Program-made: the position numbers and the translations under genes
DNA from: Telopea speciosissima
Taxonomy: Eukaryota > Streptophyta > Magnoliopsida > Proteales > Proteaceae
Length of the DNA stretch: 64,000 nucleotides
Assembly (NCBI RefSeq): GCF_018873765.1
Contig: NC_057916.1
Location: 31,657,501-31,721,500 of the forward strand
Direction of reading: 5' to 3'
Shown here: one piece after another, positions 1 through 64,000 of the stretch
How positions within the stretch are numbered: position 1 is the stretch's first letter
Layout of the letters: every line of letters begins with the position of its first letter
Notes under the pieces: generated by a model
Databases searched by the model: none
What the model saw: only the letters and a program-made list of their open reading frames with translations
Told to the model about the DNA's origin: nothing

Positions 1-58
1 TCAGCTCTTGGTTTGGTGTAATTGCTGGTTTTTCATTCTCCACAGCCTTGTTGCAACT

Positions 59-1747
59 ATGGGTGACTCTGCTGATTCCACTGCAACTTCTAATCAACCT
101 GGACATGAAAAATCAGATTATCATACTTTTCAGCCCAATCCCATCAAACTTGATGGCAGCAACTACCTATTGTGGTCTCGGTCAGCCTCTTTTGCTATTG
201 CTGGCCGTGGTCTCACTGGCCACATTGATGGCACTGTTCCCATGCCTGCTGCCCCAGGTGCTGCCCTGACTCGCTGGCTTGGCAACAATGGTGTTCTCAT
301 GTCTTATTTGATTGGTTCTATGACTTCGGACATTGCACATGGGTTCCTCCTTTTTGATATAGCTTCTTAGGTTTGGTCAGCCTGTAAGGAAACGTATGGA
401 CAGCTTGGTAATGATGCACAGGTCTATGAACTCAGGAAGAAGGTTCTTCATACTACTCAGGGGGACTTAACAGTCTCTAAATATTATGCTACTCTGCGCA
501 ACCTTTGGCAATAGTTGGACCACTTCTCTGATTACCAACCTGATAATGCTACTAATCTGGTTGCCTATAAGAAACATGTGGATAAAATCAGGGTCTATGA
601 CTTCTTGGCTGAGTTGAATATTGAGTATGACCCAATTCGTATTCAAGTGTTGGGCCATTCCCCTTTTCCCACACTTGAGCAGTCTTATGCCTTGGTCTCC
701 TCTGAAGAAAATCACCGAGCTGCTATGTTGCACCCTGCTGTCCCTGACAGATTAGCCCTCCAGACTACTGCACTGGCTCCTTCTACACCAGTTGGCACTC
801 TCTCTGTGGGTGGTACTACTATTGGCACCATTACTTGTGAGCATTGTCATAACCCTTATCACACCAAGGAAAAATGTTGGAAACGTCATGGGAAGCCTGC
901 TGACTTTGAGGCTAAACGGGCTGCCAAGCGAAAACCAAAAACCAAGGCCAATCACTCTGAGTCTATCACTGCAGCCCCTAGTACTGACACTGGCCTAAAA
1001 CAGGAGGATTTACAGGCATTCCTACGTGTGCTAAAGTCTTCCATTGCTGCTGCCTTTACTACACCAGCTACTGCCACTTCGTCTACTCCCTCAGGTTTAC
1101 ACTTTGCTCGGTCAGGTATTTCGTTTGGTGGTCATTGTGCCTCTGTAGCGTTCCATCCTTGGATCATTGATTCTGGAGCTACAGATCACATGAGCGGGTC
1201 CTCTAGCCTCTTCCATCGTTATTCTCCTACCTTTAGGAAAGACAAAGTCAAGGTAGCTGATGGTTCCTTTTCCTCCATTTCTGGAAAAGGAATCATTAAC
1301 TGCACTCCTTCCCTTCCTTTGTCCAATGTTTTACATATTCCAAAATTTACTACTAACCTTCTTTCTATTAGTAGTATAACTCGTGATCTTAACTGCAAAG
1401 TAACATTTTTTCTTTCCCATTGTGTTTTTCAGGATCTGGACTCTGGGAAGACAATTGGATTGGGTAAAGTGCATGGTGGCCTGTACCTGCTTGACGATGG
1501 ACGTCTCACTCCACCTCCATTACTACCACTACATCAGAATTCCTTAGTATCTTCTGAAATTTATCAGTGGCACTCTAGATTAGGTTACCCCCCCTTAGGC
1601 ATCTTAGCATCTTTATTTCCTACTTTGGTCAAACATTGTGATAAGACCGATTTATTTTGTGAGGCTTGTGTTCTGGCCAAACAGACACGGTCAACTTATT
1701 CTATTTCTAATAAAAGGAGTTCTTCACTTTTTCACTTTTTCACTTAG
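59..1747 (+). pseudogene. copia gag-protease, interrupted
   Basis: The likely gag start is the ATG at 59; an earlier in-frame ATG at 8 would add 17 hydrophobic residues unlike gag. The N-terminal part has the copia gag signature KLDGSNYLLWSR. Stops at 368-370 and 512-514 break the frame, which then resumes. A CCHC zinc knuckle (CEHC...H...C, about 837-884) is followed by the aspartic protease active site DSGATDHM near 1165. A GAG-pre-integrase HHCC-like segment (HSRLGY ... FCEACVLAKQ) lies near 1570-1690. Reading ends at a TAG at 1745-1747. The product would form the particle and process the polyprotein; here it cannot be made whole. Confidence 0.9.
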
Positions 1748-1782
1748 TACATTTTGATGTTTGGGGCCCCAGTCGTAAGACT

Positions 1783-2607
1783 TTGGTTTCTGGTCACCGT
1801 TGGTTTGTCTCTTTTATTGATTGTCATTCTAGACACACATGGGTTTATCGTTTACACACCAAAAGTCAAGTTTTTTCTTGTTTTCAGCATTTCCATAACA
1901 TGGTCAAAACTCAGTTCAATGCTACTCTTAAAGTCTTGAGAAGTGATAATAGGACTGAGTATACAGAGACTCAATTTCAGAAATACCTTGCTGATAATGG
2001 GATTGTTCATCAGACAAGTTGTGTTGATACCCCAGCCCAAAATGGTGTGGCTGAAAGGAAGAACCGACACTTGTTGGAAGTGGCCAGGGCGTTGATGTTT
2101 TCGCGCCATGTTCCCTCCCAATATTGGGGGGATGCTATTCTTACTGCAACCTATCTTATTAATCGGTTTCCTTCCGGTGTTCTTAACTCCCGCAGTCCGG
2201 CCGATATTTTATATGGGAATTCCACCTTTGTGGTTCCTCCCAAAGTTTTTGGTTGTGTGTGTTATGCCAGAGACACTAAACCTCATGGCAAATTTGATCC
2301 TCGTGGGTTAAGGTGTATTTTTTTGGGTTACTCTCCAACCCAGAAAGGTTATAAGTGTTACCACCCTCCTTCTCGTCGTACTTTGGTTAGTATGGATGTG
2401 GTCTTTCATGAAAGTCTTGTTTATTATCAGTCTACACATCTTCAGGCGGAGAATTCTGGTTCCAGTAAAGATGTGCTAGTGTTTCCTCCCCTTGAAATTC
2501 CTCCTTTGGTTGCTGCCCAGCCTCCTTTGGCTGTTGTCCCTTCATCTGTAGGGACTCCTTTACAGGGGGAGTGTATAGGAAATAATGGTGGTAATGATCA
2601 TTGTTAG
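1783..2607 (+). pseudogene. copia integrase core, frameshifted from gag
   Basis: The reading frame moves to frame 1 relative to gag-protease. The rve integrase core is visible: first acidic residue in the FIDCHSRHTW context, second in LRSDN (about 1940), and the glutamate in NGVAERKNRH (about 2045). The downstream PKVFGCVCYARD and FLGYSPTQKGYKCY motifs are typical of copia integrase C-termini. A TAG at 2605-2607 separates it from the reverse transcriptase, which continues in the same frame after two codons. Integrase normally inserts the cDNA; this copy has no start of its own. Confidence 0.9.
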
Positions 2608-2613
2608 GGGGAG

Positions 2614-4542
2614 TTGACTCCAGTCCAGGGAACCATCAGTGAATTTCAGAAGAGAATTGACAATTCTAATATCATCACCTACAAGAGACACTCCAACAGA
2701 GGGCAACATCAATCCACTGTGGCACCAATACCTATTCAATTGTCGACCCAGGAGTCAAATCCTCCTCCTCTTTGTGGTGAGACCTCTCCTTCCGATCTAC
2801 CTATTGCTCATCGAAAAGGTACTAGGACTTGCACCCTGCATCCCATTTCTCGCTTTGTTTCTTATAGTTCTCTTTCTCCATCTTTTCGTGCATTTGTGTC
2901 CTCTTTTTCTTCTGTTTCTATTCTCAAAAACTGGCAGGAAGTATATACAGATGGAAAGTGGAAGGCAGCTGTGTTGGAAGAAATGAGAGCTTTAGAAAAA
3001 AACAACACTTGGGATCTTGTAACCCTCCCTCTAGGAAAAAAACCAGTGGGATGTAAGTGGGTGTTTGTGGTCAAACAAAAGATTGATGGATCTGTGGATC
3101 GGTATAAGGCACGTTTGGTTGCAAAGGGCTTCACCCAGACATATGGGATTGACTATCAGGAGACTTTTGCCCCTGTTGCAAAATTGAATGCAGTTCGGAT
3201 TTTACTATCGTGTGCAGTTAATCTTGGATGGGATCTCCAACAGTTGGATGTGAAGAATGCCTTCCTAAATGGGGAACTTTGTGAGGAGGTATACATGGAT
3301 ATTCCACCAGGTTTTTCTTCTGACAATAATGAACGCAAGGTGTGCAAATTGAAGCGAGCACTGTATGGGCTGAAGCAGTCACCTCGAGCATGGTTTGGTC
3401 AGTTCCACAAGGCAATGGCATCTGTTGGCTACAAGCAAAGTAATGCTAATCATACTCTCTTTATAAAGAGGGCTAGTGAGAAGCTCACTGTTCATATAGT
3501 GTATGTGGATGACATTGTGGTTACATGCAATGATGGGGAAGAGATCAGCCGATTGAAGAGGTTTCTTGGGCAGGAATTCGAGATTAAAGATCTAGGGCCG
3601 CTACGGTACTTTCTTGGGATTGAGGTTGCCAGATCTTCTAAAGACATCTTCCTCTCCCAAAGGAAGTATGTCCTAGACTTGTTGGCTGAAACTGGTCTGT
3701 TAGGATGTCACCCTTTAGATACTCCTATGGAGGCTACTGTTCATCTCAAAGAAAAGGAGGGTGAACCTGTTGATAAAGGCCGGTACCAACGCCTAATGGG
3801 AAAGCTGATTTATCTCTCACACACTCGTCCAGATATTGCTATTGATGTGAGTACTGTGAGTCAGTTCATGCATGATCCCTATTCTTCTCACATGGAGGCT
3901 GTTCTTCGGATTCTCCACTACTTGAAGTCAGCTCCTAGAAAAGGCATTCTTCTGTCTCCTAATGGTAACCTACGGGTAGAGGCGTATACCGATGCTGACT
4001 GGGCTGGTTTTGCAGATCGGAAGTGTATCTCTGGGTACTGTTCTTTTGTAGGTGGCAATTTGGTCACTTGGCGTAGCAAGAAGCAGAATGTGGTGACTCG
4101 TTCTAGTGCTGAAGCCGAGTTTCAGGCTATGGCACAAGGCATTTGTGAGTTACTTTGGTTGAAAGGCTTGCTACAAGATCTTGGTGTTCCTGTTCATCTT
4201 CCCATGATGTTGTACTGTGATAACAAAGCTGCAATCAGCATTGCACACAACCCGGTACAGCTTGATCGCACTAAACATGTTGAAGTGGACAGACATTTCA
4301 TCAAGGAAAAGCTAGAAGAAGGGTTGATTTGTGTTCCTTTTATGAAGTCTGCTGATCAGGTTGCTGATATCTTCACTAAGGGATTTTCTGGGAAATTGTT
4401 CCATCCCATTCTAGTCAAGTTGGGCATGATTGATATATTTGCACCAACTTTAGGGGGAATGTTAAATTATGTACACCAGAATACCATGGGGGTATTCTGG
4501 TCTTTTGGATGTTTTATTTATTCTTTATTTATGTATTTATGA
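2614..4542 (+). pseudogene. copia reverse transcriptase-RNase H, long open frame
   Basis: A 642-residue open frame, the best preserved part of the element. The RVT_2 domain begins near NTWDLVTLP and contains the catalytic YVDDI (about 3500-3515), followed by the connection motif LGPLRYFLGIEV. RNase H carries YTDADWAG (about 3985), RSSAEAEFQA and YCDNKAAISIAHN. The C-terminal ADIFTKG and KLGMIDIFAPT motifs are typical of copia ends. The frame is intact here but is uncoupled from gag and integrase by upstream stops. The minus-strand copia remnant at 22-23 kb has the same C-terminal style, so the two belong to related lineages. Confidence 0.92.
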
Positions 4543-4702
4543 GCAAGGGTAGAAATGTAATTAGGGCTGTGACACTGTTCACGTGAACAGTTTCATGAAT
4601 AGTGTTTCCCCTTGTAATCTCCTTTATTATTATTATAAATAGAGAGCTTGACTGATCTCATTGATCATTCAAGCATTATTCCACAAACCTGTTTTGTTAA
4701 CA
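4460..4702 (+). repeat. 3' LTR of the copia element
   Basis: Begins TGTTAAAT directly after the polypurine tract TTTAGGGGGAA and ends TTGTTAACA, giving TG...CA ends and a TGTTA/TAACA inverted repeat. Length is about 243 bp, short but normal for copia. A TATA-like TTATAAATAGAG lies near 4632. The 5' LTR and hence the target duplication cannot be checked in this window. Confidence 0.8.
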
Positions 4703-4899
4703 ATACTGTAGATGTCATACACCATATTAATGAATCCATACCTGTCTCGGTCTACTATGTGAAACATTCCCATCATAATAGTAATAAATGGTGAACAAAT
4801 CCATCTTGCAATGATTGAACAAACAACCAAATATTATGATAAAAATATCCCAACATAAAGTGTATATGGGTTTGTGTGGTCTATGAATATATAAAGGGG

Positions 4900-5315
4900 C
4901 AGGGGAAGGGGTGTGTGTGTGGTCTATGTAATAGCAACTGGAATGGGGTATTTGTATGTGTGTGTGTTGTGCTATATAGTGCAGCAAGGGGCAGGTGAAG
5001 GTTAGGGGAGGGGGGTGTGCAAGTGAGTGATGCAGCTTACTGGTGCAGCAGGGCAGTGGGGTGTGTGCAAGTGACTGGTGCAACAAGGGCAGTGGGGTGT
5101 GTGTGTGTGTCTGTGCAAGTCATTGGTGCAGTAGGGCAGTGTGGAATGTGTGTGTACAAGTGAGTGAAGCAGCAGGGCAGATGGGGTGTGTGCGTCTCTG
5201 TGAAGTCATTGGTGCAGTAGGCCAGTGTGGGGTGTCTGTGTGTGCGTGCAATTGAGTGATGCAGGGGAAGTGAGTGGTGCAGGGGGGGTGTCTGTGTGTG
5301 TGCTAGTGAGTGGTG

Positions 5316-5352
<37 letters not shown>

Positions 5353-5475
5353 CTCTGTTACAGCAATGGGCAGAGCCGCAGAGGGTGTGTGTGTGTCTGT
5401 GCTAGTGAGTGGTACAGCAAGGGGCTCGGGTATGTGTGTGTGTGTGTGCAACTGAGTGGTGCAGGGGAAGTGTTA
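4900..5475 (+). repeat. Degenerate GT-rich minisatellite
   Basis: Variable-length units of about 35-55 bp, each with a core like GGTGCAGYAGGGCAGTG, then a (GT)n run of changing length, then CAAGTGASTG. At least eight units can be followed from about 4985 to 5470. A pure (GT)n run lies near 5318-5350. Open frames across it are low-complexity artefacts. It sits between the copia LTR and the first visible pfkB exon. Confidence 0.8.
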
Positions 5476-5917
5476 CAATTTACCCATTTCGATTGTAACA
5501 GTGTGCTTTTGCATGCACTGTTTTGCACCGAAACCGAGTAGAAACTGTAATTTCAGCTGAAATGCCAAAATTTCGGTGATCCTACTAAGCCACACCCAAT
5601 TTTGTTTTAACCTTTGTCGAAAGTGAAATATTTTGCAAAAATCTCAGTGGTTTTGACTGAGATTTCGAACTACAGAATCAGATGAGATGAAGTTGCTCTG
5701 AACTCTAACACCATTTATTTACATAGGAGTGAGGACAGTAGAATCATTCACTTCAGCTCTTACACCCAATTTTAGGATTTTCATTGGTACTGGTGGACAA
5801 AATATCTATGGTGTTATAAAATGCTAAGAAATGTTAAATTGCTCTCTTTCTGGTGTAAGAAAATGCTAAGAAATTTTAAATTGCTCTATTTCTAATCCTA
5901 ATACAAATGTCTCTCAG

Positions 5918-6674
5918 GCTGAATCATTGACCAGCATAGAAAATCCTATATTGGCTGGACGGGAGTTGCTCAAGAAAGGGGAACGTACAAAATGGGTGAT
6001 TGTTAAAATGGGTGCTAAAGGTTCAATTTTAATAACAATGTCAAGTATTTCTTATGCACCAGCATTCAAGGTATTAACTCTATAGCAACCTATATAATGA
6101 TAAAGTAACTTGGTTCTGTTTTATTTTATTGTGTGCTTCTGAGCATGTCGTGAACATAATTTTATTGTCCAATCCAATGATAAGTAAAATTTATCATATT
6201 GATCTTCCTAGGATGGATGTGTCTGCTTATACATACAGATCTACTTTTAATTTGAAATTTTGGTTTGTATTTCAAAATTTTCCTCAGGTGAATGTAATTG
6301 ATACTGTTGGATGTGGAGATAGTTTTGTAGCTGCTATTGCCTTTGGATTTCTACACAATTTGCCCATGGTTAGTACATTAGTACTTGCAAATGCTGTGGG
6401 TGCTGCAACTGCCATGGGTTGTGGGGCTGGTCGGAATGTTGCCACCTTGGAGAATGTCATAGAACTCATGAAAGTTTCAAACGTCAATGAAGACAATGGC
6501 TTGTGGAATGAGTTATTGCTTCAAAATATGGATTCAGAAGAAGTAATACTACTTTCAAAAACAATCATAAATGGAAGCAATGATCAACTGAAACATGTGT
6601 CCCTGCAAAAGGTGGTCAATGAGCTACTGTTGAAGCTTGAGGCTGTGTGGGAGAGGAAGATGGTGACATCTTGA
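5918..6674 (+). CDS. pfkB-family carbohydrate kinase, last two exons
   Basis: Two exons are supported. Exon A is 5918-6070 (acceptor CTCTCAG, donor GTATTA) and encodes a VIVKMGAKGSIL strand typical of pfkB kinases. Exon B is 6288-6674 (acceptor TCCTCAG, stop TGA) and starts VNVIDTVGCGDSF. This is pfkB signature 2, with the catalytic-base Asp and anion-hole glycines; the usual GAGD is GCGD here. It is followed by ANAVGAATAMGCGAGRNVAT. The family phosphorylates sugars or nucleosides with ATP. The N-terminal half is not in the window: its exons lie upstream, with the copia element in an intron, or they are lost. Exon phases agree and no internal stop is present, so a live gene is plausible. I believe it is closest to the plant pfkB group that includes Arabidopsis At4g28706 (recalled, not checked). 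Confidence 0.8.
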
Positions 6675-7498
6675 TGAGGGTTTGGACTAAGAGAGCATTC
6701 TACAAGAAGTTGAATTGATGGTGATTAAATTCTTTTGATGGGCTTGGTTAGTTTTTATCTCGCTTTGCCTGTACCCCTATTGGATAATGATCCTCGTAAA
6801 GAGTATCGATTGATGATTGAATATTTTCAGAGTTAAGCCAAAGTGGGTTCTTTGGTTGTGGTCTAGATGAGATACTTGAGAGAGAAATCCTGATTTCAAG
6901 GTAAAGATTGCTCGGTTCGAGATCTGTGCTGCAATCTGTGCTCCATGGTGGTATTTTTTGAATTGATATATGATGATCCCTTTGCAATTGTTGTAGCTGC
7001 AAACGTTATTGCTTAGCTGGAAGAAGCACTGAATTTGTAGGTTGGGAACAATATCATGCTAATGTAAGCTCATCTCATTCTTTGTGTTATTGTAGAAAAC
7101 ATGCGCCCCAAAGTGAGTAATACTAAGCATTGCAACTGGTGATTTGAGAAACTTGTATTTTGCATAACTTCATTTTTTTGTCAGTCTTGTGTTGGCTTCG
7201 TCTACTCAAATTTTCTAACGTTTACTTTGTAAGGGTTTGAAGAGATTTTGTGCTTTCTAAAACATCTTTAAAGAAGCCTCTCCTCCCCTCCCCCCCTTTT
7301 CATAAGTTATTTTGATTTCTTTATGGCTTGGAACTATCTAAGGTGGGGAGCAGTGGTAGATTTTACATGGAATTAATCATACAGGTGTACTTGGAAATAT
7401 GGCTCCTTGAGATCCATTGATCCCAGCCAAATTAGGGTTTCACCTTTGGCTGTATGGTTCAGCCTGAGGTGGAATTCAGTATAATTTCTAATGTGATC
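6675..7498. other. Intergenic, 3' side of pfkB gene
   Basis: Probably includes the pfkB 3' UTR up to about 7000. No further coding signal, RNA gene or clear repeat was seen; AT-rich with short homopolymers. Confidence 0.4.
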
Positions 7499-7615
7499 GG
7501 TTTTCATACACACTGTATGTAACACAGTCAACACTTCAATCATCGGATAGGCATACGAGAATTGGATATTCTTATCCAACGGCTGAAGTGTTAACATGAG
7601 CGCGACCATGTATGA
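7499..7615. mobile_element. MITE-like inverted repeat, GTTTCATACA family
   Basis: The left part (TTTTCATACACACTGTATG, then CAACACTTCAATCATCGGATA) is imperfectly mirrored by the right part, which read on the minus strand gives ATTTCATACATGG and then AACACTTCAGCCGTTGGATA. The centre is short. The layout and termini resemble the element at 20948-21104, suggesting one non-autonomous family. No target duplication could be defined. Confidence 0.5.
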
Positions 7616-8111
7616 AATCTTTCATCATTTTCTATTAAATTAAAAGGGAAAGGATTTCCCAGTTTATGGGACTCATGGAATCTCATGACCTTATGGGATT
7701 CATCAATGGTGATTATCCACAAAGAGATCCCCGTACCAGATTATGTTTAAAGCATGGCAGCATTCTAATGCATTACCCTTTGGCTGGCTCTTTAATGACA
7801 ATATGCCCATGTTAGCCAGGAAAGTGATTTTTTTTTCTCATGCATGAATTCACATCTCTCCGTAAGACTCTTTCCACTTCTATTCATGATTATTTTGTGC
7901 AGTTTAAGATCTGTTGTGATTCATGATATGCAATTAATAGACTTTTAGCCATTGAGGCAAAGGTAATTCAATTGCTTAATGGACTTCGCCAACAATATGG
8001 TGGTTTCATTGAGGCCTATTTGAGAACTATTTAAGCTATCAAATAATTTGTAATCTTATTATTATTATTTTTTTAACCTTTTTAGTATAACACATTACAC
8101 ACTTCTTTTCA

Positions 8112-8226
8112 GGGCATAAAGGATGTACCCAGTGCACAAGGCTCCCACCATTGCCTTACCCCTGCTTTCGCAGAGAGGCTGTTTCATATTGGAGCAATCT
8201 TTACCGTTGCACCAAGACTCGCCCTT
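8112..8226 (-). mobile_element. Au-like SINE, internally deleted, with target duplication
   Basis: Read on the minus strand it begins with the tRNA-like GAGTCTTGGTGCAACGG (A-box region) and ends GGAGCCTTGTGCACTGGGTAC, the 3' end typical of Au-type plant SINEs. It is short because the B-box region is missing. It is flanked by an 18-bp direct repeat beginning ATTACACACTT at 8094-8111 and 8227-8244 (17 of 18 identical), a LINE-type target duplication. Confidence 0.8.
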
Positions 8227-8507
8227 ATTACACACTTTTTTTCAATGAGGGTAAATACTGTCATTTCACATATAAACTTGAAAAAATGAGCATGATAATG
8301 ATAACTTTTTTATAATGATAAGTTATATTCAAATAGTTTTTGAAAACCATTTATACCCCTAAGTTTTAAAAAATAAAAAACTTTTAGAAGTAAGATAAGA
8401 ACAATTAAAAGAAGGTATAAAATTCTAAATACGCATATGGAAGCGTCATTCAGACAATCCCTTTTTTAAATGTTAGATAATGATGCACTTAACCCTTGAG
8501 TGATGGG

Positions 8508-8648
8508 ATCTTCATCCCTTCCAGTTCTCCAGTGCCTCTGACAAGGGGAGGCACAATGATCACCCTACCCCTACTCGGGTGGGCCCCCCCCCCCCTATTA
8601 GAGGCACTGGGGAACTGGGCCGGGCAGGGAACTGGAGGAGATAATTTT
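8508..8648. repeat. Imperfect inverted repeat, MITE-like
   Basis: The left arm has CAGTTCTCCAGTGCCTCT and the right arm its near-complement AGAGGCACTGGGGAACTG. Outer segments (CATCCCTTCCAG against CTGGAGGAG) also pair partly. The centre carries a C13 run. Looks like a folded-back non-autonomous DNA element. Confidence 0.5.
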
Positions 8649-8659
8649 GACTCTATAGT

Positions 8660-9920
8660 ATCCATCTGATGACTTAGCATGGCTTACAAAATACTGGATC
8701 ATATTTTGTTATGCTTGGGAATGACTCAATTTCTTTTTTGCAATAGAATAAAAAGCAAATCAATTGGTTCTCTTTTTTTTTTTTATCAGCTTTACCATAC
8801 TTATGGCATCAACGTCTGGGACATTCATAATTTTCTATAGTTCAGTTTTTAGCAAATCAATGATTAACTAAAGTTGTTGACATTCATAATTTTGATCAGT
8901 TTCTTCTCTCTAGTGAATACTCAGATTAAAAGAGTCAACTACAGGCCTCCCACCTTGTTGATGGTCATCCACAAGGGATCCATATAGTCTAGAGTGAAAG
9001 AGAGAAAATAATAAAAAATCCTATGTGAGAGGAAAATAGTACTATGGCATCATTGTGCGGATTATTTTTCCTAGGAAGAAGTTTTCCTTTACCACACTTT
9101 GAAGGATTTTATTCATTTACATGTAAATATAGCTTTTCAGATAGCTATAACCTATCTGTATCCCCATCCGTTTAGCTTACGGACGGATTCGGATTGTGCT
9201 AAACAAATACAAACACAGATATGGAAATGGATTTCGACTATTCATTTACACCCCTAGTTTCTATATTGGTGTGGCATGTAGATTCCTCCCCACAATGGCA
9301 ATGTAGAGAACCCTTTCCCTTCATTTATTTTGAGAGGAAGGAAAAGCCCTCGCTTTTCATCAAAACTACCTCTTTAGTCTTGAGCTCGTCCCCTAGTGGC
9401 CCAAATTAAGCCGTTAGAATAAGATTGGTGGTACAAAAGTACCCTCCCTTCTTACTGCAAATAGGATTGCCCTTATCAGTCATATACCCTCTTCTTTCAC
9501 AAAGCAACAACTATGCCCCTTTAAGCATATTTTGTGTCCTTTAATACCCTTTACTCACTTCCATCCCTAACCCCCCCTACTAAAACCTTATTTTCACTTT
9601 AATATTTTGATAAAGCTATGTTATTATAATATTTATTAATTTTAAAAAAATTATTGCATTACTTTTAATTTGGAGACTTAATTAGAAGAGATGCATTATT
9701 GCATTACATAACTTTCTTTCTTCTTATTTTTCCAATCTTTTTAATTTTTATTTAAATTATATTTTTCCCTTTTTTAGAAAAAAATATTTTCCATAAGAAG
9801 GGGTGAAAATTAACATAACCGGGTGACTTTTAGCCGTACGATTCCCCGTTTTATATTTTTAATTGAAGTCATTAACTCATTAAGGAATTAGGCTTCTTTA
9901 TAAACGAGACAGAGACAGAG
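8660..9920. other. Intergenic DNA with repeat remnants
   Basis: No gene seen. 9130-9257 holds an hAT-like remnant: alternating CGGATTCGGAT-type words ending in TTTACACCCCTAG, similar in style to the element at 16010-16694. 9260-9330 resembles one end of the MITE at 52786-52981 (ATGTAGATTCCTCCCCACAA, CCCTTTCCCTTC). 9580-9900 is a very AT-rich stretch directly 5' of the TATA box. Confidence 0.4.
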
Positions 9921-9927
9921 ACAGAGC

Positions 9928-9937
9928 TATATAAATA
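9928..9937 (+). promoter_or_regulatory. TATA box of the MUSTANG-like gene
   Basis: TATATAAATA follows a short GAGACA repeat and stands out as a canonical plant TATA box. The expected start of transcription is about 9960, which leaves a leader of about 960 bases before the ATG at 10921. Confidence 0.55.
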
Positions 9938-9959
9938 AGAGAAGAAGCAGCTTGTAAAT

Positions 9960-10920
9960 TTTGACCTAAATACCCTCTTTTTTTGAGGGGTGCCCTAACT
10001 TTTTCTTCCCCAAATTGCCTTCGATACCAATCTTCTGCCCATTGCCCCTGCAATTCTCAATCTCCCAATCCATGCCCTTTCGTCTTTGAGGTTTTCCTTC
10101 CAACAGTACCCGCCAAAAATCTCTCTCCTCTTTTTTCAAATACCCTTTTGTCGGTTGTAGTAAGCATTTCTGTCACTGCAGTTTGCCTTATTGTCTGCTT
10201 CGATTCGGAGCCCTAATTGAGGTTCCGTTGCTTCTTCTTTTCTTCTACAGAGTACAGATCGGTGTCAGATTGCCTCTGGATTTTCACCTCAAGCTTTGTC
10301 ACAGGTTCTTGTGCCGGTGGAGGTTTTGTCAACGTCAGAAGCTGCTTGGTGATTGGGGTTTTTGGGCTCTTCTCTTTGATTCGCAGAGGTATCGTTTTGT
10401 TTTTTCTTTCCCAACTATAAATTTATCGTTTTTGGTTGTTTTTCTTGCCATATTGGTGGTTTTAAAGGTGCACGATATGAAGTGAAGGTCTTCCTCTTCT
10501 CCTTCAGATTCAGTCTTTGTTTCGTGGTTTTGACTTATGGGCTGTGTTTTTTCTTGTTCTCTTGGTTGATAAAATGGCAGTTGGGAAATCCATGTGTCAG
10601 TGGCACAATTGGAGGGTTTTTGGGTTCATTAGTCTTGCGGATTCACGTATTCGAGAAGCGAAAGAAGAAAGGAAACCCGAGATCGGTTTACCCAGGTAGT
10701 AGTAGTAGTGTTCGTACATCGTCTGTACTTACTTGGTGGTATTTCTAAAGAAGAAGGAAAAAGAAAACGATAATTTCTTTACATAAACTGTTTTTTGCAA
10801 GGCAGGTTTGCTTGGGTGTGATAGATAGAAGGCAGTGATTTTTCAACGAAAATTGAGCATCTGTTTTGAGAGATTGACGAGGTTGTGTGGTAAATATCAG
10901 TACAGTGGATTATTCCTCAA
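9960..10920 (+). other. 5' leader of the MUSTANG-like gene, probably with an intron
   Basis: T-rich and GTTTTG-rich as plant 5' UTR introns usually are. Candidate donor CAGAG/GTATCG at 10389 (another at about 10695, CCCAG/GTAGTA) and candidate acceptor GCAAGGCAG ending at 10805. Several small open frames here (60-100 codons) have no recognisable content and are treated as leader. Confidence 0.4.
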
Positions 10921-13203
10921 ATGGCTAATCACGAGTTAATTCTTGGCCAAAACCATGATTTATCTCTTGGACAGAACCAGCAGTTGGCTCTCCGTCACAA
11001 TCATGAAATTGGTCAAAACCATGATTTGGGTCTGGGGCAGACACATGATCATGAACTGCTTGGTTTAGGACATGCCCATGTCCAAGAAATGGCCCTGGAA
11101 CAGACGCTTGATCATGAACTGGCTCTGCAGCAGACGCATGGCCATGATTCGGAACATAAGAATGAATTAGCTTTGGGTCAAATTAAAGACTCTGAAGTTG
11201 GTGAGGATGGTGATAACAGTCATGACCATGTTGAAGACCATGATCATGAAGTATCTCTTGCTGCACAAAACCAGGGGTTAGGCTTGTCAGAAAACCATGA
11301 ATTGCCTGTCCCAGAGAGCCATGATCTTGATCAGAGCTTAGAGCTGGCTGAGGACCAAAGACAGGAAATGGCCATAGAACCTGCTCCTCGAGAAATGGTT
11401 GTCCAACAGCCTACGCTAGTGGTAACTCCTGTTCTCCAGAGCCGTGCTCTTGTTGCTCACCCCAACCATGAGCTGACCGTGGGGCAAGAATTTCCAGATG
11501 TCATGAGCTGCCGTAGGGCATTGAGGGACTCAGCTATAGCGCTGCATTTTGAAATACAGACAGTGAAGTCAGACAAGACACGTTTCACCGCGAAGTGTGC
11601 AGCTGAGGGATGCCCATGGCGAATCCATGCGGCAAAGCTTCCAGGTGTTCCAACCTTCACAGTCAGAACCATAAATGAACAGCATACATGCGGAGGAATC
11701 ACCCACCTGGGCCATCATCAAGCGTCAGTCCAGTGGGTTGCAAGCTCTGTGGAGCATCAGCTGAGGGAAAATCCACATTACAAGCCGAAGGAAATATTGG
11801 AAGAAATTCATCGGGTTCATGGAATCACATTATCATACAAGCAAGCATGGCGTGGGAAGGAGCGAATCATGGCTGCCGTCCGTGGGTCATTTGAAGAAGG
11901 GTACCGCTTTCTTCCACAGTACTGTGAACAAGTTAGACGGACTAACCCAGGGAGTATTGCCTCAGTTTATGGGAATCCAGCAGATAACTGCTTCCAACGT
12001 CTATTTGTCTCATTTCAGGCATCAATCTATGGATTCATCAATGCGTGCCGACCACTTCTTGGGCTTGATAGAACTCTTTTAAAGAGCAAGTACCTTGGGA
12101 CATTGCTTTTTGCTACTGGTTTTGATGGAGATGGTGCTCTGTTTCCTTTAGCATTTGGGGTGGTCGATGAGGAAAATGATGACAGTTGGATGTGGTTCCT
12201 GTCTGAGCTTCATAACCTGCTTGAGCTCAATACGGAAAACATGCCAAGGCTTACCATTTTGTCAGATAGACAGAAGGGTATTGTGGATGGAGTGGAAGCA
12301 AATTTCCCAACAGCCTTTCATGGATTCTGCATGCGGCACTTGAGTGATAGCTTTCGGAAGGAGTTCAGTAACACAATGCTTGTCAACCTTCTTTGTGAAG
12401 CTGCTCATGTTCTTACAGTTATTGAATTTGAAGCCAAAATACTGGAGATTGAAGAGATCTCCCAAGATGCTGCTTACTGGATTCGCCGCATCCCACCTCG
12501 TCTCTGGGCCACAGCCTATTTTGAGGGAACACGATTTGGACATTTGACGGCAAACATAGTTGAATCATTAAATTCTTGGGTACTTGAAGCCTCTGGACTT
12601 CCTATAATTCAGATGATGGAGTGTATCCGCCGGCAACTGATGACTTGGTTCAATGAAAGACGTGAGGTTAGTATGCAGTGGACAACAGTACTTGTGCCTA
12701 CTGCTGAGAAGCGTATGTCGGAAGCTCTTGAGCATGCACGCACTTATCAAGTGCTTCGTGCAAATGAGGCAGAGTTTGAAGTAATTTCTCATGAAGGAAC
12801 AAATGTCGTTGATATTCGCAATCGCTGTTGTCTGTGTCGTGGCTGGCAGCTCTATGGATTGCCTTGTGCACATGCAGTGGCAGCACTACTGTCTTGTCGG
12901 CAGAATGTCCATCGTTTTACAGAGAGCTGTTTTACTGTTGCAACTTACCGAAAGACATACTCACAGACTATTCATCCTGTTCCAGATAAAAGCCTTTGGA
13001 AAGAGTTGTCTGAGGGAACTCAGGATGGAGGCAATAAAGCTCTGGAAATTATCATAAATCCACCGAAGTCACTTAAGCCACCAGGTCGACCTAGGAAGAA
13101 GCGTGTTCGTGCTGAAGACCGTGGACGTGTCAAGCGAGTTGTACATTGTAGTCGTTGCAACCAGACAGGGCATTTCAGGACAACTTGTGCTGCGCCTATA
13201 TGA
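10921..13203 (+). CDS. MUSTANG-type domesticated MULE transposase, intact, 760 aa
   Basis: Single open frame. Residues 1-150 are rich in His, Asn, Gln and Gly-Leu, with repeated NHDLGLGQ-like units. Residues about 184-255 match the MULE DNA-binding zinc domain (KCAAEGCPWRIHA ... HTC). The MULE transposase core starts near residue 380, with acidic positions D383 (GLDRT), D449 (ILSDRQKG) and E548 (NIVESLNSW). A SWIM finger uses C637, C639, C649 and H651. A GRPRKKR AT-hook-like motif lies at 722-728 and a CCHC knuckle (C743, C746, H751, C756) at the C-terminus. In plants this family (MUSTANG, MUG) is immobile and kept as nuclear regulatory protein. No terminal inverted repeats flank it, which fits domestication. 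The lack of a PB1 domain suggests the MUG-A branch. An active autonomous MULE is less likely. Confidence 0.88.
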   Translation: MANHELILGQNHDLSLGQNQQLALRHNHEIGQNHDLGLGQTHDHELLGLGHAHVQEMALEQTLDHELALQQTHGHDSEHKNELALGQIKDSEVGEDGDNSHDHVEDHDHEVSLAAQNQGLGLSENHELPVPESHDLDQSLELAEDQRQEMAIEPAPREMVVQQPTLVVTPVLQSRALVAHPNHELTVGQEFPDVMSCRRALRDSAIALHFEIQTVKSDKTRFTAKCAAEGCPWRIHAAKLPGVPTFTVRTINEQHTCGGITHLGHHQASVQWVASSVEHQLRENPHYKPKEILEEIHRVHGITLSYKQAWRGKERIMAAVRGSFEEGYRFLPQYCEQVRRTNPGSIASVYGNPADNCFQRLFVSFQASIYGFINACRPLLGLDRTLLKSKYLGTLLFATGFDGDGALFPLAFGVVDEENDDSWMWFLSELHNLLELNTENMPRLTILSDRQKGIVDGVEANFPTAFHGFCMRHLSDSFRKEFSNTMLVNLLCEAAHVLTVIEFEAKILEIEEISQDAAYWIRRIPPRLWATAYFEGTRFGHLTANIVESLNSWVLEASGLPIIQMMECIRRQLMTWFNERREVSMQWTTVLVPTAEKRMSEALEHARTYQVLRANEAEFEVISHEGTNVVDIRNRCCLCRGWQLYGLPCAHAVAALLSCRQNVHRFTESCFTVATYRKTYSQTIHPVPDKSLWKELSEGTQDGGNKALEIIINPPKSLKPPGRPRKKRVRAEDRGRVKRVVHCSRCNQTGHFRTTCAAPI

Positions 13204-14359
13204 GTTTTCACTAATAAAGCGAATTAGGTGATGTCTCTCCTGTGCATAGAAAAGGGTGGTCTAGGTTTGTTTAATGTATCTGGAGCTGATATCGGTAATT
13301 GGGATCTTTTTTTATTTGGGTTTTAAGCAGGCTTTTCTTGATAATTTTTTACCCTAATAATCACATCCAAGGAGATACTTAGGATTTAATTTTTTTTGTT
13401 TTGGTTTTCCATTTCTAGATGGAGTTGTACAGTCCAGTGGTGGGGTTTGTTATCTTAGGGTTTTTTAGCCATTATCATTAAATTTTAATGCTTTTGAGGG
13501 GAACTAATGATGTAAATGTAAATCTAAATGTGATTCTTGACCATCTGGATCTTTGTGTTGGGTGAAATATGATTTTTGGTACTTCATCTTTGCTCTTGCT
13601 TGTTTGCTACCAAAAATAAATGAATAACTCTGTACCCTGGCTTCTCCATTCTTGCTGTGTAATTGTTTCATTTCTGGGAGCTTCATATATAAAACTCTTC
13701 TGGCTTGTTAGGGTGATATTGTGCCATCTTAAAAAGTTTTGTAATCATGATTGTGTAGCGTAATTAAAGCTTCCACCTTATTTGGTAATTATATTATTCA
13801 TATATGATCTTTATTTTCCTTTTCACAACAAAGGGATTTGGTTGCAACATAAAGTGAAATTAATAAATAGATTTGAAATGCTTTGCAGTTAGTTACACAG
13901 TTAGGTAATGAATACAAAAGTTTCCATCTCAGTACTGATTTGATTTCTCTTCCTTTCTTTTTAATTGCTCTGCAGTTGAATGGAGCCGGATTTCTTCATT
14001 TCTAGGTTTTTTGTTTTTTTTCCTCTGAATGACAGCCAACTTGCTGGTCTGATGAGCTGACACAGACCCAAATTGCGAGTGAACCTTTTTGATGGGGGGA
14101 TGCATTTCTACCTTCTAAGGATCTTGGTATCTAACCTACAAATGCATCTCCTCTTAAGCTGGTGAGGCTTTAAGTGGAGTTAGCGTCAGTTGCTGCTAGG
14201 ATTCAGCAATGTCTCTTTTCCCAATTTTGTTGTTTTTTGAGCATTTGCTTGCTCCTAAGATAAACCTAGCCTGTTATCTATATGTTTCTTCTTTGCTGCT
14301 GCCTGAGAAAAAGGTTTTATGGGAAAGGTTCCCTGAGCCGATCAGAGGATACATTAGCA

Positions 14360-14360
<1 letters not shown>
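13204..14360. other. 3' UTR of the MUSTANG-like gene and intergenic DNA
   Basis: AATAAA signals occur at 13213-13218 (very close to the stop) and 13615-13620 (a better candidate). Beyond about 13750 nothing coding is recognisable. Confidence 0.4.
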
Positions 14361-14368
<8 letters not shown>

Positions 14369-14418
<50 letters not shown>

Positions 14419-14420
14419 AT
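14369..14420. repeat. (CT)n-(CA)n compound microsatellite
   Basis: A run of about 12 CT units passes directly into about 12 AC units. Confidence 0.95.
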
Positions 14421-14550
14421 GAAATAATCTCTCTGCCTTCATGTACGAAACTGTTTCGATGCTCCTTATTGGTGCAGTCCTTGTGCCGTTTGCTCCGTTA
14501 ACCTTGTCCCAAAGTTTATAAATATCCTTGAATATGTTATATATGATGAA

Positions 14551-14755
14551 CCCTAGGGTGTAGCTCAGTTGGCAAGGAAGCGTGCCTAAATTGGCATGAC
14601 TCCTTTTCCCCACTTGGGGCTAGTCCCACGGCTTTTATGGTTCTCATAGGATCCAGTGCTCTGATCTGATGCACGTGTAGGGGTGCTTGTGCATGCTCGG
14701 GGGGAACTAATCGGCCGAAAGTTTGAACACCCTCGTTAGCCAAAAAAAAAAAAAA
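14551..14755 (+). mobile_element. tRNA-derived SINE with poly(A) tail
   Basis: Starts with a tRNA-like head holding the A-box TAGCTCAGTTGG (14561-14572) and ends in a 14-base A run at 14742-14755. Overall size is about 205 bp. A B-box is only weakly recognisable. It differs from the Au-like SINEs elsewhere in the window. No clear target duplication was found. Confidence 0.6.
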
Positions 14756-15514
14756 TCAAAATGAGTGTTATGGTTGATGAGTCTTCCATCCAATGGTTAG
14801 TCATGTAAAATGCAAGAAAAAAAAAGTGTTTTGTTTTTTCACATATTATGTTTTGGACACCTAAAAAAGAATAATGTCCAACTTTTTTCTACGAGAAATT
14901 TGAAAATTTCCCATCCTCCAGCACCTTCCTGATATCTTCCTCTAAAAAAGATTATTTAAAGCCGAAGCAACTTTCTAGTTGAATGCTTGAATAATCGATG
15001 GTGTAAAGCAACTCGACGGTGTGATTAATATGTCAATTGTTTGTCATCTTCCATAAGGGTTTGGAATTTCCTCCAATTGTCGTTGGTGGGGGTTAGGACT
15101 TTGGAGGTACCCTAAACATATATGTGAAATGTTAGCTACTTAATTAGGTAGTGTTATAAAAAATAAAAAAATAAAAAAATAAGGGTAGTATTATAACTTA
15201 ATTATCTATTAGCAAAGTTGAAAATTTAAAAAGTTATGGTTAAGTTAACTAACAATATTCTTGTTTAGATTCCTCCCAAACATAATATATGAAATGTTAG
15301 GTACTTTAATTATAATTTCTCAAAACATTAGGTAACTCAAGTGTAGTTTATCACCCCCCCCCCCCCCAAAAAAAAAAAAAAATTAAATTTGCACATCTTT
15401 TAGGCTTTGTACTAAGCTGACCAAGTTGTGGTTGTCCATTATGCCTTGAAGGTTCGAGACTCCATGTGTGAATGGGCCACAATTGCTATAAATCTTGCAA
15501 ATAAATCCGACTAA

Positions 15515-15950
15515 GCTTTCAAACAAATCCAAGATTGCTTAAATCAATGTTTTGGTCAAATCTTATTTGGTGTGTGCGAATGCTGTTTAAAATCGTTCTA
15601 AATGAGAATATATATTTTTTAAAATATCAAAACAAATTAATATTTTATTGCACTTTTGGTTTTTAGCAATATTTTACCATATTAAGATGAACTTTTTAGA
15701 TTTAAGAAAAGCCCAGTATATAAAAATTGAAAATTGCACCAACAATGGGTTCTTTTTATCCTTTTGAACTTTGATTTTTTTAACTATTTTTATTGGATTC
15801 AAATAGGGGATATTTGCTTTTTTATGAATAATATCTTAAGTAAATGAAATAACAAATAAATAAGTGCTGCCGTTGAAATAACAAATATAAAAATATTTAC
15901 TTAAAAGATATTTGACATAAATAAACGTTGCCCTTGAAAACCATGATTCT
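15515..15950 (-). repeat. Dispersed repeat X, copy 1 (inverted relative to copy 2)
   Basis: The reverse complement of this segment aligns along its length with 32245-32700, at roughly 80% by eye, including GTCAAATATC, ATTTCATTTACTTAAGATATTATTCAT and CAGCATTCGC. The sequence after it (ACTTGGGTCAATAACCACAA) matches 32708 onward in the same orientation, so only X is flipped between the two loci. Confidence 0.75.
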
Positions 15951-16009
15951 TAGTATAATGTGCGTACACCTAGTAAACTTGGGTCAATAACCACAAATAC
16001 CATTTTGAG

Positions 16010-16694
16010 TAGGGATGTAAACAAATTGTATTCGGTCGAATAGTGGCATTATCATATTCGTATCCGATTATATTCGGACCAATTTAGATAATATCCTATT
16101 AGTTTTCAGATGGATTCGGAGACTATCCTATCTGTTGACATCTTTACTGTTTTGTTGATGAGAGTTAGGGTTGAGACTTTAGCAACTATCCTTTCTTCTA
16201 CTTTTCTTAGTCTTCGATTTTTTTTACGTTATCTACATATTATCCTGTCCATTGACATCTTTATTGTTTTGTTGATGAGAGTTAGGGTTGAGACTTTAGC
16301 AACTATCTTTTCTTCTACTCTTCTTAGTCTTTGATTTTTTTATGTTTTGTATTTTTTATTTTTATCTTGTATTTATTTTTATAGATATGTGATTCTATGT
16401 ATCACAATGCATAAAACAATATATATAAACTAATAGAAAATCTGGAAAAAGAATCACATTATCTTAACTTATAAAATTATAAAAATAAAAAAAAAACTTT
16501 ATCAGATAGACGGACATATATATATATTCAGACATTTTATTACCTTTAGATTGCTAAACGAATTGGATAATAATCGATTGGAAAGGTGGATTATCATATT
16601 CGTATCTGATTAATTTTCAGACGGATTCAGATTCTCCTAAAGAGATACAAACGCAAATCGAATAAGAATTTTCGAATATCTATTGACATTCTTA
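16010..16694. mobile_element. hAT-like non-autonomous element with internal tandem duplication
   Basis: Left end TAGGGATGTAAAC and right end (minus strand) TAAGAATGTCAAT are a weak inverted pair of the TAGGGGTGTMAA type. The interior has alternating CGGATTCGGA / TCGTATCCGA words found in many plant hAT remnants. A segment around 16135 is repeated at 16252 (period 117 bp). The related locus at about 32750 reads through without this insert. Confidence 0.45.
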
Positions 16695-16772
16695 ATTTAA
16701 AAAATAGACTATATACAAAAAATAGAATCAGAAAAAACATTTGTGGACCTCAAAAACACCGATTCGAGTTAG

Positions 16773-17270
16773 TTGGGAAAAAAAAAATTTTCCTTCGAAA
16801 CCGAGTCTTATAGAAACTTGTTATTGTCTACAACTATTCCTGTGCTTAATTTTCCTGTTTTAATCTGTGCAGGATACTCTAGGCCTGGACTAACTACAGT
16901 TGGATGGTCCTATTTCTTCTTGATTAATGGCAGACTAAAGTTTTTTGAAACAGGAACCCTATCTCACTCATCAGATTTACTACTTCTTTTTGCTCTCAGA
17001 AAAGGGTGTGACTGTGCTGCCAGCATTGGGGTGAAGATAAAAGCAGTATGGGTCGATCACAAGTTGATTATGGATACTTTTCCATCTCCTTCCAAATGCT
17101 TTTGGCCATGGTTTCTTTTTAAAGACATTTTGTATATTTCTGATCTGATCCAAGGTGTACAGTTTTCACGGGCTGGTGATAGGTTGGGTTTAAATATCGC
17201 TAAAAATTTAGCTAGGAATGTGTGTATGCAAGATGTATCAGACAGCTATGTAACTTGCTCATATGACTAA
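16773..17270 (+). pseudogene. RNase H-like (RVT_3-type) fragment, uncertain
   Basis: A 165-codon open frame with the spacing of the plant RVT_3 RNase H-like domain: a central alpha-beta stretch (VKIKAVWVDHKLIMDTF), then PWFLFKDILYISDLI and SRAGDRLGLNIAKNLARN, like the PRxANxxADxLA end of these domains. Catalytic acidic positions are mostly missing, as in a decayed LINE remnant. It ends 135 bp before the first PPR copy. Nothing shows it is expressed. Confidence 0.35.
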
Positions 17271-17404
17271 TATATCTTTTAGTTTGTTGTCAAAAAAAAA
17301 AAAACAAAAGAAAGAAATCCGAAGTCGGCCCGACGAGGTAGAAATAGCAAATAGGCCTAACAACTTTCTCGGCTTCGTAGCTCGTCTCAGCCTGTGAAGA
17401 CAAA

Positions 17405-19251
17405 ATGGCGTTTAGAAGGGCCGCCATTGCTGTTTCTGCTACATCAACGCTGGTAAGTGACGCTTTAGCACACAGGGGTACTTCCCTTCTCGTCTCTGTT
17501 GCTCGCCTTTGCGTAGATTTACTTGGAATTGCCGAAATCCATTCGAAAGCTACAAAAGATTATGCACTGGATGACCCTGGTATGAATAGAATTCAGTTCT
17601 TAGCTTCTGTTAGAGAGCGCTGCATGTCTGATGCTCTCAGGCTCGAAGAGTGCCTTGGTTTCTTTCATCACTTCGTACAGATGCAACCTTCGTCACCCAT
17701 TTTCTTCTTCAACCATATATTTGGGGCAATGGCCAGAAGGAGACATTATTCCTCTGTGTTCAATTTGTACAAGGAGATGAGTTCCTTGAGAATCCCTGGT
17801 GACATTTGCACGCTTAACACCTTGATTAATTGCTTCTGCCGCTTGAAACATGTGGATTTCTGATTTTCTATCTTTGGTAACATTCTGAAGCTTGGTTATA
17901 AACCAAATGCTGTGACATTCAATTCTCTGATTAAGGGACTCTGCATGGATGAGGAAGTAGCAGAGGCCATGGACTTGTTCAATAAGATGGTAAAGAAGGG
18001 TTACCCATGTTCTGAACTCACATATGGAACAATAATTGATGGGCTCTGCAAAGCTGGGAACACTGGAAGGGCCCTTAGCTTGCTCAGGGAAATGGAAGAG
18101 AAGGGAAGATGTAAGCCAAACTTAATCATATATAGCACAATCGTTGATAGCTTATGTAAAGACGGGTTAATTGATGAGGCCCTTAGACTATTCTCAGAAA
18201 TGACTGCTAAAAGCATGTCACCTAACGTGATCACTTATAGTTCTTTGATTCAAGGCCTAGGCGACGTTGGCCGATTGAGAGAAGCTGCGAGTTTATTCGA
18301 CCGGATGGTAGATGTTAGAATCTCACCAGATGTTGTAACCTTTAGCATTATTTTGGATGCTCTTTGCAAAGAAGGCAAGATTGCGGAGGGACATACCCTG
18401 CTAGACATGATGATTCGAAGAGGTATAGAGCCTAATACAATCACCTACAGCGCATTAATGGATGGATACTGCCTGCAGGGTAAAATGGATGGTGCCACAA
18501 GCCTGATGTGGTTACCTACCATGTGTTGATTAATGGATTTTGTAAGTGTAAGAGGATAGATGAGGCCATGGAGCTCTTTTGGGTCATGTATGGCAAGGGA
18601 TTGAAGCCTGATGTTGCAACGTTTAATCCTCTAATAAGTGGATACTGCCTGGTTGGCAGAGTTGGGGCTGCACAAGAATTTTTTGACAATATGCAAGCCC
18701 ATGGCATGGATCCAAATATCATCACATACAATGTTTTGTTGGAAGGGCTATGTAAAAACAACTGTCTTGATGAGGCAATAAAACTGATTTATTTGATGGA
18801 AAGTGGAACAGTTAGACCTGATATAAGGGCTTATGGTATTCTCATTGATGGCATGTTTAGAGCTGGAAGACCTGCAGATGGCATAAAACTTTTTGAGAGA
18901 ACTTCTACTCAGGGGTTGGAACCCAATGCAGTCACATATACCATAATGATAAAAAGACTATGTGCAGAAGGTCTGTTGGAAGAAGCTAATGAATTGTTCT
19001 CGCAGATGAAAGAGAAGGGTCTTCAGCCAGACGAATTCACATTCAATGGAATTGTCTGGGGCTTTCTTAAAAAAAACGAGATCCATAGAGCAATGCAGCT
19101 ACTGAATGAAATGATTGACAAGGGTTTCTCACCGAGTGCAAAAGTGACATCTGTGATAGTGAATTTGCTTGCAGCGGATGGGTCAGATCACGAATGCCTG
19201 GAAATGCTCCAGAAGTTCTTGCCAACAAAAGGAAAACAGGTTAAATCCTGA
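17405..19251 (+). pseudogene. Restorer-like P-class PPR protein, disabled
   Basis: Arrays of 35-residue P-type PPR motifs run through the frame (for example NAVTFNSLIKGLC, PNLIIYSTIVDSLC, PDVVTFSIILDALC, PNTITYSALMDGYC). About 600 residues is usual for restorer-of-fertility-like PPRs, which enter mitochondria and bind RNA. The N-terminus (MAFRRAAIAVSATSTL) looks like a targeting peptide. Two lesions are seen against the paralogue at 47282: a TGA at 17861-17863 where the other copy has a Gly codon, and a deletion of about 35 bases near 18492 that removes one motif boundary and shifts the frame. The 3' part (18508-19251) is open and ends normally. Confidence 0.85.
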
Positions 19252-20903
19252 CTCATTGTGTGACCCTTTTTAGGTATTGCAGTTTATGCTGTTCCCTACA
19301 CCATTTGAGGATCATATTATCTTGTTTGGCCAGAAAAAGTTGTAGCACTCTGCAAGAAAACCTACTCAATGTCAGATTATCAGGCAACTACGTATGTGAG
19401 CTCCTCCATAATTTCTTTCCCATTTTGGTTATATATTTGGAAAATTCAAAGTAAACTGTTTGAAGTTGATTAGTTTATGGAAGTGTATGATATTCTTGAC
19501 TTCCTAATGTATCATAACATTCATACACGATTTTACTTTCAGTCTCCATAGTACTAAGAGTCTGGAGGTTATAAGTACTACACTTGTCAATATCAAATTT
19601 ACATGGAAAAGCTACATGAATGATAGGACCTTTCTTTACCCATTAGATTTGCATGAAATTTCTAGATGACTGGATGCTTCCACTTCAGAAATTTGTGATT
19701 CCTAAACTCTTTGGGAACAACGTACAATTCTAAGCTGTACCATGGAATGCTTTGTGGCATAATCTAGGACTATTAAATATTAACCAAAAATTTATTTTTG
19801 GCATGTAGCCATCTAGAGTCCATACCCAAGTCCTTATCATGAATGTAAATGAACAGGTGGAAATAAAATGAACTAGAAGAATATGCATATGCACTTCAAG
19901 AAACATTGACCCCCATTATTCATACATGGAATGGATTCCCAGATTATTAAATTGTAGATCCTTCAAAGAGTAGACCATTGTTGTGATAAAGCTGTATTAG
20001 TTCAATTAAATGGAGCTATGTTTAATTGGCATATTTTCCATATATTTCAAGTTTGATGATGTTCAGGTTGGCAATGCTCATCATAATGCCCCCTCCCCTT
20101 TTGTTTAGCAATTCGTGAAACTAGTTGACCAGAAGTTAGCGAGAACTTTTTGAGCTGTTTTCTGTTAAAAAGGTCTACTTTTGGTTCCAAATTGGGGGAT
20201 TTTATGCTTTGCTTCATTAATTTCACCGGAACTGATCTGGGCTATCATGTGATGTTTCATTGTAAATTGAAGGACTGCTTGCTACAGTTCAATTTTGGAA
20301 TACAGAAATATGTATTTGAAGCAGTAATAGAAATCAATGAGTCACTGTTCTGGATCACTTGCATATTAAATTTGCTATATTTATGCTCTTAGATGTTGTA
20401 TGAGATTGGTATTTCTGTGTTGTCCACCTCCATGGGATCAATTTCTGCTTATTTGGCCACTTCAGTTCTGGCAGCTTGATGAGTTAAATGTGACAAAAGT
20501 GAGGGTTTGGATCTTGAATCTTGAATCCTGAATCTCTTTTCTGTAATTTCAGTGCTTTCCTTTAAGTTATCCGTTACTATGTAGTTCTTGATTTTTCCTT
20601 TTTCCTTTAAATATGGTTCTTGGTTTTTCATCTACCTTTTTCAGGAAACTTTCACGGACGAAGAAATTGGGAGTATGGAGTTTCTCATTGTTGTTGCAAG
20701 CTAATTTTGTCTGCCGTCGATTTCGTACAAATGCATTGTTGTTGTTTCTGGTCTGTTATCTCAGGCCTTAATTTTTAAGATCGCTATAAGAGACTTAATG
20801 GCTATATAATTTGTGTTGCGGGGAGTCGGGGACTTGCAGTATGTTTTTAGTTGTCTCCCTTTAGAATTTTGCTTTTGAATAGTAGGAGTGGAATGTTTCT
20901 TTG

Positions 20904-20906
<3 letters not shown>

Positions 20907-20947
<41 letters not shown>
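20907..20947. repeat. (TA)n microsatellite, left of MITE
   Basis: About 20 AT units. The array resumes at 21101-21124 on the other side of the MITE, as if split by it. Confidence 0.95.
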
Positions 20948-20950
<3 letters not shown>

Positions 20951-21099
20951 GAGAAGTTTCATACACAACCGTGCATGGTGTATGATCATACTTTCAACCA
21001 TTGGATGGGCATGATCGTTTATAGTATACAGCCTCTCATCCCCATCCAATGATTGTACATACGGTTGTGCATCATGCATGAAACCTTTTGCCATAAATA

Positions 21100-21104
<5 letters not shown>
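20948..21104. mobile_element. MITE inserted in a (TA)n array (Micron-like behaviour)
   Basis: An inverted-repeat element: the left part has AGTTTCATACACAACCGTGC and CCATTGGATGGG, and the right part read in reverse has AGGTTTCATGCATGATGCAC and CATTGGATGGG. It is embedded in a TA array. The paralogous segment at 50904-50936 has an uninterrupted TA array at the same place, so this is an insertion. Same family style as 7499-7615. Rice Micron elements also insert in TA microsatellites (known); whether this is homologous is not shown. Confidence 0.7.
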
Positions 21105-21132
<28 letters not shown>

Positions 21133-21580
21133 ATCATATCATACTGTTATATAAAATAACGTACTACATTTTTTTGCTACTTTTTCATTGGAGCAAAATA
21201 CCGTTTGATATATAATTTATCCATACTCTCTTTCTTTCATACATCTCTCTTCTCTCTCTTCTCTCTCTTCTCTCTCTTCTGCACACCTCTCTCATCAGCC
21301 TCTCATCTTATTCTCCTTTACTCTCTCTCTCATACATCTCTCTTCTCTCTCTTCTTTATACCTTTCTCATCATCTTCTCATTTTACTCTCTTTTTAATTT
21401 CTCATTCTTCCTCCAAATGTTTACCCCTGATGCGATGTTGGGGTTCGAAAACCCTATTTGGGTTCGCTATGGTCCCACCCAAGTAATATAAGACTCAAAT
21501 CAAGAGCATTAGTGGCAAAATAGTAAATAAATTGAAGTTACAAAAGGGGAGTAGCAATCTGGCAACTACTCAGGATATTA

Positions 21581-21660
21581 GAGGGGGTAAGGTTGCGTAC
21601 AAGTGACCCTCCCCAGGCTCCAGAATGGCAGGAGCCTCGTACATTGGGTATGTGCTTTTT
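21581..21660 (+). mobile_element. Au-like SINE, 3' fragment
   Basis: Contains GGAGCCTCGTACATTGGGTATG, a variant of the Au SINE 3' end, preceded by GTTGCGTACAAGTGACC. The tRNA-like head is absent. It lies in the sequence 3' to the minus-strand copia coding remnant. Confidence 0.6.
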
Positions 21661-21699
21661 ATTAGAAGGGGGGTACTTGGTATCCAAAAGGGGAAAAGG

Positions 21700-22028
21700 A
21701 CACAATAGGTATTAGGATTTATTGTTTACGTACATGCTTGGAACAAACACAAAATAAAGGATAAAAGAGAATAAGGGATAAAGGGTGAGTTATAATAATG
21801 GAATACAGAATCAAGGGTTGAAAGATAAAACCTATGCACAGGGTTGTAGTTCGAAATCGAAGTGAGGAGAATAATTGACTTGTCACTTATGATAGAGGTC
21901 CTCTTTATTTATATTGATATGACAACCCAAGAGGGTAAAAAGGGAAAAGGGAAAAATAATAAAAAAGTTTAAAACCCTAATGAAGACTAGTGTAAAGCGA
22001 TAAGATGCTAATCCCACGGATCTCAACA
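21700..22028 (-). repeat. LTR of minus-strand copia (outer end not defined)
   Basis: On the minus strand the LTR begins TGTTGAGATCCGTGGG at 22028, directly after a GAGGAGGAG polypurine tract. TAAATAAAGAGGACC further in matches the R-region style of the LTR at 30539-30717. The other end is not defined. Confidence 0.55.
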
Positions 22029-23307
22029 CTCCTCCTCAAGTTGGTGCAAATATATCATACATGCCCAACTTGGAGACCGGTGGATGAAACACTTTTTGAT
22101 GAAGTGCCGATCAATCTCAATGTGTTTTGTCCTGTCATGCTGAACTAGGTTATGGGAAATGCTGATGGCGGCTTTGTTGTCACAATAGTGACGCATAGGA
22201 GCATCAGTGGTAACACCCAAATCATTTAACAACCCCTTCAACCACATCAGTTAAAAAATGCCTTGAGCCATAGCACGATACTCTGCTTGTGCACTGGAGC
22301 GTGAGACAACTGATTGTTTCTTGCTGCGCCATGTGATCAGATTACCTCTAAGGAATGAATTATAGCCAGAGGTAGATCTCCTATCATTGATGGACCCAGC
22401 CCAATCAGCATCAGTAAAAGTCTCTAGCCTCAGATTCTCATTGTTAGAAAAAGAATACCTTTCCCAAGGGCAGACTTCAGGTATCTCAAAATCCGGTGCA
22501 CTACATCAAGGTGAGATGTCCGATGGTCATGAAGGAAGCGGCTACTAATACATACATCATAGACAATGTCAGGTCTGGTATGGGATAGGTAGATCAACCG
22601 ACTAACAAGTCTCTTGTACTGCTCTCTGTCAACTGGATCACCCACGGCACTACATAATTGATTGTTAACCTCAATAGGGGAATCAACAGGCTTACAACCA
22701 AGCATTCCTGTTTCGTTAAGAAGGTCCAGGATATATTTTCGTTGAGAAATGAAAATCCATTTGTCTGACCTACATCTTCAATCCCAAGAAAATACCGGAG
22801 AGGTCCTAGATCATTGGTTTCAAACTCAGTGGCCAGCAGATTCTTGAGGTGAGAGATTTCAGTATCATCATTCCCAATGATCACAATGTCATCTACATAT
22901 ACAATAAGATCTATGATGTGGGAACTACTCCTCTTCACAAATAGTGTATGATTGGCTTGGCTTTGTTGGTACAATCAACTAATTTTTTCCGTGTTAGGTG
23001 AGGGACAAAGTCCCCATGTACCATTCTTGTCCAATGATCACATTTCTTCTATCATGGTACCCTTCCACTTCGGATCTTTAATGGCTTCCTTCCAATCCTG
23101 TGGAATAGACACAGAAGACAGGGAGGAAAGAAAGGAAAGATGGGAAGGTGATAGAGACTCATAAGACACAAAATGAGAAATAGGGTATTGAGTGCAGGAG
23201 TGAACACCTTTTCTTATGGCAATGGGGCGATCATCAGGGTCAGGTATATTTTCAAAAATAGGAGAGACCTTACCTGATGGAGAGGGCGAATCTGGAGGAG
23301 GCGCCAC
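22029..23307 (-). pseudogene. copia RT-RNase H remnant, deleted and frameshifted
   Basis: On the minus strand: a pre-RT linker (HPISHF-like YPISHFVSYESLSPS, 23307-23038), then an abrupt jump to the middle of RT (QANHTLFVKR, 22974) so that about 150 residues of RT are missing. The catalytic YVDDIVIIGND follows near 22900, then LGPLRYFLGIE, a frameshift near 22750, SHTRPDIVYDV, and RNase H RHYCDNKAAISISHN. The C-terminal tail is also shortened. Related to the copia element at 1-4702 by motif style. Confidence 0.85.
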
Positions 23308-23356
23308 AATGGTATATCATAGCATATTTAACTAGTGTTTGCTACCATCTTTTTCA

Positions 23357-23522
23357 GAGGATCGTCGCTTGGTGCAATGGCAAGGTCTCGTTACCACCAG
23401 CGCAGTGGTGCAGGTTCGAGTCCTAAGAATCAGCCTCTCCGTGAAGGGGGTTAAGGCTGCCTACCATCTACCTCTCCCAGACCCTGCGAAACGAAGGAGC
23501 CTTGTGCACTGGGTACGGCCCT
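23357..23522 (+). mobile_element. Au-like SINE, near full length, with target duplication
   Basis: tRNA-derived head with A-box region TGGTGCAATGGCAAGG and B-box GGTTCGAGTCC (23413-23423), then the Au-type 3' end GGAGCCTTGTGCACTGGGTAC. Flanked by a 19-bp direct repeat beginning TTTGCTACC at 23338-23356 and 23523-23541 (18 of 19 identical). It would be transcribed by RNA polymerase III and moved by LINE machinery. Confidence 0.85.
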
Positions 23523-23541
23523 TTTGCTACCTTCTTTTTCA

Positions 23542-24122
23542 TTATTTTGAGAGACTATCTAGGGTTTTCTCCTATGGTGTGCAGTCACCTATTGCTGCAA
23601 CGTACTACTATGAAGACCTAGTTTATATCAATAAAAAACTAGGGTTGTGTTTGCTTATGCCAGTTGTTGTTCATTTATATAAGAAGTTGATGAAGCCCTA
23701 ATCTGAAACTAGGGTTTCTGCCCAAGGAAGGATTTATATCATCTGCACATGGTCTTCTTTACTTTGCGATTTCTGATTCTGATATGAGATGCTGCTGCTG
23801 TCTTATTAATTGAAGATTTTATTACTTCTTTTATGTTCCCTATGTTCCCTATGGTACTATGCTCCTTGTGGTTGCTGGTTTGTGATGTCTCTGTTTTCTA
23901 ATCCAAACCCTAATCTGAAAAAGGGGTTACTGATTTGTTATCGGATTGATGCAAAATTCTAGGATATTTTTCTCCCTATGCTGATGGAGATTTGACTCTG
24001 ATTGAACTATTGAAGGCAATCAGAGTTCTCTATCTCCCTACGATTTGAAGATTCTGGTTTTCTATGCAGAGAAGTATATTGTGGTTTACTCCTGTGGTTT
24101 GAGTTCTTGATGGCTGTTTATT
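23542..24122. other. No gene seen; probably 5' part of the copia element at 24.1 kb
   Basis: T-rich sequence with short words such as AACCCTAATCTGAAA repeated. It may include the decayed LTR and leader of the downstream copia remnant, but LTR ends could not be defined. Confidence 0.3.
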
Positions 24123-26400
24123 GTGGTTCAACTGATGGCTGACCCTAGACCTACCGCAGACAATGTGAATGTCCAAATTATTATTATCAAACACAATAGG
24201 GTTTCTAATTACTTGTTATGGGCCCAGGCAGTTAAGGTGGTTTATCTTAATGCTAAAGGGAAGATATCCGCACTATCTTCTTCTGATTCTAAAGACTATG
24301 AGGAGTGGATGAGTGCGAATGACACTCTTCTCATTTGGTTGTGAAATAGTATGGACCCCGCTATTGCAGCAAATGTCATGTTCCACACCAATGCCAAAGG
24401 GGTTTGGGATGATTTAAAGGAAATCTTCTCCCAGGAGAAGAACATGTCTTGTATTTATGACTTGTATGATAATTTTTTTAACTTCAAGCAGCGGGATAAA
24501 TCTTTGAATGAGTACTTCAGTGCTTTTGAGGGAATGTGGGAGGAGCTCAATATTCATCAACCTCTCACTATTGATCTGGAACAGTCTTCTCTAGTACATG
24601 AAAGGAGCCACAACAAATAGGTTCATTGCTCTAGCCCAGAATACGATTAATTTGGCATGGGCTACGTGAGCCCTGAGTAGTTTATCGGATAAATTGAGTT
24701 GGGCATTTCTGGCCCACCAAGTGAAACCCACCTTATTCTTTTTAAGATTTTTGGTCATTTGCTACTGGAAGATCCCTATAAACAGGTATAATAGCGTTTG
24801 GAACGCCTATAGGATCATGATCATTAGTAATCGCATCCCGCTCATGACGGTCGGAATCTTTAGCTCAATAATCTTCATCTTCATCTTTCTAATCCAAATC
24901 ATAATCTCTCTCTTGATCACATCGAGAAAGAGAAAGATAACTCTTATAGTCTTCTTAGGCTCTAGTGCAAGCTCTGATATTTAATGAAAATCTTTTCCAT
25001 TTCTTAAGTTGATGAGTTTCTTTTGGATGGATAAAAGGTTATTACAAGATGCTCTTCCCTTAGTCTTATCCTATTTTCTCTAATTCTCGGATGTGGCCAA
25101 GGGAACAAGCAATGGTGCGTTGCAAATTCAACAGGCTGAATTTTAAATTGCAAAATTTATGCCAGATTAAATTCTGATTATCATTCAGTTAAGAGCCAAC
25201 TGCTTGTTGGGGGAGAAGGTGCCTACCCTAAATGAGACCTCCCGTCTTTAGCGTATTATTACTCCTTCCAAAGCTGAGATCTCACCCTCTGCTAAGGAAG
25301 GTTATGCGTTTGTCGCTGGTTGTGGTCGTGGTTTTATCTTTTTGGGAGAGAGGTCGTGGCTTAGCTTAGGGGAGGTCGTGGTCGTTGGTCGTGGGATGAT
25401 CGAGTACTTTCGGGCAAACTTGATCATACAATTGAGACATGTTGGGCTAAACATCGTGGCTTAGCTTAGGGGAGGTCGTGGTCGTGGTCATGGTACAGGT
25501 GGACAACAGACTGATCGATCCTCTAGACAGTGTACTTTCTGTGGCAAACTTGATCATACAATTGAGACATGTTGGGCTAAACATGGTAAACTAAAATGAA
25601 CTCAACAATTAGTTAATACCGTTGTTTCAGATGGTAATATTGAGATGTCTTTTGGCGACACCACACTTGCCACTTCATTTGAGGAGGGTCATAATGACAC
25701 AACCTTACCCCCACTTTCTAGAGAGGTTGTTTCCCGACTCGAACACATGACCACTACCATATCTTGCACTCCTCAGATAATTGATTCTGGTGCATCTACC
25801 CATATGACTAGTCAGGCAGAATTATTTTCTTCATTATCTAAATTTCACAATCCTTCCCCTATAATTCTTGCTAATAGGTCTTTTACCCATGTGACTGGTT
25901 ATGGTACGGTATCACCTACTTCATCCATGATTTTGTCCTCTATTCTTCATATACCACAGTTACCTTTAAGTCTTTTATCAGTCAACTTACTAAATCTCTA
26001 AATTGTTCAGTTACCTTCTTCCATCTTATTGTATTTTTCAGGATCTTCAGGCAAGGAGGACGATTGGTGGCAAGCTTGAGTAGGATGGACTATATTATCC
26101 TGATTGTGTTGGACCCTCTACTGTTGCTACTAATAATTCCAGTGATCTTTCCCCTATTCAATGTCACTCTCGGTAGGGGCATCTATCATTATCAAAACTT
26201 TAGCATATAGTACTAGTTGCAAATGTGAAGTATGTGAACTTGGGAAGCATCATTAGTCATCTTTCCCTTCTTGTAGTGTGTCTAGTAGTCCTTTATTTTC
26301 TTTACTACATTAAGATATTTAGGGTCTTTATCATGTTAAAATAGGTTAGGTGTTTCAACTTTCTTATTGAGACCCCATAAGGTATCAAATAATTTGTACG
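24123..26400 (+). pseudogene. copia gag-protease remnant
   Basis: gag (VSNYLLWAQAVKVV, then GVWDDLKEIFSQ and FNFKQRDKSLNEYFSAFEGMWEEL) with a TGA at 24342-24344 and further breaks, a CCHC knuckle (CTFCGKLDHTIETCW, about 25530-25575), and the protease site IIDSGASTHMTS near 25780. GAG-pre-integrase remains (CKCEVCELGKHH) lie near 26220-26255. A block of about 70 bp in the knuckle region is duplicated (25350-25490 and 25540-25590). The element continues at 27715 after a foreign insert. Confidence 0.85.
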
Positions 26401-26407
26401 CAGTAAT

Positions 26408-27719
26408 GTGAAAGTTCATGGAGAGGGTTCGGGGGAGCGGCAAGCTAGTGTCCGTCTCTCTTATGCAGCAATGGTGGGGCGCTCGTCTCTTCCATCTCTA
26501 GAGAAGCTCCCCACTCTGGCGAAGGATGGAAGTTTGTCTTGCAGTAAGATCCCTCAGGCGGCTTATAACTATCAGTTGGATCTTCATCGCTTTGCTTTAT
26601 TGGGGCGGGTAAACTTTCGTTTTATCACCATGGAACGGTTGCGAGATATTGCTACGTTTGCGTGGTCATAGAAGGATAGGATTTTTCTCAAATCTCTTGG
26701 AAAAGGTTTTGTCTTATTTCGTTTCTCAAACGAGGGAGATATAATCTCTATTTGGAAGCAAGGACCATTGCGTGTGGATGGGCAGCTACTGCGGTTTCAG
26801 CAATGGCGGAAGGACTTCAACATTGATGATCAAGACATCACTCATAGGCTAACATGGACTCGTTTTCTGAATCTACCGTAGGAATATTGGCATGTGGATA
26901 TAATTTTCTCTATGGCGAATGCCGTGGGTAGGCCTATGTCAATTGATCAGAAAACAAAGGAATCACACTTTGACCATTATGCAAGGGTTGGTGGAACGGG
27001 ATCAAGATGGATCTGCGGATTCTTTTGTTTTCAAACAGCAGGTGATTTTTGAGGATCCACCATCGCGATGCTCTGTGTGCAGGCGCTATGGGCACTGGGC
27101 TGATGCCTGCCCTGAGAAGCAGAAAGAGAACAAGGTAGAAACGGGAATTTATGGTGCCAATAAAGCGTATAAATCTTTTCAAGTTCGTCGTCGGCAAAAG
27201 GAATGGCAGCCAAGGCTGCCGGTCACTACAGTGGTAGATGGCGTTATGGAGTTGGAAGAGGGTGAGATTGGTGGGGAGCCCAATAAACGCAAATCACGGA
27301 ATTCTCTTAAAGAAGGTAATGTTGTCTCTTTCGCAGGAAACGAGGAAGTTATGGTTGATAGGGATTGTGTTGACGTTTTGCAAGGGAAAGAGGCTTTTCC
27401 ACAATTTTCTAATAGGGAGGGTTGCTCTCTCAATATGGCAATTATTGATGGTGTGACACGTGTCATGATGGAGAATTTGAATGGCCCTACTCTTGGTAGT
27501 AATATGATCAATGACTTGGAATGCACAGAGAAGGAAAATTTCCTAGAATCGGATCTGGGTGCTACCCAAACCAAGGTGGGTGGTGTGGTCGGGTCTTTGC
27601 AAGGATCCGAGGTGGATGGTGAGGCCGGGTCTTTACAGGGTTCTTTGGCTATTGAACTTTCGATTCTTGTTGGTGAATCAACTATACACACTTCTTCTCT
27701 TGTTTCGGTCACAGTTTGA
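26408..27719 (+). pseudogene. LINE ORF1-type DUF4283/zinc-knuckle protein fragment inside copia
   Basis: The frame encodes a DUF4283-like region (QLDLHRFALLGRVNF, LGKGFVLFRFSN, WRKDFN) broken by stops near 26669 and 26879, then a CCHC knuckle CSVCRRYGHWADACP (about 27070-27114) and an acidic low-complexity tail (MELEEGEIGG). This layout is that of ORF1 or gag-like proteins of plant L1 LINEs. It lies exactly between the pre-integrase and integrase segments of a copia element and is not followed by LINE ORF2 here. Confidence 0.75.
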
Positions 27720-28185
27720 TGCTTCTATTAAAGTTCTTCAATCCGATAATGGACTTGAATACACCCAGCGTGATATATCTGCTTTTTGTTATGCTCATGG
27801 AATGATCCACCAAATGAGTTATTTTTATACACCTCAACAAAATGTGATTGCTGAATGGAAAAACAAACATTTATTGGAGATTTCCTGGTCTCTAATTATT
27901 CATATGAATATTTCCAAACATTTTGGTTTGATGCAGTTCTCACAGCTTGTTATTTGATTAACCGAAGGTCCTTTTCTGTTCTAGATAACCGATCACCTTT
28001 TTCTATTGTGTTTTCAAAATCTCTCCTATTTTCTTTGATGTCTTGGGTTTTTGGATGTGTGTGCTTTGTTCATAATTTGCAACCTCAAGTTATTAAGTTG
28101 TCTCCCAGGGATGTCAAGTGTGTTTTCCTTGGTTACTCTAGAACTCAAAAACGGTACAAGTGTTATGATCCTCTTACTCAATGAC
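27715..28185 (+). pseudogene. copia integrase remnant (continuation of 24123-26400)
   Basis: Resumes at FDASIKVLQSDNGLEY, the second catalytic acidic region of copia integrase, then TPQQNVIAEWKNKHLLE, where the catalytic Glu context NGxAERKNRH has drifted, and SWVFGCVCFVHNL with FLGYSRTQKRYKCYDP. Frameshifted near 27950. The RT-RNase H region is missing beyond 28185. Confidence 0.85.
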
Positions 28186-29160
28186 AGTTTGTCAGTGCCG
28201 GTGTTACATTTTTTTAAAATACTCCATATTTTCTTCTCCTACAACTAGCTCTTCCCTTGACATAAATGTTGTTTGCACTCCTCCCGTTCCTACTCTTGTG
28301 CCTTTTAATGATGCTCCAGCTCCTACATAATTTTCACCATTGAAAGTATAACAATGTAAGAAGACAGTGCAGTCTATGGAAGTGTGCAAACAAAGTGCCG
28401 CAGGCTGCATAACAGATTTGTTATTGCATTAAATCAGGGGCTGGTCGAAGGACCTATTCGGGAGGGCCCTCAATGCCTGATGCAGTTGCCTTAGCCTTGC
28501 TGGACCGACTTGACACACTTTGGAGGCCCAAACTAAGGATTGGACCTAAACCGGTTTTCTTGCCTAGCAAGGGCTGGTAGTTTACTTTGGATACAATATT
28601 TATTATAGTTTATTTTATTTGAAATGGGTAGATTACGTAGGAGCTTCTTAGGTAGTTTTCTTTTTCTTAGATATAGTTTATTTCGGTAGTTTCTTCTTTG
28701 AGTTGTTTCCATTTTAGTTAGTTTTTATTTCTATGTAAGGGAGTTTCCTTTAAATTGATGTAATACGGTAGGAGGGTTCAGATTTGAGAATTGAATATTG
28801 AAGTTGAACTTGCTGGTTAAGTAACTGTGCATCTTTGTTCCCTCTTCTCTCTTCCCCCCTGCAATTCTGAATCTCCCTAGTTCCCTCTTCTCCTAACCTG
28901 CCCTCCACCAATGCCCTAAAATCTCAATCTGATCTAATGGTGAGATGTGGATTAATTGTAAATGTTCTTCTGCCCAGAAAACTTCAAAAAACAGGGTACC
29001 ATAGTGCCATAGGCTTATGAAGTTAGTTTTGCAGGAAACTCAAACTTGATGAAGGGAAACCACCAAGGACTTACTGTTGCACACGATAGGGCTTCATATA
29101 GTTGATAACAGTGAGGTAGATCCATCTTCCATGGTGCTCCAAGCAAAGGGAGAACAGTGG
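28186..29160. other. Non-coding, possible LTR debris
   Basis: 28440-28830 resembles LTR sequence in style (long T-rich stretch, ATGTAATACGG, and a GAATTGAATATTGAAG tail), but ends and partner were not found. No gene seen. Confidence 0.3.
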
Positions 29161-29161
29161 G

Positions 29162-29164
<3 letters not shown>

Positions 29165-29253
<89 letters not shown>
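29165..29253. repeat. (TA)n-(GA)n compound microsatellite
   Basis: About 23 TA units followed directly by about 21 GA units. Confidence 0.95.
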
Positions 29254-29257
<4 letters not shown>

Positions 29258-29403
29258 CCTTGATTTACTTTCATTTAGTTTCAAACTAAGGTTCCATATA
29301 TCAGATATGGCAGCATAGTTTGCTGCAAATCAGAAGGGGAAGACCTCAAAGGACTTTCAAACCAGGGAACGGATAGGAACTATTTAACGAGGCTTTGATA
29401 CCA

Positions 29404-29712
29404 TGTAATAAAGTACCAAACCTATAAACCAGCACCGATAGGAGAAAGAGGAAGAAGAGAGAAGAGTATCGAACACGATGGAAAAGAGAACAGGGAAAGC
29501 TAGAACCACAATAGGAATTAAAAGTGGCCTATTGTGGTCTAGCCCCTTACTTTTATTATATCAAGAGATAAACTCTTAGTAGGAAACCTACTAAGAGTCT
29601 AAGTCTAATTAGAATAGAAGTGAATAACTAGAAGAGAAATAAAACTGAAATAACAAACTAATTACAACTCAATATTATCCCACGGTACACTATCCTGCGG
29701 GACACTTTAACA
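29404..29712 (-). repeat. copia-type LTR with adjacent primer binding site, minus strand
   Basis: Read on the minus strand it begins TGTTAAAGTGTCC at 29712 and ends TTTATTACA at 29404, and is directly followed by TGGTATCAAAGC (29403-29392). That is the initiator-tRNA-Met primer binding site usual for plant copia elements. It is therefore a 5' LTR (about 309 bp) whose internal region would run toward lower coordinates, where no copia coding is recognisable. Confidence 0.75.
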
Positions 29713-30538
29713 CATCAGTCATTATTGAACCCATAAGGCTGTTCGAACTCACCCACTGTGAATTATTGTCATCAAGTTGGAATTTTTGTTGAGCTTAACC
29801 AATTATACTTTTCCTTGTGAATAGGATAGACCATTTTTCTATATCTTCTTTTCCCTTCAACACTAATTTTCTTGGGTCCAAGTTATAGAAATAATGCTTG
29901 CCAACATTGCCAATGCAGCTTTATCAGGTACCAATTTCTTAATCCAGCTCTTGCATTGGAAATGAAATATTCCATTTGACTTTTTTTTGTTTATTTGTGT
30001 GGTTAGTACTAATATAACCTTTTTTTTCAGGCTCGTCTACTGTTTCTCTACACAAGTTTGGATTTGTGAGTGACTATTTTGAGAGCGAATGTAAGTGATA
30101 TCCATCCATGATAATTGAATATAGATTTTTTTTTTGCTGTTGAAATTTTGTAACTTCTTGTCTAATGTGCCTCTTGTATCCCCCTATGCTTCCTTGCTTC
30201 ATTAGTTGAATCATTTGTTTTCTTTTTCTCCTGTTAAATATGACGATGTTCCTCCTATGCTGGCCTATGCACATGCCTTTTTTATGCTTTCCAAATTAAA
30301 ATTTGAAGTAGGAAATTTAAATGAAAAGAGACGATTGGCTGAAGCATATTGATCAAATTGAAAGAAAAATTTATCACGTATTAAGGTGCAGAAGACGACA
30401 CCTTAGTATGGGATTGAATAATTTCGGGATTGATTTGTGATGAGTAAACTTGTTCCTTAAGGAGCAATTAAGCACTCCTTTATGGATAAGAGTCACTATA
30501 ATTCAACTCTAATGTACCAATGAAGCCTTGCTTTAATT
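29713..30538. other. Non-coding, no assigned content
   Basis: AT-rich. Two short splice-flanked stretches (about 29870-29935 and 30032-30090) can be imagined as exons, but no protein family is recognised. Confidence 0.3.
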
Positions 30539-30717
30539 TGAGAACCTGGTAACAGTTCAGAATTAGAGTTGGGAGAATAATATGACTTGTCATTAATGAC
30601 AGATGTCCACTTTATTTATAATAATGAGAATTACAGCCTAAGGGCAAACTAGTCAAAGAGGGGAAAAATAAAACCCTAAAGTAAAGAGATAATATTCCAA
30701 TCCCACATTTCTCAACA
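30539..30717 (-). repeat. Solo or partial copia LTR, minus strand
   Basis: On the minus strand it starts TGTTGAGAAATGTGGG at 30717. Its ATAAATAAAGTGGACATC and CATTAATGACAAGTCA resemble the LTR at 21.7-22.03 kb (ATAAATAAAGAGGACC, AGTGACAAGTCA), so both belong to one family. No target duplication confirmed. Confidence 0.55.
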
Positions 30718-31144
30718 GTAAATTATGATTGGATATGATTTGAGGGGACATTTCTGGAGGGAGCTGAACTATGTCGTAGACTGTTGGCATAGGTTTCTTG
30801 TGTGAAGATGGTGGCAGGAACGAAATTAAGATGCTCAAGAGCATTAGAGGTTTTGTGAGTTTGTGGACAAATTTCTTACTTGAATCGAAATCATGTATGA
30901 TTGATACTATTAATATAAGTTAATCGATACATTTTACAAATCAATACTGTTATTTAATATGAATAAAAAACTGGTTCATATAGTTGAAATGCCTTCAGTT
31001 TGTTTTAGATATCTCCTCTCTCCACCACTTAACTAATGGCCACATGTGTACTTTTTGATAAATTTCATTAACCAATAATTGAGAAGGGAAATAAAGAGAT
31101 AAAGGACTGACAGTACTAGATTTCATTGTAGTAGGACATAATGT

Positions 31145-34100
31145 TGTTGGGCATGTGGAGTCGGAAAGAAAGATTGTTGGGCATGTTGATGTATTGTCAT
31201 TGTTGGCAGCCTTCTTGGTGACAACCTACACATAGTGATGTTATGTGTTTGATGGTGCTGAAGACCTTAGAGAGTTGCAACAGCAGTAACTTCATGGGGA
31301 TTTTGAGCTATCCTTTAGTTGGTTTTTGTGGAAGCTCAAAAATGAGAAAGGAAGATCTCTAAGTCATCTTTCCATCAGTTCTAGTTTCACATCAATCCAA
31401 CAATGGGATTGGAAGTTATGGCAAAAACATCCAACTTGGTTTGTGTGTGTATCAGAAAGGTTGTATTCTGCATATCAGTCGTGTTCAAGGAAGAACTCGA
31501 GGTTTCAATCGAGTTGTCTCGGACATAGTTAGTAAAAATGGGAATGCAAAAAAAACGGAGTCTTACGGTACGGGTTTTAAACGGAAAAAAAAATTGAAAA
31601 TGGACGGTCAAATAAAACGGTCAAAAAAATAGAGAACGGTAAAAAATGGAAAACGGACGGTATGGGTTTTAAACGTTTATATTTCAAAAAAACGGAATAA
31701 TAAAAATGGCACTATTCTCATATAAATTGATGAATTTTTATTTGAAATACATGCTTCTAATTCGGTATCCGTGCATTGTCCTTGAGTTGAAGGTGATATC
31801 ACAAAAAATGTAGCCCTTCGAGTCATCTTTACGTTGGAGAAAGAATCAGGTAGATCAGAGTTTGGGAGAGAGAGATATGGTCACTTAAGTCCAAGGTCTT
31901 AAAAACGCCAAAAAAAGGGTAACGTGTTTTAAACGTGTTTAAAACAGGAATGCTTGCCGTTTGCCATTTTTTCCCGTATGTTTGGAAAACATACGGGAAA
32001 ACGTGTTTAAAACGGTAAAAAATGGGAACGCGTTTAAAACCAATTTTAAATGCGTTTTTGCTAACAGTGGTCTCGATTTCATAGCCTACCAAGACGAGAT
32101 GTGGATTGATATTATTTTCAACCTGGTTTTGCATGGTTTTGACCAGTTTCGACCATATTTCATTAATTTCGCAAGTTTTAACCTGAACACCTATATAATT
32201 TCGCTTATCCCCATCGAAACTTGAGGAAACCTGGCTCGAAACCAGGACTGACGCTTATTTATGCCAGAAACCATGACAGACATTTATGTCAAATATCATT
32301 TAAGTAAATATTTTGTTATTTCATTTACTTAAGATATTATTCATAAATAAGCAAATACCCCCTATTCGAATCTGATAAAAATAGTTTAAAAAATCAAATT
32401 TTAAAAAGATAAAATATCAACCCCCTAGTTCAAGAACAAAAATTGGATTTTCGGCAGTAGGTGCAATTTTTAATTTTTAAATGATGGGGTTTTTCTCAAA
32501 CCTAAAAATTCCATAGATCTTAATATGATAAAACATTGCTAAAAACCTAAAGAGCGGTATAATATTCATTTATTTTGATGTCTAAAAATTTATTTCCATT
32601 CAGAGCAATTTTAGACAGCATTCGCGCACACCAAATTAAGTTTGACCGGAACATAATTCCTTCAATATAAATCGGATTTAAGCAATTTTGGATAATATAC
32701 ACTATCAAACTTGGGTCAAAACCACAAGTATTATTTTGAGTGTTCTCTATGTGAAACTAATGCATGGATTGGGTTCAAATGTCAAAATAGGCAGCACAAC
32801 AAGAATCAAGGCAAAAAACAACTTTTGGGCCTCAAAACCAAAGTTCGTGTTAGCCTGGAGAAAGTACCAGATTTTGACCAAAATATGGTCGAAACTGAAA
32901 CAATCTCTGTTTCTGGCTGGTTGAAACCAGTGTCAGCATCGAGTTCTTGATCCTTAGTCGTGTTCAAGCTAAATTTTGGGATCCGTGCACCGGTACCTGG
33001 GTTGTTGGTTTCTTTATGAAAAATGTAGTACTTTGAATCTTCTGTACATTTAAAAAAAAAAAAAAAAAAGAATCGGGTCAATCAGAGTTCGGATGAAGAA
33101 GGTATGGCTATTTTCGTGGAGGATGTGTAATCTACCCAGTTTTGACATTGACAGAGTTCCGTGAGTCATTGACAAACATCCGTGAGCTTGCTTAAGGCCT
33201 AACAGAGACTAATGCTTTTGGAGTACTTATACCATGGACTTCCGTGGAAGTAGGATGGACATCCGTTCGGGGAGGATATGTGGTTGTGCTATCAACACGT
33301 GACATTTCAGTTCATCTGACTTTGATCAATTTTTGAGCATGTCTTGGGCATAAGTAGAGGAAGGCTATTTCTATGAAAGTTGTAGATTTTTCAGTCTACA
33401 ATCAAATGCAAAAAGAATCAGCCCAATCGGAGTTATACAAAAAGAGTTATGCCATCTGGACTAAGCAAAGGTCAATTTGCTAGACTCACAACCGGTCTGA
33501 AGCAAGCAGTTGGATCATGCACGGGATTGAGGCTATTGTTAGCCTATTTAATGAAGTTTTTAGGGCCTCATTATCAGTTCTTTCAAGTAGAAGAAAAGAG
33601 AAAAGAGAGGAGAGAGCCGTCTCAAGTAGAGAAGAGGGGGGAGAGAGAGAGGTTATGCGTATTCTGATGATCGATTTACCTGCATCTCTCAAAGTTCAGT
33701 AAGAACTGGATCTCACCGTCTATTTAATGTACAACAGTGAATCATTGAGAGGAACACGCTACAAGTTCTTCTCGGTTGTGTTTACTTCAAGGACGGTAAC
33801 ACGATATCTCGCAAACCCAGTTTTGTATTGTTCGAGAATTGTTTATTGCTGAAATTCCTAGTTCACTAATGTATTGAGAGTTGGGTTTGTTATTTTGATT
33901 ATGATTGTAATCGCAAACAAGTGGGTTCTTGATAGTTTGTTGGGTTGTAGCCTTTAGGGTTCCTTGTGAGTGCGGTAGGTGCTCCTGGGTCGCTGTAGCA
34001 ACTGAAATAGTAGTAGTGTATTGATTAATATACGAAGCCCCGATTTGGGCATTGCTCCATGGGCATAGGCACTGTTGCCGAACCACGTAAAGTCTCTATG

Positions 34101-34181
34101 TTATGGTTGTGCTTGTTTATTCTATTGCAAATTGGGAGTGTGTTTGCTGCAGAGTGGATATGCACATTTGGTAGACCATCA
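31145..34181. mobile_element. 3.04-kb LTR-like insertion with 5-bp target duplication
   Basis: Starts TGTTGGGCATG, ends GTAGACCATCA, and is flanked by the direct repeat AATGT (31140-31144, 34182-34186). The paralogue reads AATGT once, so the boundaries are exact. The right end contains GGGCATAGGCACTGTTGCCGAACC-type text usual near the 3' end of SIRE/Tork-like copia LTRs. AAATGTAG / AAAGAATC motifs recur near 31810, 33030 and 33380. No coding region and no terminal long repeats were seen, so it is best read as a very large solo LTR carrying a nested repeat (X, 32245-32700). Confidence 0.65.
32245..32700 (+). repeat. Dispersed repeat X, copy 2
   Basis: Reverse-complement partner of 15515-15950. 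It is itself flanked by short inverted segments (CAGTTTCGACCATATTT near 32142 and AAATATGGTCGAAACTG near 32882), which could allow X to flip by recombination. Confidence 0.7.
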
Positions 34182-34207
34182 AATGTGTTGTTTAAAGTTG
34201 GGCACCA

Positions 34208-34350
34208 TACAACAATAACAACAACTCAGCCTTATCCCAAATAAATGGGATCGGCTACATGGATCCTTGCCCTCCAATCAGCTCTATTCGACGTCATACT
34301 TGATACAAGGCCTAAGCTATGCATGTCTTTCCTCACTTCTCCTAAGGACA
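34208..34350 (-). mobile_element. RTE LINE 3' end fragment, target-duplicated
   Basis: On the minus strand it encodes SSMTSNRADWRARIHVADP, the C-terminus of plant RTE-type LINE proteins (also present at about 59191-59250), then a GTTGTTATTGTTG tail. Flanked by a direct repeat TTGGGCACCA (34198-34207, 34351-34360). Copy B of the duplication has the site without the insert. A strongly 5'-truncated retrotransposition event. Confidence 0.85.
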
Positions 34351-34605
34351 TTGGGCACCAAATTATTAAGAAATAAAAGGGGAAGGGTCCCTCTTCAATT
34401 AGCCAATTAGGGAGGGTCTCAACTATAAGTAGATAGCGTATACAAGGCAACCAGTAGATAATGGGAGCATTCACTTACTTTGTTTTGTGCTATATAGAGG
34501 AGAGAGAAGATGTTTCCACTATAAGCTTTGTGAGACCTTCATGGTGGTAAGGTCATGGTTGTTAGACATACAACTAATGTCTAGATGATGTTTACATGCA
34601 TATGT

Positions 34606-34680
34606 GTTGTGTGTGTGTGTGTGTGTGTGTGTGTGTCATGGTTGTTAGCCAATGTCTATATGTTGTGTGTGTGTGTGTGT
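34606..34680. repeat. (GT)n microsatellite pair
   Basis: Two GT runs separated by a repeat of CATGGTTGTTAG. The equivalent position of copy B has (CT)n(TA)n(GT)n at 59846-59959. Confidence 0.9.
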
Positions 34681-34969
34681 TTAATCTGGAAAAGTAATGG
34701 AATCCCTTGATGGCTTCGTATAAGATTGCCTGAGGCCCTGAATACACATTTCTTTTCCCATTGAATTTGCATCTCAAGGGACTCTCTAGGGGTATGTTTG
34801 TATGCCAAAGTATCATGAACTGTGAGTAGTTCTCTCTTAGTGGTTTAGTTTTTCCTCTGGTGCAATATACATCACTGAACTGTGGTATTTTTTGAATCTC
34901 CTTATATTATAGCAAAATATGTATCTTTTCTAATTGCTCACCTCAATTTTTTCTTCCTTGTCTCTTTAG

Positions 34970-35197
34970 GGATGACATGTTACCTAATATTTCATGCTTT
35001 CAGTTGCAGAGAAGATTGGTTAGAGAACTAGATGCTAATATTGACGCTGCCAAAGAAATATCAGATTTATTCTGCGGCAGTTATGAAGCCATTGTGAAAC
35101 TAATGTACTGTTGGAGATTGTCCTGCTTCTATGCTGCAGAAGCATCTCAATACAAGAAGGGTGTAGAGTTGACTAATGCCTTCCTAACTTCAGACAG
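34970..35197 (+). CDS. Internal exon of an unidentified gene (copy A)
   Basis: Good acceptor (polypyrimidine, then TCTCTTTAG) before 34970 and donor CAG/GTACAC after 35197. The 228-bp exon is open in phase 1, encoding a mostly helical stretch with RRLVRELDANIDAAKEISDL and CGSYEAIVKLMYCW. The same stretch is conserved at 60240 (copy B). I do not recognise the protein family. The other exons must lie elsewhere or be lost; no start or stop is assigned. Confidence 0.45.
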
Positions 35198-35210
35198 GTA
35201 CACATAGCAA

Positions 35211-36678
35211 ATGGGCCTCCAAGTTCCAATAATATTTCAGAACTCCTTTTAGCTTGAGTGAGAACAGGGGATAAGGAAGAAAATAGGGGGAAAAGAAGGG
35301 CAAAGGGGGGAGGTAGAGAATGTGGATGTTTCTGTTTCTACTGTCGAGGACTGCCCGAGCTGTTAATGGGGATAGACTGTAAATTCATTGGTAATGTGTG
35401 ACAAGTGTCTCATGTTTGAAGGATCGAGACTCCATGTGTGAAAGGGCCATACTTGCTATAAAACTCAACTATGGTGTTACCAGTGTTTGGATATGCTGTA
35501 TAAGAAATCTTTGAGATGGGTATCTTGGAGAGTAATTACTCTTTAGATATGATGTATTGTTGCCATGTGTCTTATTATTGATAATGGACTTTTCTCCATT
35601 ATCCTTATTTCTTTCTTTTTTAAAGATTATCTGATGGAATTTTTTCGATTATGTTGGTTAAAACAGAATCACAGAGCAATATATTTTTTAGATAGATAGG
35701 CCCTAAGGAGTTGGTCTTTGCCAATTGAGCTACCCTCTTGAGGTTAGATGGCATTTGGAGTGTATGTGGAGAGTAGTTATTCTCCACATATGTTGAGAAG
35801 ATCCGGACTCATACATCTACCCCTGCAAATGGTGGGTCTTGATCGAGTATATCTGAGACATGTAAGTGGTGATTTGGAGTTAGGAATGAGTGTTCAATTT
35901 TCTTTTCCTCATAGACAACAATAACTCAAGTCAGGCTCCTGTACTATAACAATGCAGGAAACGAATGAAAATCGCAAAGAAATAATGACACAACCCAAAG
36001 ATTTAAATGGTTCGGCAAGATTGTTTATATTCACTGTGAGATGAGATTTGTTTCACTATCACTGGAGAATAGAATTACAACCACTTTTACTCATGCCTCT
36101 CCGATTACAAAGAATGAACTCGCTATAAAATTGTCACAACATTATATAAGTACAATTTAAAAAATTGGAATCAGACCACAAACCCTAGCGACAAAATACA
36201 AGACATTGTACCCTCAACAGCTCCGGCATCTTATCTAACCCAACTCGTTGATGAGTCTGGATCCCCTTGTTGTACGTGGAGAGAAGTTACTTACTCTGCA
36301 TATATGTTGTCTTATGTTCTACCATTGACAAAGGAGGACAATTCTGTTATCCCCTTTTTCTCTCCTCTCTTACAACTCACCCTCTCTATCACTTTCCTAT
36401 CATTGGTCCCCAACAAGTCACCCTCCTTTGCTTGCTAGCATTTCACTATCACATTCATATGATAGAGAATAAGAGAGTAGATACTCAGCATTCAACACAT
36501 GTCCTTTGTAATTCCAAAAATACCCCTTAATGTATTCTAAATGGCAATGTGAAGGACATGTGTTGAGCGCTGAGAATACGTGTAGCAGAATTAGACTTCG
36601 AGAATAACATAATGAGAGTATCTGAAGTCCGGCTCCATCTATTGTGGGGAAATAAAGAAAAGAGAAGTGAAATAAAAT
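35211..36678. other. Non-coding, no gene seen
   Basis: 35412-35470 shares GAAGG-TCGAGACTCCATGTGTGAA with 15446-15475, where it overlaps a B-box-like GGTTCGAGAC; both may be remnants of one SINE family. The rest shows nothing recognisable. Confidence 0.35.
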
Positions 36679-37420
36679 TGATAAACCCAGATTTATGAAG
36701 ACCAATTGGAGGCTGCCATGTGTCGGGTCCAAGGAGGTGGATCCTAACGGGACCGAAGGAGGAACTAGCACGAACGTGGACCACCCACACCCTTGGGCTC
36801 CAACCCCTTGGGGTACGGCTTCCCTTGGGCGCCAACCCCTTGGGGTACGGCCTCCCTTGGGCGCCAACCCCTTGGGGTGCGAACTTCCATGCACACACAG
36901 ACGGGGACCTCAGACACACATGGATCTAAGCGTGGATGTGGATCTTGATAGGAGACTAACACCATCGTCACTGTCGTCGTCAACTGGACGTACACCGCCT
37001 CAAGGACTCTAGAACACCGCCTATCAACTGTACAGTCTCAGATGGACATAAACACTAAGCACCATATCTGACAACATATCAACATCTATCCACTAAGAAC
37101 GACAACCCAACTGGGACACTACATCCCATGGGAAGACAACCAATCGAGGAGGAACCCTACTACCCAGGGACTCTATCAACTACGAAGGCCACTCTACATC
37201 AACTGGGACTCTTCACACCGCCATACTCTACTATAAAAGGGAAGGTACTCTACCCCATCAACCCATCTTAAATTCTATTATTCATCTGTTAACTTAGAGA
37301 GATCTAACTTAGGCGTCGGAGAGTCCTAGGCCGGAACCACACCGGTTCTCCTTTGTCACCTAAGTTCTTGTGCAGGTTACAGCACTCAAAAGGATCCTTG
37401 AATGATTTCCTGATGCAACA
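36679..37420 (+). repeat. 5' LTR of the Tat gypsy element
   Basis: Begins TGATAAACCCAG, ends TGATGCAACA. Contains three 32-bp tandem units (starting 36790, 36822, 36854) of the type CCCTTGGGCGCCAACC, a TATA-like CTATAAAAGGG near 37230, and a 22-bp local duplication near 36990-37020 that the 3' LTR lacks. Confidence 0.92.
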
Positions 37421-37440
37421 GATTGGCGCCGTCTGTGGGA
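37421..37440 (+). other. Primer binding site of the gypsy element
   Basis: TTGGCGCCGTCTGTGGGAAC directly after the LTR is the usual primer site text of plant gypsy elements of this type. The matching tRNA was not determined. Confidence 0.7.
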
Positions 37441-37486
37441 ACGATGCTAGCCATCGTACCTACTAGCTCAGTTTCACACTCATCCA

Positions 37487-39430
37487 ATGGCACCACGGGG
37501 TAAGAAGACTGCTCCCTCCACCAACAATGTCCCAAGGAATGGATCACCTCCTCCAGAGAGCTCTCGTCGTAGAGCCAATGACCATGACCATGTCTCTCTA
37601 GAGAGGGAGATCTCAGACGATGATCAAGTTGCGGTAGTCGAACCCAACAACGTAGTGGTGGAGGTAGTACTTGACCCCAATGCACCAGCAACTATGAGTC
37701 AAATCAATGACCTACAACGACAGATCCTCGATGATCAATGACTCTTTCGAGACTACCTGAGGCAGCGTGCAATGTCCCATCACCGCAGGACATTGTCAGC
37801 ATGAAGGATAGAGCCTATACTTCGATAGGAACCAAACCCTAGGAGATCATCCCCCAGGGGTGAAAGGTCAGAGAGACTTGTGAGGCGAGCAACCCCCACT
37901 CCCCAACAGGAGGAGCCTTCTCAGCATCCCCGAAGGACAAGGGACCTCTCAGTACGGTCAGATCGTGGAAGGACACCAACACCCAGAATGAGGGTACCTA
38001 GCCCAGAAAGATCCATCAGGAGGTCCATGTTCCAAGGTCGACTAGGAGGAAATCACACACTAAGGCGGAGCTAGACCGACCGAGAAGAAAGCCCCTCACG
38101 ATCATGCCAGGGTTCATCGCGATGTGACCATTCACCATCCTGCCAATACTCAAGGCGGGAGGGGACTTCAAGGAGAGGACATGAACGAGGTCGCAGTGAA
38201 CGTCCTGCTAAGTGTGAGAGACAGACATGGGTTGAAGAGATCGACAAAAGACTCCGAGATCTGGAGGAGAAGCTGGAAGGGTTGAAGAAATACACCAAGG
38301 GCGAGATGTACTCAATACCCGGGCAACACCCATTCTCGACAGAGATCATGTCAGCCACACTCCCCTCCAGGTTCAGGTTACCCACCTTCGAACTCTACAG
38401 TGGTACCACGGATCCTAATGACCACATCAACTATTTCAATGCTATGATGACACTGTATGGTGGATCGGACGTGGTCTCCTTTCGAGCATTCCCTGCATCC
38501 CTTAAGGGTGCAGCTACTTCCTGGTTCTCCAGACTACGATCGAGATCAATAGGTTCGTTGGCAGAACTATGCGAGCAATTGGTTACCCGCTTCTAGAGCA
38601 GCATCAAGCAGAAGAAGACCACGGTTAATGTACTGAACGTGGTATAAAACCTTGGGAAGTCCCTCAGGGAGTATGTCAGTAGGTTCACCAAGGAATCCTT
38701 AGAGGTTCGAGACTTGGACGACTAGACCCAACATGCAGCCTTGGCAGGGAGCATTAGAGACCTGGACCTGATTAAGGACCTGGCACCTCATGAGACCAGG
38801 ACTATGAAGGAGCTCCTGGAGCGATGCAATGAGTTTGCCAATATGGTCGAAGTACTGCAGGCTAGGAAGAAGGTGATCGAGGCCAAGCCACAAGACAATA
38901 AGAGGTCAGCACTAGATGACCATAAAGAAAGTAAGAGGTCGAGGACCGAGCGTCGACAAGAGAAGGGTGACCGCCCATCTGGAAGGACTGACCATCATCC
39001 AGAGAGGAGTGAGAGAGCAAGCAGTTCTAAGTTTACACCACTAAACACTACCAGGTCTTAGATCCTCATGCAAATTCAAGACCGTGACCTACTCCGTTGG
39101 CCACGACCCATGCTAGCAGGACCCGAGAAGCATAACCCCAACAAGTACTATCTCTTCCACACGAAGAATGGACATGATACAGAAGATTGCTACCAACTGA
39201 AGAGGGAGATAGAGAAACTTAAATGAGCAGGGAGCTTGAACAAGTACGTGAAGGGGAGATGTGATGGCCTTTCGAGTCAAGGAGATAGAGGTCGCGATCG
39301 AGAAAGAGAAGAACCCAGAAGGAAAGAAAGGACAGATCGAGAGAGAGACCGCCCAGAGGAGCGAAGAGATGCAGCCGAGCCTAGTGGCACCAAGGGAGCT
39401 CCCATCCTCACCATATTAGGAGGACCGGGG
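37487..39430 (+). pseudogene. gypsy (Tat) gag, multiple stops
   Basis: Starts at ATG 37487 (MAPRGKKTAP), broken by a TGA at 37739-37741 and later stops. The Retrotrans_gag core is seen at 38340-38700 (FRLPTFELYSGTTDPNDHI, FPASLKGAATSWFSRLR, REYVSRFTKESLEV), with a knuckle-like HTKNGHDTEDCYQLK near 39160-39205. Arg/Glu-rich linkers (RDREREEPRRKER) follow. Confidence 0.85.
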
Positions 39431-39583
39431 TAGGAGTCTACTAGGAAGGCCAAAGCCCATGCCAGGTTCGTGGGGGTAGCAGAGAAGCCAAGCAAAGTAG
39501 CCAAGACCAAGACGATAATCTCCTTCTCGGTTGAAGACTTGGAAGGGCTGAGCTTCCCACACGAGGATGCCCTGGTAGTATAG

Positions 39584-41500
39584 GTGGAGGTAGCCAATCG
39601 ACCTGTACACAAGGTGTTGATAGATACAGGAGCATCAGTAGATGTACTCTCCCTAGAAGCCTACCGACAGTTCGGGTTCGGGGACGATCAACTCAAGCCA
39701 GAGCTCACCTACCTCCATGGATTCTCGAGCGCTACTGCCTCCATCAGAGGCACCATAGAGCTACCCATCACCTTTGGAGTACCCTCACCAAGTGACGATC
39801 ATGGTAAACTTCATGGTCGTCAAGTCCGTGGTGTCATTCAACGGCCTCCTAGGGCGACCATCTCTGATAGCCCTTAGAGGAGTCGTATCACCACTCCACC
39901 TAAAGATTAAGTTTCCCACTGAGAATGGGGTAGGCGAGGTTCGGGGAGATCAGAAGAAAGTAAGGGAGTGCTATGCGACCTTCATCAAGAAAAATAATGG
40001 TAACACCCGCGGGATGGCACTCTACATAGAGAACTTGGTCAGCGACCAGAGAGATGAACTGACAGAAAGAAGAGGAAGGCCAGTGGAGGACTTCGTCCTA
40101 TGGCCACTCAGTAAGGACGACCCCTCCAAAGCTGTACAGGTTGGCTCACTGTTGAGCAACAAGCAGAAGGATGGGCTTGGACGTCTACTCCAAGCAAACA
40201 TAGATGTCTTCGCATAGTCGACCTCTGATATGCCAGGTATACCATGGTCCATAGCAGAACATCGACTACATGTCGATCCAACCAGGAAGCCCATCCAACA
40301 AAAGTGGTGTAATTTTTCCCTTGACTAACAAGCAGCTATCAAGGAAGAGGTCGAGAAGTTGGGCCAATTAGGGTTCATCAGAGAAAAGAAGTTCCCCACA
40401 TGGCTCGCGAACGTGGTTATGGTACTCAAGCCCAACGGGAAGTGGAGAATGTACGTCGACTACACAGACCTGAATAAGGCATGCCCAGGATAAACCTATT
40501 GATCGATGCTACTGTCGGCCATGAGATGCTGAGCTTCATGGATGCCTACTCAGGGTACAACCAGATCCTCATGCATGAGGATGATGAGTCCTACACCGCG
40601 TTCTGGACGGACAAGGAGAACTACTGCTACCACGTCATGCCGTTTGGGCTAAAAAATGCAGGAGCCACCTACCAGAGGATGGTCAACAAGATATTCGAGG
40701 AACAGATCGAACGCCACATGGAGGTATACATAGATGACATGCTCGTGAAAAGCGTCCAAGCTCACCAACACCTGACCGACCTAGAGGAAGCATTCACGGT
40801 ACTGAGAAGGAACTAGATGAGGCTAAACCCAGCAAAGTGCACCTTCGATGTAACGTCAGGGAAGTTCTTAGGGTTCATGGTCTCAGTACGTGGAATAGAA
40901 GCCAACCCATCTAAGATCAAGGCCATCCAAGAGATGACACCGCCTCAGACGGTCAGAGAAGTACAAAGGCTGAATGGAAGGGTCACAGCTCTTTCAAGGT
41001 TCGTGTCACGATCAGGAGACAAGTGCCTACCGTTCTTCAAGACATTGAAGAACCTCCGAAGTCCAAAAGACTTTGCATGGACGGAGGAGTGTCATAAAGC
41101 GTTTGAAGAATTGAAGGAGTACTTGGACAGTCCACCATTGCTTGGGTGACCAGAGCCCAATGAAGAGTTGCAACTCTACCTGGCCACTACCCCTGTCGCA
41201 GTAAGCGCAGTACTGTTAAGGGAAGAGGGAAAGATACAGAGACTCATTTATTATGTCAGTCATGTCCTGATTGATACAGAGACCAGGTATACAAGGATTG
41301 AGAAGGTAGCCTACGCGCTGGTGATCGTGGTTAGGAAGCTACGACTATACTTCCAAGCCCATACTATCATAGTCCTCACCGGCCTACTACTGAAGAAGGT
41401 ACTCCACAAGCTAGATGTCTTTAGATGATTGCTAGCCTGGGCGGTAGAGTTGAGTGAGCATGACATCAGATTCCAACCACGGACAGCCATCAAAGGCTAA
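39584..41500 (+). pseudogene. gypsy protease-RT-RNase H, frameshifted
   Basis: Protease active site VLIDTGASVDVLSL at 39617-39655. The frame moves by one near 39785 and back near 40490. RT includes NGKWRMYVDYTDLNKACP, MDAYSGYNQI, MPFGLKNAGATYQRM and the catalytic YIDDML (about 40728-40745). RNase H remnant LRLYFQAHTIIVLT near 41335. Deletion around 40485 removes part of the usual KDSYPLPRID stretch. Stops at 40816, 41149 and 41428 confirm inactivity. Confidence 0.88.
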
Positions 41501-41579
41501 GCTTTGGCGGACTTAGTCACCGAATGCACCCTATCTGAGGTCGAACTAGAAGCAGAAGAACTAGAGGAGCATGATCGAG

Positions 41580-41990
41580 GATCGTGGGAGATGTTCATGG
41601 ATGGCTCGAGCAATGCAGCAGGAAGTAGGGCTGGCATCATACTCACCAGCCGCAAGGGATTTCGAATCCAGTAGGCTCTCTGATTCACCTTCCAAGCATC
41701 CAATAATAAAGCAAAGTACGAAGCACTACTAGCTGCACTCCGGGTAGCCAAGGCCATCCAAGTAACACACCTATCCATCCGGAGTGACTCCCAGCTTGTA
41801 GTGAACCAGATGAATGGAGAGTATGAGGCGAAGGACGAGCGAATGGCGTCATACCTAGCACGCGCCCGAGCACTGATCGAGGGGTTCGTGAAGTTCGAGA
41901 TGGTTCGAGTCCCCAGGATCGAGAATGCCACCCATGCCCTATCAAGGCTAGCCAATGACAAGCTCCAAAACTTGGCCAGTGCAATCTACA
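41580..41990 (+). pseudogene. Archaeal-like RNase H (aRH) of Tat gypsy
   Basis: MFMDGSSN (first acidic site), SNNKAKYEALLAALRVA (Glu site), SIRSDSQLVVNQMNGEY (Asp site) and a final RIENATHALSRLA segment match the RVT_3-type RNase H that Tat elements carry in addition to their own RNase H. One in-frame stop at about 41672. Confidence 0.85.
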
Positions 41991-42049
41991 TTGAGATCTT
42001 ACATGAGCCAACATATCAGGAGAAACAGGTCAATGAGATTGAGGAAGAG

Positions 42050-43321
42050 CCTAGCTGGATGGACCCTATATTCAACTACCTACAGAACGACGTCTTACAA
42101 GAAGACAAGGTCGAGGCAAGGAAGATAAGGATGAGAGCTACAAAGTACACTGTCCTGGACAGAGTACTATACAAGAGGGGGGTCATAGCACTACTACTCC
42201 GATGTCTGGGACCCAAGGGAGCCGAGTATGCCCTGACAGAGGTCCATGAGGGGATTTGTGGAAGCCACATGGGGGGATGAGCCCTAGCCTACAAAGTCCT
42301 CTGCCAGGGGCTCTACTGGCCATGAATGCATAAGGAAGCAATACAGTATGCCAAGAAGTGCGAGCAATGTCAGTTGTTCGCCCTAGTACCCCATCTACCC
42401 GCCACCAAACTGATATCAATCCTCAACCCCATCCACTTTGCCATGTGGGAGATGGACATCCTAGGCGATTTCATAGCAGCATCAGGGAACAGGAAGTACC
42501 TGGTCGTCCCTATAGACTACTTCACCAAATGGGTCGAGGCTAAGCCACTGGCCAAAATAACAGAGAATGAAATGGAGAAGTTTATCCGTGACGACGTCAT
42601 CTACATGTTTGGGATACCAAAAATCATAGTCTCAGACAACGACAAGCAATTCAACAACCCCAAATTCAGAGCATTCTGTCAGAGCTACAACATTGACTAT
42701 CGGCCTGTATCGATAGCATACCCACAAGCTAATGGTCAGATGGAGGTGACAAATAGAACATTGCTAGAAGGAGTCAAGAAGAGGCTAGAAGGGGCCAAAG
42801 GAAAATGGGTCAAAGAACTACCAAGCGTTCTGTGGGCGTACAGAACCACAGTAAGGACACCCACAGGAGAAAGCCCATTTCACCTAGTATACGGCACTGA
42901 AGCACTAGCACCAGTGGAAGTGCTTGCCATGTCCCACAGAGTACTGCACTTCAATGAGCACACCTATGACGACGGACTCCGAGTAAACCTAGACTTCCTA
43001 GATGAGGTTCATGAGAAAGCACTCCTAAAGAACGTGGCCTATCAGCAACGAACCGCCAAGTACTACAATGCCAGGGTTAGAGAGAGGCTATTCCACCGGA
43101 GAGACCTAGTCTTACGAAGGGCAAGTGCATCGCAACCACGGAAGGAGGGAAAGTTGTCGGCCAACTGGGAAGGACCATATATAGTTTCCAAGCAGATACA
43201 CTCAGGGACCTACCGCTTGAAAACTCCGGGGGGCAAGAAGATAGATCGTACCAGTAAGAGTAGCAGTAGCATAGTCGACTGTCAGTCGTGGTACATGGTA
43301 AGTTACATTTTTCAAGGATGA
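42050..43321 (+). pseudogene. gypsy integrase, nearly open
   Basis: Zinc-binding region (HEGICGSHMGG ... CEQCQL) with stops near 42280 and 42322, then the catalytic core with MDILGDF, IVSDNDKQF and NGQMEVTNRTL, giving D, D, E. YRTTVRTPTGESPFHLVYG follows, and a C-terminal GPYIVSKQIHSGTYRL chromodomain-like barrel. From 42326 to 43321 the frame is open. Confidence 0.9.
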
Positions 43322-43457
43322 TTTGAAATTTTATTTGATATTTGATGTTGGGATACATTCGTCTACTCCTACCTATCGGTCGAACACCTCCAAAGCACTA
43401 TGGTCCATGGATCACCTCCAAAGTACCATGGTCTACGGATCACCTCCCAACACTATA

Positions 43458-43855
43458 GTCTCCGGACCACCAAGGCGCAATGCCACCAAGGTCCGATGAC
43501 CACCAAGGCGCAATGCCACCAAGGTCCGATGACCACTAAGGCATAATGCCACCAAGGTCCGCTGACCACCGAGGCGTAATGCCATCAAGGTCCGATGACC
43601 ACCAAGGCGTAATGCCACCAAGGTCTGTTGACCACCAAGGCGTAAGGCCACCCAGGTCTCCAGACCACCAAGGCATAAGACCACCAAGATCTCCGGACCA
43701 CCAAGGCGTAAGCCACCCAGGTCCACGAACCACCAAGTCTAAGGCCACCATGGTCCATAGACCACCAAGGCATAAGGCCACCAAGGTTCACAAACCACCA
43801 AAGTCCGAGAACTATCAAGGCGCAAGGCCAGTGAAGTTGGATGACTACTAAGGCC
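43458..43855. repeat. 33-bp minisatellite in the gypsy 3' region
   Basis: About 11-12 units of a 33-bp motif with CCACCAAGGCGTAATG and CCACCAAGGTCCGATGA halves. Because 33 is a multiple of 3, all frames show 11-residue periodicity, which explains long spurious open frames on both strands. Confidence 0.92.
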
Positions 43856-44299
43856 TATTGGCCATATACGAGTAACGAAGAGCAATACACAAAGGAGCGA
43901 GAATCAAACCACAGAAATCCAGAAAGAAGGCTGTGGGAGAAGGAAACCTCATAAAGGCAGAGATCATCTCTAGAAGGACTACCATCTAGGCCAGGACTAT
44001 CAACGGCACCCTCCCCGTCAGTAGAAGTAGGTCTGAGAGGAGGCAATGGGGGAGAGTGTCTACAAAAGAAGACGACCTTGAAGAGGATCCATCCGTGGAC
44101 TCAACCACAACAGTGGTGGAGTTAGATTCGCTAGGCATCATGGACAATGGCAAGGAAGGCTACTTACTTGAGTAGTAGTCCCCCAACGTCAAGCCACCGA
44201 CCCAAGAGAGTGGAAAGCAAGCTGCAACGACCAACAAGCAAACTCATGAAGAAAGGTACAAAAAACAAAAAAAAAAAAAAATTGCCACGGCTAAGGGTA

Positions 44300-45375
44300 G
44301 GCGACAGGTCATGGACATAGGCGAGGTTCGAGGTCGAAGTCCGAGGTCGAGGTTCAAGGTCTGAGGTCTGAGGTCAAAGTTTACGAGGGATCGAGGTCAA
44401 GGTTCGAGTAAAGATGTGTGTATGGCCAAAGACTAATTCGACTCAATACAAAGAAAAAAAAAAAAAAAGAAAAAAAAAAGAGGGCCAAGAGGCCACGACC
44501 GAAGGACCATGGGCGTCGACTCCTACGAAAAAAAAAAGAAAGAGCCAAGGGTCCACGCCTAAAAGGCATGGGCGCCGACTCTTGGAAAGAGAAGAGAGAG
44601 AAGAAAGAGAGTGGAAAAAAAAATCATGAATGGGAGCCATCAATACTCTTAAGAGAGAGAAGAAAAAGTAAAAAAAAAAAGAGAGCCAAGGGTCCATGCC
44701 CAAAGCATGGGCGTCGACTCTTGGAGAGAGAAAGGAGTAAAAAAAAGGAAGGAACCAAGGGTCCACGCCCATGGGCGTCGACTCTTGAATGAGAGCAAAG
44801 GACAAGGAAAGAGAAGGAAGAGAAGGAAGAGAAGAAAGAGAGTGCAAAAAAAAAAAAAAAAAAAAAAGAAGAAGAGATCCATCAAGGGATCACGGCCTAA
44901 GGCCATGGGCGTCAACCCCTTGGGCGAGGAACAAGGAGAGAGAAGAGAGAAAAGAAGGAGAGTGAAAAAAAAAAAAAGCACATTAATGGGCGCCATCAAT
45001 GGGCGTCATGGGTGAGAAGATAAGGAGAGAGAAGAGGGAAAAGAAAAAGTAGGAGAGAGAAGGAAGAACAGTAGGAGAGAGAAAAGAAGAAAAAGCAAGA
45101 GAGAAGAAAGAAAAGAAAAGGGTTTTTGGCCACGCCCATGGGCCGCAGTCGAGCGGCTCCAACAAGTGCGGATGGGCACGACGGCCTATAGAAGCGGATT
45201 GACGGGAGCGATAGACGCCAACCCAGCTCGACGGGCGTGGATCAAAACAGACGCTGATCAAGACGGGCATGGATCATAACAGGCGCGGATCGAACAGGCA
45301 CGGATCGAGACGGGCGTAGATCAAAACAGGCGTAGATCGAGTCGGGCGTGGATCGAACAGGAGCGGATCGGATAG
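44300..45375. repeat. Purine-rich degenerate tandem repeats in the gypsy 3' region
   Basis: 44320-44400 repeats GAGGTCGAGGTTC-like words. 44460-44960 repeats blocks of A-runs, AGAGAG and CATGGGCGTCGACTC at intervals of roughly 60-130 bp. 45235-45375 repeats GATCGAACAGGCGCG-like units of about 17-18 bp. Open frames here are Lys/Arg- or Phe/Ser-rich artefacts. Confidence 0.8.
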
Positions 45376-45647
45376 GTGCAGACAGTCGAGAGGCGCCAAC
45401 GGGCGCGGACGAGCACAAACAAGCTGAGGTACGAGCAAAGAACATGAGATCGAGGTATGGGCGACACGGGCACAAGGAGGCGACAAGCTCATGACCGAAA
45501 CCACGGACGTGATCAAGATCAAGAGTAAGCAAGCCACTAGAAAGGCCAAGGGCTAATAGCCAAGAAAGGAAGAAACCGAAAGAGAGCAAGGGAGACAAAG
45601 CTTCAAAACAAAAATGAAAAAGATACTCTCTTGAGCACTCCGTTCCA

Positions 45648-45664
45648 AGAGAGTGGGGGGCAAA
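45648..45664 (+). other. Polypurine tract of the gypsy element
   Basis: AAGAGAGTGGGGGGCAAA directly before the TG of the 3' LTR; primes plus-strand synthesis. Confidence 0.85.
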
Positions 45665-46383
45665 TGATAAACCCAGATTCATGAAGACCAATTGGAGGCT
45701 GCCATGTGTCGGGTCCAAGGAGGTGGACCGTAACAGGACCAAAAGAGGAACTAGCACGGGCGCGGACCACCCACACCCTTGGGCACCAACCCCTTGGGGT
45801 ACAGCTTCCCTTGGGCGCCAACCCCTTGGAGTATGCTTCCCTTGGGCTCCAACCCCTTGGGGCGCGAACTTCCATGCACACGCAGACGGGGACCTCACAC
45901 ACACGTGGATCCAAGCACGGATGTGGATCTTGATAGGAGACCAACACCATCGTCACTGTCGTCGTCAACTGGACGTACACCGCCTATCAACTGTATAGTC
46001 CCAGATGGACATAAACACTAAGCACCATATCTGACAACGTATCAACATCTATCTGCTAAGAACGACAACCCAACTGGGACACTACATCCCACGGGATGAC
46101 AACCAATCGAGGAGGAACCCTGCTACCCAGGGACTCTATCAACTACGAAGGCCACTCTACATCAAGTGGGACTCTCCACACCGCCATACTCTACTATAAA
46201 AGGGAAGGTACTCTACCCCATCAACCCATCTTGAATTCTATTATTCATCTGTTTGCTCAGAGAGATCTAACTTAGGCATCGGAGAGTCCTAGGCCGGAAC
46301 CACACCGGTTCTCCTTTGTCACCCAGGTTCTTTTGTAGATTACGGTACTCGAAAGGACCCTTGAACAATTTTCTGACGCAATA
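45665..46383 (+). repeat. 3' LTR of the Tat gypsy element
   Basis: Aligns with 36679-37420 over its length at about 93% by hand count. It has the same 32-bp internal units and the same CTATAAAAGGG box, and lacks the 22-bp duplication. Ends near GACGCAATA; the usual terminal CA has drifted. Confidence 0.92.
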
Positions 46384-47271
46384 CAAATCAATACTAAACT
46401 AGGATTTTTTTTTTAATTTTTGAAATTATTATCTAACATGATTGTGTAACAAACTCAAAAACATTCAAAATTTGGTTATTAAATTTTATATTTTTACTAA
46501 CAATCTTTTTTATTTGAAAAGAAAAATAAGATTACATTTGAAAAGTATAGTTTACCAAATATTGTAAGAGTTCTTAGCAGATTATACAATCATGATTTTA
46601 AAATTTTTCTTTTTTTTATTTTTTAATTAGTTTCACTTCTCTTCCCTTCACTTCCTATTACTTGCAACTAGAAGAATCCTCTATGCATTTGGTTAGGTTT
46701 ATGATAGTTAACCCATTGCAACTTAAAAATATCCCTTAATCTCTTAGAGAAGGTTAGAACACATAAAAAATGGAGAGACAGAGAAGGAGGGGGGGGGGAG
46801 GTTTTACACTCTGTGCAATCTAATCTACACACATAGTAGTGTCACATGAAAGAGTGATGTGGTAATTCTGATAATTGGATACCCATACCTATACCAATTC
46901 CCGGCTAAAATTCAATTTTATACCATCCCATGTATGTTTACGCATCCTTGTATATTTCAGCTGTCTACATGTTGGTAATTGGTATGCACTCTCATATATT
47001 TTTTAAGGGGGAAGTTCTCTGAGCAAGCGGGATAGAGGAATGCACCTTATAGTAAAATAGTATCATACATTAAAGGGTAGTGAGATCATTTTATGTAAAA
47101 AAGAGAGAGATAGATACAGAGGTGCTAGCTTACCCCCTACCCAAACGATTCGTTGAGTCATTTTCATTTTTTAAAAACTCTTTTGGGACTTGACCAGCTC
47201 CATTTGAACTTAAACTTGTAGATCAGTGGGAAAGGACCTTATGGTTTACGTCAAGAAACGCTGGGAAGACC
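46384..47271. other. Non-coding, AT-rich
   Basis: Old target site of the gypsy element and the region upstream of the second PPR copy. A G9 run lies near 46790. No gene or clear promoter recognised; unlike the 5' flank of PPR copy 1. Confidence 0.35.
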
Positions 47272-47281
47272 GGAAGACAAA

Positions 47282-49142
47282 ATGATGTTTAGAAGAGCCG
47301 TCGTTGGTGCTGCTGCTACTTCAACGCTGGGAAGGGATGCTTTAACACACAACGGTACTTTCCTTCTCGTCTCTGTTACGCACATTTGCATAGATTTATA
47401 TGGAATTGCCGACATCCATTCGAAAGCTACAAAAGATTATGCATTGGATTTCCCTGGTATGAATAGAAAACAGTTCTTAGATATTGTTAGAGAGCGCTGC
47501 ATGTCTGATTCTCTCAAGCTTGAAGACTGCCTTGGTTTCTTTCATCACTTCGTTAAGATGCAACCTTTGCCACCCATTTTCTTCCTCAACCATCTGTTTG
47601 GGGCCATGGCTAAAAGGAGACATTATTCCAATGTGTTCCCTTTGTACAAGGAGATGTGTTCATTGGGAATCCTCGGTGACGTCTTCACGCTTAACACCTT
47701 GATTAATAGCTTCTGCCGCTTGAAACATGTGCATTTCGGATTTTCTAGCTTTGGTAACATTCTGAAGCTTGGTTATAAACCAAATGCTGTGACCTTCACT
47801 TCTCTGATTAAGGGACTCTGCGTAGATGAGGATGTAGCAGAGGCCATGGACTTATTAAATAAGATGGTAAAGAAGGGTTACCCATGTAATGAACCCACAT
47901 ATGGAACAATAATTGATGGGCTCTGCAAAGCTGGGAACACTGGAAGAGCCCTTAGCTTGCTCAGGGAAATGGAAGAGAAAGGCAGATGTAAGCCGAACTT
48001 AACCATCTATAGCACAATCGTTGATAGCTTATGCAAAGATGGGTTGATTGATGAGGCCCTTAAACAGTTAAACTATTCTCAGAAATGACTGCTAAAGGCA
48101 TTTCACGTAGTGTGATCACTTATAGTTCTTTGAATCAAGGCCTATGCAACGTTGGCCGATTGAGAGAAGCTGCGTGTTTATTCGACAAGATGTTGGATGT
48201 TGGAGTCTCACCAAATGTTGTAACCTTTAGCATTCTTTTGAATGCTCTTTGCAAAGAAGGGAGGATTGTGGAGGGACATTCCCTGTTAGACATGATGATT
48301 CAAAGAGGTGCAGAGCCTAATACCATCACCTACAGTGCATTAATGGATGGATACTGCCTGCAGGGTAAAATGGATGATGCCCTAGAAATCTTTCATTCCA
48401 TGGTGGGTAGGGGCCACGAGCCTGATGTGGTTACCTACAATGTGTTGATTAATGGATTTTGCAAGTGTAAGAGGATAGATGAGGCCATAAAGCTCCTATG
48501 GGACATGTATGGCAAGGGATTGAAGCCTGTTGTTGCGACATTTAATACTCTAATAGGTGGATACTGCCTGGTTGGCAGAGTTGGGGCTGCACAGGAGTTT
48601 TTTGATGACATGCAGGCCCATGGCATGGGTCCAAATATCATCACATACTGTGTTTTGTTGGAAGGGTTATGTAAAAACAACCGTCTTGATGAGGCAATAG
48701 AACTGATTTATTTGATGGAAAAAGGGACAGTTAGACCTGATATAAGGGCTTATGCTATTCTCATTGATGGCATGTTTAGAGCTGGTAGACCTGCAGATGG
48801 CATAAAACTTTTTGAGAGAACTTCTACTCAGGGGTTGGAACCCAATGCAGTTACATATACCATAATGATAAAAGGACTATGTGCAGAAGGTCTGTTGGAA
48901 GAAGCTAATGAATTGTTCTCGCAGATGAAAGAGAAGGGTCTCCAGCCAGACGAATTCACATTCAATGGAATTGTCTGGGGCTTTCTTAAAAAAAAAGGAG
49001 ATCCATAGAGCAATGCAGCTACTGAATGAAATGGTTGACAAGGGTTACTCACTGAGTGCTTGCAGCGGATGGATCAGACCATGAATGCCTGGAAATGCTC
49101 CAGAAGTTCTTGCCAACAAAAGGAAAACATGTTGAATCCTGA
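47282..49142 (+). pseudogene. Restorer-like P-class PPR protein, disabled differently
   Basis: Starts MMFRRAVVGAAATSTL and reads without a stop through the point where copy 1 has its TGA. Visible 35-residue motifs include NAVTFTSLIKGLC, PNLTIYSTIVDSLC, PNVVTFSILLNALC, PDVVTYNVLINGFC and PNAVTYTIMIKGLC. Lesions against copy 1: an 8-bp insertion near 48068 that makes a TGA at 48086-48088; one extra base in the A-run at 48988-48996 that truncates the frame at 49008; and a deletion of about 30 bases near 49060. The original stop corresponds to 49140-49142. The family binds organelle RNA, usually in mitochondria; this copy could give only a short N-terminal or an internal product. Confidence 0.87.
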
Positions 49143-50648
49143 CTCAATACGTGACCCTTTTTAGGTGATGCAATTTATGCTGTTCCCAACACCATTTGAG
49201 GATCATATTATCTTGTTTGGACAGAAACAGTTGCAGCACTCTGAAAGAAAACCTACTTCTGCAGGAAACCTACTCAATGTCAGATAATCAGGCAACTAGT
49301 TTTTTTTTGGTAAATCAGGCAACTAGTTATATGAGCTCCTTCATAATTTCTTTACCATTTTGGTTAGATATTTAGAAAATTCAAACTAACCTGTTTGAAG
49401 GTATGATTAGTTTATGGAAGTGTGTGATATTCTTGACTTCCTAATGTATTATAACATTCATACACGATTTTACTTTCAGTCTCCATTGTACTAGAGGCTA
49501 GAGGTTGTAAGTACTAACAGCTGTCAATATCAAATTTATGTGAAAAAGCCACATGAATGATAGAACCTTTCTTTACCCATTAGATTTGCATGAATTTTCT
49601 AGATAACTGGATGCTTCCGCTTCAGAAATTTGTGATTCCTAAACTCTTTGGTTACATGTACAATTCGAAGCTGTTCCATGGAATGCTTTGTGGCATCATC
49701 TAAGGACCATTAAATATTAACCATAATTTTATTTTTGTCATGTGGCCATCCAGATTCCATACCCAAGTCCTTATCATGCATGTAAATGAACAGGTGGAAA
49801 TGAAATGAACTAGAAGAATGTATCCATGCACTTCAAAGAAACATGGCCAAGAATTATGCATCCATGGAACAGAACTATATTGGTTTGATTAAACAGAACT
49901 ATATTTAATTGGCATATTTCCTATATATTTCTAGTGTGATGATGTTCAGGTCGACAATGCTCATCATGATGTTTTGTCCCCTTTTATTTAGGAATTTGTG
50001 AAAAGTAGTTTACCAGAAGTTAGCGAGCATTTTTTGAGCTGTTATCTATTAGAAAAGGTCTACTTTTGGTTCCAAAATTGCAGAATTTTCTGCTTTGCTT
50101 CATTAACTTCACCACCTGGCCAGATCGTGGGCTATCATGTGATTTATTTCATTCTATAATGAAGGACTGCTTGGTACAGTTCAATTTTGGAATACAGAAT
50201 TATGTATTTGAAGCCGTAATAGAAATCAATGCATCACTGTTCTTGGTCACTTGCATTTTAAATCTGCTATATTTATTCTCTTGTTTGTTGCATCAGATTG
50301 GTTTTCTCTGTTGCCCACCTCCATGGTATCAATTTCTGCTCATATGGTCACTTCAGTTCTGGCAGCTTGATAAGTAAATTTTGACAAAGTAAGGGTTTTG
50401 GATCTCGAATCTCTTTTCTGGAATTTCAGTGCTTTCATTTTATGTTATCCATTAATATGTAGTTCTTGATTTTTTTTTTCCATTAAATATGGTTCCTGGT
50501 TTTTCATCGACCTTTTCAGGAAACTGACACAGACTAAGAAACTGGGAGCATGGAATTTCTCATGGTTATTGCAAGCTAATTTTGTCTGCCATCAATTTCC
50601 TAAACATGCAGCGTTGTTTATCTGGTCTGTTATATCATGTTATCAGGT

Positions 50649-50902
50649 GCATCATGGGCCCTTACTGTTGAACGTCGCTATAAGAGACTTAATGGCTATA
50701 TAATTTGTGTTGCAGGTACTTGCAGGATGTTGTTTGTTGGCTCCCTTTATTATATATGGTCAGAGAAACATTCCAGTCCTACTAATCAAAAAGCAAAATT
50801 ATAAAAGGGAGCCAACAAACAACATACTGCAAGTACCTGCAACACAAATTATATAGCCATTAAGTCTCTTATAGTGATGTTCAACAGTAAGGGCCCATGA
50901 TG

Positions 50903-50903
<1 letters not shown>
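50649..50903. repeat. Long inverted duplication (hairpin), 101-bp arms
   Basis: 50649-50749 and the reverse complement of 50803-50903 match at about 98 of 101 positions, both ending GCATCATGGGCCC. The 53-bp centre is the inverted copy of sequence that follows the arm in copy 1 (ATTCCAGTCCTACTAATC against GATTAGTAGGACTGGAAT-like at 20885). Copy 1 has only one arm. A (TA)n array follows at once (50904-50936). Confidence 0.9.
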
Positions 50904-50944
<41 letters not shown>

Positions 50945-51224
50945 CATATCTATCATATTATCTTACAATTATATATTATATTAAATTACGTACAATAATT
51001 TTTTGGCATACTTCTTCATTGGACCAAAATACTGTTTGTGGTATAATTTATCCCTAGTCCCTACTCTCTTCTTCACACCTCTGTCATCATCCTTTCATCT
51101 TATTCTCCTTTTAAATTTCTCATTGTTTCTCTATATGTTTATCCCCTATCTAGATTTTCTCAAACAAATCTCTCTTTCATGTTTTTCCCCTCCCCTCTCC
51201 ATCTCTCTCTCCCTCTCTCCCCTT

Positions 51225-52400
51225 TTTTTTTGGGTGAATAAATAATTCATTACCAAAAAGAGAAAAACAAGGGGCCCGAGAAATCGGGGAGGAGAAAAAA
51301 TAAAAAATACAGCAAGCCAAACAAAACCCAAACCTCAAGAGGAGGGGGATGCAAGAAGGGGGAGGGGGGCCCAGGATACAACAATGTGCCTGTTCCTTGG
51401 GGTGTCACGGCAAGAAAATGAGATAGAAGCTAGCTTCCTTTTGATGTCACAAGAAATGGAATCCCGAATAAGCTGGAGGGGTTTTGAACTAGAGGACCAT
51501 GTCCTGATATTGCGTTCCATCCAAATCTAGTTGATGGTGGCAGCAAAGGTGAGCTTTCCCACAGTGTCACAAATGGTAGAGCCGGCAAATGTCATGTTGA
51601 TCCAGATCCATTCTCTTTGGAAAGGCAAGATCCATCTGGTGCGAGGCCAACATTTTGCTTATTCCCCTTTCCAAATGGAAGAGGAGAGGGGGCAAGCAAA
51701 AAAAGGTGGTCAATGTTTTCCATGGCATTCGAGCAGAGGCAGCATGAGGGAGAGACTGCAATTTGGCAGTGGATGAGGAAAGACTGCGTTGGGAGGCAGT
51801 TGGAGAAAGCCCGCCAAACTATGAAACTGTGCCGAGGGATATGGTGTTTAAACCATGTCAGCATATGCCAAGGAGAAACATTACTTTGCTGGCGGATGAG
51901 GTTCCAAGCTGCTTTGATGCTTAAGAGCCCTGAAGAGGATGGAGTCCATATAGTCTTGTCTCCCCTACCAGAAGAGTGACCAGTACTGGGGGGCAATGCA
52001 TTCCAGACTGAAGTAAGTAATGGGGAAGAGGAAGCCGAGGGGGCCCAATCTCCAAGAGAGATGATGTCTGCAACCTTGGAGTGCTTAGGGAGACCTGAGC
52101 TATATATGATCCTGGGGGAAACCAGGTGCAGAAGAATGCCCATAGGATGCCACTGGTCAAGCCAAAGAGAGGTGGTAGTGCCATCTACAATCTGAGTAGA
52201 GATGGCTTCAAGAGCAGTGGGGCAAAGCTTCAGTATCTTACGCCAAGTCCAAAATGCTTCAGAGGATGTTGGAGCCATCCAAATGGAGTCAGAGTGGAGG
52301 GGGCCAGAGTACACCCAATCAACCCAAATGCTATGATGTTTGGAGACCAGCTTCCATGTCAGCTTGATAATACCTGCTGTATTTACATCTTTGATTCTTC
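51225..52400 (-). pseudogene. L1 LINE 3' end (RT zinc-binding domain), 5' truncated
   Basis: On the minus strand: TWRKILKL, TSLWLDQWHPMG, then a zf-RVT domain with WFKHHIPRHSFIVWRAFSN, CLPTQSFL and CCLCSNAMENIDHLF. A downstream tail (SISCDIKRKLASISF) and an A-rich 3' end with TTCACCCAAAAAAAAAG at 51225-51240 follow. A similar copy lies at 53535-54150. Flanks 51184-51200 and 52420-52436 both read TTTCCCCTCCCCTCT, a possible target duplication. Confidence 0.8.
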
Positions 52401-52448
52401 TTAAACCAATAATGTAAACATTTCCCCTCCCCTCTATCTCCCTATCAC

Positions 52449-52450
<2 letters not shown>

Positions 52451-52482
<32 letters not shown>

Positions 52483-52499
52483 CTCTCTCCCCCCCCCCC
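52451..52499. repeat. (CT)n microsatellite with C10 run
   Basis: About 20 CT units, one CG interruption, then a C run. Confidence 0.9.
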
Positions 52500-52785
52500 A
52501 TCCCTCTCTTTCACAAGGTTTCATCAACGACATCTCTCGTTCAAAAATCTGCTATTCTTTCCCCAGTTCATCGCATACGTGATGCAGATAGGTTTCAAAC
52601 CTATCATCGAAGGAAGAAGGGAACCAGACCATAAGTACCCCACTGTCCCCCTTTTGGAGCCTTATGGTTCAATTGACCATAGGGTCGGGCCAGACTATTG
52701 GTCTTGGTGTTTTCTGGTCACTCAAACCCGAATTGTGGGGCCCATAGTTGTTTTTTATTTTTATTATTATGTGTCTTTTAATTAA

Positions 52786-52981
52786 AGGGAAAAGATCCGC
52801 ACACTGTCCATGTGCGGATTCTTTCCCATGCCCTCTCACAAAATGTGAGGGCCCCGCACATGTATTTTTATTTTATTTTATCTATTTTGAAAATGTGGGG
52901 TCCACATACCTTTTTCACACCATTAATTTGTGTAGCGTTCAGATTCCTTCCCACACTGACAGCGTGGGAGACCTTCCCTCT
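52786..52981. mobile_element. 196-bp MITE flanked by TTAATTAA
   Basis: Inverted ends AGGGAAAAGATCCGCACACTGTC and (reverse) AGAGGGAAGGTCTCCCACGC. Flanked by TTAATTAA at 52778-52785 and 52982-52989. The interior has GTGCGGAT / TGTGGGGTCC words. No coding capacity. A fragment of similar sequence is at 9260-9330. Confidence 0.7.
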
Positions 52982-52989
52982 TTAATTAA

Positions 52990-53534
52990 TTAATTGTGTT
53001 GGAGTTCTTTTAGAGTGGAACTCTACTTTATCTTTACTTGTATTTAATAGTCTAACTACATTACACTTACTTCCATCGTGGAGTTCTTTTTTTAATTGTT
53101 TCCTTTTAATTTCCTTATGGGTTACTCAACCCATCTATAAGTTGTAAGAGCCTAAGAGCTCCCCACATGATTTATGATGAATGAAACTTGAGCTTTGCTT
53201 CAATGGTGCTGTGAGAAACAGAGCTACTGTGAGAGACAACAGCAACCTCAGTGGGATTCTTAGGGTGATCGGGTGGGAGATCTGATCCTCTTTCCCTTAC
53301 CTTATTCCCCTTCTTCTTCCCTGCGATACCAAGTAAGTACAGCCATTGGTCTTCACTTCTTAAGTTTTCTGTGAGATTCAATCATTATCAGCCTGCTGAA
53401 TATAAACCTAACCTGTCATTACATTCTGGAGTAGCGGGAGCTCATGCACTGGGACGCTCTTTCTGTCATTACATTCTGGAATTTTTTTAAAACCATATTT
53501 GTCTGTGTTTAGTGACTGGTGGGCAATCCAGTTT
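52990..53534. other. Non-coding
   Basis: No gene recognised. A 17-base phrase CTGTCATTACATTCTGGA occurs twice (53418 and 53463), a small local duplication. Confidence 0.35.
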
Positions 53535-54150
53535 TTTGGGTGAATAAAAAATTCGTTACCAAAACCAGAAACTGGGGAGAGAAAAAGGGGGGGAAGAGAA
53601 AAGACTCAAGCCCTAGAGAAAAGGGACAGGAGTCTGAAAAAGAGAGACAGGTAAGCCCCAGGAGACAACAATACGCCTGTTCCTTGGGGAATCTGAACGC
53701 TATACAAATAGATGGCTTTCCAAATCATCTCGAGAGAGTGGGAGTTGGAAGTCCATCTACGAAGATTCTTCTCCATCCAAATATGGGAGATAACACCATT
53801 GAACACAAGTTTGCCTGCAGTATCACAAATAGTATTGCTAGAGAAGGACATATCCAACCAAAACCACTCCCTTGAGAAAGGTAAGGGTCTTCTTCTACGG
53901 GGCCAGCAGGATTCGAGGGCTTTTCTCCAAATAGAAGAGGCAAAAGGGCAAGAGAAGAAAAGGTAGTCGATGTCCTCAAGACCGTTCCAACATAGGATGC
54001 AAGAGAGGGAAACAGGCAGTTGTCGGTGGAGGAGAAAGGATTGGGGGGGAGGCATTGGGTGAACCGGTGAAGGCTCTCCAAACAGTAAAGCTATGCCGGG
54101 GGATATAACCTTAAAACCAAACAAGGTTACACGGCTTACGCCAAGGGACT
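53535..54150 (-). pseudogene. L1 LINE 3' end, second copy
   Basis: On the minus strand: IPRHSF-like PGIALLFGEPS (frameshifted), CILCWNGLEDIDYLFFSCPFASS, SIWRKALESCW, then the typical plant LINE tail KLVFNGVISHIWMEKNLRRW and an A-rich end TTTTATTCACCCAAAAAAC. Same family as 51225-52400 but more complete at the C-terminus. 5' truncated as is usual for LINEs. Confidence 0.8.
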
Positions 54151-54599
54151 AAGGGAGATTTTTTGGGTGTTTTAGCAGCAAGTTGATTCTATCTCTGACA
54201 ACAGAACAACTATGTAAATCAGAGAGCCCTTTCATTTTATTTATGTTCTGTGACTGCTGTCCATTTATTTGGTGGCCCATCTATTTCATTTCTATATGTT
54301 CGGCTGAGTTATATTACTGCTTATTTTATTTCTGTTTACTCTACATTTTTTGTATCTTACTACCTCCATGTTCCCCTTTGTTTTAGAACTTCTCCATAGT
54401 GTGTATCAGTTCCCTTATGGTGATCGTGCTTACTTAGTTATTGTATCTCTATATATAATATATTCTTATTTTTAACTATATTTTTGGTGTGTCGGGTAGG
54501 CAGCCGAGACTGTATTATAGTCAGCCAATCCTCTTTTGCATGGATCCTTTCTTGAATGTTTTATTAGCATTTGAATTTTATGTTAGCTACTGTGCGACC
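54151..54599. other. Non-coding, T-rich
   Basis: Nothing recognised between the L1 tail and the RTE LINE start. Confidence 0.3.
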
Positions 54600-56639
54600 T
54601 TATATTAGGGCTTCCCTTGTAAGCGATGCGCTGCATTGAAGCCCGTATGCGATGACAAGTAGTCAAGAGCTCTCGTACCATGGTCATGTGTGGGTTAAGA
54701 AGCTATCCTTTAAGTGTAGGATTAGACTAGCATCTTGGAACATTGTTTCTTTAACAGGTAAGAGTCTAGAATTGATTGATGTGATGAGGAGAAGAAGGAT
54801 TAATATTGCATGTATTCAAGAGACTAGAAGGAAGGATAAGAAAGCCAAGGAGTTAGACGACTTTAAATTGTGGTATATGAGGGAGCAAGTAATAGGAATG
54901 GAGTGGGCATTGTAGTGGATAGAACTCTAAAGAATGATATAGTGGATGTTATAAGGCTTGGAGATAGGATTATTCCATCAAACTTCTGTTAGAGAAAGAG
55001 TTAGTCAACATTATCAGTGCTTACGCCTCATGTAGGATTGGATGGAAGTAGTAAGTTACACAATTCTAGGAACACTTGGATGAACTAGTGAAAGATATTA
55101 GTCAAGGAGAAAATATTATTATAGGAGGTGATCTGAATGGTCACGTATGGAGAGATTGTAGAGGCTATGAAAGTGTGCATGGAGGTTATGGATTTGGTAA
55201 GAGGAATGAGGAGGGTATCTCAACTTTGGATTTTGCGGTTGCTTATGATATGTCCATTGTAAATACCTACTTTGAAAAGGGGGGAGCATTTAGTCACATA
55301 CAGAAGCGGACATCATAATAGCCAAATAGATTTCTTCTTAACTAGAAGGTCTGACAAATTGTTTTGTAAGGACTGTAAAGTTATCCCAGGAGAGAGCTTA
55401 ACCACTCAACATAGATTGGTGGTCATAGATATATGTCTCCTCACGCAAGACCGTAAGATGGCGAGCCTATTTGCCCTAAGGTAAGGTGGTGGAACTTGAA
55501 AGGAGAATCCTTGAAATCATTTACCGGCAAGGTGGTCAAACAAGGAACGTGGGACTTGGAGGGAGATACTAATTTAATGTGGAACGAGATGTCTACGTGT
55601 ATTAAGAAGGTGGCTAAAGAGGTCCTATCTTTTTCATCTCGTGCTAGATGCAATAAAAAATTAGTCCTTTTTCCTTCTCGTGAACCAGGGGAGCATTACA
55701 ATTTGTATCGATTAAACAAATCGTTGGAATTTCCAAAGTGACACATTCTCAAAGAACCGTATATTCTTCTTGCTGAATAACGATGATTACAATAACAGGT
55801 AACCTCATCATATATTGGATTCCACCCAAATATGCTTGCAAGTGAGATAGTTGTCTTTTCAACATTGTTGCATCTCTTTTCGGAAGACGGTTAAGTCTTC
55901 CCGCCCTTTGTTCCGCTCAAGGACCAAGTTGGCCTCCAACAGAAACCTATCTCCATGGTTTCTTTAGGTAAGATGGAATATATCTCTCAAACAAAGGGAC
56001 TGCGTACTCCTTGTAGAGCTCACCGAGCCCTTTGAGCAGTTCGTCGATTTCTACCCATCAGGCTATCCCTTTCAAAGGATACCTGGCCAGGACCAACAAT
56101 ATCAACTTAGAAATGGAGAAGAACGGCAGGTCAAGTTGGACAAGGCAGTCAGCCTTGCAGTCTCGCATCCTGATCATCCTACGATGGAACTCCGAGATGC
56201 AGCGAGGTATACCATCTCGAGAAAGTGAGATTGAGACAAATTTCGCGCGAACTACTAGAAAATGGTGAGATCATTAGTGAAAGAAGGACCAATGACGATC
56301 CTATTCTAAAGGAGAAGGAGGAGTAGGAGGAGTCAGTCTTCTTTGAAGATCGAGGCGCATTTGCAGACAATTATGCCATTCGGAAGAAGTCTTCTACAGA
56401 GGGAAAACCTGGTACAAGTAAGTGGAGAGAACGAAAATTGTTGAAACTAGCATACATATTGGAAGATCAATCGGCCAAAATAACCATGAGCAGCTACGAT
56501 ATTCTAAGTTTTCTCCTCTTTACTGAATCTGTAACCTCCATTAGTCATTACATAAACAAAAATAAGTTCAGTTGGTTAGTTTATTCTAAGGAACCGAAAT
56601 CACTTCTTTTTCTGTTGCGTAATCATAAACGGAACCATC

Positions 56640-57150
56640 TTGAGAGTTGCAGTGAGTGATTTTGAACTGTTCACACATCTCTCTCATTTGCTTGTTCTTC
56701 AAATTTCTCGCATTATCCGTGATTATTTCGTTGGGAAGGCTGTATCGGCAGATTATGTTATGCTTTATGAATTTCTGCACGTGAGTATGTGTGATGTTGG
56801 CATATGATGCTGCCTCTACCCATTTTGTGAAAGAATCTATCGGCACTAGAATGAAACGGTGTCCGTTGGAAGCGTTAGGAGTGATCGACCCCATGACGTC
56901 CATACCCCATACCAAAAAGGGCCATGGAGTTATCATATTATGTAGCTCGGTGGCAGGAGCATGGATCTTATCAATGTAAATTTGACATAAATGAAACTTC
57001 TGGACATGTTGGCAGCAGTCGCTTTCCATTGTTGACCAATCCAATAGAAGTCCATATGCAGAATCAGGACAGCCAAACGGCTTTGAAAGCCAGACATCAG
57101 CGGTTTTTGAAATGACGGGATTATTAAGACGATGAAATGCAAACAAAAGC
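56640..57150 (-). pseudogene. gypsy (Tat-like) integrase fragment
   Basis: On the minus strand: HVQKFHLCQIYIDKIHAPAT, PWPFLVWGMDVMGSI (first Asp), HRFILVPIDSFTKWVEAA, FIKHNIICRYSLPNEIITDNA (second Asp), then MREMCEQFKITHCNS where homology stops before the catalytic Glu. The GIDY position reads PIDS. Different subfamily from the element at 36.7-46.4 kb. Confidence 0.85.
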
Positions 57151-57268
57151 ATGCGTTATGCAAGGAGATACTTCGCTTCATCTAGAAAGATGGCCAAATG
57201 AACCCTTCTTCAGCTTTGGGCGATCAAATGGTATAGTTCATTTGTTAGTAGCTTGGAGGATTAGAAAC

Positions 57269-57457
57269 ATGACTATTGCTTTTCAATTGGCTATTTTTGC
57301 ATTAATTGCTACTTCATTAATCTTACTGATTAGTGTACCCATTGTATATGCTTCTCCGGAAGGTTGGTCAAGTAACAAAAATGTTGTATTTTCCGGTACA
57401 TCATTATGGATTCGATTAGTCTTTCTGGTTGGTATCCTTAATTCTCTCATCTCTTGA
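57269..57457 (+). pseudogene. psbZ: Nuclear copy of chloroplast psbZ (NUPT)
   Basis: A complete 62-codon frame [16 protein letters not shown] ... [15 protein letters not shown] ... [10 protein letters not shown], the photosystem II subunit Z encoded by the plastid genome. It has two membrane helices. A Gly-to-Arg change in the usual LWIGLVF motif (here LWIRLVF) places a charge in helix 2. An upstream in-frame ATG at 57137 extends the frame to 106 codons, but that extension is not plastid protein. It lies amid transposon debris in nuclear DNA and has no plastid promoter context beyond a short 5' flank, so it should be non-functional. Confidence 0.9.
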
Positions 57458-59389
57458 ACCAATTCGGTGGGGAATCGAAAGGAAAACGTCATACTCCTAG
57501 GGAGACTTGGTGGTGGGGATGATGAGGTCCAAGCCGTCATCAAGACTAAGAAAGCTAGTTTCAAGACATAGCAAAGGACTAAGGATGTAGAAGATATAAA
57601 AAGGCTAGAAATGAAGCTAAGAAGATTGGGGGGAATGCAAGGGTGAAGAAATATGAAGATCTCTATAATAAACAACTTGAACACCAAGGAAGGGGAAAAA
57701 TGCTATCTATAAGATTGCTAGAATGAGGGAAAGGATGAGTAGAGACTTTGCCTCTGTTAGATGCATTAAAAGTGATGATGGTAGAATCTTAGTAAGGGAT
57801 GAGGACATCGAGGAGAGATGGAATCGTTATTTCTATAGCATACTTAATGTAACCAATCCAAGTTATGGTGGACCGGGAAAAGGCACTACACATCAAGTCA
57901 CTTGTCGAAGGTATATACGTAAAATTAGGGTTTCTAAAGTAAAAGAAGCACTAAGAAAGATGAAAATAGCCAAGACTCCTGGCCCAAATGGGTCCCAATA
58001 GAAGTGTGGAAGAACTTATGAATTTGTGGCTTATCTTGGTTAACTAAGTTGTTTAATAAGATTATGTGCACTAAGAGAATGCTAGATGAATGGAGGAGAA
58101 GCATTGTGGTCCCGATTTACAAAAATAAAGGCGATATCCAAATTTGTAACAGCTATAGAGGCATAAAACTAATGAGTCATACTATGTAATTATGGGAGAG
58201 GGTTATTGAAACACACCTGAGAAAAGAGACCACTATTTTGGAGAACCAATTTGGTTTTATGCCAGGAAGATTCACAATAGAAGCTATCTACCTACTTAGG
58301 AGATTCATGGAAAGATTTATAGAGAGCAAAAAGGATCTCCATATGGCCTTTATTGACCTAGAGAAAGCTTATGACTGAGTTCCTAGGGATTTATTCTAAC
58401 ATGTACTAAAGATGAGAATGTTTCACGTAAATATGTGGACATAATTAAAAATATGTATGATGATGTGGTGACTAGTGTAAGAACTATAGGGGGTCAAGGT
58501 AGACATCCAAGGTGAGGTTCCTTGGTGCATGCTTTTTGCTGATGATATTGTTTTGGTGGATGAGACAAATATTGGAATTAATACCAAACTGGAGTTATGA
58601 AGATCAACCTTGGAATCAAAAGGTAGAACGAAGACGGAGTATATGGTTTGTAACTTTAGCAACTCGAGGACGGATAATGTGAGGGTTAAAAGTTGATGAG
58701 ATGGAGATTCCGCAAAGTGACCATCCAGGTATCTAGGATCAATCATCAGTAAGGAAGGTGATCTAAAAGATGATGTCTCTCAGAGGATTAGAGTAGGTTG
58801 GATGAAGTGGAGAGGTGCATCTAGAGTGTTATGTGATCGACGGATTCCTTTGAAGCTTAAAGGAAAATTTTACAAAACAGTCATAAGACCATGATGTATG
58901 GCGCAAAGTGTTGGGGCAGTCAAGAAGCATCTTATAGACAAGCTGAGTGCAACGGAGATGAGGATATTGAGTGGAAAAACCAGGAAGGATTAAAATAAGG
59001 AAAGATAATATTAGAGCTGGTTTGGGAGTAGCTCCGATTCAAGATAAGCTATGAGAAAGTCGTCTGAGGTGGCATGGCCATGTTCAACAGAGGCCTTCGG
59101 ATTGAAGGTTCTAAAAGAGCTAGGGACAGGCCTAAAATGACCCTAGGAAAAGTGGTGAGGAAAGACATGCGTTGTTTAGGTCTTGTTTCAAGTATGACTT
59201 CGAATAGAGCTGATTGGAGGGAAAGGATCCGCGTAGCCGATCCCAGTTAGTTTGTTCAAGTCTGATTTGTTGTTGTTGTGTTCCTTTTCTTTTCTTTTAT
59301 CTTTATTATCTTGTCTTCGGTAGGATCCATGTAGCCGATCCCATTTAGTTGGGATCAGGCTGAGTTGTTCTTCTTGTTGTTTTTGTTGT

Positions 59390-59395
<6 letters not shown>

Positions 59396-59435
<40 letters not shown>
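59396..59435. repeat. (TA)n microsatellite at the RTE LINE tail
   Basis: About 20 TA units directly after the TTGTTG tail and directly before the start of segmental duplication 2 copy B. Confidence 0.95.
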
Positions 59436-60390
<955 letters not shown>

Positions 60391-60534
60391 TCCTGCCCTC
60401 TGCTTTCTGTAGCTAAGGAAGAACAAAATAATCATCAAGTTGTACTCAAATCAATGTACATGAACAACAACTATCCTTGCAGCAATAGGAGGCATTTGTG
60501 TTGTGTCTCTAATTTAAAGTTGAGATGTAACTAG

Positions 60535-61956
60535 TTAAGATATTAAGCTGGTTATCTTCTTGTTCACATCTGGTCACCCACTATAAAATTAGGTGGATTA
60601 GTGTATTGGAAATGTTGTTGACGTATTAATTTGTTTTTGATGATGACACAAAGTATAAAACTGGGTTTCTATCTAAAATCAAAATGCATTGCTTGTTAGT
60701 TATCCTTGCCTGGGCCTCCGGTCTTTGAGAAGAGAATTGAGCCTAATTACTTCATTTGGGAAAATAAACTAGATCCAAGTAGCTTGTAATCTATATTTAC
60801 CTCTTTTAGAATAGGAAGTTAATTCCTCCACTTGGGCAACAGTAGTAAGTAATTGCCTCTCCCTCCCTCTTTCTATTTGAGATTCTGCATTCTCATGTAC
60901 TAAGGTAACCTGGGTTATTCAATTTTTTCAGGGACAATTTGAAGGTGTGGTTGGCGCAGTGACCATCTGCTTCAGAAAAGTTTATGGGACACAAATGCTG
61001 CTAAGCTGAACAATTTCATTGAATAACTTGGTTACGGCTATATTTGCAGTAGAAAGCCGTCAGAAACGGGGGAAGTGACTCTTCACAGAGAAAGACGGGG
61101 GAAGTGACCTTTTGTGTCATAAACAGCAGAGATGATGCCTGGAGACATTAATGACCATTTCTCACCTACTGATGGGCCTAACTTGGTTTTTACCCAAGGG
61201 TGTCAAACTGGAGAAACAGTAAGCATCCCAAGCATGATACTGATAACATGTGGGCCAATCATGGAGGATAAAATCCATCCTCCAACCCAGGGTTTAAGAA
61301 CCTAGAATTGGAGATGATCAGCCTTCATGGATTCCGATCCAGATCAGAATCGGCCAGAATTGGCAGGAACCCTAGAATTTGGAAATCGAGATGAAGTGAA
61401 GATTTTCCCAAAAAAATTTATTTTTTATTTTGTTGTTGTTGCTGTTGTTCTTGTTGTTTTTTATTCAATAAAATTGGGGATCTTCCTACAAGAGGTAAGT
61501 TCATTGATTTTCTGCTATTTTACTGACTAAGAAAAAAATAATGGCAAAAAATGAAGATCAAAGAAGAATATTGAGCGGTTCAAAGAGGATTGCAGGAATC
61601 GATTGGAACCAAGATCAGGCTTGGCCAAGTCACTTGATTTTGATTTCGATTCCTCAAACCATGCTCCAATGCCCATGACAAGGTCGCTTTCTCAAAAAGC
61701 AAACCATGCAGTAGCTTCTGTGTTGTCTTCCTCGAGTTATTTCGAGGATGAATCACCTGCACAGTCACTTGTAAGGATCCTGATAAACAGCAGCTTCAAA
61801 ATACAGAGGTTGAAAACCACTTTTTCTTTGTGTTAACTTCACAGGTATAAAGGGAAGGGGAAAACTCTGTGGCTATGATACAAGGCTCAAACGTTTGTGA
61901 ATACTACAGTTGAGACTAACAGAAAAATGACTGAAATCCCAGTAGAAACCTGCAAT
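60535..61956. other. Intergenic DNA and 3' flank of the receptor kinase
   Basis: A 22-base phrase with GGGGGAAGTGAC repeats at about 61067 and 61095. 61603-61836 holds a 77-codon open frame with no recognisable domain. The 3' UTR of the minus-strand kinase should lie just below 61957. Confidence 0.35.
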
Positions 61957-64000
61957 TTATCTTGGGTTCTCTGGGGCTGCCCCTACATTCTCAAGCAAAC
62001 CCTCCACTTCCTTGATAGTTGGCCTCTTGAATGGATTCTGATTGACACACAAGCAAGCCACTTGAAGCACCTTCACCATCTCTTCTTCATACCCTTTGCC
62101 CCTCAGTAGAGGGTCAAAGAGTTCATCTTGCCTGCCCTGAGACCTTGTTTGCTTTACCCATCCTACCAACTCCCTTGACATTTTTGGCTTGAAGACATCA
62201 ACAGGCCTCTTCCCTGTGAGCAATTCAAGCATGACAACCCCAAAACTATACACATCTCCTCTCAAGGTGGCCACCCAAGCCTGCCCATACTCAGGAGGAA
62301 TGTAACCTAATGTCCCAACCAGCTCAGTTGAGACATGAGTTTTATATGGAAGGATCAATCGTGAAAGCCCAAAATCTGCAACATGAGCCTCAAAATGTTC
62401 ATCAAGCAAGATGTTGCTCGATTTGATGTCCCGATGCACAATATGCGGTTCACAGATCTGGTGCATGTAACAAAGCCCTCGGCATGCTCCCTGCAAAATT
62501 TTCAGCCTAGTAGGCCAGTCAAGATTGGATGAACCATCAGTCTTCTCATGCAGCCAGTAATCCACACTCCCATTCTCCATGTAGGAATATATCAACATCC
62601 GAAACCCGTCGTGCACACAGTAACCCCGTAGGGAGACTAAATTCTCATGCTGAGCTGCAGAGAGAGCTTCAACCTCAGCCTTGAATTCCCTTTCCATCAT
62701 ACCCAGGTCCCCAGACAGCTTCTTAACTGCTAACTTGGTTCCATTTGGTAATGTTGCCTTATAAACCAATCCAAACCCACCACAACCTATGATGTTTGCC
62801 TGGTCAAAATTGTTAGTTGCTTTCAAGATATCTGATATTTGGAGATCCTTGCATTCATTTGAGTTGCCTGGGAATAACATCACCAGACTGGAGTCTTCCA
62901 CCATATGAGGAGTTAACCCAAGATTGGAGCTGCATGAACTCCGATTCGGATCAATTTTGTTACTATCCTCTCTTCTAGGTTTGATCCTTCTGGACATACA
63001 CCAAAGAGTCAACACTGTGAACACACAACCGCACCCGAAGCATATCCCAAGAACAAGTACCAAAAGATGTTTCAAGTTGGTGCTCTTGCTAGTTGCAGGA
63101 CTGGTGGGGTTTTCTTCATTTTGAAGGTGGCAAGTTCGTTGCAAGATTGCACCACACAACCCTGGATTCCCAATAAAGCTGGAATTGGAAAAAGTATCGA
63201 ACTGGCCTCCCGTTGGTATAGGCCCTTCCAGATTGTTATATGCAACACTGAACCAAGACAAGAAATGGAGCTGAGTCAGTGAAGAAGGGATCTCATCACT
63301 GAGGTTGTTCCTCGAAAGATCCAATCTTTCCAAGTTGGTGAGATTGGATAACTGGTCAGGAATCTCGCCAGAGAAATTGTTGAGGCTGAGGTCTAGTACA
63401 TGAAGGTGCTGTAACTTGCCAATCTCTGGAGGAATGCTACCATTAATGTTGTTGTCACTCAGGTATATCGCAGGGGGCAGACTGGAGATCTGATTGTAAA
63501 ATTGCCCAGTAGAATTTTGGGTCTGGACCAAGAGGGGTAGCTCCAGATAAACCTGTTCCAGAGGACCCGATGAAGCCAACGAAGGCAACGTTATGAACTC
63601 CAGAGGTAATTCTCCTGTAAACAAGTTAGAAGACAAGTCTATGTAGAAAAATTTTGGTAGTGTACCCAACCATCCAGGGATTGAACCTGTGAGTTGATTT
63701 TGAGACAAATCCAAGACCGCTAGCTTCTTGAGATTAGAAAACCAGGTGGGTACCTGACCGGTGAGATTACAACCACCAATAGCTAGAACCCTGAGATTTT
63801 GGAATCCGTTGGAATCTATGGCGTCTGGAATCGGTTCTCCATAGAAGTTCTTGGAGAGGAGGAGAGTGGTGAGGTTCCTGCCATGCATTAGAATCTGAAA
63901 CGCCCCACTGATATTGGTTAGCTGATTGGTCGAAATGGCGAGGTAAGATAAGCTCTGCAATGCAAGTATCTCTGGCAGAATTTGCCCTTCAAGCTGGTTC
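61957..64000 (-). CDS. PSY1R: PSY1R-like LRR receptor kinase, 3' part (N-terminus outside window)
   Basis: Open on the minus strand from the window edge (NQLEGQI) to the stop at 61957-61959; about 680 residues visible. Order: LRRs (LAVLDLSQNQLTGSIPGWLG and others), the PSKR/PSY1R-type segment LEQVYLELPLLVQ, SLPPAIYLSDNNINGSIPPE, further LRRs, a Cys-pair NPGLCG...C, one membrane helix (about 63070-62995), then a kinase with glycine loop IGCGGFGLVYKA, LAVKKL, IVHRDIKSSN (RD type), VADFGLSR and GTLGYIPPEYGQAW. This matches tyrosine-sulfated glycopeptide receptor 1, which signals growth at the plasma membrane; PSKR1 is the next relative. No break seen. The upstream LRRs and signal peptide are beyond base 64000. 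Confidence 0.92.
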   Translation of the reverse strand, partial: NQLEGQILPEILALQSLSYLAISTNQLTNISGAFQILMHGRNLTTLLLSKNFYGEPIPDAIDSNGFQNLRVLAIGGCNLTGQVPTWFSNLKKLAVLDLSQNQLTGSIPGWLGTLPKFFYIDLSSNLFTGELPLEFITLPSLASSGPLEQVYLELPLLVQTQNSTGQFYNQISSLPPAIYLSDNNINGSIPPEIGKLQHLHVLDLSLNNFSGEIPDQLSNLTNLERLDLSRNNLSDEIPSSLTQLHFLSWFSVAYNNLEGPIPTGGQFDTFSNSSFIGNPGLCGAILQRTCHLQNEENPTSPATSKSTNLKHLLVLVLGICFGCGCVFTVLTLWCMSRRIKPRREDSNKIDPNRSSCSSNLGLTPHMVEDSSLVMLFPGNSNECKDLQISDILKATNNFDQANIIGCGGFGLVYKATLPNGTKLAVKKLSGDLGMMEREFKAEVEALSAAQHENLVSLRGYCVHDGFRMLIYSYMENGSVDYWLHEKTDGSSNLDWPTRLKILQGACRGLCYMHQICEPHIVHRDIKSSNILLDEHFEAHVADFGLSRLILPYKTHVSTELVGTLGYIPPEYGQAWVATLRGDVYSFGVVMLELLTGKRPVDVFKPKMSRELVGWVKQTRSQGRQDELFDPLLRGKGYEEEMVKVLQVACLCVNQNPFKRPTIKEVEGLLENVGAAPENPR

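Follow-up and report, generated by a model that had tools for sequence, protein, structure and literature searches.

A near-perfect foldback beside a duplicated PPR pseudogene in Telopea speciosissima and its probable origin by template switching at a TA array

Template switching has been described as a maker of hairpins, those of microRNA loci included, in a single event (PMC8794818). In apes, AT-rich sequence is enriched around template switches, and in the gold-standard set from great apes the copied tracts have a median length of 12 nt and are at most 128 nt long (PMC7954356). In plants, inverted duplication is a source of MIRNA and siRNA loci, such as MIR161 and MIR163 (PMC1790633, PMC3237417), and aberrant replication or recombination has been named as a possible cause of such duplications (PMC1790633). 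At the level of titles and abstract openings, no report was found that derives plant miRNAs from template-switch mutations; most of the subscription literature lies outside this scope and prior publication is possible. A 2023 paper is said to treat the de novo origin of miRNAs by template switching.

The foldback described here lies in a 64,000-nt stretch of Telopea speciosissima DNA (the window, in whose positions all coordinates are given) and was probably made, at odds that we put at roughly four in five, by a single template switch during DNA synthesis that took place after duplication of a PPR pseudogene segment. Like the four-point template-switch mutations (PMC7954356, PMC8794818), it appears to consist of one backward-copied tract that yields an inverted repeat, lies in an AT-rich context and would have gained its hairpin in one event. 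It differs from the ape set in that it is found in a plant and is deduced from a paralogue instead of a species tree, and in that its tract of about 155 nt exceeds the maximum of 128 nt, so that a short-range fork switch of this size would be beyond the range given there (PMC7954356). It resembles the MIR161/MIR163-type loci in being a recent inverted duplication of gene-associated sequence with a near-perfect foldback, whereas its arms derive from a pseudogene 3′ flank and not from coding sequence, it is known from sequence alone, and its paralogue permits the event to be reconstructed with its switch points (PMC1790633, PMC3237417). Template-switch hairpins and small-RNA loci born of inverted duplication are both already in print (PMC8794818, PMC1790633); the locus is a clean new example of something already familiar. 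Its value is that a young hairpin with a single-arm sister nearby allows the switch points to be read closely, and it illustrates how one copying event can yield a near-perfect stem of 100 bp.

The foldback sits in the 3′ flank of one of two PPR copies, with the sister copy about 30 kb away. The copy beside the foldback (copy 2; 47273-49008, + strand) was delimited by Pfam PPR matches, reading frames and alignment to its sister, and its frame is broken near 48064-48085; copy 1 (17396-19251, + strand) also matches PPR profiles and carries an in-frame stop at 17861-17863 and a frame change near 18484-18526. The places at which the two frames are broken, read by eye, are different. The original prediction had spoken of a PPR pseudogene, a description that holds for both copies. 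They have the same orientation, align from 17396 and 47273, and have about 2 kb of 3′ flank in common. The arms of the foldback begin approximately 1.6 kb beyond the end of the last PPR frame (49005) and do not consist of PPR coding sequence. A protein-coding reading of the hairpin was also considered and rejected, each of the six frames across it containing at least two stops.

An inverted-repeat search placed the left arm at 50649-50748 (+ strand, in the original orientation) and the right arm at 50804-50903 (− strand), separated by a 55-nt loop (50749-50803, − strand). Of the 100 arm positions, 97 are reverse-complementary; the three differences, at 50674, 50677 and 50726, leave identical runs of 25, 2, 48 and 22 nt along the stem, and a 101st position would add a fourth mismatch. 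The predicted arms of 101 bp and loop of 53 bp were thus off by one and two. A tandem (TA)n array abuts the right arm at 50904-50958, as had been foreseen, and is the likely return point of the template switch. Five pairs came out of a window-wide scan (seed 12) for inverted repeats no shorter than 40 nt and lying within 3 kb; the foldback is the longest and most complementary of them, and the sole pair at least 90% complementary that is not mainly made of TA units. Folding of 50640-50912 as RNA gave -183.4 kcal/mol for the + strand, whereas 200 dinucleotide shuffles averaged -58.7 (sd 5.1; z -24.35). The − strand gave -179.8 kcal/mol (z about -24 against 200 shuffles). The predicted + strand structure, with an MFE of -182.2, has 98 arm pairs and accommodates two of the three arm differences as G-U pairs; this is the stem into which a transcript would fold.

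Copy 1, which is the sole proxy for the ancestral state, has a different arrangement: one arm (20758-20861, + strand; four-point and three-way alignments), followed by the loop sequence, here oriented the opposite way, and by a (TA)n array, the last two occupying 20862-20947 (+ strand; tandem-repeat search, four-point and loop alignments). The reverse complement of the copy 2 loop is identical to copy 1 at 47 of 52 aligned bases, with one gap. It scores 36.5, whereas the loop in the same orientation scores 7.0 and the best of 500 dinucleotide shuffles 12.5; under another scoring the values are 74, 14 and 27 (1000 shuffles). Both the single arm of the paralogue and the inversion of the loop had been predicted, and both are borne out by these alignments. 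The loop and the right arm together match copy 1 in inverted orientation with a score of 87.0, against a shuffle maximum of 15.5 (500 shuffles), and therefore form one inverted block. For about 12 bases at the start of the arm, copy 1 offers no clear match. In a three-way alignment of 102 columns, a few of which lie just outside the strict arm, all three sequences agree in 83 columns, copy 1 stands apart in 14, the left arm in two and the right arm in two, and all differ in one. With copy 1 as reference, the alignment reads as left-arm changes at 50674 and 50726 and a right-arm change at 50677.

When copy 2 was aligned to copy 1 under the four-point template-switch model, the score was 138.0, compared with -160.5 for a forward-only alignment. 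Linear gap costs on an insertion of 150 bases exaggerate this gap, however, and the shuffle test of the loop is the fairer measure. What marks a template switch, one contiguous reverse-complement tract taken from adjoining sequence, is found here. The switch points in copy 1 are 20861 (point 1, leave), 20917 (point 2, enter), 20758 (point 3, leave) and 20904 (point 4, return). Points 1 and 3 fall at the ends of the arm, the latter approximately because of the foremost arm bases that lack a clear counterpart; point 2 lies within the TA array (20907-20947) and point 4 at its edge, their order being ambiguous within the TA repeats. In copy 2, this alignment exits the inverted tract after 50901, on the border of the TA array. 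The probable sequence of events would begin with duplication of the PPR pseudogene segment. Synthesis of copy 2 would later have reached the end of the present left arm, jumped to the opposite strand within the nearby (TA)n array and copied about 155 bases backwards, first the loop and then the arm, before returning to the TA array, so that the forward loop was replaced by its inverted copy together with an inverted arm. The origin envisaged in the original prediction, namely a post-duplication foldback arising through template switching at the TA array, is thus well supported as the probable one by the four-point alignment, the inverted loop and the contrast in divergence set out below. Parsimony and divergence are the grounds on which we infer the order of events; the replication mechanism itself is likewise inferred, and break-induced repair could result in an identical trace.

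The foldback could also have acquired a present function, a reading that is compatible with an origin by template switching: it may be a transcribed hairpin RNA locus, at a proto-MIRNA stage, whose Dicer-cut siRNAs act on copy 1. The predicted structure would allow such a locus as a possibility, and inverted duplications do seed small-RNA loci in plants (PMC1790633). In addition, 35 of the 160 arm 21-mers occur exactly in copy 1, with a 39-nt stretch identical, so that the single arm there would be matched by any small RNA produced. Against this, that sole other match in the window adjoins another pseudogene; with up to three mismatches allowed, the arm 21-mers had no match besides copy 1 in the window (50600-50959 masked). 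Plant MIRNA criteria comprise a stem-loop of less than 300 nt and small-RNA reads that define a precise miRNA/miRNA* pair; at 255 nt, with its 98 arm pairs, the foldback is within this length. Methylation is frequent at hairpin loci that yield siRNAs. A known miRNA family was sought and rejected, as none of the 23 matches in a cmscan of 50400-51100 against Rfam (E up to 10) reached the gathering score, nor did any of the five matches in a further Rfam search. Six families matched the stem with E < 1e-6, none at the gathering score, and the best, MIR5048, obtained 76.1 bits against a gathering score of 160. That these six are unrelated is more in keeping with a long near-perfect stem than with any single family, and we read the four Rfam alignments shown as scoring mainly from pairing. 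The polyadenylation signal AATAAA is absent from the + strand of 49001-51000. We regard a functioning hairpin RNA locus as unlikely. If the stem is transcribed, siRNA-type Dicers would be better suited to it than DCL1, for which perfectly paired RNA is said to be a poor substrate (PMC1790633). It is tempting to speculate that a small-RNA gene has just been born here: a TA-array template switch in the flank of a PPR pseudogene would have produced a hairpin of 100 bp that is transcribed and yields siRNAs able to act on the sister copy, and a proxy for the earlier sequence would survive 30 kb away. This fuller scenario is quite unlikely. If expressed, the locus would provide an early starting point from which the rise of a small-RNA locus could be followed; if silent, it remains a single neat illustration of a type of mutation already known. 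Most likely, it is neutral DNA today.

Alternatively, the hairpin might predate the segmental duplication, in which case copy 1 would have lost its second arm and gene conversion would have kept the arms of copy 2 alike. Just two copies are known, and gene conversion between close inverted arms is plausible and could make an older hairpin appear young. However, the loop sequence of copy 1 has the opposite orientation to that 3′ of the left arm in copy 2, so that a deletion alone would be insufficient: an inversion would have had to come first, followed by a deletion reaching the TA edge. A separate argument comes from divergence. Between the copies it is uneven across blocks, with differences at 145 of 1693 positions within the PPR frame, at 35 of 446 in the block of flank that comes first, at 150 of 1125 over the following three blocks combined (flank 49501-50640), at 12 of 91 within the arm itself and at 25 of 110 in the downstream part. 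The probability of three or fewer differences in 100 is 0.037 at a divergence of 8%, and 0.0015-0.0002 at 12-14%. Unless arm-to-arm conversion masks its age, the foldback is thus probably younger than the duplication, because its arms differ at only 3 of 100 positions compared with 150 of 1125 between the copies nearby, and a hairpin older than the duplication is improbable.

Foldback chimeras are a known sequencing artefact, and an assembly or library error of this kind might be suspected. On the contrary, the three arm differences, of which comparison with copy 1 places two on the left arm and the third on the right, are unlike what copying within one molecule would give, and the right end joins TA sequence that runs on into flank matching copy 1; an artefact is accordingly very improbable. 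A MITE or other inverted-repeat transposon, to which the inverted-repeat shape and TA-rich edge might point, is hardly credible, since copy 1 carries homologous flank for most of the arm and for the loop, so that the foldback is not an insertion of foreign sequence with an empty site in the sister copy, and no target-site duplication was seen at its edges, which were read by eye.

The TA array of copy 1 holds an insert of about 145 bp (20948-21092), MITE-like and with imperfect inverted repeats, that is absent from copy 2; the same TA array has thus been rearranged in both copies. Elsewhere, the window contains several retroelement and transposase fragments recognized by profile matches (RVT_2 with gag_pre-integrs; rve with RVT_3; zf-RVT; MuDR/MULE). 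One LTR element, perhaps Ty3-like as a guess, extends over 36675-46381 and ends about 0.9 kb before PPR copy 2; its repeats (36675-37418 and 45662-46381) are 89.9% identical, RVT_3 and rve matches lie between them, and so does a tandem array of some 10 copies of a 33-bp unit (43465-43787). A second pair of similar segments, 34209-35126 and 59136-60396, follows the order of the PPR duplication and is partly inverted; it may reflect a larger duplication, or repeats. miR475 targets PPR genes in poplar, and a weak Rfam match to MIR475 lies in PPR coding sequence at 48438-48568 (24.3 bits, gathering score 70, E 0.53). At 10894-13203, a frame open for 769 aa from stop to stop matches MuDR/MULE transposase and SWIM domains.
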